From Clostridia bacterium (GTDB lineage: Bacteria > Bacillota > Clostridia > Christensenellales > Borkfalkiaceae), in the NCBI GenBank assembly GCA_017886895.1, contig JAGHJD010000045.1, positions 1 to 49,526 on the forward strand: a DNA stretch of 49,526 nucleotides. The letters are read 5' to 3'. The translations under genes were made by a program, and so were the position numbers. The notes beneath the pieces were generated by a model. That model saw only the letters and a program-made list of their open reading frames with translations. It was not told the origin of the DNA and searched no databases. How positions within the stretch are numbered: the stretch's first letter is position 1; each line of letters opens with the position of its first letter. Positions 1-49,526 of the stretch are shown here, piece by piece.

Positions 1-26
1 ACGTAAGCGCAAATATTGAAAAACGC

Positions 27-55
27 TTGTGTTTTTTTGCGAAATATGCTATAAT
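27..55 (+). promoter_or_regulatory. Candidate sigma-A promoter
   Basis: TTGTGT and TATAAT are separated by 17 bp. The -10 box is perfect and the -35 box keeps only TTG. The first strong downstream signal is a terminator about 80 bp later, so a transcript from here would be short, with no convincing gene in it. Confidence 0.45.
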
Positions 56-133
56 ATACATAAGAAGTGAAAAGTTTGAGTCTGTACAAGAAATGAGGAA
101 AAATATCTTTTTTGTACATGCTTGCCACGGGAA

Positions 134-158
134 AGAGAGGTTTTTACCTCTCTTTTTT
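134..158 (+). terminator. Intrinsic terminator
   Basis: An 8-bp perfect stem (AGAGAGGT/ACCTCTCT) with a TTTT loop is followed by a T run. It ends directly at the first copy of the palindrome-ended repeat. Confidence 0.75.
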
Positions 159-252
159 CGTGGCTGCCCCTGACAATTGAGGAGAAATGACGTTCGTGCT
201 CGGAGCGAAAGCGGAGAGCTTTGCGCCGCAGGCGCAAGCCCTGTCAGGGGCA
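154..252. repeat. Palindrome-ended intergenic repeat, copy 1
   Basis: The unit runs from TTTTTTCGTGGC through TGCCCCTGACA (165-175) to its exact reverse complement TGTCAGGGGCA (242-252). Inside are GGAGAAATGACGTTCG and the small hairpin TTGCGCCGCAGGCGCAA. A second copy at 299-413 shares both ends and the inner hairpin but differs in the middle. Terminal inverted repeats, non-coding content and position after a terminator suggest a MITE- or REP-like element or a structured RNA. No transposase is near. Confidence 0.7.
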
Positions 253-281
253 AGTTGTGTATGTTGAAAAGCAAGGTGAAG

Positions 282-305
282 GAACCGCGGAAGCGGTTCT
301 TTTTT
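282..305 (+). terminator. Intrinsic terminator
   Basis: A 7-bp stem (GAACCGC/GCGGTTC) with a GGAA loop is followed by six T. As with the first copy, the repeat begins at the end of this T run. Confidence 0.75.
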
Positions 306-413
306 CGTGGCTGCCCCTGACAATTGGGGAGAAACGACGTTCGGTGAGGTGTGCAGTGGCGAAAGCCGCGCGCGCCGAACTTTGCGCCGCAGGCGCAAGC
401 CCTGTCAGGGGCA
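299..413. repeat. Palindrome-ended intergenic repeat, copy 2
   Basis: This copy has the same 11-bp terminal inverted repeats as copy 1 (312-322 and 403-413), the same TTTTTTCGTGGC entry, and the same inner TTGCGCCGCAGGCGCAA hairpin. The middle is longer and differs from copy 1. ORFs called across it run through the inverted repeats on both strands and look spurious. Confidence 0.7.
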
Positions 414-474
414 TTGGTGAATAGTTCAAATCAAAACAAAGAAGTAGTAATAATATTTTTTGTACAAGTTTGCT

Positions 475-512
475 AAAAGCCGCGGTCCGGCATAAGCTGT
501 GCCGCGGCTTTT
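475..512. terminator. Strong hairpin, terminator-like on both strands
   Basis: An 11-bp perfect stem AAAAGCCGCGG/CCGCGGCTTTT could end transcription in either direction. It lies just after TTTTTTGTACAAGTTTGC, a motif that nearly repeats the stretch before the first terminator (about 108-126). Confidence 0.6.
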
Positions 513-564
513 GGCTGTGCAGGGGTAGCAGATAAAAAAATGAAGGCAAATTTTACTTTCCCTA

Positions 565-593
565 TTTTATGGATCGGAAAGATATGGTATAAT
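565..593 (+). promoter_or_regulatory. Extended -10 promoter for the small-ORF operon
   Basis: TGG-TATAAT (585-593) is a perfect extended -10 element. The -35 region (TTTTAT) is weak, as is common with extended -10 promoters. It lies about 38 bp before the 25-codon ORF at 631. Confidence 0.6.
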
Positions 594-630
594 AGAATCG
601 GGAAAGGGAACAAAAAAGGAGGTGACAAAA

Positions 631-708
631 ATGGACGGTAAATGCCGTATGTTGTTTGCCAAAATTTGGCAAAAGTACGGACTTTTGCCAAGAGAATATC
701 TGCTATGA
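631..708 (+). CDS. 25-aa peptide ORF with perfect ribosome site
   Basis: This ORF is too short for the ORF track. It begins with ATG five bases after AAAGGAGGTGA, one of the best ribosome sites in the window, and encodes MDGKCRMLFA...REYLL, ending TGA-TAG. No family is recognised. It is in the same frame as the following 122-aa ORF and lies directly downstream of an extended -10 promoter, so it is very probably translated. It could be a leader peptide that couples translation to the next gene, or a short peptide of its own. The alternative is that it is the truncated start of a longer gene that once continued into the downstream frame. Confidence 0.5.
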   Translation: MDGKCRMLFAKIWQKYGLLPREYLL

Positions 709-741
709 TAGGGAGGAGAAACAGAGTATGAGAACACGGTA

Positions 742-1110
742 TTGACGAAAGAGAAAGTACAATATATCATAAAGCGGATACAGTATTATCGGAAAATGCA
801 GGCGGAGGGGAAGACCGAGGCGGAGTATTGGCTCAGCAAGCGGAAGGAGCATTTTGTCATCGACGGCGAGGTGCTTGCGGTATTTGAAATTTTCGACGAT
901 ATCATCGAGAGCGAACGGACGCCGTGGCTGAAAGAGTTTATAAAAGATATCCGAAATGGCCGCAAGGGATTGGCGATCCAGGTGGACAGCCCCGTAGAGC
1001 ATACAAAATTCCAGTTGACGAAGGAACGGTTTATCAGCAAAGTGTATGAATGCTGTATATATAAACGACTCGTGCCGTATGAAGATATTCTGAAAAACGA
1101 TATAGGCTGA
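742..1110 (+). CDS. Hypothetical protein, possibly phage-type regulator
   Basis: This 122-aa, charged, cytoplasmic protein has no signal peptide or membrane segment. The start is uncertain. The called start is TTG at 742; a GGGAGGAG ribosome site at 711-718 lies 24 bp upstream and instead fits an ATG at 728 that opens a five-codon ORF ending in TGA over the TTG. That arrangement resembles translational coupling. The C-terminal part (RFISKVYECCIYKRLV) is weakly like the helix-turn-helix tails of small sigma-like phage regulators, but I cannot assign a family. It is followed after 6 bp by another small gene, and the pair look like remnants of a mobile or prophage segment. Confidence 0.55.
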   Translation: MTKEKVQYIIKRIQYYRKMQAEGKTEAEYWLSKRKEHFVIDGEVLAVFEIFDDIIESERTPWLKEFIKDIRNGRKGLAIQVDSPVEHTKFQLTKERFISKVYECCIYKRLVPYEDILKNDIG

Positions 1111-1116
1111 AAAGGT

Positions 1117-1332
1117 ATGCGAAAGAAAAAAGCAGAAACAGTATTGCGGTCTCTGGCGGACTATCTGCTTGAACGGATCGAGGAACTGGGTGAGAGCAGC
1201 GATACGGAAGCGGGAGCTTTTCGGTATGGGGAGAAAGTCGCCTATACAGAGTGTTTTGAATGTTTGCAGCACCTGGCAGAGGGCATCCGCTGTGTTCCAA
1301 AGATCGACATAGAAAAGGAATATCCTTTGTGA
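1117..1332 (+). CDS. Hypothetical 71-aa protein
   Basis: A small acidic protein with an N-terminal basic start and a predicted helical body (a run of LADYLLERIEEL type followed by FRYGEKVAYTECFECL). It follows the 122-aa gene by 6 bp and is likely in the same transcript. No known family is recognised. Small helical proteins of this type are frequent next to phage-like regulators, but that is only context. Two hairpins follow it (1363-1393 and 1470-1500), the second a proper terminator. Confidence 0.5.
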   Translation: MRKKKAETVLRSLADYLLERIEELGESSDTEAGAFRYGEKVAYTECFECLQHLAEGIRCVPKIDIEKEYPL

Positions 1333-1362
1333 GAGGGGTTGGTTGATAAAAAGGAGCAAAAA

Positions 1363-1393
1363 ATAAGGCGGGTCGATTTTCAGCCCGCCTTAT
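1363..1393. repeat. Hairpin without T tract
   Basis: A perfect 10-bp inverted repeat (ATAAGGCGGG/CCCGCCTTAT) with an 11-nt loop lies just after the 71-aa gene. No T run follows on the + strand. Confidence 0.5.
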
Positions 1394-1469
1394 GATCGTT
1401 ATACAGTTTACTGTAAAGGATCGCACGGCATGGCACAGATCGGGCGCACGGTAACATGGTCGACGGCGG

Positions 1470-1500
1470 ACGGAGCACGAAATGGGTGCTCCGTTTTTTT
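1470..1500 (+). terminator. Intrinsic terminator of the small-gene operon
   Basis: A 9-bp stem ACGGAGCAC/GTGCTCCGT is followed by seven T. The rest of 1333-1659 shows nothing else beyond AT-rich spacer. Confidence 0.8.
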
Positions 1501-1659
1501 ATGGTATAGGTAATACACGTTGTTTTGTCTTTTTCAATAAATAATTTTGAAGGTGTTTGACGGGATCATTCTTTCTATTTTGTTTAATATTATAAGCTAA
1601 GCAATGTAGTCATGTTTCAATGAGGTTTGTTTTATTAATATTTTGGTTATATTTATATA

Positions 1660-1688
1660 TTTACTTTCTAATTTCTGTCAGTTATAAT
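1660..1688 (+). promoter_or_regulatory. Promoter of the amino-sugar operon
   Basis: TTTACT and TATAAT are separated by 17 bp. A transcript would start near 1695, about 24 nt before the ATG at 1719, which rules out the 1620 start in the ORF track. No later promoter or terminator is obvious before 9585, so this one may drive six genes. Confidence 0.65.
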
Positions 1689-1718
1689 AAAGAAAAATAT
1701 ATTGCGGAGAAACTTTTT

Positions 1719-4235
1719 ATGACGAAATATAAGAGCGAGCGTGCGATGAGCGAATTAAATTTTGTTGAGCAGGTGGCGAAGATTCTTCAACTTAAAAAAG
1801 AGAAGAGTGAATGGTGTAAATTACCGAGCGGTTGCGCTTATTTAACAGATAATATTATTTTGGCATACCCGCAAGAATCGGGGAATTCACGCTATCCGTA
1901 TTCCTGTGACGGGCGTACATTGTGGGCATATTCTTCGGGAGATATTGTAATGCAAGAGGGTTTGTTTACAATTTTCCCTGATACGACGCGAGGACAAGAG
2001 CCTGTGTGTGCTTTTTTTATCGGCGACGAAGCATGCGGACACTATGTGCCTGTTTCCGTAACGGGAGCGGCGAGCGGGCTGTGTGATGCTGTGGAGCGAT
2101 TTGTAGTGTTTACGCCCGAAGCAGCATTTTATTGTACATTGACGAAAAAAGATATGGTTGTTTTGCGTATTTTTATGGACAAGCAAAAGAACACCTACTT
2201 TTCGGTTTATATAAAAAACATCACTGCTAAAGAGCACAACACATATTTGGCAGCATTTTTCAACCCTTTACTAACGCATGGGGCTGTCGAAGGTTTTTGG
2301 GATAAGTGTTATCGGACGGGGAAGGTGACAGAACATGGTTTTTTATTGGAAACAAAAGAATACTTGTCCGGTAATCGTGTCAACCATTATGCGGTGTTAG
2401 AAAGTGATGCGGGTGAGGAATGTAAAACGACTTCTCGTACACAATTTATGGGAGGTGTTAACAGACAACTTTCTGCTTCAATACCTTTGCAAACGGGGGC
2501 ATGGCAAGGGGATAAAAAAGTTACGGCATTTTCGGAAACGGCGGTTTTCGGAGAACTGCGCCCCTTTGCTTTGGCTGCGGGGGAGGAAAAAACGTTTCAT
2601 TATAAGTTTAGCATCACGCAAGATGTGGCGCCTTTGAATGTAAAAACGAATTGCATAAATGCTGATCGTGCGTTTATACAGAATGTTTCCGTCACGGGAT
2701 ACGTCAATGCAGATAATACGTTCAGTGTGAAAGGGGCCGTCGATGCATTTGCGCCGTATGCTGAAGTGTTTACGCCGTTTTTAAACAATGTGGTGCGACA
2801 AGTAGCTTTTTGTACGCTTTCAAAAAACTATGCCGGACATATGATCGGTATGCGGGATATTTTCCAGCAAATTCAAGGTTCTATTCCGACTATGCCGCAA
2901 TATTGTCGAAAAAAAATGCTTGAGGCATTGAGCTATATCGGAGAAGACGGCCGAGTACCGAGGCAATATTCTTACGGGCAGGCCGAGGGAGCGCTGCCTG
3001 CAATGGATTTGCGCGAATTCATAGACCAAGGCGTTTGGATTATTGCAACGGTGTATACGTATTTGCAATATACGGACGATTGGATGTTTTTGTACGAGGA
3101 GTGCGGGTATTATAAATTTGAAGGAAGGGATGTCAAATTTTCAAAACGAAGGGACGATGTTCTCTCGCATTTGGTCTCTGTTGCAGATTATCTCGTTGCG
3201 AATATAGATCCGGCAACAGACTGTCTGTGTGCATTATATGGCGATTGGAACGATGCATTGGACGGGCTGGGAAAAACCGATAAGCAGCAGCCGTTCGGTA
3301 ACGGGGTGTCCGTTATGGCATCACTGCAACTGTATCAGAATTTAGAGCAGCTTTGCGCGATTTTTAAGCACGAAGGGAAATATTCAGAAAAATTTGCAGC
3401 ATATCAGTCTGTCAGAGAGCGGCTCAAAAAGGGACTGATTCAAAACGCAGTGATCAAAAGTGCGAACGGAAGCAAAAAAATCTTACATGGCTGGGGGGAC
3501 GATCGATCCTATTATGTGGGGAGCGACTGCGATGGCGACGGGGCTTGCCGTGATGGATTAACATCGTATGCGTTTTGGGTGTTGAGCGATTTATTTTTTG
3601 AAACAAGCGCAATTTCTACAGAGGATATTTGTTCTGCTTATCGGCGGTTGGATAGTAAATACGGCTTAAAGACGTTTGAGCCATATTTCCCGGAATCCTT
3701 TACAGAGGTCGGCAGAATCGGACGTTTGCCGAAAGGGACGGCGGAAAACGGTGCAACGTATATTCATGCAACATTGTTTGGGATTTTATCATTGTTTAAG
3801 CTGAAAGAATATTCGTTTGCATGGGAGCAATTGTACAAAATACTGCCATTTACGCATAAGAGTTTATCAACTTCCCCGTTTGTGATGTCAAATTCATATG
3901 CATATAATCCGGAGCTCGGGTTGGACGGGCAATCGATCAGTGATTGGTTTACCGGGAGTGGGTGCGTTTTATTGAAGATATTTTATGATGAAATTTTCGG
4001 AATCAAGCCGGATGCTAACGGCGTTTGGTTTGATCCTGCAAAAATTGCTCCTTTTCAGAAGGCTACTGCGATTATACAGGTCAAAGGCATGCCGCTAACG
4101 ATAAATATATTTTACGGAACATCATCAAATGAAAAAAAATTCGTTTGGCAAGGGCAGGAATACTTTACATCAGCTTTTTATCTGCCAACAGAACAATTGA
4201 AAGAGGACAAAAACGAAATCCGCATATATTTGTAA
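1719..4235 (+). CDS. GH94-like glycoside phosphorylase
   Basis: Cytoplasmic enzyme of about 838 aa, expected to split a beta-linked disaccharide or oligosaccharide with phosphate to give a sugar-1-phosphate. An N-terminal beta-sandwich region is followed by an (alpha/alpha)6-type region with RDIFQ, IGEDGR, a GDWNDA motif near residues 508-513 (the family motif holding the catalytic Asp), TYIHATLFG, and WFTGSGC near the end, all in GH94 order. The ORF track starts at 1620, but the added residues are an unlikely hydrophobic stretch. The ATG at 1719 has a GGAG site and a well-placed promoter; ATG 1746 is a weaker alternative. The substrate is not readable. NagA, NagB and GH20 in the same operon suggest an N-acetylhexosamine-containing beta-glycoside. 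Codon use is AT-rich, unlike the genes after 5239. Confidence 0.75.
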   Translation: MTKYKSERAMSELNFVEQVAKILQLKKEKSEWCKLPSGCAYLTDNIILAYPQESGNSRYPYSCDGRTLWAYSSGDIVMQEGLFTIFPDTTRGQEPVCAFFIGDEACGHYVPVSVTGAASGLCDAVERFVVFTPEAAFYCTLTKKDMVVLRIFMDKQKNTYFSVYIKNITAKEHNTYLAAFFNPLLTHGAVEGFWDKCYRTGKVTEHGFLLETKEYLSGNRVNHYAVLESDAGEECKTTSRTQFMGGVNRQLSASIPLQTGAWQGDKKVTAFSETAVFGELRPFALAAGEEKTFHYKFSITQDVAPLNVKTNCINADRAFIQNVSVTGYVNADNTFSVKGAVDAFAPYAEVFTPFLNNVVRQVAFCTLSKNYAGHMIGMRDIFQQIQGSIPTMPQYCRKKMLEALSYIGEDGRVPRQYSYGQAEGALPAMDLREFIDQGVWIIATVYTYLQYTDDWMFLYEECGYYKFEGRDVKFSKRRDDVLSHLVSVADYLVANIDPATDCLCALYGDWNDALDGLGKTDKQQPFGNGVSVMASLQLYQNLEQLCAIFKHEGKYSEKFAAYQSVRERLKKGLIQNAVIKSANGSKKILHGWGDDRSYYVGSDCDGDGACRDGLTSYAFWVLSDLFFETSAISTEDICSAYRRLDSKYGLKTFEPYFPESFTEVGRIGRLPKGTAENGATYIHATLFGILSLFKLKEYSFAWEQLYKILPFTHKSLSTSPFVMSNSYAYNPELGLDGQSISDWFTGSGCVLLKIFYDEIFGIKPDANGVWFDPAKIAPFQKATAIIQVKGMPLTINIFYGTSSNEKKFVWQGQEYFTSAFYLPTEQLKEDKNEIRIYL

Positions 4236-4252
4236 GGGAGAAGTAAAAAATA

Positions 4253-5236
4253 ATGAAAGTAGCAATAATAGGATTTGGCGCAATTTCACCGTTGCATGTC
4301 AATGCGATCCGTGCGGCGGGTGGCGAACTCACTGCCGTTTGTGATATTGATACTACGCGCTTGGAAAAAGCCGGAAAAGAATGTTCTTGCAGGACCTATG
4401 ATGATTATAGGCAGATGCTTGCAGAAGAAAAACCGGATGTTGTACATATCTGCACGCCGCACTATCTGCATGCGGAAATGATTTGTGCATGTTTGGATGG
4501 AAACATTAACGTACTATGCGAGAAGCCTTTGGCGATCAGCGAACTGCAATTGGAGCAGATCGAAAGGAGCGTTATACGTTCCAATGCGCAACTTGCCGTT
4601 AGTCAACAAAATCGATTCAACGCCTCGGTTCGGTTTTTAAAAGATCTGTTCAAAGATCAGGAAATTGTAGCTGCAAGCGGGAATCTTTGCTGGCAACGCG
4701 ATGCCTCCTATTATAATTCTGCAAAGTGGCGCGGAACGCGTTTACAGGAAGGCGGCGGCGTTATGATCAATCAAGCTTTGCATACGCTCGACTTGCTGCA
4801 ATGGTTTTGCGGGATGCCGAAGTCGGTCATTGCACACAACAGCAACGATACTTTGCAGGGAATTATCGATGTGGAGGAGAGTCAACTCGGTATTTTCAAG
4901 CTGAAAAACGGGGGGCGATTTATCATTACAGCGACAAATGCCTGCACGCACAGTTTCCCGATCACGCTCATGTTCAGAAGTGTAGAAACGGAGGCTGTAT
5001 TGATCGGCGATCATATGGTTGTAAACGGTAAGTTTGTAACGAAGAGCGACGGGTTGCCTATGTTCGGCAAGGAAGAGTGGGGCGTCGGACATATCAATCT
5101 CGTGCGGGAGTATTACGCCTGCCTGCGCGAAGGGCGTAAATTCCCCATTGATTTTTATGAGGCGAAAAAAGTCGTAAAGTTAATATTGGCGTTGTATCGG
5201 TCAGAAGGAAAAGAAGTTACAATTGAGGAGGCGTGA
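4253..5236 (+). CDS. Gfo/Idh/MocA-family oxidoreductase
   Basis: A 327-aa NAD(P)-dependent sugar dehydrogenase. The N-terminal Rossmann fold begins MKVAIIGFGAIS. The family lysine is in CEKP (K91), and a C-terminal alpha/beta substrate domain follows. The start has a GGGAG site and follows the GH94-like gene by 17 bp. Pairing with the next gene, a xylose-isomerase-like TIM barrel, is common in pathways that oxidise and epimerise unusual or modified sugars, so the two probably act in sequence. The exact sugar is unknown. The gene is AT-rich and overlaps or abuts the next gene. Confidence 0.85.
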   Translation: MKVAIIGFGAISPLHVNAIRAAGGELTAVCDIDTTRLEKAGKECSCRTYDDYRQMLAEEKPDVVHICTPHYLHAEMICACLDGNINVLCEKPLAISELQLEQIERSVIRSNAQLAVSQQNRFNASVRFLKDLFKDQEIVAASGNLCWQRDASYYNSAKWRGTRLQEGGGVMINQALHTLDLLQWFCGMPKSVIAHNSNDTLQGIIDVEESQLGIFKLKNGGRFIITATNACTHSFPITLMFRSVETEAVLIGDHMVVNGKFVTKSDGLPMFGKEEWGVGHINLVREYYACLREGRKFPIDFYEAKKVVKLILALYRSEGKEVTIEEA

Positions 5237-5238
5237 AT

Positions 5239-6069
5239 TTGCATACGTTGATTTTATCCGCATTTTCAGACGAATATGCGGAGGAACTGGAAAAGCAGTG
5301 CGAAGCGCTTGTACGGTTCGGTATAAAGTATATGGAGATCCGCTGCGCCGACGGCAAAAACGTTTCCGAGTTTACCGAGTGTGAGGCGAAAAGGATCCGC
5401 AAAACGCTGGACGCGTTCGGTATCGGCGTGTCGGCTGTCGGCTCTCCGCTCGGCAAAACGCTTCCTTCCGAGGCGAGCACGGAGCAGATAGAGCGGGTGT
5501 TTGAAACGGCGGAGATTCTCGGGGCGAAGTACGTGCGCGTGTTCAGCTTTTACCTTCCCGAAGGCGCGGCGCCCGAAAGGTGCCGCGGCGAAGTGCTCGC
5601 AGGGATGGAAAGGATCGTGGCGGCGGGCGAGCGGCACGGGATCCTTCCCTGCCACGAAAACGAGGCGAAAATTTACGGAGAAAGCCCGCAGCGCTGCCTT
5701 GAACTGCTGCAATATTTCGGAGGGAAACTCGGCTGCGTGCTCGACATGGGCAACTTCGTGCTGGACGGGTACGATGCCTGGAATGCGTATAAGCTGTTGG
5801 AAGAGCATATCGAGTACTTTCACGTCAAAGATTCCCTTGCCGCGGGCGCCGTAGTGCCTGCGGGGAAGGGGGAAGCGCGCATTGCGGACATTTTGCACGA
5901 TTACAGGATAAACGGCAAAAAGGATACGTTTATCACGCTCGAACCGCACTTGCAGACGTTCGCGGGCTTAAACGCGCTCGTCGGCAAGAGCTTTGAAAAC
6001 CCGTATAAATACGAAAATCAGGAGGAGGCGTTTGCAGACGCGGTGCGCTGCCTGCGCGGATTATTATGA
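5239..6069 (+). CDS. Sugar phosphate isomerase/epimerase (AP endonuclease 2-like TIM barrel)
   Basis: A protein of about 276 aa with the xylose-isomerase-like TIM-barrel pattern: an ILSAFSDEY start, strand E-IRCADG, VRVFSFYLPEG, CHENEAKIYGE, LDMGNFVLDG and YFHVKDS, giving the usual metal-binding Glu, Asp and His residues. It likely interconverts a keto or aldo sugar made by the preceding dehydrogenase. The ORF track starts at GTG 5233, only 1 nt after GAGGAGG; TTG 5239 has a proper 7-nt spacing and is preferred. From here base composition turns GC-rich. The stop overlaps the next ATG (ATGA). Confidence 0.8.
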   Translation: MHTLILSAFSDEYAEELEKQCEALVRFGIKYMEIRCADGKNVSEFTECEAKRIRKTLDAFGIGVSAVGSPLGKTLPSEASTEQIERVFETAEILGAKYVRVFSFYLPEGAAPERCRGEVLAGMERIVAAGERHGILPCHENEAKIYGESPQRCLELLQYFGGKLGCVLDMGNFVLDGYDAWNAYKLLEEHIEYFHVKDSLAAGAVVPAGKGEARIADILHDYRINGKKDTFITLEPHLQTFAGLNALVGKSFENPYKYENQEEAFADAVRCLRGLL

Positions 6070-6824
6070 AAGAGTTTCAGAAAGACAAATTAAAGGTGGA
6101 AATTTACGATACCCGAGCGGAAATGGGGACCGCCGCCGCGCGGGACATCAAGGCGAAGATCGCGCAGCTTCTGGCGGAAAAGGGAGAGATCAACATGATT
6201 TTTGCGGCGGCGCCCTCGCAGAACGAGGTGCTCGCATCGCTTGCAGAAGACAAAGAGATCGAATGGAACCGCGTCAATGCCTATCACATGGACGAATATA
6301 TCGGACTTTCCGCCGATGCGCCGCAGGGGTTCGGCAATTTCCTAAAAGACCATATCTTCGGCAGGGCGCCGTTCAGGAGCGTGCACTACATCGATTGTAC
6401 CGCCGCCGATCCCGAAAAAGAGGCGGCGCGCTATGAAACGCTCCTGCGCGAAAACCCGCCCGACATCGTGGTGATGGGCATCGGCGAAAACGGGCACATC
6501 GCGTTCAACGACCCGCCCGTTGCTGATTTTAAGGATACGCATGGCGCAAAAGTGGTCAAACTGGACGAGGTTTGCCGCAATCAGCAGGTGCACGACGGGT
6601 GTTTTGCCCGGCTGGAAGAAGTGCCGAAGTATGCCATCACGCTTACGGTGCCGACGCTCGTGTCCGCGCCCTGGCTGTTCTGCATCGTTCCCGCAAAGAC
6701 GAAGGCGAACGCCGTAAAGGAGTGCCTTACGGGCGAGATCGGCGAACATTGCCCCGCAAGCATTCTGCGTTTGCAGGAGCATGCTGTTCTGTATCTGGAT
6801 AAAGCCAGCGCGTCGCTGTTATAA
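6066..6824 (+). CDS. nagB: NagB-like glucosamine-6-phosphate deaminase/isomerase
   Basis: A 252-aa member of the NagB/6-phosphogluconolactonase fold, expected to turn glucosamine-6-phosphate into fructose-6-phosphate and ammonia. Motifs include FAAAPSQNE for the phosphate loop, HMDEYIG (Asp76, Glu77) and GIGENGHIAFND (His144). It starts by ATGA overlap with the isomerase and is followed by nagA 9 bp later. It differs from the canonical NagB at 26932 in the phosphate-loop sequence (AAAPSQ instead of ATGTTP) and in having NDPP rather than NEPG, so it may be a distinct subfamily with a related amino-sugar phosphate as substrate. Confidence 0.85.
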   Translation: MKEFQKDKLKVEIYDTRAEMGTAAARDIKAKIAQLLAEKGEINMIFAAAPSQNEVLASLAEDKEIEWNRVNAYHMDEYIGLSADAPQGFGNFLKDHIFGRAPFRSVHYIDCTAADPEKEAARYETLLRENPPDIVVMGIGENGHIAFNDPPVADFKDTHGAKVVKLDEVCRNQQVHDGCFARLEEVPKYAITLTVPTLVSAPWLFCIVPAKTKANAVKECLTGEIGEHCPASILRLQEHAVLYLDKASASLL

Positions 6825-6833
6825 GAGGAGAGT

Positions 6834-7991
6834 ATGATTCGGGTCAAGAGCGATAAAATCATAACGCCGGAGGGACTTTTCGACGGTTATATCTATGCCG
6901 AGGGCGGAAAGATCGCAGAAATTTCCGCCAAGGAGGCGCCCTGCGGCGAAACATATGACTTTACGGGGCTGTACGTTTCCCCCGGGTTTATCGACCTGCA
7001 CACGCACGGAGGGGGCGGGCATGCCTTTATGGACAGCAGTGCGGACGAGGTATTGGCGGGCTGCGATTTTCATCTCTCGCACGGCACGACGACGATCCTG
7101 CCCACCGTTTCGGCGGGGACTTTTTCCGCCATGCGCGATGCGGTGAAAGACATCGACGCCGCCATGCGTTCGGGCAGGGCAAAGGGGCATATCTTCGGCG
7201 CGCACCTCGAAGGGCCGTACCTTTCGGCAAAGCAGTGCGGCGCGCAGTGCCCCGATTTTATTACGCCGCCGAAGCGGGAAGAGTATGAATCGCTCTTTTC
7301 GGAATTTCCGCACAGCATCGCGCGGTGGACGTATGCGCCCGAAAACGACCCTGAGGGGGAGTTCTGCCGGTTTGTCGTCGGTCGCGGCGCGGTCGCGTCC
7401 GCGGGGCATACCGATGCGACGTATCCGGCGATGAAAACTGCGATCGAAAACGGCTGCAGCCTCGTAACGCACCTGTATTCCTGTACGTCTACCGTCACCC
7501 GCTCGCATGGGTTCCGCAGTCTCGGAGTGATCGAGAGCGCATTCCTTCGCGATGAGCTGTTCGTTGAGATCATTGCGGACGGAAAGCACCTTCCGCCCGA
7601 ACTGATCGAAATGATTCTGAAGGTCAAGGGAAAGGAGCGCGTTGTCCTCGTTACCGACAGCCTTGCCATCGCGGGCACGGATATAAAAGAGGGAGTGATG
7701 AGCGGCACGGAATTTATCGTGGAAGACGGCGTGTGCAAACTCAAAGACCGCTCGGCGTTTGCGGGGAGCGTGGCGACGGCCGACCGCCTCGTGCGCGTGC
7801 TTGTGTACGATTGCGGAGTTTCCGTCTGCGACGCGGTGAAAATGATGGCGGAGGTGCCCGCGCGCATCCTGAACGTGAAAAAGGGGCGCCTCGAAAGGGG
7901 GTTCGATGCCGATATTGTCGTCTTTGACGATAAAATAACCGTCCGCAATGTGTTTGTGGACGGAAAAATGCAGACAATGGAGAATTTATAA
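6834..7991 (+). CDS. nagA: N-acetylglucosamine-6-phosphate deacetylase
   Basis: A 385-aa amidohydrolase that removes acetate from N-acetylglucosamine-6-phosphate, feeding NagB. Visible motifs are DLHTHGGGG (about 54-62), HLEGPY with the metal Glu126, SAGHTDAT (His192), VTHLYS (His213), IADGKH and the catalytic Asp275 in LVTDSLA. Length is normal. ATG has an AAGAGGAGAG ribosome site. It is GC-rich like the two genes before it, and the next gene, AT-rich, begins 1 nt after its stop. Confidence 0.93.
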   Translation: MIRVKSDKIITPEGLFDGYIYAEGGKIAEISAKEAPCGETYDFTGLYVSPGFIDLHTHGGGGHAFMDSSADEVLAGCDFHLSHGTTTILPTVSAGTFSAMRDAVKDIDAAMRSGRAKGHIFGAHLEGPYLSAKQCGAQCPDFITPPKREEYESLFSEFPHSIARWTYAPENDPEGEFCRFVVGRGAVASAGHTDATYPAMKTAIENGCSLVTHLYSCTSTVTRSHGFRSLGVIESAFLRDELFVEIIADGKHLPPELIEMILKVKGKERVVLVTDSLAIAGTDIKEGVMSGTEFIVEDGVCKLKDRSAFAGSVATADRLVRVLVYDCGVSVCDAVKMMAEVPARILNVKKGRLERGFDADIVVFDDKITVRNVFVDGKMQTMENL

Positions 7992-7992
7992 G

Positions 7993-9585
7993 ATGCTTAG
8001 AACACTTGGGGTAATGATTGATTGTTCCAGAGATGCCGTGTATACTGTTGAAACCCTGAAAGAGTATATAAAGGTGCTTGCGGCAATGGGGTACAATGCG
8101 CTGTTATTGTACATGGAAGATGTCTATGAATTGGAAGGGGAACCATATTTTGGGTATCTGCGTGGTAAATATACTAAAAACGAATTGCGCGAGATAGATG
8201 AATTTGCCAAAAACAGCGGAATCGAGCTGATCCCATGCATTCAAACGCTTGCACATCTTGGAGGCATTACGCGCTGGAATGCATATAAAGATTTTACAGA
8301 TACGGGGGATATCCTGCTGGCAGAGGATGAGCGTACCTATATCTTGATCGAAAAAATGTTTGCGGCTTGTGCTTCGTCTTTTACTTCCAGGCGAATCAAT
8401 ATCGGTATGGATGAAGCGCATATGGTCGGGCTTGGAAAGTATTTGGACCGGCACGGATATCAGGATCGATACAGCATTTTACTGAAACACTTGCATCGGG
8501 TGCTTGAAATAGCTTCCCGCTACGGGTTCCGCCCTATGATGTGGTCGGATATGTTTTTCAGGCTCGCGGCAAAAGGAGAGTATTATTGTAACAAAACTAT
8601 CCCGCAGGAAATTATCAATGCCGTTCCTGAGGGCGTTGAACTGATATATTGGGATTATTACAGCATAGAGCGGGAACATTACAAAACAATGCTGGCGGCG
8701 CATAAACAGTTTCGCAACAGAATTGTTTTTGCGGGAGGCGCCTGGTCATGGAGCGGATTTGCTCCGGCAAACCGGTTCAGTATGCGCGCAAACTATGAAG
8801 CGTTACATGCTTGCGCAGAGAATGACGTGCAGGATGTTTTTGTAACGAGTTGGAAAGATGACGGCGCAGAATGTTCTCTTTTTGCGACATTGCCCGCCAT
8901 GCTCTGTTTTGCTGAATACGCGCGCGGAAATTACGATATCGGGAAAATCAGCACCAAATTCAAAGCAATCACGGGGATTGCCTTTGACGACTATTTATTG
9001 GCGGATGATGTAAATTTGAGTGACGATACTGCAGCACGGAATCCGTCAAAATATATGTTATATAATGATTTATTTTTAGGTATTTTCGACTGCTTTGTGA
9101 AAGAAACGGACGCGGAAAAATTTACAGAATTAAAAGAGCGGCTGGATATGGTTGCGAAAAACAAGAGATATGGGTACATTTTCCGGACGCTATCTGCCTT
9201 GTGCGGCGTATTGGAGATCAAATATTCGCTGGGTAATAGAACGCGGCAGGCATACAGAGCGGGTGATCGTGCGGCGTTGGAGCATATGCAAGAGGAATAT
9301 ACAGTACTGATCCGCAGGCTGAAAAAGTTTTACCGCTTGTTTCGCGCTCAGTGGGACAAGGAGTGCAAGCCGAATGGCTTTGAAAAGCACGACATTCGTT
9401 TTGGCGGGCTGATTTTCCGCACAGAGCATTGCCGCAAGCAGATTGAAGAGTATTGCCGGGGCAAGCGCAAAGACATTAATATGTTGAACGAAGATATCTT
9501 GCCTTTCGATCAAACATTGGAAAAAGGGCAATATATTAATTTTAACCGCTGGCACAATACGGCGATGATCAAGCCGCTGCAATAA
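7993..9585 (+). CDS. GH20-family beta-N-acetylhexosaminidase, cytoplasmic
   Basis: A protein of about 530 aa that likely removes terminal N-acetylhexosamine from imported oligosaccharides. A TIM barrel begins at once (LGVMIDCSRDAV), with YTKNELREIDEFA, ELIPCIQTLAHL and the GH20 Asp-Glu pair in GMDEAHMVG (D140-E141), then MMWSDMFFR and IYWDYY. There is no signal peptide, so it acts inside the cell on products of the importers. The ORF track begins at 7948 inside nagA; ATG 7993 matches the family start and has GGAG 10 nt upstream. It lacks the usual N-terminal GH20b domain. It ends 22 bp from the convergent araC gene with no clear terminator between. Confidence 0.82.
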   Translation: MLRTLGVMIDCSRDAVYTVETLKEYIKVLAAMGYNALLLYMEDVYELEGEPYFGYLRGKYTKNELREIDEFAKNSGIELIPCIQTLAHLGGITRWNAYKDFTDTGDILLAEDERTYILIEKMFAACASSFTSRRINIGMDEAHMVGLGKYLDRHGYQDRYSILLKHLHRVLEIASRYGFRPMMWSDMFFRLAAKGEYYCNKTIPQEIINAVPEGVELIYWDYYSIEREHYKTMLAAHKQFRNRIVFAGGAWSWSGFAPANRFSMRANYEALHACAENDVQDVFVTSWKDDGAECSLFATLPAMLCFAEYARGNYDIGKISTKFKAITGIAFDDYLLADDVNLSDDTAARNPSKYMLYNDLFLGIFDCFVKETDAEKFTELKERLDMVAKNKRYGYIFRTLSALCGVLEIKYSLGNRTRQAYRAGDRAALEHMQEEYTVLIRRLKKFYRLFRAQWDKECKPNGFEKHDIRFGGLIFRTEHCRKQIEEYCRGKRKDINMLNEDILPFDQTLEKGQYINFNRWHNTAMIKPLQ

Positions 9586-9607
9586 AGTTTGGCATGACTT
9601 TCTTGTT

Positions 9608-10405
9608 TCAAACGATAACGCGTTCAGACGATGGCGAGTAGCCGAACAGCGCTACATATTGTTGATAAAATGAAACGTAGTTTGAAAAGCCGATCTGCTC
9701 ATAAATCTGTGTTGGTTTTTTCCCTGCTCTGAGTAAAGATTGCGCGTGCAGCAGGCGCTTGGTCGTGATGTATTTTTTGGGAGAAATATTCAACGTTTCC
9801 TTGAACAGGCGAAAGAAATAATTTTGCGCAACGAACAGGGCGTTGCTTATTTCGCCGATATTTTTGATTGTGAATAAGTGTTCATTGATGTATGCCAGTG
9901 CCTTTTGGATCAATGGAGACACAACATTCTGTTGTTGGTTGAAGTTATCATCGAGTGCAAGGATATTGTACAAAATTTCTGTCAGCAATGCAGAAAGCAG
10001 ATCTTGGAACTCATCTTTCGGAAATATTTTTTCATAGAAGGGCATCCGTTTGAAATTTTCCTTGATTATCGTATGGTTAGAACAGTTTAAAACATCCAGG
10101 TTCCTTGGGATTTTAAAAAGAAGGCGAGTTAAAGGGTGATTTAGCGGTATTAACAGGTTATAGCGTTCATAATCGGTATTGGAATTGATTTGCATGAAGT
10201 GCAACTCAGCAGGGTGCGTGATGACCAGATCGTATTTTTGCAGGTCATAACGTCTGTTTTCTACGATATACGAAACATCACCGTGAACGTATAGGATCAG
10301 TTCAAAGGCATTGTGCATATGCGAAGTAAACCGCTCTTTCAGGGAATGGTAGGCAATATGGTTGTAGGTCAATTGCTGGCTTTGTGTAAGAAAAGTATGT
10401 TCCAT
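9608..10405 (-). CDS. AraC-family transcription regulator
   Basis: A 265-aa regulator with an N-terminal cupin-type sensing domain (about 15-100; FELILYVHGDVSY, HPAELHFM) and a C-terminal double helix-turn-helix (about 165-265; IGEISNALFVAQNYFFRLFKE and IYEQIGFSNYVSFYQQY). It is the only clear minus-strand gene. It is divergent from the 10558-22352 operon, which it most likely controls in response to a sugar. It has its own consensus promoter and an AAAGGAG site. An out-of-frame ATG lies a few bases before the start. Confidence 0.92.
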   Translation of the reverse strand: MEHTFLTQSQQLTYNHIAYHSLKERFTSHMHNAFELILYVHGDVSYIVENRRYDLQKYDLVITHPAELHFMQINSNTDYERYNLLIPLNHPLTRLLFKIPRNLDVLNCSNHTIIKENFKRMPFYEKIFPKDEFQDLLSALLTEILYNILALDDNFNQQQNVVSPLIQKALAYINEHLFTIKNIGEISNALFVAQNYFFRLFKETLNISPKKYITTKRLLHAQSLLRAGKKPTQIYEQIGFSNYVSFYQQYVALFGYSPSSERVIV

Positions 10406-10429
10406 AGCATTGCTTGCTCCTTTATAGCT

Positions 10430-10458
10430 ATTATATATGATTTCACTTCATTCGTCAA
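10430..10458 (-). promoter_or_regulatory. araC promoter
   Basis: On the minus strand TTGACG is followed by 17 bp and a perfect TATAAT. It lies about 40 bp from the divergent + strand promoter, so one regulator-binding region could serve both. Confidence 0.75.
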
Positions 10459-10498
10459 GTATTGGTTATTTTTGTTAATATAAAGTTGTTTTTTCATA

Positions 10499-10527
10499 TG
10501 GACATTAAGATTGTTTTATTTTAAAAT
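10499..10527 (+). promoter_or_regulatory. Promoter of the surface-protein/importer operon
   Basis: TGGACA, 17 bp, TAAAAT on the + strand. It is followed by a TTTAGGAGA ribosome site and the ATG at 10558. The spacer between the two divergent promoters (10459-10498) is the likely AraC target. Confidence 0.6.
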
Positions 10528-10557
10528 ATAGGTAAGTAAATTTAGGAGAACGTCAAC

Positions 10558-11631
10558 ATGAAAAAGTTAAATTTAGCGATCATAGGGCAAGGCAGAAGCG
10601 GCAAGGGCATTCACGGCGTATATTACCGTTCTGAAAGCAACAAGTATTATACGGTCAAATATGTTGTTGACGAAGATGACTACCGCCGTGAGCTTGCGCG
10701 CACTCTGTATCCCGGTTGTACTGTATTTGCGGACTATCGGGCATTGTTCGATTGTAAAGATATCGATGTTGTGGTGAACGCATCTTTTTCCAATCAACAT
10801 TATCCTATTACGTTGGATCTGTTGCAGCACGGGTTGAACGTGCTGACGGAGAAACCCTTTGCAAAGAGCCGCAATGAGTGCGAGACGCTGATCAAAACGG
10901 CGAAAGCGAATAATGCGGTGCTTGCCGTGTTTCAGCAGACGTTTTATGCGCCGATTTATCAAAAGGCGCAGGCTGTTCTCGCTTCCGGCATTTTGGGCAA
11001 AATAGAACAGATCAGTATCCGTTACAACGGATTCTCCCGCAGATGGGACTGGCAGACGCTGCAAAATCGGTTGGGCGGCGGACTATACAATAACGGCCCG
11101 CATCCGATCGGGCTGGGGCTCGGCTTTCTTGGGTTTGACGAGAATATTTCCGTTTTGTATGCGAAGTGCGCCTGTACTGCGTTGACAAGCGGTGACGGTG
11201 ACGACTATGCCAAAGTGCTGTTTACCGCTCCCGCGAAACCGCTTATCGACGTAGAGGTTTTGTCGGACGATGCCTATGCCGATTATGCAGTGAAAATAAA
11301 GGGTGGCAAGGGCACCTATGTTTCTACGCAGTCTGATTACAAATATACCTATATTATAGACGGGGAAAATCCGCCGCGCCCTTATGTTGAGGGCACGCTT
11401 CGCAAAGAAAACGGCGATCCCTGCTATTGTTCGGAGACCCTTATCAAGCATGAAGAGAGCGGGAAATTTGAAGGTACGCCCTTTGATGTGGGAACGAGCC
11501 TGCTCTACGAAGATCTGTACTTTGCGATTACGCAGGGAAGAAAAATGATGATCACGCCTGAATATGCGGCACAGATCATTGGAATTATTGAGACGGCACA
11601 TGCGCTGAGCCCGTTGCCGTGCAAGTATTAA
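10558..11631 (+). CDS. Gfo/Idh/MocA-family oxidoreductase
   Basis: A 357-aa NAD(P)-dependent dehydrogenase with a Rossmann start (LAIIGQGRSGKGIHG), the TEKPF motif (K99-P100) and a C-terminal substrate domain containing GGGLYNNGPHP. It is the first gene of the AraC-linked operon and is followed 15 bp later by a second, divergent member of the same superfamily. Such pairs often act on one modified sugar. AT-leaning composition matches the rest of this operon. The substrate is unknown. Confidence 0.87.
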   Translation: MKKLNLAIIGQGRSGKGIHGVYYRSESNKYYTVKYVVDEDDYRRELARTLYPGCTVFADYRALFDCKDIDVVVNASFSNQHYPITLDLLQHGLNVLTEKPFAKSRNECETLIKTAKANNAVLAVFQQTFYAPIYQKAQAVLASGILGKIEQISIRYNGFSRRWDWQTLQNRLGGGLYNNGPHPIGLGLGFLGFDENISVLYAKCACTALTSGDGDDYAKVLFTAPAKPLIDVEVLSDDAYADYAVKIKGGKGTYVSTQSDYKYTYIIDGENPPRPYVEGTLRKENGDPCYCSETLIKHEESGKFEGTPFDVGTSLLYEDLYFAITQGRKMMITPEYAAQIIGIIETAHALSPLPCKY

Positions 11632-11646
11632 ATTGAGGAGGGGAGT

Positions 11647-12534
11647 ATGAACATAGGCATTTTAGGTGCAGAAAACTCACATGCGCTAAACTTTGCAAAA
11701 TATCTGAACCTGCCGGGCGAAAGCGGCTATCCATTTCCGGATGTCCGCGTAACGCATATCTATGCGTTTGACAGGCAGCAGGCGGAAAGGGTAGCGCAGG
11801 CGGCGGACATCAGGAATGTAATGAACGACCCGATCCGCTTGATCGAGGAGAGCGACGCCGTGATGATTGTGTTTCGCGACGGAAAGTATCATTACCGTTA
11901 TGCCGCTGAATCCATCCGCAGGAGGAAACCCACTTGGGTAGATAAACCGATCGCGATCGATCCTCAGGAAGCGCTGCAACTGGTTGAGATGGCAAAGCAG
12001 ACCGGGGTGCCGCTGAGCGGAGGCTCCTGCTGCAAATGGACGCCTGATGTTGTCGCTGTCCGCAACAAGGTACAATCCGGCGAGATCGTTCCGTTGACGG
12101 CGATGATTAATTTTCCCGTCATGCTGAACAGCGAATACAGCGGCATCCATTTTTATGCCTCACATTTGGTCGAAATGGCGACGGAGATTTTCGGGTTTGC
12201 TGTTCAGAGCGTATATGCGCAACAAAAAAAGGACGGCATCACCGCGATTTTTGAATATGAGGACAAAAATATAGTCCTGTCTTTCTTATCATCCAAAAAA
12301 TATGCCTGTTATATAATTGAGCCGGATAAGACGGAGATGTTTAAGATCGACACGGATAATTTGGCGGAGTTGGGCGTAAAGGACTTCATGCATGCAATCC
12401 GTACAGGCACACCGCAGAATACGCCTATAAATTTGTATCGTTACACGGTGCTTGTAAATGCAATAAAGGATTCAATGGATACAGGGAAGCAAGTAATTCC
12501 CGAATTGAAATTACAACAAAACGGCTGCAAATAA
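11647..12534 (+). CDS. Gfo/Idh/MocA-family oxidoreductase, short form
   Basis: A 295-aa protein with a Rossmann-like N-terminus (MNIGILGAENSHA) and DKPIAI in place of the usual EKP (K100). The substrate domain is compact. The GAENSH loop is unusual against the GxGxxG of typical members and may mark a subgroup. It has a GAGGAGGGG ribosome site and is followed 14 bp later by the first giant surface protein. It presumably works with the preceding dehydrogenase on the same imported sugar. Confidence 0.8.
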   Translation: MNIGILGAENSHALNFAKYLNLPGESGYPFPDVRVTHIYAFDRQQAERVAQAADIRNVMNDPIRLIEESDAVMIVFRDGKYHYRYAAESIRRRKPTWVDKPIAIDPQEALQLVEMAKQTGVPLSGGSCCKWTPDVVAVRNKVQSGEIVPLTAMINFPVMLNSEYSGIHFYASHLVEMATEIFGFAVQSVYAQQKKDGITAIFEYEDKNIVLSFLSSKKYACYIIEPDKTEMFKIDTDNLAELGVKDFMHAIRTGTPQNTPINLYRYTVLVNAIKDSMDTGKQVIPELKLQQNGCK

Positions 12535-12548
12535 GGAGGAATTTATTG

Positions 12549-15500
12549 ATGAATGTAAAGACAAAACAGGGCATCCTGGTTATGCTTATTTTTTGCATTG
12601 TGCTCAGCATTGCCCTGGCACTCTGTTTTCATTTCAGCATAAAATCTGTGCTGGCAGTAGGAGGAGGTTCCGATTATTTCATCACGGACCAAACAGATAA
12701 TGAAACTGTAGAGGTTGATTATTATAACGATTGCTATAAGGAAGGGAATCTTCCCGGCAATGTCATCATAGCGCTTGACAGGGATATCGGAGCGAGTTTG
12801 ACGTTTACAACGAGCGGGCGCGTCAATAGTATCAAATGGGCAGTGTGCATTGAGAAAGAAGATGACACTTATAAGGTGACCCAAAGTGGGTCTGGATTTA
12901 CAGCGGTTGGAACGTCCACGGGCAATGGCGGGACAGTCGATATTCCGCAGGACGGGTATATCCTGTTTGCCAAAGGCGACAAATGGAGTACCGAACTGCA
13001 AAAACTTAAAGTTGGTGATACAGTCAGTGCGTTACAGAAGGCGGACGGTACCGTTACGGCATGGAACAATGAATTGAAGCAGGCAGTCGCCGTCAGAGGG
13101 ACGAATGAACTCAGAGACGGAAAGACGACCGTATATACGGAAGGATATTTTTCGACAGTTTCCGGAACTGCTTACAGCATTGTGACAGCCGTTGCCGATA
13201 CGGAAAGTGATGACTATATTGTAACAAGCAAAAGAATGTATGCAAGCAGCAGTTCGGCGCAGGATATCATCGTCCCCTCCGGGGGGATTGTTTTGGTTTC
13301 ATCGGGCGAGATACAGGCGGGTTCTACATATAGTTATGCAAATCCTTTCATGCAGGCAACGAAAGCAGGCGATACGATCAGTATAGAGATTCCGGAAAGG
13401 AGCGGCGTGGCAAGGTATATCCGTAACACGACGCAAAGCTCGGTTATTCCCGTCTACTTCTATAATGATTTTTATAAAGATTCCGGTAATAGTTCGTGCA
13501 TAGGCAATATTCCCAACCATTCCGTTGTTTATATTGACAGGACGGTTTTGCCTGACGGCAATTTAGAGATCCGCAATGGCGCAGGGAAAAATATTGTTGC
13601 GCTTGTCGCAAGCCCTAATGGAGAGAATCAATATACCGCAGCCGCATCCGTTGTCCCTTCAAACAGTGACAGCAGCAATTATGAGCTCACTATTCCTGAA
13701 GACGGGTATGTGTTGTTTGCGCGGGGTTTTGAATGCGATACACTTAAGGCAGTAAACGGCGGCGATACTTTGAGCGGGCTTTTTGAAAGGAAAGGGAACG
13801 ATTACAGCACGGCAACGCTGCAAAGCGATAACGGCTATTATGTACTGGATATCCCGGAGAAATTGAATGTAAGGGGCGGAAATTTCAGTGTTTATTCGGG
13901 GACAGATGTGTCGCTGACGGAAAAAGACGGCTATATCTTGGCAGCATATGATTTTGAGAAGAATGTTTACATCGTTTCCGAATGCGGTAAGGGGACCGGC
14001 AGCAGCATGACCGTTCCGTCCAATTCAATTCTTCTCGTACAAGATACAACTCTTGCAGACAAATTTAATTATAGCCGTCCTGCCGTTCTGAATGCGGTTG
14101 CGGGTACCGTCATTACATATGATGGATACGAACCGCAGAGGGAGCAACTTCCTGCTGTTGATTTGACTATCAACGGTTATGTGGTGGACGGGATCAATCC
14201 CGCAAGTGCCGGCTATAATATGGATGGAAAGATCATCGTCTACACATCCACGGAGATGCGCGAGCGCGACGCAGAATACGGTAGCGAGATAAATGCCCCG
14301 TATAGGGTGATGACATATGCGCGTTCGGAGGCGGGCGTTAAAAATATCAGTGTTCGGATGCAAAAAACGCAGTCCGGTTATAAGCATATCGTTGCGGCAA
14401 TCACCGACGGTTCCGAGGCGGCAAAGATCCCGTATGACGGATATATTATCAGTATCCCCGCCGCGGCGACAGGATATATCGAGCTGACAGGATTGCAGGT
14501 CGGGGAAGAACTTACGCTTGCAGGGAGCGATTCAGCTTTCCGGCTTCCGGAATATGTTCTTGATAATGTTACGAAAAATATACGGATCGAACTCAGCGGA
14601 ATGAACATCGATCCTGACTACTCCGGGTTCATCGTTTATTACGACGAAACGTTCGGTGCTGCAGATCCCGCTAAGGCATGGCGCCAGCGTGTGATCGTAA
14701 ATGCCGAGGGGATGATCACGGGCACGCATGCTTATGGCAGTGCGGTAGAGCCTGTTACGATCCCCGCGGGAGGGTTTGTTCTCACGGCAAACGGGGCGAC
14801 GGCGGGCTGTGCGGAGCTGAACACATTCTCGGTCGGCGACACGTTAGAGTTCTACAATATTCATGGGGAAACGGATGCAACGCTTGCCTCGCTTTCCGTC
14901 AATTCCGATGCGGTGGAAAATTTTACTCCTTCGCGGTACCACTATTATGTATATCTCGAAAAGGGAGCCGCAGTGCCGGAGGTAACTTATACGGCATCGA
15001 ATGCAAATGCGCAGGTTTCGGTGCAAATGCCCGCGTCGTTGCCGGGTAATTGTGTGATCACGGTAACGGCTGAGGACGAGGCAACCGTATTCACGTATAC
15101 GATTGAACTGTTGTATAATTACAGCAGGGATATGGGATTGGCTTCTGTCACGGTCGGAGGATCGGTGTGGAGCAGTTTTGATCCTGCGGCAGAACCGAAC
15201 TATTATTATATTGAGAAAGGGGAACCCATTCCCGATATCAGTGCTGTTGCAACTTCTGAATTTGCAACGGTTACATGCGAGCAGGCAAGTGAATCTACTT
15301 TGCGCGCGGTGATCCGTGTTGTAGCAGAGGATACTGCATACATCAAAGAATACGTCATCGAATTTGTGGAAGTGGATCTTTCACTTTCAGAGATCCTTTT
15401 GGACGGCGAAGCACTTACCCTTTCCGGCGAACGTGAATATACAGTTCCGATTCCTGCGGGAACAGAGATGTATCCCGTGGTTTCCGCGACAGGTACCGAT

Positions 15501-15761
15501 CTTTCGGCTCACATTTCGATCGTTCAGGCGGGAGGTACAAGAAACCGTGCCGTTATTACAGTCACAAATTACGGGCTCTCTGCTGAATATACAATTCTTT
15601 TCGATTTAGAAGGCTCGGCAGAAGAGCAGCCGCCCGAAGATAGCGGTACTATGCCCGCGTGGCAGATAGTTCTGATTATCGGCGGGGCGCTCGCCGGGGT
15701 AGGAATTATAGTCGGACTTTCCATGTATTTTACCAAAAAACGTAGGGGAAATAAGCAGTGA
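12549..15761 (+). CDS. Giant membrane-anchored surface protein with repeated beta-modules and cadherin-like domains
   Basis: About 1070 aa. A signal peptide covers residues 1-38. Four to six repeats of a roughly 130-200-aa beta-rich module follow, each containing IP-x-x-GY-IL-x-A-G and then a VGDT-type turn (for example IPQDGYILFAKG, IPEDGYVLFARG, IPYDGYIISIP, IPAGGFVLTANG). Three cadherin-like beta-sandwich repeats (about 775-1025; LASLSV, LASVTV, LSEILL starts) precede a C-terminal membrane helix and basic tail KKRRGNKQ. It has no visible catalytic domain. It likely binds glycans or spaces enzymes on the cell surface. The same module occurs in the next protein. The start ATG 12549 has GGAGG 8 nt upstream; the TTG at 12546 is an alternative. 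Confidence 0.75.
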   Translation: MNVKTKQGILVMLIFCIVLSIALALCFHFSIKSVLAVGGGSDYFITDQTDNETVEVDYYNDCYKEGNLPGNVIIALDRDIGASLTFTTSGRVNSIKWAVCIEKEDDTYKVTQSGSGFTAVGTSTGNGGTVDIPQDGYILFAKGDKWSTELQKLKVGDTVSALQKADGTVTAWNNELKQAVAVRGTNELRDGKTTVYTEGYFSTVSGTAYSIVTAVADTESDDYIVTSKRMYASSSSAQDIIVPSGGIVLVSSGEIQAGSTYSYANPFMQATKAGDTISIEIPERSGVARYIRNTTQSSVIPVYFYNDFYKDSGNSSCIGNIPNHSVVYIDRTVLPDGNLEIRNGAGKNIVALVASPNGENQYTAAASVVPSNSDSSNYELTIPEDGYVLFARGFECDTLKAVNGGDTLSGLFERKGNDYSTATLQSDNGYYVLDIPEKLNVRGGNFSVYSGTDVSLTEKDGYILAAYDFEKNVYIVSECGKGTGSSMTVPSNSILLVQDTTLADKFNYSRPAVLNAVAGTVITYDGYEPQREQLPAVDLTINGYVVDGINPASAGYNMDGKIIVYTSTEMRERDAEYGSEINAPYRVMTYARSEAGVKNISVRMQKTQSGYKHIVAAITDGSEAAKIPYDGYIISIPAAATGYIELTGLQVGEELTLAGSDSAFRLPEYVLDNVTKNIRIELSGMNIDPDYSGFIVYYDETFGAADPAKAWRQRVIVNAEGMITGTHAYGSAVEPVTIPAGGFVLTANGATAGCAELNTFSVGDTLEFYNIHGETDATLASLSVNSDAVENFTPSRYHYYVYLEKGAAVPEVTYTASNANAQVSVQMPASLPGNCVITVTAEDEATVFTYTIELLYNYSRDMGLASVTVGGSVWSSFDPAAEPNYYYIEKGEPIPDISAVATSEFATVTCEQASESTLRAVIRVVAEDTAYIKEYVIEFVEVDLSLSEILLDGEALTLSGEREYTVPIPAGTEMYPVVSATGTDLSAHISIVQAGGTRNRAVITVTNYGLSAEYTILFDLEGSAEEQPPEDSGTMPAWQIVLIIGGALAGVGIIVGLSMYFTKKRRGNKQ

Positions 15762-18700
15762 GGAAAAAATTAATTTTTATATTGTTGGTTGCGGCACTTT
15801 TTTGTCTGATGGCCGGCTTTATGGTTGTGGTCGTGGCGGCGGAAACAAATACGGTCACGGCAGACCTGATCGATCCGATCACGCTGACCCGCGGCGAAAG
15901 GGCTTCTGACACAGATCAGGACCGGACCCTTATTATTGAAACGGCAAGTTCTGATGAAATAGCCGATAAAGTGATTGTTTATACGGGCAGGTTCTACTAT
16001 ATGGATTCCTATGTCCGTACGGGTGCGGTAGAATATGCGGTAGCGATTACAGAACAAGGGCACCAGATCGTTACAAAATATGAACCCATTGCGCAAGGCG
16101 CCGAACAGGGGAACGAAATCCCTGTTCCCGGATATCTGCTCAGTATCCCGGCATCAAAAGCAGAGAGCTGCGATTTTGCAGAAGGCGATATCATCACCAT
16201 TTCCAATGCAGGGGATATCCCGTCTGTTTCACAAACGGTCGATAACCTGACCAAGCGTGTCCGCGTTGAAATTCAAAATCTGAATGCGGCGACCAATACT
16301 TATGCCGGGTCGGTGTACTATGGAAACGATTATGGTGACGTAACGGGGCAGAATAGCTATAACCGTGAAGTCGGCTTTTCGCTCCTTACCACAGGCGATG
16401 ATGTGGGAAAATTCCGAGTGACAGAATACCGTCAGCTTTTAGCGGATACGCGGCAGGAATGGGTGAACGGTGAATCGAGTGATGTGGCTTGGAACAGAGA
16501 TTTTCCCATTCCGGATCCCGGGTTTGCCCTGATTGCGGCGAATGTGGAAGATTATGATGATCCGTATGTCCATGCAGTATTCGGCATGCTCAACAGGGAT
16601 GTTGCTTTTTCGCTGGGCGATCTTGTAGAGCTTTCCGGAAAGCAGTTCTTTGATTTCGAATATGAAGTTACGCACAGTTATGACTATCTGAATCCGGGGC
16701 CTGAAAATGTATTGGGACAAGGGTATCCGGAGAATCGGGGTGCAGAGCAGATGATGATTTATACGCACTCCGTGGAAGACGGTTCCAGTGAGTTAAAAAC
16801 GAATGAATACGGATTTGAAGCGGCAGTCGATCAAAACGGGGTGATCGTCAAAATCGCTGTAAACGTTATCGATATCCCGGAAGGAGGTTTTGTCGTTTCG
16901 GCACAGGGTCTGCTTCGTGACTGGGCACGTACGTACTTCAAAATGGGTGCAACGGTAACATATAACGAGCAGAACAAAACATTCACGGTAAATTATACGC
17001 TCAATGCAATGAAGAGCCAGTTGGAAACGGATCTGAGCACATACAGGACAGAAGTGGAGGTCTACAAAAACGGCCTGTATGATTTGGATACGACGAATCT
17101 GGAATCTTATTTGGAAGAACTGACCGAGACGGGGGAGCGAATGGTCGAGGTAATAGACTATATCCAAGCATATCCTGATCTTGCAGGGGAAGAACTTCTT
17201 GAACAGCAGATCGAACTTCGCAATCTGCGCGATGAGTTCGAGGCGATCAAAGTAAATATGTCTGTTTCGTCTGTCGAAAGTCGTGTCGTTGAAGGCAGGG
17301 GCGTATGGCATGTTCCGAACGTTGACGGAACAGAAACTTCTCTTGCAGGAATCCGCGGTGTGCTGGATGTGTTTGAAAACATGAACCTGAACATGATTTT
17401 CCTGGAAGGGTATTATGCAGGATACACGCACTCTGTGAGCCAATATGTACCGCAGAATCCCTATACAAAAGCATATGATTACAGCGGCACGGAGGCGGAC
17501 GAACAATACGGGAACGATTATTTCAAAGCATTTGTGACAGAGGCAAAAAAACGGGGTTTTGAAGTGCACGTTTCCATTACTGTGTATTATATGAGCAGAA
17601 CAGATCGTTGGGTTGATGAGCCTGACCGGCTTGCGACTGTTCATCCTGAGTGGGTCAATGTTTCCAATGAGGGCTATACAGCCACCAGTGATGGTCATCA
17701 GGCCATTTTTGCAGACCCCGCCAATGATGCATACCATGACATGTTGGTGAATTATGTAACAGAATTGTTCACGTTGTATCCAGAGGTGGACGGCATCAAT
17801 CTCGATTATATCCGCTATCCGGATAAGTCATCGGCAGGGCGCGAGTTCGGTTACACAATGACATCCGTGCAAAAATTCCTGGATACATACGGGTATACAT
17901 TCCGCGGCGATGATAACCCGGATGAGGCGCAGCTGCGTGCAGATTTCGATAAATTTATATCCTCGGACGCAACGATCGATGCGCAGTGGGATAATTTCCG
18001 CCGGTCACTGGTCACGCAGATGGTGGTGGACCTGCGTGATGCGATGCGTGCCGTAAAGCCGGGCGGGCTTGTCTCTATTGCGACAGGGCCTTCCCCCGAT
18101 GAGTCAAAGAACAATTTATACCAGGATTGGGGACAATGGGTCAGAAGCGGCATTATTGATCTCTGCACGCCGATGGCATATTATACGGATGCCGATGTAG
18201 TTGAAAATATCGCGGGGCAGGAAATCACCATAATCAACAATCTCGCTTATAATTACGTCGGGCTGGGACCGTACCTGAAACTTGCTCCGAATGAATGGGT
18301 AAATCAGATCAGTGCCGCGCAGTCGGCAGGAGCAATGGGGTATGCTCTTTTCAGTTCGGAGCAGGTGTTAACAGATCCGGATGCTGTAGCACTTGTAACG
18401 CAGACGGCAAACAAGAATGAAGCCGTTGTTCCTCATGCGGCGACCTCCGTGATCCTGGATGCATTTTTTACTTCGATCCTCGAAAAAGCGGACAAGTATT
18501 ATCTGCCTAATAATAGCATGACGCAAACGCAGTATGATAGTTTGGCTGCAGTATTTGCCGATATCCAGGCGATGCCGGACACGACGGCGAAAGAGCTTTA
18601 TGCGATCTACGAAAGGGTGCAAAACCTTATCAGCAACGTAGACGATTATGTCTCGTTCTACGCAGAAAGCAGGCTCCGTTCCGATTTGAATCTGTTGTCA

Positions 18701-18955
18701 TCGAACCTTAACATCAAGGTTGGTCGGGCGCTTGTGGAAAGCGGGCAATGGAACCCGTCGGTCAACCTCGCAAGACCGATATTGTCAGAAGGGCAGGCAA
18801 ATCGTATTGTTTGGCAAACACAGCAGAGTACTCCCGAAGAAACGGAGGATTGGACGGCTTTCGGCATTGCGCTTGCCGGTATGGTCATCTTAAATGCAGC
18901 ACTTGCAGGTTGCATCGTTGTATTGAATAAAAAGAAAAGGAGGAATGAAACATGA
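15758..18955 (+). CDS. Surface-anchored GHL10/DUF187-family glycoside hydrolase
   Basis: 1065 aa. A signal peptide (1-28) is followed by three or more copies of the IP-x-GY/GF...GD module seen in the preceding protein (about 30-420), a helical linker rich in E and L (about 425-505), and a TIM-barrel glycosidase-like domain (about 508-870) with GRGVWHVPN, FEVHVSITVYY, HPEWV and DGINLDYIRYP, the hallmark of the GHL10/DUF187 group. A helical stretch, a membrane helix (about 1025-1050) and the tail KKKRRNET complete it. It starts at GTG overlapping the previous stop (GTGA). It probably cuts a polysaccharide at the cell surface; the bond is unknown. Confidence 0.82.
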   Translation: MRKKLIFILLVAALFCLMAGFMVVVVAAETNTVTADLIDPITLTRGERASDTDQDRTLIIETASSDEIADKVIVYTGRFYYMDSYVRTGAVEYAVAITEQGHQIVTKYEPIAQGAEQGNEIPVPGYLLSIPASKAESCDFAEGDIITISNAGDIPSVSQTVDNLTKRVRVEIQNLNAATNTYAGSVYYGNDYGDVTGQNSYNREVGFSLLTTGDDVGKFRVTEYRQLLADTRQEWVNGESSDVAWNRDFPIPDPGFALIAANVEDYDDPYVHAVFGMLNRDVAFSLGDLVELSGKQFFDFEYEVTHSYDYLNPGPENVLGQGYPENRGAEQMMIYTHSVEDGSSELKTNEYGFEAAVDQNGVIVKIAVNVIDIPEGGFVVSAQGLLRDWARTYFKMGATVTYNEQNKTFTVNYTLNAMKSQLETDLSTYRTEVEVYKNGLYDLDTTNLESYLEELTETGERMVEVIDYIQAYPDLAGEELLEQQIELRNLRDEFEAIKVNMSVSSVESRVVEGRGVWHVPNVDGTETSLAGIRGVLDVFENMNLNMIFLEGYYAGYTHSVSQYVPQNPYTKAYDYSGTEADEQYGNDYFKAFVTEAKKRGFEVHVSITVYYMSRTDRWVDEPDRLATVHPEWVNVSNEGYTATSDGHQAIFADPANDAYHDMLVNYVTELFTLYPEVDGINLDYIRYPDKSSAGREFGYTMTSVQKFLDTYGYTFRGDDNPDEAQLRADFDKFISSDATIDAQWDNFRRSLVTQMVVDLRDAMRAVKPGGLVSIATGPSPDESKNNLYQDWGQWVRSGIIDLCTPMAYYTDADVVENIAGQEITIINNLAYNYVGLGPYLKLAPNEWVNQISAAQSAGAMGYALFSSEQVLTDPDAVALVTQTANKNEAVVPHAATSVILDAFFTSILEKADKYYLPNNSMTQTQYDSLAAVFADIQAMPDTTAKELYAIYERVQNLISNVDDYVSFYAESRLRSDLNLLSSNLNIKVGRALVESGQWNPSVNLARPILSEGQANRIVWQTQQSTPEETEDWTAFGIALAGMVILNAALAGCIVVLNKKKRRNET

Positions 18956-20529
18956 AAGCAATGAAACGAATCGTTATGGTTTTTTTGGGCATTCTGTTTG
19001 TCTTTTCCTTGGTTGCCTGTTCGCAGGGAGTCGAGTCGGATCCCGTTATCCCGTTGGATATAAACACCGAGGCCTCGGCAGATGAAAAGCCCACCCTGAA
19101 TATTCATTTGCAGGCATCCGGATATTCGGAGGCGGAGCTGAACCAGCAATATGCGGCAAAAGTGATCAGCGAGATCACGGATTATAACGTGCGTTATTCG
19201 CAGCTTCCCGCAACGGGGGACACGGAGGCGCTGGATCTTGCTCTGATCAACAGGTCGCAGTACCATGCGATCAAAGTGACAAAAGAGCAATATAACAGGC
19301 TTGTTGCGCAGGGAGCCCTCTTGAACATTAAACCGGCATTGGATAAATTCGGGCAGGATATTTATGATGCTTATTATGATTATTCGTGGAGCATTGTAAG
19401 TAAAGACGGCGGGATTTACGGTATTCCGGAAGGAGGTCCTCCCATCAAAGGACAGACAAATGTTATAGACTGTATTATTTTCAGGAAGGATCTTTTGGAT
19501 TCCTGGCAGAAGCATGTTCCCGAAACAACAGAAGAATTTGAAGAACTTTTGCGATATGCAAAAACTGAACAGGGAATCCAGTACCCGTTTGTCATGACGG
19601 ATGAAAAGGCATTGGTGCCCACCATTGCAGTTGCCTTTGACATTTATCAGGAATGGCAGGGGGATAACGGGGATTACCATTTCTATCTGGAAGATCAGAA
19701 CATGAAGTCCTATTTGGATTATATGATTAGCCTGAACAATCAGGGATTGCTGAACCCCGATTCGCTGATCTACGATAAGGCGGATGCTGTGCGCAATTTC
19801 GGGGAGGGGAAGGCTGTCGCGGTGGCAGTAAGCGTATACGAAGTCGATGCCATATTGAGCACGCTGATAAACAGCGGCATCATTGCAAGCGATAAGGACT
19901 CCGAAGAAGTGCTGAGCGTTGTTGGCGGGTTTGAAGACTCAAACGGCGAGGTGCATACATATCATACGGGCGGTTACTCCTATGTGACAGTCATACCGAA
20001 ATATATGTATGAGGAAGCCGGGTACACGATCGATCACATCAATAAAAAGATCATTGAAGAAAATTTCAAGAGGTACTATATTGGTGAAGAAGGCGTGCAC
20101 TATACGGTTACCAGCGGACCTGACGGCGATTTGATTTACAGACCGATTGAGGGAAAATTCGATGAATTGAATTCGGCAGCCGGATTTTGTACGGGTACAA
20201 ATCCTAAGGCAAGCCCTCCGCTATGGCGTTGCCGTGTCTATAATAAAGAGTATCTTCCTTTCCTGATGACTTTGAATGAAAATTCAGATGCCGAAGGTAC
20301 CTATAATCCGATGAATTTTACTTCGGAATTGCCCACATACGATCAGGTAAAAGGTGTAGTCGAGCAAGATGCTTGTGATGCATGCCTCAATATGATTTTT
20401 ACGCAAAAAAGTTCTGATGGGCTTACTGCAGCGCTGAATACTTGGTTGAATGCCGGTGGCAGAACGGGGAAGCAGGAACTTGCTGCCTGGGCAAAGGATA
20501 ATTGGGAAGGGAAAGTTAAGGTAGAATAA
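18952..20529 (+). CDS. Sugar ABC transporter solute-binding lipoprotein (LplA-like)
   Basis: A 525-aa CUT1-type binding protein. A signal peptide ends at a lipobox (SLVAC, Cys23), after which the mature protein would be lipid-anchored outside the membrane. The body has the extracellular solute-binding pattern (DLALINRSQYHAIK, YGIPEGGPPIKG, FRKDLLDSW, YAKTEQG). Length and motifs fit the LplA/YtcQ group that captures oligosaccharides, often pectic or other complex glycans. It starts by ATGA overlap with the GHL10 gene and is followed directly by two permeases. Confidence 0.9.
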   Translation: MKAMKRIVMVFLGILFVFSLVACSQGVESDPVIPLDINTEASADEKPTLNIHLQASGYSEAELNQQYAAKVISEITDYNVRYSQLPATGDTEALDLALINRSQYHAIKVTKEQYNRLVAQGALLNIKPALDKFGQDIYDAYYDYSWSIVSKDGGIYGIPEGGPPIKGQTNVIDCIIFRKDLLDSWQKHVPETTEEFEELLRYAKTEQGIQYPFVMTDEKALVPTIAVAFDIYQEWQGDNGDYHFYLEDQNMKSYLDYMISLNNQGLLNPDSLIYDKADAVRNFGEGKAVAVAVSVYEVDAILSTLINSGIIASDKDSEEVLSVVGGFEDSNGEVHTYHTGGYSYVTVIPKYMYEEAGYTIDHINKKIIEENFKRYYIGEEGVHYTVTSGPDGDLIYRPIEGKFDELNSAAGFCTGTNPKASPPLWRCRVYNKEYLPFLMTLNENSDAEGTYNPMNFTSELPTYDQVKGVVEQDACDACLNMIFTQKSSDGLTAALNTWLNAGGRTGKQELAAWAKDNWEGKVKVE

Positions 20530-21464
20530 TGAAAAATCAACATGCGCTGAAATTCAGGTTAAAAAAACATTGGTCAACGCTTTTGCTGCTATTGCCTGCG
20601 GTCGTACTGGGTGTTGTTTTTTCGTATGTACCGATGGTCGGTATTTTAATGGCATTTAAGACAAATCTGAATTTGTACATCTATGAGCCATTTACTGCAT
20701 TCTTGAATGCGGAATGGACACTGGAAAATTTTCAGATCATTTTTGCAGGCGAAGAGTTCTTAGGCGTTCTTTGGAATACCTTATATATCAGCGTTTTGAA
20801 AATCGTTGTATTATTTCCGCTACCGATTATTGTTTCCCTTCTGCTTACAGAAGTAAAAAATATTCGCGCATCCCGTATGTACCAATCATTGATGTATTTA
20901 CCGCACTTTCTGTCATGGTCGATTATCACGGGTATTTTCATGAGTGTATTCGCGACAGACGGCTTGGTAAATAACGTTCTTATTTTGTTTGGGATGGATG
21001 CAAGTGAGGCGGTGAATTGGTATACGGATCCATCAAAATTTGTTTTTTTGGTTTTGTTTACCGACGGATGGAAGGGAATAGGTTGGAGCAGTATCGTATA
21101 TATTGCGGCAATCAATGCAATCAGCCCGGAGTATTACGAGGCATCGCGTTTGGATGGTGCAGGGAAACTCAGCCAAATTTGGTACATTACCTTACCGTTG
21201 ATAAAAAATGTTATCGTAACAATGCTAATTATGCGCATCTGCTATATTATGGATGCCGGATTCGATCAGATTTATACCATGCATAATGCGGCAACAAGAC
21301 CGGTATGGCAGATCATTGGTACGTACATATACGAAAAGGGTCTGCAGCAAGGGAATTATAGTTTCAGTACTGCAGTCGGGTTATTCAATTCAGTTGTTGC
21401 ATTGATTATGATCCTTGTAGGGAATTTTGTAGCCAAAAAGATTTCCGGGAAAGGAGTGATTTGA
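20529..21464 (+). CDS. Sugar ABC transporter permease (LplB-like)
   Basis: A 311-aa inner-membrane subunit with about six membrane helices. The coupling loop EASRLDGAGKLSQIWYITLP is the EAA motif that contacts the ATPase. The start overlaps the previous stop (TAATG), so translation is coupled. No ATPase gene is present in the operon, so a shared MsmX-type ATPase from elsewhere is expected to energise it. Confidence 0.92.
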   Translation: MKNQHALKFRLKKHWSTLLLLLPAVVLGVVFSYVPMVGILMAFKTNLNLYIYEPFTAFLNAEWTLENFQIIFAGEEFLGVLWNTLYISVLKIVVLFPLPIIVSLLLTEVKNIRASRMYQSLMYLPHFLSWSIITGIFMSVFATDGLVNNVLILFGMDASEAVNWYTDPSKFVFLVLFTDGWKGIGWSSIVYIAAINAISPEYYEASRLDGAGKLSQIWYITLPLIKNVIVTMLIMRICYIMDAGFDQIYTMHNAATRPVWQIIGTYIYEKGLQQGNYSFSTAVGLFNSVVALIMILVGNFVAKKISGKGVI

Positions 21465-22352
21465 ATGAAATATGCGAGCAGAAGAAGTAACTTGTTGCGA
21501 GTAAGAAAACACGAAGGATTGGGTTTTTCGATTTTTGTGCATATTTTTATGACGGTGTTTATCTTGCTTTGTGTTTTGCCGTTTATTCATGTCATTGCTC
21601 TTTCTTTTTCCGGCGCGGGTTATGCGATTGGGCTTATTCCGCAGGGTGTAACTTTATACTCCTATAATGTTGTTTTTGAAGACAGTGGCTTTTTTCAGGC
21701 TTTTGGAATGTCTTTGATGGTTGCGGTTGTCGGTACTTTGCTTTCTGTATTGGTTAATTTTTTGGCGGCCTATGCTCTTTCAAAGCGCGATTTACCGTTC
21801 CGTAGATTTTTCAACTGCTTTTTTGTGATCATAATGTTGTTTTCGGGCGGTATCATACCGAATTTTTTGTGGTATAGGATCATCGGACTCGTTGATACAC
21901 CGATTATCTTGATTCTTCCCATGGCGGTCCAATTCTATTATATTATGTTGATGACAACATATTTGGAGAATCTCCCACAAAGTATCGAAGATGCGGCATG
22001 TGTAGACGGCGCCGGGAAACTAACGTTGCTTTGGTATATCATTATGCCGATGGCTGTTCCCATTATTTTAACGGTTGCTTTGTATACGTTGGTGGGGTAT
22101 TGGAATAATTATCAGCTTGCGTTGTATTACTTGCCGACCAGAACAGAGTATTATCCGCTATCGATGTTTATTTTGAACTTCATTAATGGCAGCGCTATCA
22201 ATGACTATGTCGGAGATATCGAAAAGGCTAACCACAAAGACAATATAGAGGCGGCGCTTATTGTTTTATCAGTCATTCCAATTATAATAAGTTACCCGTT
22301 TTCATTGAAATATATTGTAAAAGGTAGTTTTGTCGGAGCTGTAAAAGAGTAA
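21465..22352 (+). CDS. Sugar ABC transporter permease (LplC/YtcP-like)
   Basis: A 295-aa second permease subunit with about six membrane helices and the coupling loop EDAACVDGAGKLTLLWYIIMP. It begins right after the preceding stop (TGAATG). It closes the AT-rich operon, six bases before a strong intrinsic terminator. Confidence 0.92.
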   Translation: MKYASRRSNLLRVRKHEGLGFSIFVHIFMTVFILLCVLPFIHVIALSFSGAGYAIGLIPQGVTLYSYNVVFEDSGFFQAFGMSLMVAVVGTLLSVLVNFLAAYALSKRDLPFRRFFNCFFVIIMLFSGGIIPNFLWYRIIGLVDTPIILILPMAVQFYYIMLMTTYLENLPQSIEDAACVDGAGKLTLLWYIIMPMAVPIILTVALYTLVGYWNNYQLALYYLPTRTEYYPLSMFILNFINGSAINDYVGDIEKANHKDNIEAALIVLSVIPIIISYPFSLKYIVKGSFVGAVKE

Positions 22353-22357
22353 CACAA

Positions 22358-22390
22358 AAGAAGTTTGGATGTATTTCCAAACTTCTTTTT
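22358..22390 (+). terminator. Intrinsic terminator of the AraC-linked operon
   Basis: An 11-bp stem AAGAAGTTTGG/CCAAACTTCTT with an 8-nt loop is followed by a T run. It also marks the right edge of the AT-rich block. Confidence 0.88.
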
Positions 22391-22413
22391 GAAAACGAGG
22401 GGGTTTATAGATA

Positions 22414-22456
22414 ATGACCTTTCGGTGGTGCAATGGAGAACGACAGTATTTCATTA
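22414..22456 (+). pseudogene. uxuA 5' fragment (AT-rich copy)
   Basis: The sequence starts ATGACCTTTCGGTGGT and closely matches the start of the intact uxuA at 22575 (MTFRW...DSISL, 14 codons). Differences are mostly silent third-position changes toward A/T, plus one inserted base that shifts the frame. It ends near 22456, where similarity stops and the uxaC-like tail begins. It reads as the leftover start of a diverged uxuA copy that travelled with the AT-rich operon. Confidence 0.7.
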
Positions 22457-22572
22457 TTTTGTCGGACTATTTGGGTGACCTCGTCGAGCGCGGCGAGTAT
22501 GACAGGACGGCGGCGATCGAGACCGCGCTGGACGTGTGCTATTTCAATATAAAGAGAAGGCTCGGCTTATGA
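22457..22572 (+). pseudogene. uxaC (glucuronate isomerase) C-terminal remnant
   Basis: The frame encodes ILSDYLGDLVERGEYDRTAA...DVCYFNIKRRLGL and ends by ATGA overlap with uxuA. This matches the family's C-terminal end (the L-x-x-x-L-G-x-x-V-E-x-G-E pattern, then C-[YF]-x-N-x-[KR]), and uxaC commonly precedes uxuA. More than 400 residues are missing. The remnant and the uxuA 5' fragment form one artificial 52-codon ORF (22414-22572). Identification is by recall of the family pattern. Confidence 0.65.
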
Positions 22573-23603
22573 AAATGACCTTTCGCTGGTACGGGGAGGG
22601 CGACAGCATCTCCCTGCAATACATAAAGCAGATCCCGAACATGTCGGGGGTAGTGACGGCGGTGTACGACACGCCCGTGGGCGGGGTGTGGGAGGAGAGC
22701 AAGATCGCCCGCCTGAAAAGCCTCTGCGACAAGGCGGGGTTGGAGATGGAAGTCATCGAGTCGGTGCCCGTGCATGAGGATATCAAACTGGGCAAACCTT
22801 TCCGCGATAAACTCATCGCGAACTACGCGCAGACGATACGGAACCTCGGCAAGTTCGGGGTGAAGTGCATCTGCTACAACTTCATGCCCGTGTTCGACTG
22901 GTTCCGCACAGACCTGCACTATGTGCAGGCAAACGGCGCGGAGTGCCTCGCGTACAAGGAGGCGGACTTCCGGAAGCTGGACAAGCGCAACCTGCGCCTG
23001 CCCGGCTGGGACGAGAGCTACACGCCCGAACAGCTGAGCGGATTGCTCAAAGAATACGAGGGCATGACGCACGAACAGCTCTTTGAGAACCTCGTGTATT
23101 TCTTAAAGGGCGTCCTGCCCGCGTGCGACGAGACGGGGATCAACATGGCGATCCACCCGGACGATCCGCCGTGGGACATCTTCGGGCTGCCGCGCATCGT
23201 GGGGCGGGAAGCGGACTACGACAGGCTGTTCGCCGCCGTACCGAATAAGCACAACGGCATCACCTTCTGCACGGGGAGCCTGGGCGCGGGCAGGTTCAAC
23301 GACCTGCCGAAGATGGCGGCAAAGTATGCGGATAGAATCTACTTCGCCCACCTGCGGCAACTCAAATTCGTGAACGAAACGGACTTCTACGAGAACGGGC
23401 ATCAGACGAACTGTGGGAGCGTGGATATCTATGCCATCGTAAAGGCGCTTGTGGAGAACGGGTTTGACGGGTACGTCCGCCCCGACCACGGCAGGAACAT
23501 CTGGGGCGAGGACGGAAAGCCCGGGTACGGCTTATATGACCGCGCGCTCGGCGCGGCGTATCTGAACGGCATGTTCGAGGCGGTGGAGAAGGACAGGAAA
23601 TGA
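22569..23603 (+). CDS. uxuA: Mannonate dehydratase
   Basis: A protein of about 344 aa that dehydrates D-mannonate to 2-keto-3-deoxygluconate in the glucuronate pathway. The start MKMTFRWYGEGDSI, then VVTAVYDTPVGGVW, CYNFMPVFDW, HPDDPPWDIFGLPRI, TFCTGSLGAG and YVRPDHGR are all typical of UxuA. The ORF track start at 22536 lies inside the uxaC remnant. ATG 22569 (overlapping the remnant's stop) or ATG 22575 is better. It is the first intact gene of a GC-rich operon. No clear promoter is seen between the terminator at 22390 and this start. Confidence 0.93.
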   Translation: MKMTFRWYGEGDSISLQYIKQIPNMSGVVTAVYDTPVGGVWEESKIARLKSLCDKAGLEMEVIESVPVHEDIKLGKPFRDKLIANYAQTIRNLGKFGVKCICYNFMPVFDWFRTDLHYVQANGAECLAYKEADFRKLDKRNLRLPGWDESYTPEQLSGLLKEYEGMTHEQLFENLVYFLKGVLPACDETGINMAIHPDDPPWDIFGLPRIVGREADYDRLFAAVPNKHNGITFCTGSLGAGRFNDLPKMAAKYADRIYFAHLRQLKFVNETDFYENGHQTNCGSVDIYAIVKALVENGFDGYVRPDHGRNIWGEDGKPGYGLYDRALGAAYLNGMFEAVEKDRK

Positions 23604-24220
23604 AAGACGTGTTGCAGAAAATAGAACAGGTCAAGCTCGTTCCCGTGGTGACGATACAAAAAATCGAGGACGCGGAAGAGATGCTCGGCGCATTGGTCGC
23701 GGGCGGGTTGCCTGCGGCGGAGATCTGCTTCCGCACCGACTACGCGGAAGCGGCGATAAGGCTGGCGGTGAAAAAATACCCCGAAATGCTCGTAGGGGCG
23801 GGCACGGTGATAAACAAAGAGCAGTGCGAGCGTGCGATCGGGGCGGGGGCGAAGTTCATCGTCTCGCCCGGGCTGTCCGAAGAAGTCGCCAAAGTTTGCA
23901 GGGAAAAGAATGTGCCGTACCTTCCCGGGGTCGTTACGCCCACGGAGATCATGCAGGCGCTTTCGCTGAATTTGACGTATCTCAAATTCTTCCCCGCAGG
24001 CAGTTTCGGCGGGCTGAACACCATAAAGGCGCTGTCGGCGGCGTTCCCGCAGGTGCGGTTTCTGCCCACGGGCGGGGTGAACCTTGCAAACATGAACGAA
24101 TACCTTTCCTTCCCCAAGATCTTCGCCTGCGGCGGCAGTTGGATGATGCAGGGGAGCAGAGAGGAGATAGCGGAAAAAACGCGCGCGGCGGTGCTTGCCG
24201 CGAAAGGAGAGGAGAAATGA
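23600..24220 (+). CDS. kdgA: KDPG aldolase (2-keto-3-deoxy-6-phosphogluconate aldolase)
   Basis: A 206-aa class I aldolase that splits KDPG into pyruvate and glyceraldehyde-3-phosphate, the last step of uronate breakdown. Conserved residues are Glu41 and Arg45 in EICFRT, GAGTV, and the Schiff-base Lys129 in YLKFFPAG. The start overlaps the uxuA stop (ATGA), and the stop overlaps the next gene. Confidence 0.93.
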   Translation: MKDVLQKIEQVKLVPVVTIQKIEDAEEMLGALVAGGLPAAEICFRTDYAEAAIRLAVKKYPEMLVGAGTVINKEQCERAIGAGAKFIVSPGLSEEVAKVCREKNVPYLPGVVTPTEIMQALSLNLTYLKFFPAGSFGGLNTIKALSAAFPQVRFLPTGGVNLANMNEYLSFPKIFACGGSWMMQGSREEIAEKTRAAVLAAKGEEK

Positions 24221-25047
24221 AACTTCCGTTCAAAGTAGATCTGAGCAAAAAGGTGATCGCGGTCACGGGTGCGGGCGGGGTCATCTGCGGCGAATTTGCG
24301 CGCGCTCTCGCGGCGTGCGGCGCGAAGGTCGCGCTCCTTGATATCAATTTCGACGCGGCGAAGAAGATCGCGGACGAGATCGGCGACAAAGCCATCACAG
24401 TGCGCTGCGATTGTCTGAATAAGGACAGCATCATTGCCGCAAAGGAGAACATTGAAGAGGCGTTCGGCAAGGTGAATTTCCTCATCAACGGCGCCGGCGG
24501 GAACAACCCGAGGGCTACGACGGACAACGAGACGATGACCGCGGACACGCAGGGGGTAAAGGACTTCTTCAAGCTCGAAGAGAGCGGCATTAAGTTCGTG
24601 TTCGACCTGAACATCACGACGGCGTTCCTCGTCACGCAGGTGTTCGCGGAGGACATGGTCAGGACGGGCGGGAATATCATCAACATAAGCTCGATGAACG
24701 CGTTCCGCCCGCTCACAAAGATCCCCGCATATTCTGCGGCGAAGGCGGGTATCTCGAACTTCACGCAGTGGTTGGCGGTGCACTTTGCGCCGTGCAATAT
24801 CCGCGTGAACGCGATCGCGCCGGGGTTTTTCGTGACCAACCAAAACCGCGCGCTTTTGTACAACGAGGACGGCACGCCGACGGCGCGGACGGGCAAAATT
24901 TTAGCCGCGACGCCGATGAAAAAGTTCGGGGAGATCGGCGACCTTTTAGGCGCGCTCCTGTGGCTTGCGGACGACAGGGCGAGCGGGTTTGTGACGGGTA
25001 CGGTCATCCCCGTGGACGGCGGGTTCGCCGCATACAGCGGGGTGTGA
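24217..25047 (+). CDS. SDR-family oxidoreductase, probable fructuronate reductase
   Basis: 276 aa, short-chain dehydrogenase. The cofactor loop is TGAGGVICGE (about 17-26), NGAGG is at 91-95, and the catalytic Ser159 with Tyr172-x3-Lys176 (YSAAK) is complete. In this operon it most likely interconverts D-fructuronate and D-mannonate with NAD(P)H, the step before UxuA, like the SDR enzymes that replace UxuB in many Firmicutes. The ORF track start at 23824 is far upstream in kdgA; ATG 24217 has GGAGAGGAG and overlaps the kdgA stop. Confidence 0.88.
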   Translation: MKLPFKVDLSKKVIAVTGAGGVICGEFARALAACGAKVALLDINFDAAKKIADEIGDKAITVRCDCLNKDSIIAAKENIEEAFGKVNFLINGAGGNNPRATTDNETMTADTQGVKDFFKLEESGIKFVFDLNITTAFLVTQVFAEDMVRTGGNIINISSMNAFRPLTKIPAYSAAKAGISNFTQWLAVHFAPCNIRVNAIAPGFFVTNQNRALLYNEDGTPTARTGKILAATPMKKFGEIGDLLGALLWLADDRASGFVTGTVIPVDGGFAAYSGV

Positions 25048-25080
25048 CGGTTTTCAGCGGAAGGGAAAGGAGAGCCGAAA

Positions 25081-26043
25081 ATGAAAGTAGTGACGCTCGG
25101 AGAGATCATGCTGCGGCTGACGCCGCGCGGTTTTGCGCGGCTGGTGCAGGCTGGGGAGTTTGAAGCGCGGTACGGCGGCGCGGAGGCGAACGTCGCGGCG
25201 GCGCTCGCGAACTGGGGCGAAGAGGCCGTGTTTGTGAGAAAGGTGCCCGCAAACGAGCTCGGGCAGGCGGCAGTCAATTCGCTGCGCGCGGCGGGCGTGG
25301 ACACGCGCCATGTGCTGCGCGGCGGGGAGCGGCTGGGGCTGTACTACGCGGAGCGCGGCGCGGACAGGCGCACGGGCAAGGTCGTGTACGACAGGGCAGA
25401 TTCCGCGTTCGCGCTCTCCCGCGCGGAGGAATACGATTGGGACGGCATCTTCGAAGGTGCGGGCCGCTTCCATATCACGGGTATCACGCCCGCGCTGGGC
25501 AGGAACGCGGAGGCGGTCGCGCTTGCCGCCTGCAAGGCGGCGAAGGAGCACGGTGCCGCCGTCTCGCTCGACGTGAACTACCGCAGCAAGCTGTGGGGGA
25601 AGGAGCGGGCGGCGAAGGCGCTGGAAAAACTGTTCGCGTATGTGGACGTGTGCATCGTCAACGAAAACCACGCAAGAGAGCTGTTCGGGTGCTCGGACGA
25701 GCGCACGCTCGCGGAGCGGTATAATTTTGCGTGCGTGGCGTTCACCTACCGCAGGACGCAGGACGCGCTGCACAACAGCATCTGGGGCAGCTTGTACGCG
25801 GGCGGGGAGCGGGTGCTGAGCCGCCGCTACGAGATGGAGATGATCGACCGCATCGGCGGGGGCGATGCGTTCGCGGCGGGGCTCCTCTATGCGCTCGGGC
25901 ACGGGTTTGAACCGCAGAAGGCGGTGGACTTCGCCGAAGCTGCGAGCTGCTTCAAACATTCGGTGGAGGGCGACGTCTGTTTCGCCTCGGCAGAGGAGAT
26001 CGCTGCCCTCTGCAGCGGCAGCGGCGGGCAGATCGAGAGATAG
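25081..26043 (+). CDS. kdgK: 2-keto-3-deoxygluconate kinase
   Basis: A 320-aa PfkB-family sugar kinase that phosphorylates KDG to KDPG, joining UxuA to KdgA. The N-terminal signature is YGGAEANVAAALANWGE (about 31-47) and the C-terminal signature DRIGGGDAFAAG holds the catalytic base Asp262. A GGAAAGGAGAG ribosome site precedes ATG 25081. It completes the uronate pathway apart from the isomerase lost at 22457. Confidence 0.92.
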   Translation: MKVVTLGEIMLRLTPRGFARLVQAGEFEARYGGAEANVAAALANWGEEAVFVRKVPANELGQAAVNSLRAAGVDTRHVLRGGERLGLYYAERGADRRTGKVVYDRADSAFALSRAEEYDWDGIFEGAGRFHITGITPALGRNAEAVALAACKAAKEHGAAVSLDVNYRSKLWGKERAAKALEKLFAYVDVCIVNENHARELFGCSDERTLAERYNFACVAFTYRRTQDALHNSIWGSLYAGGERVLSRRYEMEMIDRIGGGDAFAAGLLYALGHGFEPQKAVDFAEAASCFKHSVEGDVCFASAEEIAALCSGSGGQIER

Positions 26044-26074
26044 CGGCGGGCATCCGGCGCAAAGGAGCGGAAAA

Positions 26075-26920
26075 ATGGCAAGGAGCGGAAGAGCTGTTCT
26101 GTATATCCCCGACGATGGGGTCGGGGAGCGCGCGGCGATGGCGCGCACGACGCACCTGGCGATCTCTGCGCACCAGGATGACATCGAGTTCATGGCATAC
26201 GCGCCCATCGCGGCGTGCTTCGGGCAGGCGGACAAGTGGTTTTCGGGCGTGGTGGTGACGGACGGCGCGGGGAGCCCGCGCAGCGGATTGTACGCCGACT
26301 ACACCGACGAGGAGATGAAAGAAGTCCGCATCGCCGAGCAGAAGAAGGCGGCTTGTGTGGGCGAGTACGGCTTTCTCGCCATGCTCGGGCACCCCTCGAA
26401 GGAAGTTAAAGACCCGCAGAACACGGCGATCGCGGAGGAGCTTGCGGAGATCATACGTTCGGCAAAGCCGAAGTTTCTTTATACGCACAACCTTGCGGAC
26501 AAGCACGAGACGCACGTCGCGACGGCATTGAAAGTGCTCGCGGCACTGCGCGCGTTAAAACCCGAAGAACGTCCCGAAAAGGTGTATGGCTGCGAAGTGT
26601 GGCGCGACCTCGATTGGATGTGCGATGACGAGAAAGTGTACCTCGACTGCAGCCTGCACCCGAACCTCATGCGGTGCTTGTCGGCGGTGTTCGACAGCCA
26701 GATCGTCGGTGGCAAGCGGTACGACCTCGCGGCGGAGGGGAGGCGGCTCGCCAACGCGACGTTCAGCGCGAGCCATGCGTGCGATACCTATTCGGCACTT
26801 AACTACGCCATGGACTTAACGCCGCTCATGGACGAAAGGACGGATATAGAGGAATATATCACGGGCTATATCGATCGGTTCAGACGGTCTGTCACGGAGA
26901 CGCTGCGGAAGTTTTTATAG
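26075..26920 (+). CDS. PIG-L family deacetylase
   Basis: 281 aa, zinc-dependent deacetylase of the LmbE/PIG-L family. Near the N-terminus SAHQDDIEF (about 31-39) gives the metal-binding His-Asp-Asp set, and THNLADKHETH supplies the later histidines. Family members remove acetyl from N-acetylglucosamine groups of small molecules or glycoconjugates. The position between kdgK and nagB suggests it exposes a glucosamine unit for phosphorylation and deamination. The ORF track start (25865) is inside kdgK; ATG 26075 has AAAGGAG and is preferred. Confidence 0.87.
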   Translation: MARSGRAVLYIPDDGVGERAAMARTTHLAISAHQDDIEFMAYAPIAACFGQADKWFSGVVVTDGAGSPRSGLYADYTDEEMKEVRIAEQKKAACVGEYGFLAMLGHPSKEVKDPQNTAIAEELAEIIRSAKPKFLYTHNLADKHETHVATALKVLAALRALKPEERPEKVYGCEVWRDLDWMCDDEKVYLDCSLHPNLMRCLSAVFDSQIVGGKRYDLAAEGRRLANATFSASHACDTYSALNYAMDLTPLMDERTDIEEYITGYIDRFRRSVTETLRKFL

Positions 26921-26931
26921 GGGAAAGCCAA

Positions 26932-27654
26932 ATGAAAATTATCATTACAAAGGACTATGAAGAACTCTCCGCAAAGGCAGCGGAGGTCCTGCTGGGCGTG
27001 GTGGAGCAGAACCCGCGGGCGGTGCTCGGGCTTGCGACGGGCACGACGCCGCTGGGGCTGTATGCCAGAATGATCGCCGACCACAGGGAGAACGGCACGG
27101 ATTATTCGCAGATCCGCACGGTGAATCTGGACGAGTACAAGGGCTTGCCCGAAATGCACGGGCAGAGCTATGCGTATTTTATGCGAAAGAACCTGTTCGA
27201 GGGTTTAGGCATAACACCCGGACAGACGAACATAGAGGACGGCACGGCGGAGGATGCAAAGCAGGAGTGCGCGCGGTACGACGCGCTGCTCGAAGCGCTC
27301 CCGCGGGATATCCAGCTTTTGGGCTTGGGGAGCAACGGGCACATAGCGTTCAACGAGCCGGGAACGCCGTTCGGGAGCGGCACGCACGTCGTGGCGCTTG
27401 CGGAGAGCACAGTGAAGGACAACGCACGGCTGTTTAAAGACATCTCCGAAGTGCCGCGCAAGGCTTTCACGATGGGGATAAGGCAGATCATGCAGGCGAA
27501 AAAGGTACTTATCTTAGCAAGCGGCGCGAACAAGGCGGAGGCTGTATACAAAATGGTAAAGGGAGAAGTGACGGAGAAAGTCCCCGCGTCCGTGTTACAA
27601 CTGCACCCCGACTGTACCCTCATCGCGGACGAAGCGGCGGGCGGAAAGCTGTGA
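26932..27654 (+). CDS. nagB: Glucosamine-6-phosphate deaminase
   Basis: A 240-aa canonical NagB that makes fructose-6-phosphate and ammonia from glucosamine-6-phosphate. Motifs are LATGTTPLGLY (35-44), VNLDEYKG (Asp67, Glu68) and GLGSNGHIAFNEPGTPF (His137). It is the second NagB in the window and the more typical one. It ends the uronate operon, 11 bp after the PIG-L gene. No clear terminator is seen until 27899. Confidence 0.93.
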   Translation: MKIIITKDYEELSAKAAEVLLGVVEQNPRAVLGLATGTTPLGLYARMIADHRENGTDYSQIRTVNLDEYKGLPEMHGQSYAYFMRKNLFEGLGITPGQTNIEDGTAEDAKQECARYDALLEALPRDIQLLGLGSNGHIAFNEPGTPFGSGTHVVALAESTVKDNARLFKDISEVPRKAFTMGIRQIMQAKKVLILASGANKAEAVYKMVKGEVTEKVPASVLQLHPDCTLIADEAAGGKL

Positions 27655-27798
27655 CGGCGGTGCGGCATTTTTCGGAATGCGGCAGCCAAGTCCGCGCAAG
27701 ACCTGTACGGACGGACCGTTTGTTCCGTCGCCCCGTCGGAAAGCTTACGGGGCCTATCCGTTATTAAGAAAGATATATCATTGAAATCCCATGCGGGT

Positions 27799-27858
27799 GC
27801 GGTTTGTGACGCAGCTTCTCGTACAGCCGCGGTTTGTGACGCAGCTTCTCGTACAGCC
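27799..27858. repeat. 30-bp perfect tandem duplication
   Basis: The unit GCGGTTTGTGACGCAGCTTC... (30 bp) occurs twice head to tail without mismatch. It lies in the non-coding spacer after nagB. The ORFs called across it (27791-28054 and others) cross two terminators and are not credible. The stretch 27655-27798 shows nothing else I can name. Confidence 0.8.
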
Positions 27859-27898
27859 GCGCACGATGTTACGGAAAACTGAATTTTTGTGCGGAGGC

Positions 27899-27931
27899 GC
27901 CGCCGATCTTTACGATCGGCGGCTTATTTTT
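27899..27931 (+). terminator. Intrinsic terminator
   Basis: A 10-bp GC-rich stem GCCGCCGATC/GATCGGCGGC with a TTTAC loop is followed by TTATTTTT. It is the likely end of the uxuA-nagB transcript. Confidence 0.85.
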
Positions 27932-27949
27932 ATGTGTTTTTTCGGACGG

Positions 27950-27976
27950 GCGGCGCGGAAGCGCCGCTTTTTTTTG
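27950..27976 (+). terminator. Intrinsic terminator
   Basis: A 7-bp stem GCGGCGC/GCGCCGC with a GGAA loop is followed by nine T. It is the second terminator within 60 bp. Confidence 0.8.
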
Positions 27977-28020
27977 TTTTTGCGCGGTATGGAGCCGCCC
28001 GTTTTGCGGGCGGGAGGGGA

Positions 28021-28042
28021 GGGCGTTGCCGCCCTTCTTTTT
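28021..28042 (+). terminator. Weak terminator-like hairpin
   Basis: GGGCG/CGCCC stem with a TTGC loop is followed by TTCTTTTTC. The stem is short. Confidence 0.45.
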
Positions 28043-28056
28043 CTTTGCTTTTGACG

Positions 28057-28090
28057 TGCGCCCCTCCGCGCGGCAGCGCGGAGGGGCGCA
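28057..28090. repeat. Perfect 15-bp inverted repeat
   Basis: TGCGCCCCTCCGCGC and its reverse complement flank a GGCA tetraloop. No T tract follows on the + strand. It is the most stable single hairpin in this spacer. Confidence 0.75.
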
Positions 28091-28150
28091 AACGATTGCT
28101 AAAACGTAGGATTGCCGCGCCGCCGCTGCGCGATGGAAAGTTTAAGAAAA

Positions 28151-28190
28151 GTTTCTAAATCTTTTAGGAAATGTTTAGAGAATAGCTATT
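28151..28190. promoter_or_regulatory. Possible operator region upstream of GH130
   Basis: An imperfect palindrome GTTTCTAAA-TCT-TTTAGGAAA (arms 7 of 9) is followed by the perfect AATAGCTATT. Both lie just before the GH130 promoter, and the operon encodes a LacI regulator. Neither has the central CG usual for LacI sites, so the assignment is tentative. Confidence 0.3.
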
Positions 28191-28210
28191 TTTGTTTAGA
28201 TTTTACGGTA

Positions 28211-28238
28211 TTTACAAAAAATTTTCTTATGCTATCAT
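28211..28238 (+). promoter_or_regulatory. Promoter of the GH130/importer operon
   Basis: TTTACA, 16 bp, then TGC-TATCAT (extended -10). It lies about 38 bp before the GTG start of the GH130 gene and is the only good promoter in the spacer. Confidence 0.7.
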
Positions 28239-28276
28239 AGATTTGGAAAGAAAATCTTTAAAAAAGAGGTGGCAAC

Positions 28277-29290
28277 GTGTTTTTCAAAAAGTATGAAAAA
28301 AATCCCATTCTTGTTAAAAACGAGGCGAACGATTGGGAGAGCCTGTGCGTCCTGAACCCCGCCGTCATCTATGACGACGACGGCAAGTTCAAGATGCTTT
28401 ACCGCGCGGCGGGGAACGACGAGACGCATTACATCCATCTCGGGCTCGCGGAGTCGGAGGACGGTTTTCACTTTGAGCGCATGAGCGATTCCCCCGTGCT
28501 CTCGCCCACGCCCGACAACTACGATTCGGGCTGCATCGAGGATCCGCGCCTGATCAAGATCGGGGAGTGGTACTACCTGACCTACGCCTCCCGCGCATAC
28601 GCGCCGGGACAGTACTGGAAGGCGGGCTGGAAGTTCCTCGGCGACCCGCCCGAAGGCGGCCCGCGGTTCCTCTGCGAAAATTCTTCGCTCACCAGCCTTG
28701 CGATCAGCCGCGACCTGCGGCACTGGAAGAAACTCGGGCGCATCACCGATTCCCGTTTTGACGATAGAGACGTCATCCTCTTCCCCGAAAAGGTAAACGG
28801 CAAATGGGTGAAACTCTCGCGCGGCATGGAGCGCTGCGGCGAGGGGTATCCGAACAAAAATCCCGCGATCTGGATCAGCTTTTCGGACGACATGATGGAG
28901 TGGGACAACTACACCCTCCTCATGCAGGGCGAGCAGCCCTGGGAGGACAAGAAGATCGGCGGGAGCTGCCCGCCCATCAGAACGGAGAAGGGCTGGTTCT
29001 TCATCTATCACGGCGTGGCAAACAGCGACGGTGCGTACCGCGTCGGCGCGGTGCTCCTCGACCTCGACGACCCGACGAAGGTGCTCGCGCGGACGAAGGA
29101 CTTCCTTATGGAGCCCGAATTCGACTTCGAGACGCAGGGCTTCTACAACGGGTGCGTGTTCCCGACGGGCAACGCGGTCGTGGACGGGACGCTGTATGTG
29201 TACTACGGCGCGGCGGACAAGAATATCTGCGTCGCGACCTGCGATTTCGATGAGCTTTTGGACTATCTCACCGTGAACTGCAAAAGATAA
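28277..29290 (+). CDS. GH130-family glycoside phosphorylase/hydrolase
   Basis: 337 aa, five-bladed propeller enzyme of family GH130, members of which mostly phosphorolyse beta-mannosidic bonds to give mannose-1-phosphate. Motifs are NPAVIYDDDGKFKMLYRA, GLAESEDGFHF, CIEDPRL, FIYHGV and GCVFPTGN. No signal peptide, so it is cytoplasmic. It begins at GTG with AGAGGTGG upstream. It opens an operon with a CUT1 importer, so it probably processes the imported oligosaccharide. GH130 also contains hydrolases and other linkage specificities, so the substrate is not fixed. Confidence 0.9.
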   Translation: MFFKKYEKNPILVKNEANDWESLCVLNPAVIYDDDGKFKMLYRAAGNDETHYIHLGLAESEDGFHFERMSDSPVLSPTPDNYDSGCIEDPRLIKIGEWYYLTYASRAYAPGQYWKAGWKFLGDPPEGGPRFLCENSSLTSLAISRDLRHWKKLGRITDSRFDDRDVILFPEKVNGKWVKLSRGMERCGEGYPNKNPAIWISFSDDMMEWDNYTLLMQGEQPWEDKKIGGSCPPIRTEKGWFFIYHGVANSDGAYRVGAVLLDLDDPTKVLARTKDFLMEPEFDFETQGFYNGCVFPTGNAVVDGTLYVYYGAADKNICVATCDFDELLDYLTVNCKR

Positions 29291-29302
29291 GGAGGAAAGG
29301 CG

Positions 29303-30655
29303 ATGAAAAGATTTGCAAAAATTCTGTGCGCGCTTCTGGCGGCGATCCTGCCGCTGGGCGCGTTTGCCGCCTGCGGCGGCGCCGCGTCGGACGTGCTGTA
29401 CGTTCTCTCGTTCAAGCCCGAATACGACGAGATCTTTGAAGAGGTGAACCAGATCTTTCTGGACGAGCACCCCGAGATGAGCTCCGTCGACTACCGCACG
29501 GTGGATACGAACAACTACAACTCCGTGTTCACCTCCCGCATCCAGAGCGGGTACCTCGACGTGTTCACCTCCGAAGTCACCTACATGATGCAGGGCTCGA
29601 ACAACTACATGGAGCCGCTCGAACACAGGGACTACATGGACGACGTGAAGGACGAATACCTCACGCTCGGCAGTTTTTACGACCCCTCCGAAGGCGGGGA
29701 GGCGGAGCTTCTGACCATGCCCATCGAGCGGGTGGCGAACGTCGTCTACTACAACAAGGACATTTTCGAGGAGTACGGGCTCAGCGAACCCACGACGTGG
29801 GAAGAGTTCTGCTCGGTCTGCCAGACGTTCAGCGACGCCACTAAATATCCCGTTGCGGGCAAGAGCAGGATCGAGTCTCCCATCATCTTCGGCGCGCGCT
29901 CCGAGTGGCCCGCAATGGCTATTTTAAACTCCGTCGTGGCGGACGTCATCGGCATCAACCAGCCCGACTTCTTCGACGAGATCGTCAATTACGACACGAA
30001 TACAAATATCCGCTTCAACAACGCCAACTGGGTCGAGGTCTTTGAAAAGACGCAGCAAATCGGGACCGACTACGTTGACAGCGACATCTACGGGCTGGAT
30101 TATTCCTTTGCCGCGACCTATTTCTCGATCGGCAACACGACGAACAACTCGTGGTATCCGATGATGATCGACGGCACGTGGGTCAATTCGCAGATCACGG
30201 CGGAGTTCGAAGTGGGCGCGTTCGCGCTGCCCGCCGTCAGCGACCCGACCAACGCCGAGGGAAAGAAGAACCTCTCCGTCAAGACGGGCGCGACCCTCTC
30301 CGTGTTCAACCGCTCCAACAAGAAGGACGCCGCGCAGGATTACATTGAGATCTTTTTCCGCGACGAGATCTATCAGAAGTTCGTGGACTTTGCAAAGACG
30401 CCCTCCGTCAAGGAGACGGTCGAACAAACGGACACGCTCGTGAACAGCATCTTCGACGAGAACAAATATACCTTCGTCGAGGCGTACGATTCGCGCATGC
30501 CGCGTTATTTCCCGCTCGTCTCCGCGTCCGAGGTCGTTGCGCTCATGAAGGGGCAGATTACGGCGCAGACGGTGGCGGACACCCTGCAGAACCAGGTGGA
30601 GCTGAACAAAGTCGACTGGCAGGAATACACGCAGCTTTCGCACACGAAGAGCTGA
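29303..30655 (+). CDS. Sugar ABC transporter solute-binding lipoprotein
   Basis: 450 aa, CUT1-type binding protein. The signal peptide ends at the lipobox FAAC (Cys24). The body shows VLYVLSFKPEYDEIFEEVNQ, VFTSEVTYMMQGS, VVYYNKDIFEEYG and LSVKTGATLSVFNRSNKK, typical of maltose/oligosaccharide binding proteins. It follows the GH130 gene by 12 bp with a GGAGG site and is followed by two permeases. It is unrelated in detail to the larger LplA-like protein at 18952. Confidence 0.92.
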   Translation: MKRFAKILCALLAAILPLGAFAACGGAASDVLYVLSFKPEYDEIFEEVNQIFLDEHPEMSSVDYRTVDTNNYNSVFTSRIQSGYLDVFTSEVTYMMQGSNNYMEPLEHRDYMDDVKDEYLTLGSFYDPSEGGEAELLTMPIERVANVVYYNKDIFEEYGLSEPTTWEEFCSVCQTFSDATKYPVAGKSRIESPIIFGARSEWPAMAILNSVVADVIGINQPDFFDEIVNYDTNTNIRFNNANWVEVFEKTQQIGTDYVDSDIYGLDYSFAATYFSIGNTTNNSWYPMMIDGTWVNSQITAEFEVGAFALPAVSDPTNAEGKKNLSVKTGATLSVFNRSNKKDAAQDYIEIFFRDEIYQKFVDFAKTPSVKETVEQTDTLVNSIFDENKYTFVEAYDSRMPRYFPLVSASEVVALMKGQITAQTVADTLQNQVELNKVDWQEYTQLSHTKS

Positions 30656-30668
30656 GGAGGGAGGCGCA

Positions 30669-31616
30669 TTGAGGACGATCAAACAAGAGAGCGGCGGGAT
30701 GCGGACCATGAGAAAGAGCAGGCTGAAGACGACGCCGCTGGTCAACCCGTATGTGGCGATTGCGGCGACGCTGCCCGCGCTCCTCAGCATCTTTGTGCTG
30801 GCGATGCTGCCCGCGGTCATCAACCTTGCGATCAGCTTTACCGACTATCACGGCGTGGGGCAGCCCTTCGAGTTCGTCGGGTTTGAGAACTTTGTCCGCG
30901 TCTTTCAGGTGCAGAACGCCGCGGTCGGCGTGTGGGATTCGCTGCTCAACACCCTCGTCTTTTCGGTGTGCGTGGTGCTGATCCAGCAGCCCCTCTCGCT
31001 GGGCATGGCGCTCATCGTCAACCGCAAGTTCAAGGGGCGCTCCTTCTTCCGCGCACTGTACTTCATGCCGACCATTCTCGGCGTCTCCGTCGTCGGCTTT
31101 ACCTGGCAGCTCATGTTCGACCCCGTTTCGGGCCCGATCGCGACCCTGCTTTCGCGGTTCGGTACGTCCTCCGCGCTTCTGGGCGAGGAGGGGCTGAGCA
31201 TGGCGCTCGTCATCATCGTGGCGATCTGGGCGAACTTCGGCTATGCGATGGTCATCTATATCGCGGGGCTGTCCAACATTTCGGAGGACGTGCGCGAGGC
31301 GGCGCAGCTCGACGGCGCGGGTTCCTTCAAGCTGTTCTGGTACGTGACGCTGCCGCTGCTCAAGAGCACGCTCGCCATCAACTTCTGGATCTCCATTTCG
31401 GGCACGCTCTCCATGTACGACATCATCTACGTGCTGACCAACGGCGCCGCGGGCACGACGACGCTCGCGCTGTATATCTTCAAGCTGGCGACGAACAGCT
31501 CCTCCAACCAGGGGCAGGCGGCGGTGCTGTATATCTACTTCTCCGTCTTCGTCACCGCGGTCATGCTCATTTTCAACTTCCTGTTCCGCAGAAAGGAAAA
31601 GGAGGTGAAGGCATGA
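30669..31616 (+). CDS. Sugar ABC transporter permease
   Basis: A membrane protein of about 300-315 aa (MalF type) with six helices and the coupling loop EAAQLDGAGSFKLFWYVTLP. The TTG at 30669 has a GGGAGG site 4 nt away; ATG 30699 or 30708 would drop a basic N-terminal stretch and are alternatives. The stop overlaps the next start (ATGA). Confidence 0.92.
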   Translation: MRTIKQESGGMRTMRKSRLKTTPLVNPYVAIAATLPALLSIFVLAMLPAVINLAISFTDYHGVGQPFEFVGFENFVRVFQVQNAAVGVWDSLLNTLVFSVCVVLIQQPLSLGMALIVNRKFKGRSFFRALYFMPTILGVSVVGFTWQLMFDPVSGPIATLLSRFGTSSALLGEEGLSMALVIIVAIWANFGYAMVIYIAGLSNISEDVREAAQLDGAGSFKLFWYVTLPLLKSTLAINFWISISGTLSMYDIIYVLTNGAAGTTTLALYIFKLATNSSSNQGQAAVLYIYFSVFVTAVMLIFNFLFRRKEKEVKA

Positions 31617-32479
31617 AAGAGGGTGCCGTCAAAGTAAAAAAACTGCGCAAAGAGCCGGTCTGGGTGACGATCCTGTGCACGGCAGCGCTCATCCTCATGG
31701 CGCTCGTCATGGTCTTCCCGCTGCTGCTCGTCCTGAACGTCTCTTTAAAGACGCAGACGGAGTTCAACCAGAACCCTTCGGGCATCTTCGACTGGAAGCC
31801 GATAGGGGAGCTGTTCTCCAACTATTCCTACGCCTTCGAGCGCATGAATATCTTCGGCAGGCTGCTGTACACCGTGGCGATGACGGTCGGCTCCGCGCTC
31901 ATCTCCTGCGTCGTGGTCACGCTGGTGGCGTACCCGCTCGCGCGCAACCACTTCAAGGGTTCGGGCAAGGTGTTCGGGTTCATCCTCATCTCCATGTTCT
32001 TACCGGGCAGCCTTGTCGCGAATATCTTCCTCGTGCAGAACCTCGGGCTGTACAACAATCCCGTCGTGCTCATCATCTTCTGGGGGTTCGGCGGGCTGAC
32101 GGTGTATATCTTCATGACCATGCAGTTCATCTCGGAACTGCCCAAAGACCTCGACGAGGCGGCGTTCATCGACGGCTGCGGCTACTTCCGCTACATCTTC
32201 CAGTTCGTCATCCGTCTGAGCCTGCCCATCCTCTCCACGGTGTTCATCTTAAAGCTCGTCGGCGCGTGGAACGACTTCCTCACGCCGTACATCTACCTGA
32301 TCGAGGACAGGTTCATGACGATCTCGACGGGTCTGTTCGCCTTCCGCGGGCAGTTCTCGTCCAACTGGCCGGGGCTCGCCGCGGCGACGTTCTCGGTCGC
32401 ACTGCCCGTCATCATCCTGTATGTGTTCCTGCAAAGGTACATCATCGAAGGCATGGCGGCGGGTGCGCTGAAAGGATAG
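31613..32479 (+). CDS. Sugar ABC transporter permease
   Basis: 288-aa MalG-type partner permease with about six helices. The coupling loop is EAAFIDGCGYFRYIFQFVI. The ORF track start (30932) is a run-on in the frame of the previous gene. ATG 31613 has AAGGAGG upstream and overlaps the previous stop. As in the first importer, no ATPase gene accompanies it. Confidence 0.92.
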   Translation: MKEGAVKVKKLRKEPVWVTILCTAALILMALVMVFPLLLVLNVSLKTQTEFNQNPSGIFDWKPIGELFSNYSYAFERMNIFGRLLYTVAMTVGSALISCVVVTLVAYPLARNHFKGSGKVFGFILISMFLPGSLVANIFLVQNLGLYNNPVVLIIFWGFGGLTVYIFMTMQFISELPKDLDEAAFIDGCGYFRYIFQFVIRLSLPILSTVFILKLVGAWNDFLTPYIYLIEDRFMTISTGLFAFRGQFSSNWPGLAAATFSVALPVIILYVFLQRYIIEGMAAGALKG

Positions 32480-32484
32480 GTGCC

Positions 32485-33537
32485 ATGAAGAAAGTGACGT
32501 TTCAGACGATCGCCGATTCCCTCGGCGTATCCAAGGGGCTCGTCTCCCTCGCCATGCGCGACAAGTACGGCGTGAGCGAGGAGATGCGCTCGAAGATCGT
32601 TTTGAAGTCCATCGAGCTGGGCTACGAATTCAAGAATGCGGCAAAGGGGCAGAAGCGGAACATAAAACTGCTTGTCAAGAACATGGGCATCCTCAACGAG
32701 GATTTCTGGCGGCGGTGCATCCTCGGCATCGAGTCGGAGTGCAACCGCGAAAAGCTCTCCTTCTCCATCCTCGGCTGGATGAGCATCAAGGGAAGCGAGG
32801 ACTTTTCGGTCAGCCTGATGGACGAGAAGTGCAGCGGCGTCATCGTGCTCAACCAGTGCCAGCCCGCCGTGGTGGAGAAGATCGACCGCCTCGGGCTGCC
32901 CGTCGTGTTCGTGGACATGATCAATCCGCTCGACATCCCGTCCGACCAGGTCATGGCGAACAACTTCAATGCGGGCATGCAGGCGGTGCGCTACCTGCTC
33001 GACAAGGGGCACCGCGAGATCCTGCTCTTCGGGAACACGGAGTACAGCTACTCCTTTTTGCAGCGGTTCTACGGCTGCGCGAAGATGGTCAAGCGCGCGC
33101 AGCGCGTAGGCGAAAAGATCGTCTGCCACAAGATCGCGGACTGCGAAAAGACGCACCTTATCGACGGCGTGTATCAGGACGACGAGAGCGACCTGTGCAA
33201 CGACGCGGCGCTGTGCCGCTTTCTCGACGGCGGGGAGAAGGTCACTGCGGTTGTCTGTTTCAACGACAGCATCCTGCGCCGCGTGCTGTGCATCTTCAAG
33301 AAGCGGGGCATCCGCGTCCCCGAGGACATCTCCCTCATCAGCATCGACAACGTGCAGTGCTCGGAGGACAATGACGTGACCTCCGTCGACATTCCCAAAA
33401 CGGAGCTGGGCATACAGGCGGTGCGCCTTCTCATGGACCGCCTCGAAAACAGGCGGAGCAATTCCGTCAGTCTCGAACTCAATACGACGATCGTCGAAAG
33501 AAATTCTGTAAAGGAGCTGCATCATGAAAAAATTTAG
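32485..33537 (+). CDS. LacI-family transcription regulator
   Basis: A 350-aa regulator with an N-terminal LacI helix-turn-helix (VTFQTIADSLGVSKGLVSLAM, about residues 3-23) and a periplasmic-binding-protein-like sugar domain. It lies inside the operon it probably controls, after the importer. The ORF track start (31675) is spurious; ATG 32485 gives the standard N-terminus. Its last 14 bases overlap the start of the next gene, which has its own AAGGAG site within this gene. Confidence 0.9.
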   Translation: MKKVTFQTIADSLGVSKGLVSLAMRDKYGVSEEMRSKIVLKSIELGYEFKNAAKGQKRNIKLLVKNMGILNEDFWRRCILGIESECNREKLSFSILGWMSIKGSEDFSVSLMDEKCSGVIVLNQCQPAVVEKIDRLGLPVVFVDMINPLDIPSDQVMANNFNAGMQAVRYLLDKGHREILLFGNTEYSYSFLQRFYGCAKMVKRAQRVGEKIVCHKIADCEKTHLIDGVYQDDESDLCNDAALCRFLDGGEKVTAVVCFNDSILRRVLCIFKKRGIRVPEDISLISIDNVQCSEDNDVTSVDIPKTELGIQAVRLLMDRLENRRSNSVSLELNTTIVERNSVKELHHEKI

Positions 33538-35491
33538 AGTGCTTTCAGTCATCTTTGCGCTGCTGCTTGCGCTGGGCATTTTCGCCGCCTGCGGCGAAGA
33601 AAAGGATCCCGGCGGGCCTTCCGACCCGGAGACCCCGAATACGGGCGACGAGGAAGAGGAACTCCCCGAATACGACGGGAACGGCAACCGCTACGTAGAC
33701 CTTGTCACCGTGACCGACACGGGTACGACGTACAACGGCATCAACGCCTATATCGACGGATACGCCGACCTTCCCGCCTTCGAGGACGTGCATTCCTCGA
33801 CGGCGTTCGAATTCGGCGACAGGGATCCTGCCGACGTGCTCGGGTTCGTGCATGCGGGCGGGCAGTACAACTTCACCGAACAGCCCTACCTCACCGAGGG
33901 CGCCAACCTCATCGCGCGCGACATCGGTTCGCACGTCATCAAGCTGTTTTTGGGCAGCGACATCGCCGACCAGTACTCCTTCAACGAGACGTGGGGCAGC
34001 CATGACAGCCTTGCGGACCTCGTGCAGGAAGACGAGATCGACGCCGTGTTCAGCCGCGCGGACCTCAATACTTATATCATCGTCACCTACGAGATGGACC
34101 GCCTGCAGTGGGACAGTACCGCTGCCGTTTCGCAGAGCGAGCTTGAACGCGTGCAGAAGGAATTTTCCGACCTGACGACGCACCTCATCCGCGCCTACAA
34201 CGACACGGGCAAGACCTTCGTGCTGCAGAATTGGGAGGGCGACAACGAGCTGCGCGAAGCGCTCGCCAAGACGACGGACGAGACGACGGAGCAGACGATC
34301 ATCGACAACTATATCGCCTACAACAACGCGCGGCAGGCGGGCATCACCGCGGCGCGCGAGGCGCTGTTCGCAACGGGCAGCTATGCGAATATCAACGTGT
34401 ACGGCGCGCTGGAGATCAACTATATCTCCTATGACGCGCCCGAGAAAAAGCTCGTCGACTACGTCGTGCCCCATTCGGATGCGGATCTCTTCTCCTTCTC
34501 CGACTGGTCCACGAGCAATGCGAACCTTGCCAAAGACCTCGCGTATTATTTAAGCAAGATCAACGAGAACGAGGACAGGCAGGGCGAAAACGCCGCGACG
34601 ATGAACGACATCTACCTCGGCGAATACGGCAGGAAGGAGAGCACCGCAGGGGAGGAGAACCAGTTCTCCTACGCCGTCGAGACGGCGAAGATCGCCGTCA
34701 ACGCGGGCGTGCGCTGGGTCTGCTACTGGACGCTCATGTGCAACGAGCGCACGGAGGCGTCCACCTCCCGCCCCGTCAATTCGGATATGGAGGGCTTCTG
34801 GCTCATCAAGCCCGACGGCACGATCACAAAGACGTTCTGGTACTTTAAGGGGCTTTTGGAGGACAAGAACTTCCTCGCGGGCGACGGCGTCTCCGGAGAG
34901 GTGGAAAAGCCCGCGCTCGTGCTGCGCCTGCCCGCAGAGCAGGCGGAGGCAATTCCCTTCCCCGAGAACGAGAGCGATATTCTCTTCTATGACAACTTCG
35001 ACGACGTAGACCTCGACGGGAATCCCGCTCTCGAGCTCAACGAGAAGTGGGAGGACCATTCGGACGGTCTGCAGTACGACCATGTGCGCGCCGCCGACCA
35101 GCCGAAACTCTCGCGCTATTTCGAAAAGTACGGGCTGACCCCCGAGATCGGGTTCACGGTCGTGCAGAAACAGGAGAACAACCCCGAGGAGGAGTACATC
35201 CAGTATGAAGTCGTGCGCGCCTCTGCGGACGCGGAGGGCAAGTTCCTCATCCAGGGATTTTTGTACGACCCGACGCCCAAGTCTATCCTGCGCGTGGACG
35301 GCACGACGAACGGCACCACCTGGGAGACGCTCGAATCGGTGTACGTCATGGACAAGGCGGGCGAGTACGGCTATCTGTACGTCACGACCGTCGTGCCCGT
35401 CGGCTATACGAGCGTGCGCGTGGTGTTCACGAACACGAAGGCGGGGAACTCGTGGGATCCGCTGGTCTGCCGCGTGCTGTTCGTGAAATAA
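33524..35491 (+). CDS. Lipoprotein with putative clan GH-A glycosidase domain and C-terminal beta-domain
   Basis: 655 aa. The lipobox IFAAC (Cys23) predicts an outer-surface lipoprotein, followed by an acidic linker. A TIM-barrel-like domain (about 60-460) has LQNWEGDN (Glu238), NVYGALEIN, VDYVVPHSD and GEYGRK (Glu367), then VCYWTL. Glu238 after Asn-Trp on a middle strand and Glu367 before the last strand match the acid/base and nucleophile layout of clan GH-A. A beta-sandwich region (about 480-655) resembles a carbohydrate-binding or discoidin-like domain. The protein is paralogous to the one at 37168. I cannot place it in a numbered GH family. Confidence 0.65.
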   Translation: MKKFRVLSVIFALLLALGIFAACGEEKDPGGPSDPETPNTGDEEEELPEYDGNGNRYVDLVTVTDTGTTYNGINAYIDGYADLPAFEDVHSSTAFEFGDRDPADVLGFVHAGGQYNFTEQPYLTEGANLIARDIGSHVIKLFLGSDIADQYSFNETWGSHDSLADLVQEDEIDAVFSRADLNTYIIVTYEMDRLQWDSTAAVSQSELERVQKEFSDLTTHLIRAYNDTGKTFVLQNWEGDNELREALAKTTDETTEQTIIDNYIAYNNARQAGITAAREALFATGSYANINVYGALEINYISYDAPEKKLVDYVVPHSDADLFSFSDWSTSNANLAKDLAYYLSKINENEDRQGENAATMNDIYLGEYGRKESTAGEENQFSYAVETAKIAVNAGVRWVCYWTLMCNERTEASTSRPVNSDMEGFWLIKPDGTITKTFWYFKGLLEDKNFLAGDGVSGEVEKPALVLRLPAEQAEAIPFPENESDILFYDNFDDVDLDGNPALELNEKWEDHSDGLQYDHVRAADQPKLSRYFEKYGLTPEIGFTVVQKQENNPEEEYIQYEVVRASADAEGKFLIQGFLYDPTPKSILRVDGTTNGTTWETLESVYVMDKAGEYGYLYVTTVVPVGYTSVRVVFTNTKAGNSWDPLVCRVLFVK

Positions 35492-35510
35492 AGGCATAAA
35501 ACGGAGCGAA

Positions 35511-35534
35511 CCGCCGCCTCCGCGGAGGCGGCGG
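35511..35534. repeat. 24-bp perfect palindrome
   Basis: CCGCCGCCTCCG is followed immediately by its reverse complement. It lies in the short gap between two secreted-protein genes. It is followed by GGAAAAAT and has no T run. Confidence 0.7.
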
Positions 35535-35570
35535 AAAAATACAAGAGAGCTAAAAAAAGGAGGAAGACAG

Positions 35571-36956
35571 ATGAAAAAATTTGCGGTCGCAGTGCTTGCG
35601 GCACTGCTGACGGTCTCCTGCATCGCGGCGGTCCCCGCAGCGGCGGCAGACGGACAGACGTACACCCTGCGCGACGAATTCGGCGCGGCGCCGCTTGCGC
35701 GGACGCTCTCCGAAAACATGGAGCGCACGGAGCTGAACAACGAGCTTTCGGGCTATTCGCGCTACGGGTTCGCCGCGCGCCTCAAGGCGGCGGGCGAGGA
35801 CGGCGCGGACGAGAACAGGGGCTATATCACCTATGACGTGGACGGCGTCACGGAGGCGGAGGTCAGCGCGCTCGTCGCGGAGTCCAACTTCGGCTCCTAT
35901 CACGGCTGGGGCGTTTCGCTCGGCGTGACAGAGGATGCCGCGGGCGTTCCGCTGAACAATATCAACAACATCAACCTCGATCTGATCTATCCCATGTATC
36001 TGAGCGAGGAGGGGCGGCCGTTCATCCATTACAATGACGGCAAGTGGTACGGCTATATCGCCGACCCGAAGTTCAGCTTCATTCCGCAGGATGCGGTCTC
36101 CGATGCGGGCACGAATCTGCGCGCGTTCACCGTTCCCGACGAGGTGCAGGGCGTCTATGACGAAGACGGCATGACGCTCCTGCAGAACGGGTATCTCTAC
36201 CCGATGATCAACCTCGAGTATGCGACGGCGGAGGCGCCCGATACATGGATCCCCATGAGCCTCGATACGGAATCCGGAAACTATGACATCACCTCCGCGG
36301 AGTACGTCGGCGCGGACAAAATGTACGACGTGACGGTCAAGATCTCCAATATCCCCGCCGAGGCGGCGAAGATCCGTATCGGCGCGAACTATATCCGCGA
36401 GACGATCAAGCCCTCTGCGACGGGCGATCTCGAGGCGGACGTGTATCAGGATTTCCCCCGCGCCGCGTCCGATTCGCTGTTCGTCACGGGCGTCCACCTG
36501 ACTCTCGATACCGAGTATACGGGCGGGTTTGAAGAGCTGCAGCAGACGGGCATCGACGCGGATCCCGCGAACATGAAGCGCTACTACGCGTACGGCGAGG
36601 CGTTCAGCGCGGAAGGCCTTGTGCTCTACGACGTGTATAACGGCGGCATCCGCGAGGAGAATGCGGATACCTCCTCCTTCACGGTGGACAGCAGCGCCTT
36701 ATCCCGTATGACCCGGGCATCTACGCGATCAATGTCACGAAGGGTGATTACAGCGACTCGTTCAATGTGCAGGTCTCCGAACCGGATGCGCTCTCGCTGG
36801 ATACCTCCGCGCTCGACCTCGAGATCGCGGCGGGCGAAACGTTCTCCGCCGAAGGGCTGGAGGTCAGCATCGTCTCATCCGTCAGCGGACGCGGCGAGGT
36901 CGCGGTGCCCCTCACGGCGGAACAGTACACCGTCGACGCAAGCGCCGTCAATGTGA
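35571..36956 (+). CDS. Secreted surface protein, N-terminal part, frameshifted near 36700
   Basis: A signal peptide (1-25, ending AAAA-D) is followed by a beta-rich region of unknown family (about 26-310) with repeated YITYDVDG, LDLIYPMYL and GYIADPKF segments, then a group-3 bacterial Ig-like domain (GEAFSAEGLVLYDVYNGG...). The Ig domain should end in a PYDPGIYAINV-type strand, but that sequence is found in another frame from about 36704. In the called frame the last 45 or so residues (MTRASTRSMSRR...) are Arg/Ser-rich nonsense. The real gene is 35571-37171 with a net one-base loss near 36699-36706. This is either a decaying gene or a sequence error. Confidence 0.7.
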   Translation: MKKFAVAVLAALLTVSCIAAVPAAAADGQTYTLRDEFGAAPLARTLSENMERTELNNELSGYSRYGFAARLKAAGEDGADENRGYITYDVDGVTEAEVSALVAESNFGSYHGWGVSLGVTEDAAGVPLNNINNINLDLIYPMYLSEEGRPFIHYNDGKWYGYIADPKFSFIPQDAVSDAGTNLRAFTVPDEVQGVYDEDGMTLLQNGYLYPMINLEYATAEAPDTWIPMSLDTESGNYDITSAEYVGADKMYDVTVKISNIPAEAAKIRIGANYIRETIKPSATGDLEADVYQDFPRAASDSLFVTGVHLTLDTEYTGGFEELQQTGIDADPANMKRYYAYGEAFSAEGLVLYDVYNGGIREENADTSSFTVDSSALSRMTRASTRSMSRRVITATRSMCRSPNRMRSRWIPPRSTSRSRRAKRSPPKGWRSASSHPSADAARSRCPSRRNSTPSTQAPSM

Positions 36957-37171
36957 AAAAGGACGGCACCTATACCGTCAGCGTCACATTCAATGAAGGC
37001 GAAGTTTCGCTCAGCGCGTCCTTCGACGTCACCGTATCGGGCAACGGCGCGGGCAGTGCGGCAGGCGGCGGCGACAATACTGTCTACATCGTCTGCGGCG
37101 TGGTCGGCGGCGTCATCGTCATAGGCGCGGCGGCGGCAGTCATCATCATTCTGCGGCGGAAACATTCATGA
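36767..37171 (+). pseudogene. C-terminal part of the frameshifted surface protein
   Basis: The frame starts inside the broken first Ig-like domain (YAINVTKGDYSDSFNVQV reads from about 36722), then gives a second Ig-like domain (LEIAAGETFSAEGLEV ... GTYTVSVTFNEG) and a membrane helix with basic tail LRRKHS. The ATG at 36767 has no ribosome site and lies mid-strand, so this is not an independent gene. Without it the upstream product would be released rather than membrane-anchored. The stop overlaps the next ATG. Confidence 0.7.
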
Positions 37172-38502
37172 GGAAATTGATCTGTATTTTGCTTGCCTCG
37201 CTGCTTGCCCTGCTTGCAGGGTTTGCACTGGTCGGCTGCGCCGATGACGGCGCAGCCGATACGGGCGGCGGGAACGGAACGGAGCAGGACGATACGCCCG
37301 GCGGAGGGGAGGAGACCGGCATCACCGTGTTTGACAATTCGCAAAACCCGATCGCCGAGCGGCTGGGCATCACCTGCTGGGGGTGCCGCTACATGCCCGA
37401 CCTCGGCGCGGAGGAAAACAGCCTGCTGCGCGGCGCGGAGTATATCCTCGAGGCGGGCGGCAAGGTCATCAAGCTCGCCTGCGGCGACCTCTCCGCGCAG
37501 TACCCGCTGGACGACTGGTCGGGCGTGACCTTCGAGCGCAGCGTCGACGTGTTCCGCCACGACGTGTTCCGCAAGCTCTTTGAAATGGACTTCAAGACCT
37601 TTTTCATCAGCGTTCCCGAGCGCAAAGCCATCAACTTCCGCGACGGCGTGAGCAAAGAGGAGGAGGCGTACGTCGAAGAGGAGTTCTATCGGATGACCAA
37701 GTACCTCCTCGAAACGTATAAGGGCAGCGGCAAGACCTTCATTTTGCAGAATTGGGAGACGGACAACGCGCTCTCCTATTCGATGAACGGCTCGGAGGAC
37801 GACTACCTGCTGCTGTACAGCTATGCGGACTACTTCAACGCGCGGCAGGACGGCATCAACCGCGCGCGCGACGAGTTCGTCATGAGCAAGGAAAAGAACG
37901 TGTACGTGTTCGGCGCGATCGAGGTCAACAAGCTGAGCGATTCGTACACCCGCCCGAAGGCGGTCGATTACGTCGTGCCGAATACCTACTGCGACCTCTA
38001 TACCTATTCGAGCTACGAATATAAGGACAGGGGCGTCGTGAGTTCCGCGCAGGACGTGTGCGATCAGCTCTCGGAGGCGCTCAGGTACTACGCGTCGCAG
38101 CTCCCCGCGGAGGAGAATTATCCGCAGCCCGTGTATTTCGGCGACAGGCGGCTCGCCGTCACCGAGTTCGGCTATCCCGACTACGCGGACGGCTATAAGG
38201 GAGAATGGCAGAAGATGGTCGCCGAAGGACACCTGCTCGCGGCAGAGGAGCTGGGGCTGCAGTACCTCGTGTACTGGCAGCTCTGCGACAACGAGGTCAT
38301 CGGCGACAACGCATCCGCGATCAACCGCCTTTCCCCCGCCGAACTGCGCGGATATACCTTTGCGCCCGGCGATCTGAACGGGTTCTGGCTGCTCCGTCCC
38401 GACGGCGTAAAGACGTACACCTATAACTATTTCAGGCAGGCGATGCTGCAGGATTCGGCGTCGGCAGAGGCGGAAAAGCCGTCCGCGTGGACGGCGTCGT
38501 AA
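37168..38502 (+). CDS. Lipoprotein with putative clan GH-A glycosidase domain
   Basis: 444 aa. The lipobox LVGC (Cys24) is followed by a Gly/Asp-rich linker and a TIM-barrel-like domain (about 60-440): GITCWGCRYMPD, KVIKLACGD, FILQNWETDN (Glu197), NVYVFGAIEVNKLS, VDYVVPNTYCDLYTY, VTEFGYPDYA (Glu333) and YLVYWQLCDNE. The two Glu residues and the motifs around them match those of the 655-aa paralogue at 33524, which supports a shared catalytic role. It lacks the paralogue's C-terminal beta-domain. It starts by ATGA overlap with the frameshifted surface protein. The substrate is unknown. Confidence 0.65.
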   Translation: MRKLICILLASLLALLAGFALVGCADDGAADTGGGNGTEQDDTPGGGEETGITVFDNSQNPIAERLGITCWGCRYMPDLGAEENSLLRGAEYILEAGGKVIKLACGDLSAQYPLDDWSGVTFERSVDVFRHDVFRKLFEMDFKTFFISVPERKAINFRDGVSKEEEAYVEEEFYRMTKYLLETYKGSGKTFILQNWETDNALSYSMNGSEDDYLLLYSYADYFNARQDGINRARDEFVMSKEKNVYVFGAIEVNKLSDSYTRPKAVDYVVPNTYCDLYTYSSYEYKDRGVVSSAQDVCDQLSEALRYYASQLPAEENYPQPVYFGDRRLAVTEFGYPDYADGYKGEWQKMVAEGHLLAAEELGLQYLVYWQLCDNEVIGDNASAINRLSPAELRGYTFAPGDLNGFWLLRPDGVKTYTYNYFRQAMLQDSASAEAEKPSAWTAS

Positions 38503-38534
38503 AAAATCGGCGGCAAACAAACGGCGGCGCGCCG

Positions 38535-38562
38535 CCGCGCGGCGGAACTTTCCGCCGCGCGG
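38535..38562. repeat. 12-bp GC-rich inverted repeat
   Basis: CCGCGCGGCGGA/TCCGCCGCGCGG with an ACTT loop lies shortly after the second lipoprotein gene. No T run follows. It may still slow or end transcription. Confidence 0.6.
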
Positions 38563-38628
38563 AGCGGCGCAATAAAAAACGGAGAAACCGTTGCAGGGCC
38601 ATAAAAATCGTTTCGCAAAGCGGTACCG

Positions 38629-38657
38629 CTTTGTTGCGTATGGAATACGCAACAAAG
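38629..38657. repeat. 13-bp inverted repeat beside an overlapping palindrome
   Basis: CTTTGTTGCGTAT and its exact reverse complement flank a 3-nt loop. The left arm overlaps a second palindrome, AAAGCGGTACCGCTTT, just upstream, so the two hairpins exclude each other. The next gene begins about 85 bp downstream. Confidence 0.65.
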
Positions 38658-38740
38658 TTCTTTGGCGGAGAAAAGTGCCGCAGGCGTGCGGTCGGCATGG
38701 TCGAAAGCACGGAACAATGTAAATTTATAAGGAGGAACAG

Positions 38741-41419
38741 ATGAAGAAGATCATAGCGATTTTGCTGTCGCTGTGTCTGGCGGTCCCCGTCGTGTTCGCG
38801 GCATGCGGCATGTGGTCGGAACAGGCAGACGCGGCAGAGCTGACCGTCGTGACGGAGGGGGGTGACTACGACGTCGTCGTCTACGGTGCGACGAGCGCGG
38901 GCGTCACCGCCGCCATCGCGGCAAAGAAGGAGGGCGTGAGCGTGCTGCTCATCGCCCAGACCGACCTCATCGGCGGGCTTACGAGCTCCGGGCTCGGCGC
39001 GACCGATATGGCGAACGAGAAGGTCGTCGGCGGGCTTTCGTACGAGTTCTACAACCGCATGTACGAGTACTATCTCGACGATGCGGCGTGGACTTCGCAG
39101 ACGCGCGAAGAGTACTTTGAGGCGCTCGGCGTGAATATTTACAGCGGCAAGGACGACGGGCTGCGCATGCAGTGGGTGTTCGAGCCGCACGTGGCGGAAC
39201 AGATCTTCCGCGAGATGCTCGCAGACTACGGCGTGCCCGTCATCTTCAACGAGAGGATCGACCTCGATACGGGCGTCGTCATGGACGGCACGCGCATTCA
39301 GAAGATCGTCACCGAGAGCGGCAAAGAGTTCGGCGCGAAGGTGTTCATCGACTGCTCCTATGAGGGCGACCTCATGGCGGAGGCGGGCGTGACGTACGTC
39401 GTCGGGCGCGAGGCGAACAGCGAGTACGGCGAGACGATGAACGGCATCCTGCCCAACAACGGCGAAGTGGAGACGGCAAGCCCCTTCATCGTCGAGGGCG
39501 ACCCGAACAGCGGGCTGCTGCCCTTCATCGAGGACGGCTCGCTCGGCGCGACGGGCTCTGCGGACAGCCGCGTGCAGGCGTACTGCTTCCGCTTTACGCT
39601 CAGCACCGACCCCGACAACATGGTGCCCATCACCAAGCCCGAAAACTACCACCCCGAGTGGTACGAGACGCGCGCCCGCATTCTGCAGGCGAACCCCGAT
39701 GCGGGAAACGAGCTGACGCTGAGCAAGATGCCCAACAACAAGACGGATACCAACCATGCGGACTTCGTCGGCATGAGCTACGAGTATGCGGACGGCGACT
39801 ACCTCAGCCGCAAGAACATAGAGGACGACCACAGGGACTACGTGCTCGGGCTGCTGTACTTCTATGCCTATGACGAGCGCGTGCCGCTTTCCATCCGCGA
39901 GGAGATGCGCACCTACGGGCTTGCCAAGGACGAATTTACCGAGAACGGCAACTTCCCCGTGCAGATCTACCTGCGCGAGGGCAGGCGCATGGTCAGCAAC
40001 TATGTGATGAGCCAGAGCGACGTCATTTCGGCGTCTATCCCCGGCTCCATTCAGAAGACGACCGCGCCGCATTCGGTCGGGCAGGGGTTCTATTGGTTCG
40101 ATTCGCACCGCGTCTCCTACTTCCTGATCGAGTACAATTCGGGCAGCGGCGTCTCCTACGGGTATCAGACGGACGGCAACTTCTGGCAGTCCCGCAGGGA
40201 TTATCCCATCTCGTATGAGTCCATCCGCCCGAAGAAAGAGGAGTGCGTCAACCTGTACGTGCCCGTCTGCCTCTCCGCTACGCATGCGGCGTACGGCTCC
40301 ATCCGCATGGAGACGACGTACATGATCGTGGCAGAGTCCGCAGGCACCGCCGCGGCGATGAGCGTGCAGGAGATGGAGAGCAACGCCGATTTCTGCGTGC
40401 AGGATCTCAGCTATGCCGATCTTGCGGCGAAACTTGCGATGAACGGGCAGCTCCTCGGCGACATCGTGGTCGACGAAGGCGAACTGACCGACAGCGAGCT
40501 CGCCGTGCTCAAACTCAGCATGTACGACCTGCTCGACGGCGTGAATGCAGACGTGCTGTACACGGCGGTTTCGGAAGAGGGCGCGTTCAATACGCCCGAG
40601 AGCGTGGGGGCGGTGCAGACCGTGCTGTACAACGCGGCGAAGAAGATCGACCCCGAGGCGCAGCTTGCGGACACGCTGGAAGTGCTCACCAAGGGCGGGC
40701 TCTCCTTCAACACTTCGAATTGGGAGGCGCTGTTCTCGGGCGAACTGCCCGCGTCCCTCGCCAAATCGGACGTCATCTCCATTTTCAACCTTGTCACGAA
40801 CCTGTTCGCGCAGGGCATCCCCACCAGCTATATCACGCAGTGGGTGAACTACTTCCATGACAACGGCATCATCGACGCCGAGATGCGCGACTACTTCGAC
40901 GACCACGCCATCAAGGGCGGGACCTGCGATACGCAGGAGACGCGCGCGCTGCTCATCGCAATCGCGCGCACCATCGAGCCGAGCGTCAGCGATGGCGACA
41001 GCGCCCTGCAAATTTATGTGAGCACGGGCATGATCGGAAACACCGCGCAGTGGACGGGCATCTTCGACGGCACGGCTGCACAGGCGAGCGGCTCGAACCT
41101 GAATACGCTGCTCAGCCGCGCGTACAATTACCTTTCCTCCAACGAGAGCAGGTGGCAGGGCAGGATCGGCACCGCCGTCCTCGACTATCTCGTTGAAAAG
41201 GGCGTGCTCGACGAAGCGGACACCGATGCGTACAGCGCGCTGCTTTCGGGCACGCGCGACGGCTCGACCGTTGCGGCGGACACGGCGAAAGCGGTCATCG
41301 TGAACGGCGCGAAATATTTCGATCCCGCGGCGACGGAGACGGACGCGCTCGAAGTGCTTGCGGGCGTCGATGTCGACACAGCGGGTGTTGCGGGCGTCAT
41401 GAGCGGCACGGCGGCGTAA
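38741..41419 (+). CDS. Secreted FAD-dependent oxidoreductase fused to helical repeats, ended by in-frame TAA
   Basis: 892 aa to the stop. A signal peptide with possible lipobox (VFAAC, Cys22) is followed by an FAD_oxidored-type domain (about 44-590): DVVVYGATSAGVTAAIAA (dinucleotide loop 49-54), GGLTSSGLG, FIDCSYEGDL and YLREGRRM. From about 620 a chain of roughly 55-65-aa helical repeats begins. The TAA at 41417 is followed in the same frame by more of the same repeats (41429-42853), so the original protein was about 1370 aa. Relatives oxidise or rearrange sugars or glycan parts, but the function here is unknown. GGAGG precedes ATG 38741. Confidence 0.75.
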   Translation: MKKIIAILLSLCLAVPVVFAACGMWSEQADAAELTVVTEGGDYDVVVYGATSAGVTAAIAAKKEGVSVLLIAQTDLIGGLTSSGLGATDMANEKVVGGLSYEFYNRMYEYYLDDAAWTSQTREEYFEALGVNIYSGKDDGLRMQWVFEPHVAEQIFREMLADYGVPVIFNERIDLDTGVVMDGTRIQKIVTESGKEFGAKVFIDCSYEGDLMAEAGVTYVVGREANSEYGETMNGILPNNGEVETASPFIVEGDPNSGLLPFIEDGSLGATGSADSRVQAYCFRFTLSTDPDNMVPITKPENYHPEWYETRARILQANPDAGNELTLSKMPNNKTDTNHADFVGMSYEYADGDYLSRKNIEDDHRDYVLGLLYFYAYDERVPLSIREEMRTYGLAKDEFTENGNFPVQIYLREGRRMVSNYVMSQSDVISASIPGSIQKTTAPHSVGQGFYWFDSHRVSYFLIEYNSGSGVSYGYQTDGNFWQSRRDYPISYESIRPKKEECVNLYVPVCLSATHAAYGSIRMETTYMIVAESAGTAAAMSVQEMESNADFCVQDLSYADLAAKLAMNGQLLGDIVVDEGELTDSELAVLKLSMYDLLDGVNADVLYTAVSEEGAFNTPESVGAVQTVLYNAAKKIDPEAQLADTLEVLTKGGLSFNTSNWEALFSGELPASLAKSDVISIFNLVTNLFAQGIPTSYITQWVNYFHDNGIIDAEMRDYFDDHAIKGGTCDTQETRALLIAIARTIEPSVSDGDSALQIYVSTGMIGNTAQWTGIFDGTAAQASGSNLNTLLSRAYNYLSSNESRWQGRIGTAVLDYLVEKGVLDEADTDAYSALLSGTRDGSTVAADTAKAVIVNGAKYFDPAATETDALEVLAGVDVDTAGVAGVMSGTAA

Positions 41420-41428
41420 GGCGCGGCG

Positions 41429-42853
41429 ATGCGCAGCTTTTTGGCGGCGCTCGCGGACGCGATCGAAACGACGCCCGTCACGCGGCCTCTCACCGAGAGC
41501 GACATGCAGGTGTTCGAGACGCTCGGCATTCTCACGACCACCGAGACAGAGGGCTATATTGCGGATGCCGTGACGGGTTCCGCTGTCGACGCGACGGCGT
41601 TCGGCGACTTCCTCAGCAAGATCTCCAGCCGTCTGACCGTCTCCGGTTCGACGTATGCGGAGAAGCTGTTCACGGCGGGCGCCATTTCCGAAGTGCAGCG
41701 CGACGCGCTTGCCGCAATGTCCGGCACGCTCGACGGCGCCATGGCGAATTCCATCATCCGCTCGGTCGCGGAGTATGTGGAGGAGAACAACGCGGGGCTG
41801 TCTTCGGAGAACGTGACGTTCCTCACGCAGAACAACATTGCCTCGGCGGATGACGCGCTCGGCTTGGTCTCTACCTTCGGGTTCGTGCCCAAAGAACTTG
41901 CGCAGAAACTCTTTATCGGGCTGGCGCAGTACATCGACGACGCCGACCCCGAAACGGTGACGGATATAAACACGGCGATCGACCTGCTCGCGGACATCAA
42001 CGCGATCAGCAATGCGCAGAGCTGGAAGGACAGCTTTGCGGGCGAGGGTACTGCCGTGTTCGGCAGCGACTGCCTGACGATCGTGAACATCGCCTGCACC
42101 TTTGCGTCGGGCACGCTCGAGGACTACCGCTACCTTGCGGAGAACGGGCATATCACGGCGGAAGAGGCTGTGTACTTTGTGCGCAGCGGCAACACGGGCA
42201 GGACGGCAAATCTGGCGCAGGTCAAGACGCTGCTCTACAAACTCGCCGCGGCGATGGATACGGACGGCAGCGTCTCGCAGGAGAATGCGCAGAGCATTGC
42301 AGACGAATTTGTTTCGTCGGGCGTGACAAGCGGCGCAGACTTCTGGCTCACCGTACTCAACACCTCCGGGGAGACGTGGCAGGTCGAAAACCTGCCGACG
42401 CTGGTCCGCAACGCAACCGTGCGCATCAAAGCGGTGGACGAGAGCGGCGGCGAGATCTCCGTGCTCCCCGACGAAGTGCTCGATTACTTCGTGGAGCAGG
42501 GAATCATCACTGATGACTATAACAGAGATACAGTGAAAGCTGAAGCGCAGGCAGGGAAGACACCATCGAGCAAGAGTGAAGTCAAAAACATGCTCGTCCG
42601 CGCATTCCGCAAGGTTACTGGTTCAGCCGGATTGACGGCGGGGACTATAGAAACGGGTCTTAGCAAATATGCTCGCGATTTCACGTTCAGTGACGATGAC
42701 AGTTTTGAGAACCCTTCCGAGACGCGCACATACTGGTACAGTTTCTTTGCGACTTCGACGGCGGATCTTGCAAGTTTCCCGCTGGACGGCGGCGACTTGC
42801 AGGAGCTGATGATCCGCATCTATGACTATCTGACGGGAGGTGCACAGGCATGA
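41429..42853 (+). CDS. Helical-repeat continuation of the FAD protein after an in-frame stop
   Basis: 474 aa, all in the same frame as 38741-41419, starting 10 nt after its TAA. It has no signal peptide, no ribosome site at the ATG (GGCGCGGCG precedes it) and consists of about seven more repeats of the pattern LL-x-A-x-x-I ... G-I-x-x-x-x-W. The best reading is the 3' half of a gene split by a nonsense mutation. Restart of translation at the close ATG is possible but would leave a cytoplasmic product. Its stop overlaps the next ATG. It has no C-terminal anchor. Confidence 0.6.
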   Translation: MRSFLAALADAIETTPVTRPLTESDMQVFETLGILTTTETEGYIADAVTGSAVDATAFGDFLSKISSRLTVSGSTYAEKLFTAGAISEVQRDALAAMSGTLDGAMANSIIRSVAEYVEENNAGLSSENVTFLTQNNIASADDALGLVSTFGFVPKELAQKLFIGLAQYIDDADPETVTDINTAIDLLADINAISNAQSWKDSFAGEGTAVFGSDCLTIVNIACTFASGTLEDYRYLAENGHITAEEAVYFVRSGNTGRTANLAQVKTLLYKLAAAMDTDGSVSQENAQSIADEFVSSGVTSGADFWLTVLNTSGETWQVENLPTLVRNATVRIKAVDESGGEISVLPDEVLDYFVEQGIITDDYNRDTVKAEAQAGKTPSSKSEVKNMLVRAFRKVTGSAGLTAGTIETGLSKYARDFTFSDDDSFENPSETRTYWYSFFATSTADLASFPLDGGDLQELMIRIYDYLTGGAQA

Positions 42854-44160
42854 AACTGAAGAGAAAGATTTTGGCGGTATTCCTCGCCGTCTGCCTGTTG
42901 GGGACGGTCTCCGCGCTCGGCGTGACGGCGCTCGCCGCCGACGCCGACGAGGTGGTCATCCCCGACGCGACGCTGAAGGCGCAGATCATCGACACGCTTG
43001 AGCTGTCTTCGAGCACGGTCACGGAGGCGGACATGCGCCAGCTCACCGTGCTCGAGACGCCGAACAACGACCCCGCGAGCATGATCACCGACCTTACGGG
43101 GCTGGAGTACGCGACAAACCTGCGCGAACTCAACCTCGACTACAACAAGATCACCGACTTAACGCCGCTGCAAGGACTTACGAGCCTCGAATCGCTGAAT
43201 ATCTCCTACAACAACGGCGCGACGACGGGCACGAGCGGCATCACGGACATCTCCTGCCTTTCGGGGCTGACAAACCTCAAAAGTTTTTCCTCGATCGGCA
43301 ATGAAAACGTGACCGATTACAGCGTCGTGAGCAACTTCAAAAAACTCACCTATCTGAACCTGAGCATCTGCAAGCTGGACGACGTCTCTTTCCTGTCGGG
43401 GCTGACCTCGCTGGAGAGCCTGTACCTGCCTTTCAACGCGGTCTATGACGTGACGCCGCTCGCGGGGCTGACCTCGCTCAAGGTGCTCGCGCTCGGCAAC
43501 AACCTGTTGCAGGACATCTCCGTCGTGCGGAACATGACGGCGCTGACGCAGCTCACGGTCGAGAACAACTACATCGAGGACTTTTCGCCCGTTTTGTCGC
43601 TCTCCGCGATCGAGCGGATGGACCTCTCGCGCAACTTCCTCTCCGACGAGCAGATGGCGAGTATCATGGAGGCGTTCCCCGAGGCGACGATCTACGTTTC
43701 GCCCGTGCTGGACGACGACAAGAAGTCCGAGCTCATCTGCCTCAACGCCTACGAACAGACGCTGAACCCCGGCGGCACCTTCTCGCTCGCGGCGACCGAT
43801 TTTGCGGGCACCGCGCTCGAGGGCGTCACCTGGTCGACCTCCAACGCGGACGTCGCCACGGTGGACGAAAACGGCAGCGTCACGGCGGTCGGGACGGGGT
43901 TCTGTTACATCGGCGCGACCTATAACGGCTACACGCGCAACTGCTCCGTCACCGTCACGACGCCCGAAACCCCGGGCGGAAACACCGATACGCCCGCAGA
44001 GGGCGGCGGGCTGACGGGCGGCGAGATCGGCGCGATCGTTGCGGTCTGCGTCGTCGCGGTCGCGGCGGCAGTGCTCATTGCCGTGCTTCTGAAGAAAAAC
44101 AAAAAGGGCGGCAAGGGCAAAGACGAAACGTCCGAAAAGCACGGGGACGATAAAAACTGA
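42850..44160 (+). CDS. Leucine-rich-repeat surface protein with Ig-like domain and membrane anchor
   Basis: 436 aa. A signal peptide (1-31) is followed by an internalin-like LRR array (about 75-275; LRELNLDYNKITDLTPL, LESLYLPFNAVYDVTPLAG), a BIG2-type Ig-like domain (about 305-372; WSTSNADVATVDENGSVTAV), a PETPGGNT linker, then GGGLTGGEI, a membrane helix and a long basic tail. It likely binds proteins or glycans at the surface. Start by ATGA overlap. The linker and anchor are nearly identical to those of the next gene. Confidence 0.88.
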   Translation: MKLKRKILAVFLAVCLLGTVSALGVTALAADADEVVIPDATLKAQIIDTLELSSSTVTEADMRQLTVLETPNNDPASMITDLTGLEYATNLRELNLDYNKITDLTPLQGLTSLESLNISYNNGATTGTSGITDISCLSGLTNLKSFSSIGNENVTDYSVVSNFKKLTYLNLSICKLDDVSFLSGLTSLESLYLPFNAVYDVTPLAGLTSLKVLALGNNLLQDISVVRNMTALTQLTVENNYIEDFSPVLSLSAIERMDLSRNFLSDEQMASIMEAFPEATIYVSPVLDDDKKSELICLNAYEQTLNPGGTFSLAATDFAGTALEGVTWSTSNADVATVDENGSVTAVGTGFCYIGATYNGYTRNCSVTVTTPETPGGNTDTPAEGGGLTGGEIGAIVAVCVVAVAAAVLIAVLLKKNKKGGKGKDETSEKHGDDKN

Positions 44161-46577
44161 TGGCGCGGCGCAAGACGCTGCTCACCCTGCTTGTTGCATG
44201 CCTGGCGGCATTCGCTGCCGCCCTCTGCTGCGCGCTCTGCGCGCAGCAGACGCATGCGGCGGCGGGCGACGCCGTGCTCGACAAGTCGGGCGCGCCGACG
44301 CAGACGCTCGCCTTTGCGGACGTCATCTGTGACGACATGCTCTATCAGCAGGGGAAACCCGTCGCCGTCTGGGGGTTTGCTCCCGCGGGCAGCAGCGTCA
44401 CCGTCACCCTCTCCGAGCAGGAGAGCGGCGACGAGGTGCGGCAGGCGACGGTGCAGGCGGACAGCGAGGGGTATTTCGAGACCTACCTCGACGGCGTGGA
44501 GGCGTCCTATACGCAGTACACGCTGACGGCGGAGGACGGCGTGACGACGGTCACGGCGCGCAATATTCTCTTCGGCGAACTGTATGCGGCGAGCGGGCAG
44601 TCCAACATGGGCGTGAACGTGCGCTACTGCTCCAATGCGGACGAAATTTTGGACAATGCGGACAATCCGTATATCCGCGTCTATCTTTCGCCCGAGATCC
44701 CCAGCGCGTCCATGATGGCGTACCGCCCCGCTGCCTGGTGGCGGCCGGACGGCTCGCCGGGCGGCTGGTGGGCGCGCGGCGACCGCGCCACGACCATCGA
44801 AGGGGCGAGCGCCGTCGCGTACAACTTCGCGCTCGATCTCTTTGACAGGCTGAACACAGGCGGCGCGGAGGTGCCCGTGGGGTTCCTCAACGTCTCCAAA
44901 GGCTCCACGAGCATCGAGGCGTGGATCGCGCGCGATGTGATCGAGGCGCGGCAGGGCGATGAAAAGTACGGCGTTGTCTACGACTATCTCTCCGAACGCG
45001 GCAGGCTGCTTTCGGAGGAGGAGTTCAACACAAAGGGCTCGCAGAACTTCAACCAGGTCTCCGCAATGTTCAACTCCAAGATCGCGCAGGTCACGAACCT
45101 GTACGTCAAGGGCATTTTGTGGTATCAGGGCGAGAACAACGTGGGCAACGAGATCGCGGGGCAGTACTATGCGCAGGCATTGCAGCTTTTGCGGCAGGAC
45201 TGGAGCCGCTGGTTCAACGAGGGGAAAGAGGAGCTGACGCTCATCTTCACGCAGGTCGCGCCGCAGAACTACGGGTACGAGGGCGAGGCGCTCGCGTATA
45301 TGTGGGAGGGCATGGCGCAGGCATACAGCGAATGCCCCGACTACATTTCGATGGCGACCATCTATGACGTGCCGCTCGACTGGTACAACGAGGACTTTCC
45401 GTACCGCACGCCCGGGCACACGCTCGTCAAACAGCCCGTGGGGCAGCGGTTCGCGGCGTTCGCGTACAACCGCTTTTACGGCGGGACGGGCGCCCTCTCC
45501 TCGCCCGTGCTCGACACGGCGGCGTTTGAAAACGGGAAGGCGACGCTGACATTCAAAAATGCGGATGCTTTGCAGACCACGGACGGGCTGGACCCCGTAG
45601 GCTTTACGCTGTGCGGTGCGAACAGGATCTTCTATCCCGCGGACGCGGTGCTGAACGCGGACGGGAGCGTGACGCTTTCCAGCCGCTGGGTGAAGGAGCC
45701 CGTCGCGGCGGCGTACGGGTTCTCGGAGATGATCATGCGCGCCAACGTGTGCTCGGACGAGGGGTACCCGATCGCGCCTTTCCGCACGGATAAAGTCGCG
45801 TCCACATACTACCACCCCAAGGACTGGCAGCTCTGCGACGCGACGCAGTACTTCGTCTCCTACGGCAGCGGGAAGGACCCAGAACAGGCGAAATTCCGCG
45901 ACGGCTATACGGTAAGCAGCAATCTCTCGCTTGCGGTGACGCAGGACGGCGATTACGGCAACGCGCTGAAGCTCTCCTACACGCTGCGCGGCAGGGAGGA
46001 GTTTTGGATCTCGCCCGTTTTAGGGCAGAATAAGACGGACGGGCGGTTCGAGCAGCTTGCCGACTACGACACGCTCTCCTTCAAAGTGCGCAACACGCAG
46101 GGGAGGGACGTCTCTGTATCGGTGCGGGTGACGCTTGCAAGCGGGCAGAGCTGGGAGGCGGAAAACCTCGGCGGCAATGCGGCTGCGGGCGCAAATTCGG
46201 ACGGGTACGAAGTGTTTTATTTCAGCCTGAACCCGACCTCCGCGGAGGGCGCGACGGCCGAGGAGCTTGCGCAGCTGCGCGCGCAGATCAGCGACATACA
46301 GGTCATGTTCCGCGACTACGCGTCGGGCACGATCGAGGTGGACAGCTTTGATTACGGCAACTATGCCGACCTGAACGCGGACTACGGCGCAGAGACGCCC
46401 GAGACCCCGGGCGGAGAGACGGACGAAGAGCCCGAAACGCCCGGCGGGAACACCGAAACGCCCGAAGAGGGCGGCGGGCTGACGGGCGGTGAGATCGCGG
46501 GCATCGTCTGCGGCTGCGTCGCGGCGGTCGCCGTTGTGATCGTCATTGCCGTGTTGGTCAGAAAGCGGAAAAAATAA
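44160..46577 (+). CDS. Surface-anchored sialate O-acetylesterase-like SGNH hydrolase
   Basis: 805 aa. A signal peptide (1-34) is followed by an Ig-like entry domain and an SGNH/SASA esterase domain (about 135-430) with GQSNM (catalytic Ser148 region), NVSKGSTSIEAW and ILWYQGENN. A C-terminal beta-domain (about 540-755) precedes the PETPGG linker, GGGLTGGEI, a membrane helix and KRKK. It would remove O-acetyl or similar groups from sialic acid or other sugars at the cell surface, opening them to glycosidases. The ATG shares its A with the previous TGA. Substrate is inferred only from the family. Confidence 0.85.
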   Translation: MARRKTLLTLLVACLAAFAAALCCALCAQQTHAAAGDAVLDKSGAPTQTLAFADVICDDMLYQQGKPVAVWGFAPAGSSVTVTLSEQESGDEVRQATVQADSEGYFETYLDGVEASYTQYTLTAEDGVTTVTARNILFGELYAASGQSNMGVNVRYCSNADEILDNADNPYIRVYLSPEIPSASMMAYRPAAWWRPDGSPGGWWARGDRATTIEGASAVAYNFALDLFDRLNTGGAEVPVGFLNVSKGSTSIEAWIARDVIEARQGDEKYGVVYDYLSERGRLLSEEEFNTKGSQNFNQVSAMFNSKIAQVTNLYVKGILWYQGENNVGNEIAGQYYAQALQLLRQDWSRWFNEGKEELTLIFTQVAPQNYGYEGEALAYMWEGMAQAYSECPDYISMATIYDVPLDWYNEDFPYRTPGHTLVKQPVGQRFAAFAYNRFYGGTGALSSPVLDTAAFENGKATLTFKNADALQTTDGLDPVGFTLCGANRIFYPADAVLNADGSVTLSSRWVKEPVAAAYGFSEMIMRANVCSDEGYPIAPFRTDKVASTYYHPKDWQLCDATQYFVSYGSGKDPEQAKFRDGYTVSSNLSLAVTQDGDYGNALKLSYTLRGREEFWISPVLGQNKTDGRFEQLADYDTLSFKVRNTQGRDVSVSVRVTLASGQSWEAENLGGNAAAGANSDGYEVFYFSLNPTSAEGATAEELAQLRAQISDIQVMFRDYASGTIEVDSFDYGNYADLNADYGAETPETPGGETDEEPETPGGNTETPEEGGGLTGGEIAGIVCGCVAAVAVVIVIAVLVRKRKK

Positions 46578-46593
46578 GAGAAACCGTTTTGCG

Positions 46594-46619
46594 GAGGGCG
46601 TCGGGGGACCGACGCCCTC
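46594..46619 (+). terminator. Hairpin terminator of the surface-protein cluster
   Basis: An 11-bp stem GAGGGCGTCGG/CCGACGCCCTC with a GGGA loop is followed by TCTGTG rather than a clean T run. Confidence 0.6.
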
Positions 46620-46714
46620 TCTGTGCACGCAAGGGTGCCGCGTGCCGTTTTTTGCGGGCAATGACCTTTTGCGCGCCGCTGCTTTCCGCGCTCTTCCGCG
46701 CGCGCCGCAAATCG

Positions 46715-46744
46715 TTGACAAGTCCCCGCCCGAAGTTTTATAAT
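46715..46744 (+). promoter_or_regulatory. Consensus promoter of the NYN gene
   Basis: TTGACA and TATAAT, both perfect, are 18 bp apart. The ATG at 46769 follows about 25 nt after the -10 box. This excludes the ORF-track start at 46589. Confidence 0.85.
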
Positions 46745-46768
46745 AGAGAAAAAGCAGGGCAGGGGACT

Positions 46769-47545
46769 ATGGAAACTTCAAAAAACGTGGCGGTGCTCAT
46801 CGACGCGGAGAACGTACCCGCGACGTATGCGAAACAGATCTTCGACGAGGCGTCCAACTACGGGAATATCGTCGTCAAGCGCATCTTTGCGGACTGGTCG
46901 AAGGCGAGCGTCAAGGGCTGGAAGGACGAGGTCAACCGCAATTCGATGACCGCCGTGCAGCAGTTCGAAGTGCAGCCGCGCAAAAATACCATCGACATCG
47001 CGCTCATCATCCAGGCGCTCATCATCCTCTTTGAAAAGGACGTGGACGTGTTCTGCATCGCCGCGGGCGACTCGGACTATACCCGCCTCGTGCGCGAACT
47101 GCGCGAGCGGAACAAGACGGTCATCGGGCTGGGCGCGCGCAACGTCAACCAGAGTTTTGTGAACGCGTTCAACGAATTTATCTACCTCGACGCGGGCGAG
47201 GGCGCGGAGGAAGCGCCGCGCGCCGCCAAAAAACGGGGCAGGGGCAGGGCGAAGGCGCAGGCGGCGCCCGCGCAGGAGAAACCCGCCGAGCCCGAACTTA
47301 TCGACAACAAGCGGCGCAGCGACCTGTTCAATATCATCGACCGCCTCATCGACAACAGTGGCAAGGCGTACTATGCGCAGATCTCCGTGGAGATGAAGCA
47401 GAAGTACTCCGACTTCGTTCCCAAAAATTTCGGGTGCAACTCCTTCAAAAAACTCATGGAAAAGCTGCTGCCCTACCTCAAGCGCTATGCGCAGTGCACG
47501 GAGGCGGACGGGACGACGATGTACCTCGTCCGCAGCAAAAAATAA
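46769..47545 (+). CDS. NYN-domain protein with OST-HTH/LOTUS domain
   Basis: 258 aa. The N-terminal NYN (PIN-like, DUF88) domain has VLIDAENV (Asp12), NTIDIALI (Asp76) and AAGDSDYTRLV (Asp101, Asp103), the acidic set of a metal-dependent RNase. A basic linker rich in Lys, Arg and Ala (about 150-175) leads to an OST-HTH/LOTUS domain (about 183-258), known to bind RNA. It likely cuts or handles RNA. It stands alone under a strong promoter, is unrelated to the glycan genes and looks like a housekeeping gene. A GGCAGGGG ribosome site precedes ATG 46769. Confidence 0.88.
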   Translation: METSKNVAVLIDAENVPATYAKQIFDEASNYGNIVVKRIFADWSKASVKGWKDEVNRNSMTAVQQFEVQPRKNTIDIALIIQALIILFEKDVDVFCIAAGDSDYTRLVRELRERNKTVIGLGARNVNQSFVNAFNEFIYLDAGEGAEEAPRAAKKRGRGRAKAQAAPAQEKPAEPELIDNKRRSDLFNIIDRLIDNSGKAYYAQISVEMKQKYSDFVPKNFGCNSFKKLMEKLLPYLKRYAQCTEADGTTMYLVRSKK

Positions 47546-47580
47546 ATTCCGCAAAAACGCGGAATACAGTCTCAGAAATC

Positions 47581-47622
47581 GCGGGGAACGGCGCAAAGGA
47601 GCGCTTGTTCCCCGCTGTTTCT
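47581..47622 (+). terminator. Intrinsic terminator after the NYN gene
   Basis: A 9-bp outer stem GCGGGGAAC/GTTCCCCGC with an inner GCGC pair is followed by TGTTTCTTT. A smaller hairpin (ATTCCGC/GCGGAAT, 47546-47565) lies just after the stop. Confidence 0.7.
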
Positions 47623-47720
47623 TTGCGGCGCACGCAGGTCTTGCCCTCGGCGGAGGCCGGCTTGTTTTGACGGCGGCGGTATGGTGAGTGTATGAATTTT
47701 TTTACACGCCCGTAAAATCA

Positions 47721-47749
47721 TTGACTTTTGTTAAGTCATCATCTATAAT
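47721..47749 (+). promoter_or_regulatory. Promoter of the marR-ABC operon
   Basis: TTGACT, 17 bp, TATAAT. The transcript would start near 47756, about 60 nt before the ATG. Confidence 0.82.
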
Positions 47750-47771
47750 GTTAACAATTAAGAGCTTAACA
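47722..47771. promoter_or_regulatory. Candidate MarR operators
   Basis: TGACTT-N5-AAGTCA covers the -35 box, and TGTTAA-N11-TTAACA covers the end of the -10 box and the start point. Paired palindromes over a marR promoter fit self-repression. Confidence 0.5.
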
Positions 47772-47818
47772 GGAGACGCGCCCTGCGGCGCGCACATTTT
47801 TTGCGGAGGAGGAATCAT

Positions 47819-48337
47819 ATGGAAGCGGAACAGCTCATGCAGGAGATCTTCAACATAGCGAGAAAGCTGGATGAGATCAAGGTCTTTCATAACGTACTGC
47901 CTTTCAATAATACGGAATTGCAGATGATGAAGGTGATCGCCCTTGCGGAAGAGGCAGGGGAGAAGGTCATCTCCAGCGATATAGCGCGGTCGATCGGGAT
48001 CACGCGCTCCGCCGTCTCGCAGATGGTGAAAAAGCTGGAGGACAAAAACGTGGTCGTCCGCCAGCCGTCGGAAGACGATAAAAAGAGCGCGCACGTTATC
48101 CTGTCGCCGGGCGCGCGTGCGGCATACAGGTGCATCAAGGAGTACATGAACGCCTTTGTGCAGCAGATCGTGGACCGCGTGGGGTATGACGAGATCCGCT
48201 GCTTTATCGACGGCATGAACAAATTCATCGATATTTTCAAAGAAGTGCAGTCTTCCTTTCCTTCCATCGATTCCGCGGAGCTGACGAGGGAGATGGAACG
48301 GCAGGAAGCGGAGGCTGCGGAGCAGAAAGAGGCATAA
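47819..48337 (+). CDS. MarR-family transcription regulator
   Basis: 172 aa, winged helix protein. It has the recognition region SSDIARSIGITRSAVSQMVKKLEDKNVVVRQPSEDDKKS (helix-turn-helix and wing, about 55-95), flanked by dimerising helices. The ORF track adds six residues from a TTG; ATG 47819 follows GGAGGAGG and is better. It most likely represses its own operon, including the adjacent ABC exporter, in response to a small molecule. The acidic Glu/Ala-rich C-terminal tail is unremarkable. Confidence 0.9.
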   Translation: MEAEQLMQEIFNIARKLDEIKVFHNVLPFNNTELQMMKVIALAEEAGEKVISSDIARSIGITRSAVSQMVKKLEDKNVVVRQPSEDDKKSAHVILSPGARAAYRCIKEYMNAFVQQIVDRVGYDEIRCFIDGMNKFIDIFKEVQSSFPSIDSAELTREMERQEAEAAEQKEA

Positions 48338-48343
48338 GGAAAG

Positions 48344-49526
48344 ATGGAACAGGCAATTTTAAAACTTGACGGCATCGTAAAGGATTACAAGGTCGCGGAT
48401 TCCACCGTGCACGCGCTCAAGGGCGTTTCGCTCGCGTTCCGTAAAAAAGAGTTCGTCTCCATTCTCGGTCCTTCTGGTTGCGGAAAGACGACCCTTCTGA
48501 ACATCATCGGCGGGCTGGACCAATATACGGACGGCGACCTCGTCATCAAGGGCGTTTCGACAAAAAATTATAAGGACAGGGACTGGGACGCCTACCGCAA
48601 CCACTCCATCGGGTTCGTGTTCCAGAGCTACAACCTCATCCCGCACCAGACCGTTCTCGGCAACGTGGAACTTGCGCTGACCCTCTCGGGCGTCTCCGCG
48701 GCAGAGCGGAAGGCGCGCGCGAAACAGGCGCTCGAGCGCGTGGGGCTGGGGGAACAGCTCGATAAAAAGCCGAACCAGCTCTCGGGCGGGCAGATGCAGC
48801 GCGTCGCCATTGCGCGCGCGCTCGTCAACAACCCCGAGATCCTGCTCGCGGACGAGCCGACGGGCGCGCTCGACACCGAGACGAGCGTGCAGATCATGGA
48901 ACTCATCAAGGAGATCGCGGGCGAGCGGCTGGTCATCATGGTCACGCACAACCCCGAGCTTGCAGAGCGCTATTCCACGCGCATCGTGCGCCTCCTCGAT
49001 GGGCAGGTGACGGACGACACCGACCCGCTCGTCCCCGAAGAGGGGGAGGAAGACGCGCTCTTTGAAGAGACTCCCGCCGCCGCGCCCGCGGCGCCGCGCG
49101 GCAGAAAGGAGAAAAAGCAGAAGACGAGCATGTCCTTCTGGACGGCGTTTTTGCTTAGCGGGCGCAACCTGCTCACAAAAAAGGCGCGTACGCTCGTCAC
49201 GGCGATCGCGGGCAGCATCGGCATCATCAGCGTCTGCCTCGTGCTCGCGCTCTCCAACGGGTTCTCCGCGTACATACGGCAGACGGAGGAGGATATGCTC
49301 TCCTATTACCCCGTACAGGTCACGGAAACGTCGATGGACCTGACGGCGGCGATGTCCAGCTTTATGAGCGGGTCGACCTCCAACCTCGAGCTGGATAAAA
49401 TCGAAGATAAGGTATACGTCAACTCCTTCCTCTCCCAGCTCGCGCAGGGCATGACGACCTCGAACGACCTGAGCAGCGGCAACGCCTATACGGACGCGGA
49501 CGGGAACACGGTCACCTATCTCGACT
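48344..49526 (+). CDS. ABC transporter ATP-binding/permease fusion (MacB-like), partial
   Basis: It is absent from the ORF track because it runs off the window; 394 codons are visible. The N-terminal ATPase domain (1-225) has Walker A GPSGCGKT (42-49), FQSYNLIP, signature LSGGQ (146-150), Walker [13 protein letters not shown] and the VTHNPE switch. An acidic/Pro-Ala linker (about 225-255) leads to [18 protein letters not shown] and a first membrane helix of an FtsX/MacB permease, then extracytoplasmic sequence. It starts 6 bp after marR. Likely an exporter of a peptide or drug, or a cell-envelope stress module. Confidence 0.88.

Follow-up and report, generated by a model that had tools for sequence, protein, structure and literature searches.

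The window analysed here, a stretch of 49,526 nucleotides from a Clostridia bacterium, carries on its forward strand two adjacent genes whose products share a repeated module. The two ORFs overlap by 4 bp, and the gene of an extracellular binding protein overlaps the protein 2 gene in the same way. AAGGAGG lies nine bases 5′ of ATG 12549, and this ATG is hence the most likely start of protein 1. Both proteins were described beforehand as giant, but their actual length is about 1070 aa. The features of the locus are as follows.

1620..9585, + strand: genes for GH94-type phosphorylase, Gfo/Idh, TIM-barrel isomerase-like, NagB-like, NagA-like and GH20C proteins (Pfam)
12549..15761, + strand: protein 1 gene (ORF with SD; ORF 12546/12549-15761, 1071 aa)
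12672..13034, + strand: module A, protein 1 aa 43-163 (held-out HMM, 21.7 bits)
13035..13427, + strand: module B, protein 1 aa 164-294 (held-out HMM, 11.4 bits; shuffle maximum 8.0)
13428..13796, + strand: module C, protein 1 aa 295-417 (held-out HMM, 10.9 bits)
13797..14150, + strand: module D, protein 1 aa 418-535, marginal (PSNSILL motif in register; held-out HMM, 0.0 bits)
14151..14525, + strand: module E, protein 1 aa 536-660 (held-out HMM, 22.1 bits)
14526..14861, + strand: module F, protein 1 aa 661-772, the most typical protein 1 copy (held-out HMM, 26.9 bits)
14862..15605, + strand: three beta-sandwich-like repeats of protein 1, aa 773-1020, cadherin-like/LtfC-like (sub-threshold matches)
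15654..15728, + strand: C-terminal membrane helix of protein 1, followed by KKRRGNK (sequence reading)
15758..18955, + strand: protein 2 gene (ORF, 1065 aa; PF02638 match)
15839..16210, + strand: module G, protein 2 aa 28-151 (held-out HMM, 20.1 bits)
16211..16645, + strand: module H, protein 2 aa 152-296 (held-out HMM, 4.9 bits)
16646..17002, + strand: module I, protein 2 aa 297-415, nearest the barrel (held-out HMM, 58.9 bits; signature table)
17351..18190, + strand: GHL10 TIM-barrel domain of protein 2 (PF02638)
18952..22352, + strand: extracellular binding protein and two ABC sugar-transporter permeases (same order in the relative)

Protein 1 consists of a signal peptide, six modules, three beta repeats and a C-terminal membrane helix, and protein 2 of a signal peptide, three modules, a helical linker, a GHL10 barrel and a C-terminal membrane helix. 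The signal-peptide-like N-terminal stretches, and the membrane helices with their basic tails, were read from the sequence, and on this reading both gene products of this gut-type Clostridia bacterium are predicted to sit at the cell surface, anchored in the membrane. Residues 532-811 of protein 2 match PF02638 (E 4e-23; 82.4 bits against a gathering score of 27.9), a family with no match in protein 1, and the NAGPA catalytic domain (PF09992) matched neither protein at E values up to 1. Protein 1 has no family over the cut-off in Pfam or NCBIfam, in keeping with the preliminary description, which had assigned it no enzyme domain; the LtfC match of the beta repeats (E 0.0045) fell under the LtfC cut-off. 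The only match to a carbohydrate-binding module, CBM60, in the Pfam scan was weak (E 0.17). The same beta repeats (14862-15605) recur, with 44% identity, in a lipoprotein-like protein encoded elsewhere in the genome, again with sub-threshold Pfam matches only. A full-length AF2 model of protein 1, computed with one orthologue, was too low in confidence to use (pLDDT 33).

Module copies and signature residues

Protein 1 contains the strict motif [IV]P..G[YFI][IVLA][LV] at four sites and protein 2 at three; with a looser form the counts are six and three, and a [VL]GD/GxxV turn comes after each. The repeated unit is larger than this motif: it is a small beta domain of about 110-145 aa (approximately 110-120 aa in protein 1), and the copies of protein 1 have diverged strongly (∼20% identity). 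Circularity was avoided by scoring all copies with a held-out HMM built from 28 modules of other genomes only, and 1000 shuffled proteins, whose best domain reached 8.0 bits, served as control. Copies A, B, C, E, F, G and I scored over all 1000 shuffles (5/6 in protein 1, 2/3 in protein 2). Copies D and H fell under the shuffle maximum. Copy H reached E 4e-16 in the iterated profile, which includes an orthologue of that copy. Copy D reached E 0.015 there; it cannot be separated from chance, and its membership is doubtful. The repetition of motif and turns noted beforehand in both proteins was thus borne out in substance, with copy D as its marginal case, as was the statement that the copies represent a domain family. 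The description of protein 1 as mostly modules needs to be qualified: besides its six copies it carries three different beta repeats and the C-terminal anchor. The end of the modular region, placed earlier at 17000, shifts to about 17002, where the protein 2 modules stop.

Groups of copies were compared at the ten positions that are best conserved in the family. The family signature, consisting of an R, TGTN-G and the histidine of SGHG, is nearly invariant in the copies inserted in NAGPA enzymes and in the copies next to a GHL10 barrel. Among the NAGPA inserts 95-100% keep R15, G37 and H67, as do 89-100% of the barrel-proximal copies; among the protein 1-type copies the share is only 0-10%. 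Some of the latter align with just the C-terminal half of the profile, so that R15 and G37 are there counted as absent rather than replaced. H67 is covered in most protein 1-type copies and is never a histidine. All detected protein 1-type copies retain P58 and G61 of IPxxG. In module I, which adjoins the barrel of protein 2, the R, Y and G are kept and the H is replaced by Q. These results show that: i) the signature is strongest beside an enzyme, ii) protein 1 keeps the structural core and lacks the signature, and iii) its detected copies are members of the fold family, of an atypical form. The loss of the signature residues argues against a conserved binding site in protein 1. Glycan binding is a possible role of the module, and one as a spacer, or with altered specificity, would fit at least as well, because the most conserved signature residues of the family are lost in protein 1.

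The module family in other genomes and in solved structures

The family, which has no name, is defined here by two alignments (A1 and A6), the first giving a profile of 18 copies. With the A1 profile the module was found in 160 of the 399 sampled genomes of the phylum. When 28 proteins from the best loci were examined, 21 matched the NAGPA phosphodiester glycosidase domain and 7 the GHL10 barrel. In the alignment of the NAGPA proteins with an insert, the module separates one half of the catalytic domain from the other, and this position within NAGPA/PF09992 phosphodiester glycosidases, which the earlier description did not name, is the main home of the module. The second placement is that of tandem modules ahead of GHL10 barrels; the earlier remark that similar segments occur near GHL10-type domains proved correct in that such proteins were found in the phylum. 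A third placement may exist at one locus (L041:919-2406), where the module seems to interrupt a GHL10-like barrel. An AMIN domain was present in 17 of the 28 scanned proteins (L036-L059), many of them NAGPA proteins bearing the insert, which suggests a cell-wall localisation.

None of 38 isolated module copies (0/18 and 0/20) matched any Pfam family at a meaningful E-value, and Pfam holds no model for the module, as was anticipated when the family was called unnamed. The literature searched, which left out most subscription journals, contained nothing that names the module or presents 6OZD or 5H3K as a described domain. A profile search does not place the module in a described Pfam entry, but it does lead to NAGPA enzymes and to solved structures. 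Residues 307-387 of PDB 6OZD (BPSS2145, Burkholderia) match the A1 profile with E 1e-5, and a second module profile found the same place more weakly (E 0.037); the position of the signature histidine is not occupied by H in 6OZD. The predicted fold was compared for copy F alone among the copies. Its AF2 model, with only window and L005 sequences as input, is of moderate confidence (pLDDT 67.7, pTM 0.63), and its first Foldseek matches in the PDB were 5H3K (Slr0280; E 0.08) and 6OZD (E 0.25), neither of them significant alone. Both structures are NAGPA homologues, the protein family to which the sequence points. A viral fold library gave no significant match. We conclude that the module is present in solved structures, in 6OZD by sequence and in 5H3K by fold and homology.

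The module is uncatalogued yet widespread, and structural data already contain it. Since it is common in the phylum, occurs in solved enzymes and has no Pfam entry, many records of 'family 10 glycosylhydrolase' proteins and phosphodiester glycosidases probably carry an unlabelled domain, and naming the module would make its role testable.

Protein 1 itself is rare. Only one further genome (Clostridia MAG ABMPRH_98_1; L005/L011) yielded a protein of this type, with 45% identity; protein 2 there is 63% identical and the gene order is that of the window (AraC - Gfo/Idh genes - protein 1 - protein 2 - binding protein - permeases). The type was not seen in the other 150 genomes of the family sample or in the remaining genomes of a 327-genome order sample, where other matches concerned the C-terminal beta repeats only; diverged relatives may have been missed in the scan of genome contigs, which relied on exact short peptides. 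Protein 1 is thus a rare, enzyme-free, six-copy array of an uncatalogued but widespread domain.

Gene neighbourhood and possible role

Upstream of the two genes lie genes of hexosamine catabolism (a GH94-type phosphorylase, NagB-like and NagA-like proteins and a GH20C hexosaminidase), together with Gfo/Idh proteins and an AraC-like regulator. Downstream, beyond the binding protein and the two permeases, there are genes for UxuA, KDPG aldolase, a PIG-L deacetylase, a second NagB-like protein and GH130. The GH20, GH94, NagA and NagB proteins encoded at this locus, together with its ABC sugar importer, make an N-acetylhexosamine glycan the probable target here. Further on, at 42850-46577 of the window, an LRR/Big_2 surface protein with an EndoS-LRR-like match (42850-44160) is encoded beside a large protein (44160-46577) that has a sialic acid-specific acetylesterase-like (SASA) domain.

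In two further loci of the order (L012 and L013), GH84 and NanE genes are found near a module-GHL10 gene. NAGPA genes adjoin the related module-GHL10 genes in L013 and L014; these two match PF09992 and gave no clear match to the module profile. At ten other Bacillota loci the module-GHL10 genes do not stand consistently beside hexosamine genes. A general link between module and hexosamine genes was dropped on this ground, and the substrate assignment is limited to the window locus and its lineage. In L014 a DUF4127 protein (246-1763) is encoded directly upstream of the module-GHL10 gene, and the product of L012:6873-8360 resembles another DUF4127 protein by its start sequence; DUF4127 proteins may belong to the same pathway.

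The reading that we favour, and hold tentatively, is that protein 1 is a rod-like, non-catalytic surface partner that captures glycan and presents it to the GHL10 enzyme, protein 2. In most of its carriers the module is part of extracellular sugar-cleaving enzymes, and at the window locus it has been multiplied. Protein 2 is a GHL10 enzyme with three copies and a predicted membrane anchor. Protein 1, likewise with a predicted anchor and lacking an enzyme, strings together six diverged copies and three other beta repeats, and it would hold an N-acetylhexosamine-containing glycan near protein 2. Protein 2 might then cut the glycan held by its presumed partner, the binding protein and the ABC permeases would import the pieces, and GH20, GH94, NagA and NagB would degrade them.

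This capture role is favoured because of the operon and of the divergence between the copies. Further points in its favour are the hexosamine genes of the window, the GH84, NanE and NAGPA genes at other module-GHL10 loci of the order, and the peptidoglycan hydrolase activity of C. difficile Cwp19 (GHL10), with PgaB as a close structural relative (PMC5765458). Its strong rival, only somewhat less probable in our judgement, is that the copies of protein 1 form nothing but a stalk, a stiff spacer through the cell wall that carries the outer part off the membrane and binds no glycan. Such a stalk is favoured by the loss of the signature in protein 1, whose detected copies retain the P and G of IPxxG and keep the R, G and H in 0-10% of cases, and it would fit the C-terminal anchor and the tandem repeats with their low identity. 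It accounts less well for a glycan-uptake operon in which protein 1 adjoins an enzyme with the same modules, in an order kept in a second genome, and strong divergence between copies is equally expected if each had a separate specificity.

We consider it unlikely that the two proteins act on the envelope of their own cell, remodelling peptidoglycan or a wall polymer, instead of feeding on an outside glycan. The GHL10 protein Cwp19 of C. difficile has peptidoglycan hydrolase activity (PMC5765458), and the neighbours of many Bacillota module-GHL10 genes are housekeeping genes; the window pair, however, shares its operon with a sugar-transport system and adjoins catabolic genes. That the IPxxG resemblance is mere chance in beta-rich proteins, with no domain family behind it, is hardly credible. 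Copy D does not rise over the shuffles, nor does copy H when the held-out profile is taken by itself, but seven other copies do, one of them with 58.9 bits against a maximum of 8.0, and 6OZD is reached both by fold, from the copy F model, and by sequence, from the profile. The chance reading fails because the held-out profile finds the copies.

Of the readings weighed, capture and presentation thus remains our preference. The fuller history, in which a glycosidase domain was freed from its enzyme and copied six times to give a membrane-anchored, non-catalytic glycan receptor working with a GHL10 enzyme, is possible but doubtful. If it is true, this would be a Gram-positive surface-capture system made from an uncatalogued domain family. 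The architecture of protein 1 suggests how an enzyme insert can become a non-catalytic surface array.

Comparison with known systems

After the two NAGPA homologues, the next Foldseek matches of copy F were the solved proteins 3pjy and 3m7a. An independent paper reports that these two resemble a DUF192 protein in structure and that 6OZD does so more weakly (PMC12786226). These fold matches are weak (E 0.35-1.8, from a model with the pLDDT given above), DUF192 (PF02643) has no Pfam match in either protein or in the isolated copies, and the profile-profile comparison was not significant. Membership in DUF192 by sequence was rejected, the hhalign score lying within the range of the shuffles (1 of 60 column shuffles scored higher). 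A fold common to the module and DUF192 is a lead only, and membership is not claimed.

The layout of protein 2, with modules, helical linker, barrel and anchor, is identical to that of the GHL10 (PF02638) proteins that carry modules at the N terminus and are annotated 'family 10 glycosylhydrolase'. Unlike these proteins, protein 1 has no barrel, and its copies lack the signature of the barrel-proximal ones. The module itself is common to the window proteins and to NAGPA/DUF2233 glycosidases with an insert (6OZD, BPSS2145; 5H3K, Slr0280), a likeness that the profile shows for 6OZD (E 1e-5) and the fold comparison for both, as the first Foldseek matches. The NAGPA/DUF2233 enzymes carry one copy inside their catalytic domain, whereas the window proteins carry tandem copies and have no NAGPA catalytic domain.

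Follow-up and report, generated by a model that had tools for sequence, protein, structure and literature searches.

A rare protein family with a predicted clan GH-A barrel, present as a lipoprotein pair beside a GH130 mannoside phosphorylase in a Clostridia bacterium and recurring in phages and haloarchaea

What do two related lipoproteins contribute to a locus that also encodes a GH130 mannoside phosphorylase and a sugar importer, and do they belong to a glycosidase family that already carries a number? The question is raised by a 49,526-nt stretch of DNA from an uncultured Clostridia bacterium (contig JAGHJD010000045.1), referred to below as the window, in which the two proteins, P0001 and P0002, are encoded. 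The explanation that we favour, with a probability of about 0.7, is that both are anchored at the cell surface and act there as glycoside hydrolases, probably retaining ones, whose clan GH-A barrel cuts a beta-mannoside glycan before its import; paralogy, family, conservation of the operon and the lack of library matches are direct results, the fold and the positions of the catalytic Glu pair come from predicted models, while activity, mechanism and substrate are what we infer.

The lipoprotein pair, its operon and the probable substrate

A sequence-only reading of this DNA had placed two paralogous lipoproteins at 33524 and 37168. Both open reading frames were found there (Table 1), and their paralogy was borne out by BLASTP, with 116 of 414 residues identical (28%, 130 bits, E 8e-37), far above chance. 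On inspection, each N-terminus displays a hydrophobic signal up to a Cys (FAAC-GEE in P0001, LVGC-ADD in P0002), and this lipobox-like Cys at the signal end marks both as predicted lipoproteins. All of the motifs named beforehand were recovered in both proteins where expected, with positions given here for P0001 and P0002, respectively: GKTF starting at residues 229 and 188, NWE at 236-238 and 195-197, ARQ starting at 269 and 225, A-E-N at 295-299 and 250-254, VDYVVP starting at 311 and 266, the nucleophile-strand motif as GEYG at 366-369 and as TEFG at 332-335, and YW starting at 401 and 369. A second GEYG of P0001 (613-616), located in its C-terminal domain, is unrelated to the nucleophile motif; this domain can be aligned in the relatives L058 and L026 (blastp over ~600 aa).

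The pair is part of an operon of ~18 kb on the + strand, extending from the GH130 gene (28277) to the SASA esterase gene (46577), whose genes overlap or are mostly separated by short gaps. They are ordered as GH130, sugar-binding protein, two permeases, LacI, P0001, beta-sandwich protein, P0002, FAD oxidoreductase, LRR/Big_2 protein and esterase, and the same order was found in L005 and in L057, the latter from another genus. The closest solved chains to the window GH130 are a 1,2-beta-oligomannan phosphorylase (9fj8, E 2e-58) and a beta-1,2-mannobiose phosphorylase (7fip, E 7e-52). At three positions of the alignment it has a basic side chain (the R of DRD, the R of LSRG and the H of YHG), and in our own mapping these may be taken for the GH130 phosphate site described in PMC4599007.

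Table 1. Coordinates of the operon genes, of the codons of the predicted catalytic residues and of the phage members
Feature	Coordinates	Strand	Details
GH130 mannoside phosphorylase	28277..29290	+	Pfam PF04041, E 7e-52; no signal peptide seen
ABC importer sugar-binding lipoprotein	29303..30655	+	Weak matches to NCBIfam models for carbohydrate substrate binding (TIGR03851, E 1e-8, below cut-off); 77% identical in L005
ABC importer permease 1	30699..31616	+	75% identical, same place in L057; also in L005; resembles the window's other permeases
ABC importer permease 2	31613..32479	+	Found at the equivalent position in L005 and L057
LacI-type regulator	32485..33537	+	N-terminal helix-turn-helix read from sequence; 76% identical in L005, 59% in L057
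P0001, family member A, lipoprotein	33524..35491	+	655 aa; barrel ~90-450, all-beta C-terminal domain ~500-655
Codon of Glu238 (P0001)	34235..34237	+	Predicted acid/base
Codon of Glu367 (P0001)	34622..34624	+	Predicted nucleophile
Surface beta-sandwich protein	35571..37171	+	C-terminal membrane anchor; Big_3 in L005 homologue
P0002, family member B, lipoprotein	37168..38502	+	444 aa; barrel only
Codon of Glu197 (P0002)	37756..37758	+	Predicted acid/base, 2 residues past strand 4
Codon of Glu333 (P0002)	38164..38166	+	Predicted nucleophile on strand 7
Secreted FAD-dependent oxidoreductase	38741..42853	+	PF12831, E 6e-93
Leucine-rich-repeat/Big_2 surface protein	42850..44160	+	
Secreted SASA-type carbohydrate O-acetylesterase	44160..46577	+	PF03629, E 4e-8; 63% identical in L005, 54% in L057
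Phage member	L027:7689-8750		
Phage member	L029:7986-9026		
Phage member	L028:1-894		Truncated

Two of the operon genes are interrupted. The frame of the beta-sandwich protein between the paralogues (35571-37171) is broken near 36.7 kb when compared with L005 and L057 (intact relatives of 538 and 521 aa), and the FAD oxidoreductase, a single ORF of 1373 aa in L005 and of 1359 aa in L057, is split by one in-frame TAA (41417-41419), which may be either a real nonsense codon or an assembly error. The C-termini of the surface proteins encoded at 42850-44160 and 44160-46577 consist of a Gly-rich linker followed by a single transmembrane helix and a basic tail; no clear LPXTG is present, and anchors of this type recur in relatives. 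A separate carbohydrate cluster lies upstream on the same contig, and comprises GH94-like (1620-4235), GHL10 (15758-18955) and D-mannonate dehydratase (22536-23603) genes, as well as a second importer.

The neighbourhood of the pair with GH130 and an ABC importer proved to be both real and recurrent in other genomes. GH130 is found beside the family in four arrangements (the operon of the window, L005 and L057; L058; L025; and L072), and the importer accompanies it. Nine carrier genomes contain ~16 GH130 genes in ~19 Mb, and chance would place a GH130 gene within 20 kb at ~3% of loci, an expectation that ignores the general clustering of glycan genes. In L013 and L014, GH2 enzymes with mannosidase-type domains are located beside the family. 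A lone family member with no GH130 nearby is present in L069-L071 (three genomes of one genus), and the link to mannosides is therefore not universal.

Some neighbours point to modified sugars. In L058, where the family member is accompanied by GH130, it is flanked by two sulfatases (113-1621 and 14030-15508), which suggests a sulfated substrate in that genome. Two URO-D-like (methyltransferase-like) genes are found beside the family in each of the unrelated loci L013 (11025-11975 and 14554-15570) and L025 (3370-4443 and 5816-7012), called by Pfam for L025 only and by resemblance for L013; these neighbours possibly serve methylated sugars.

Given the conservation of the operon in two other genomes and the presence of GH130 in four arrangements, the locus is best read as serving to cut a beta-mannoside glycan at the cell surface ahead of its import. 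The lipoproteins would cut, outside the cell, a beta-mannoside-containing and probably O-acetylated polysaccharide or glycoconjugate, the SASA esterase would take off its acetyl groups, the ABC importer would bring in the pieces, and the cytoplasmic GH130 would release mannose 1-phosphate from them, with the LacI-type regulator in control. We consider it likely that P0001 and P0002 are active glycosidases, and on balance probable that their substrate carries beta-mannosides. If confirmed, this would show how a GH130 locus can be supplied in the absence of a recognised mannanase.

It is conceivable, though we think it doubtful, that the two proteins are GH-A glycosidases whose substrate is not beta-mannan but a host glycoconjugate, such as the N-glycan core (Man-beta-GlcNAc) or sulfated mucin-like glycans. 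Such a substrate would agree with the action of some GH130 members on Man-GlcNAc, with the SASA type of the esterase and with the sulfatases of L058, but no sialidase, fucosidase or hexosaminidase was seen among the operon genes examined, the haloarchaeal and phage members are ill-suited to a role on host glycans, and the window GH130 is nearest by sequence to beta-1,2-mannoside phosphorylases.

Family status, predicted fold and catalytic residues

The sequence-only reading had been unable to match the pair to a numbered family. This holds for Pfam-A, NCBIfam and the PDB sequences. Neither P0001 nor P0002 gave a match above chance in Pfam-A or NCBIfam, none of 14 members matched a Pfam profile at E 1, the GH5 profile (Pfam Cellulase) included, and no PDB chain matched P0001 or P0002 by phmmer with a single sequence up to E 1. 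A profile of 7 relatives retrieved nothing from the PDB at E 10, while a profile of 14 relatives retrieved the GH5 enzyme FnCel5A at E 0.09 and the 20-row profile matched GH5 endoglucanases at E 0.001-0.008, in the latter case only locally, over 65 residues of GEFG...YW (the nucleophile and last strand). We read this match as a trace of common GH-A descent and not as GH5 membership. The GH164 enzyme Bs164, whose chains are present in the PDB, was not matched up to E 10 by profile nor up to E 1 by single sequence, and no relevant published description of such a family was found among open-access papers.

The AlphaFold2 model of the P0002 barrel, built with 7 sequences, reached a pTM of 0.88 and a mean pLDDT of 79.9, and displays eight strands in order, alternating with helices. 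Model Glu148 (Glu197) is located two residues past strand 4 (141-146), model Glu284 (Glu333) within strand 7 (280-285), and model Trp321 (Trp370) just past strand 8 (317-320). The clan GH-A layout proposed from the letters is upheld by this prediction, a (beta/alpha)8 barrel with the named Glu pair at strands 4 and 7. The nearly full-length model of P0001 was poor overall (pLDDT 57) and was left out of the fold search; it has the same strand order, placing Glu238 past strand 4 and Glu367 on strand 7, and its C-terminal domain is all-beta. When the P0002 model was compared with the PDB by Foldseek, the best match was the GH5_4 enzyme 6mq4 (E 1.4e-6, TM 0.54), with GH164 (6t6g, E 2.0e-6), a beta-galactosidase, GH53 and GH2 at nearly equal scores; the top matches were mostly GH-A enzymes, with TM-scores of only ~0.5 and rmsd of 7-9 A. 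Among viral models, phage "glycosyl hydrolase" and GH5 proteins ranked first. The near-equal scores across GH-A families point to a GH-A-like fold without a closest family, and that the modelled fold is GH-A-like we hold with high confidence. Glu197/Glu238 past strand 4 would then act as acid/base, Glu333/Glu367 on strand 7 as the nucleophile of a presumed retaining mechanism, and Trp370 past strand 8 would provide the sugar platform.

Conservation was counted over a 20-row alignment in P0002 numbering, from which L069-L071 and the G1146 fragments (L072), found late, were left out. Glu333 of [TG]E[FYW]G, Arg226, Asp276, Trp370 and Asn375 are invariant (20/20 rows). Glu197 of NWE is conserved in 19 of the 20, with Gln in Halobaculum L022, as is Glu252 on strand 5, with Ser in Halomontanus L023; the acid/base motif reads N-W-E in 18 rows, HWQ in L022 and TSE in L028. 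Because of the Gln in L022 and of SE for WE in phage L028, the acid/base assignment is less secure than that of the nucleophile. The spacing between the two Glu, which had been put at about 130 residues, is confirmed for the pair (129 in P0001, 136 in P0002) but not as a family constant, since loop insertions make it vary from 114 to 173 over 20 members, and a value of about 130 is therefore not diagnostic of the family. The Asn stands two residues ahead of the Glu in N-W-E, and not directly before it; an Asn just before the acid/base Glu is common in clan GH-A, yet not universal, and N-W-E is therefore compatible with clan membership.

The Halobaculum rubrum member (L022:9869-11773), in which HWQ replaces NWE, carries Gln in place of Glu at the predicted acid/base, a natural replacement comparable to that in plant myrosinases. 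Glu252/297 of the GA-E-N motif on strand 5 was considered as a catalytic residue and rejected: in GH-A no catalytic residue lies on strand 5, and Ser takes the place of this Glu in L023.

That P0001 and P0002 are divergent members of an already numbered CAZy GH-A family, be it GH5- or GH164-like or one outside Pfam, NCBIfam and the PDB, appears unlikely. CAZy includes families without Pfam models, which would favour this explanation, as would the weak match of the profile to endoglucanases of GH5 (E 0.001). The GH164 beta-mannosidase, which is among the top Foldseek matches, has a similar Glu spacing (160/297, a distance of 137; PMC7105311), but its Asn-159 directly precedes Glu-160, where a Trp intervenes here, and neither phmmer nor the profile matched it in the PDB. 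The 14 members without a Pfam match, the lack of an NCBIfam match and the spread of structural matches over many GH-A families at about equal scores likewise speak against a numbered family. The pair would instead represent a new sequence family within the known clan GH-A, not a new kind of enzyme; it is absent from Pfam-A, NCBIfam and the PDB sequences, and CAZy or dbCAN may already hold and number it. If confirmed, this would add to CAZy a new family of clan GH-A, one whose catalytic pair can be tested.

It is more improbable still that the two are non-hydrolytic surface glycan-binding or transglycosylating proteins retaining the barrel: the Gln at the acid/base position in L022 and the altered motif in L028 indicate that the site can change, and two paralogues in one operon could be an enzyme and a binder, but both Glu are present in both window paralogues, the nucleophile is invariant, and barrels losing their function usually lose their catalytic residues.

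Distribution and the phage and haloarchaeal members

Twenty full-length relatives, in addition to fragments, were found in Clostridia, as two haloarchaeal plasmid genes and on three phage contigs. They belong to the window's own genus and family (L005, L013, L014, L057 and L058), the same order (L026 and L069-L072, L072 being the family fragments of G1146), elsewhere in the class (L024 and L025), the plasmids of Halobaculum (L022) and Halomontanus (L023), and three viral contigs (L027-L029). Carriers of the family are rare: with the window's genome included, they amount to 4 of 101 near relatives, 6 of 301 genomes in the same family, 7 of 396 in the order, 4 of 391 in the class sample and 1 of 399 sampled from the phylum, this last being the window's own; order-level searches around G205 and G208 gave no further carriers. 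A rarity such as that within the same family would account for the libraries missing it.

In the maximum-likelihood tree, P0001 and P0002 each group with orthologues in L005 and L057, and the duplication is therefore older than the split of these genomes. All three phage members cluster together, adjoining the bacterial proteins L014 small and L025 A, both of which we judge to be without a signal peptide.

The phage and haloarchaeal members are, together with the N-W-E acid/base motif, the unexpected parts of this family. A profile built without phage sequences matched two phage members over nearly the whole length of the profile (E 1.4e-60 and 1.5e-46). Bacterial contamination was rejected as their source, as the neighbours of L027 are portal, SU10-like capsid and other structural-type genes, and L029 comes directly after a beta-helix protein. 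The two phage members that were scanned fall into no PHROGs family, a tblastn search of cultured phage genomes (50,697 records) with P0002, L027 or L029 as the query detected no member, and degenerate DNA patterns for QNWEGDW/N returned from viral contigs only the known loci and chance matches in unrelated ORFs. The phage members are candidate virion glycosidases, and the same fold in phage structural gene modules would, if confirmed, offer glycan depolymerases. A broader reading, which we consider less likely than not, is that of an unnumbered clan GH-A family with N-W-E that might act on beta-mannosides in two uses, pre-import cutting at the surface of Clostridia together with GH130 and virion-associated glycan depolymerisation in those tailed phages whose capsid genes are SU10-like; haloarchaea would hold further copies. 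The neighbourhood of the Halomontanus member (L023:7762-16702) contains sugar isomerase/epimerase and Gfo/Idh/MocA oxidoreductase genes, a set that we take to be the one expected of keto-glycoside pathways.

Comparison with known systems

In its predicted structure the pair resembles GH5, a clan GH-A family: both have the (beta/alpha)8 barrel, an acid/base past strand 4, a strand-7 nucleophile within GEFG and an aromatic residue past strand 8, and GH5 provides the top Foldseek match (6mq4) as well as the local profile match over strands 7-8. It differs from GH5 in having N-W-E in place of N-E-P, in the lack of a Pfam Cellulase match and of detectable sequence similarity over strands 1-6, and in a TM-score of ~0.54. 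The barrel fold, the Glu spacing (137 versus 129-136 in the pair) and the beta-mannoside context are shared with GH164 Bs164, although its PDB chains have no sequence match to the pair. Bs164 forms a trimer, carries extra domains and has a direct Asn-159/Glu-160 acid/base pair (PMC7105311); in place of such a direct pair, the present family has N-W-E.

No GH26, GH5 or GH113 mannanase was seen among the window operon genes examined. The GH130 mannoside-utilisation operons of gut Firmicutes combine LacI, an ABC importer, an intracellular GH130 and an esterase in one locus, all of which are shared by the window operon, whereas its surface-enzyme slot is filled twice by the P0001/P0002 family.
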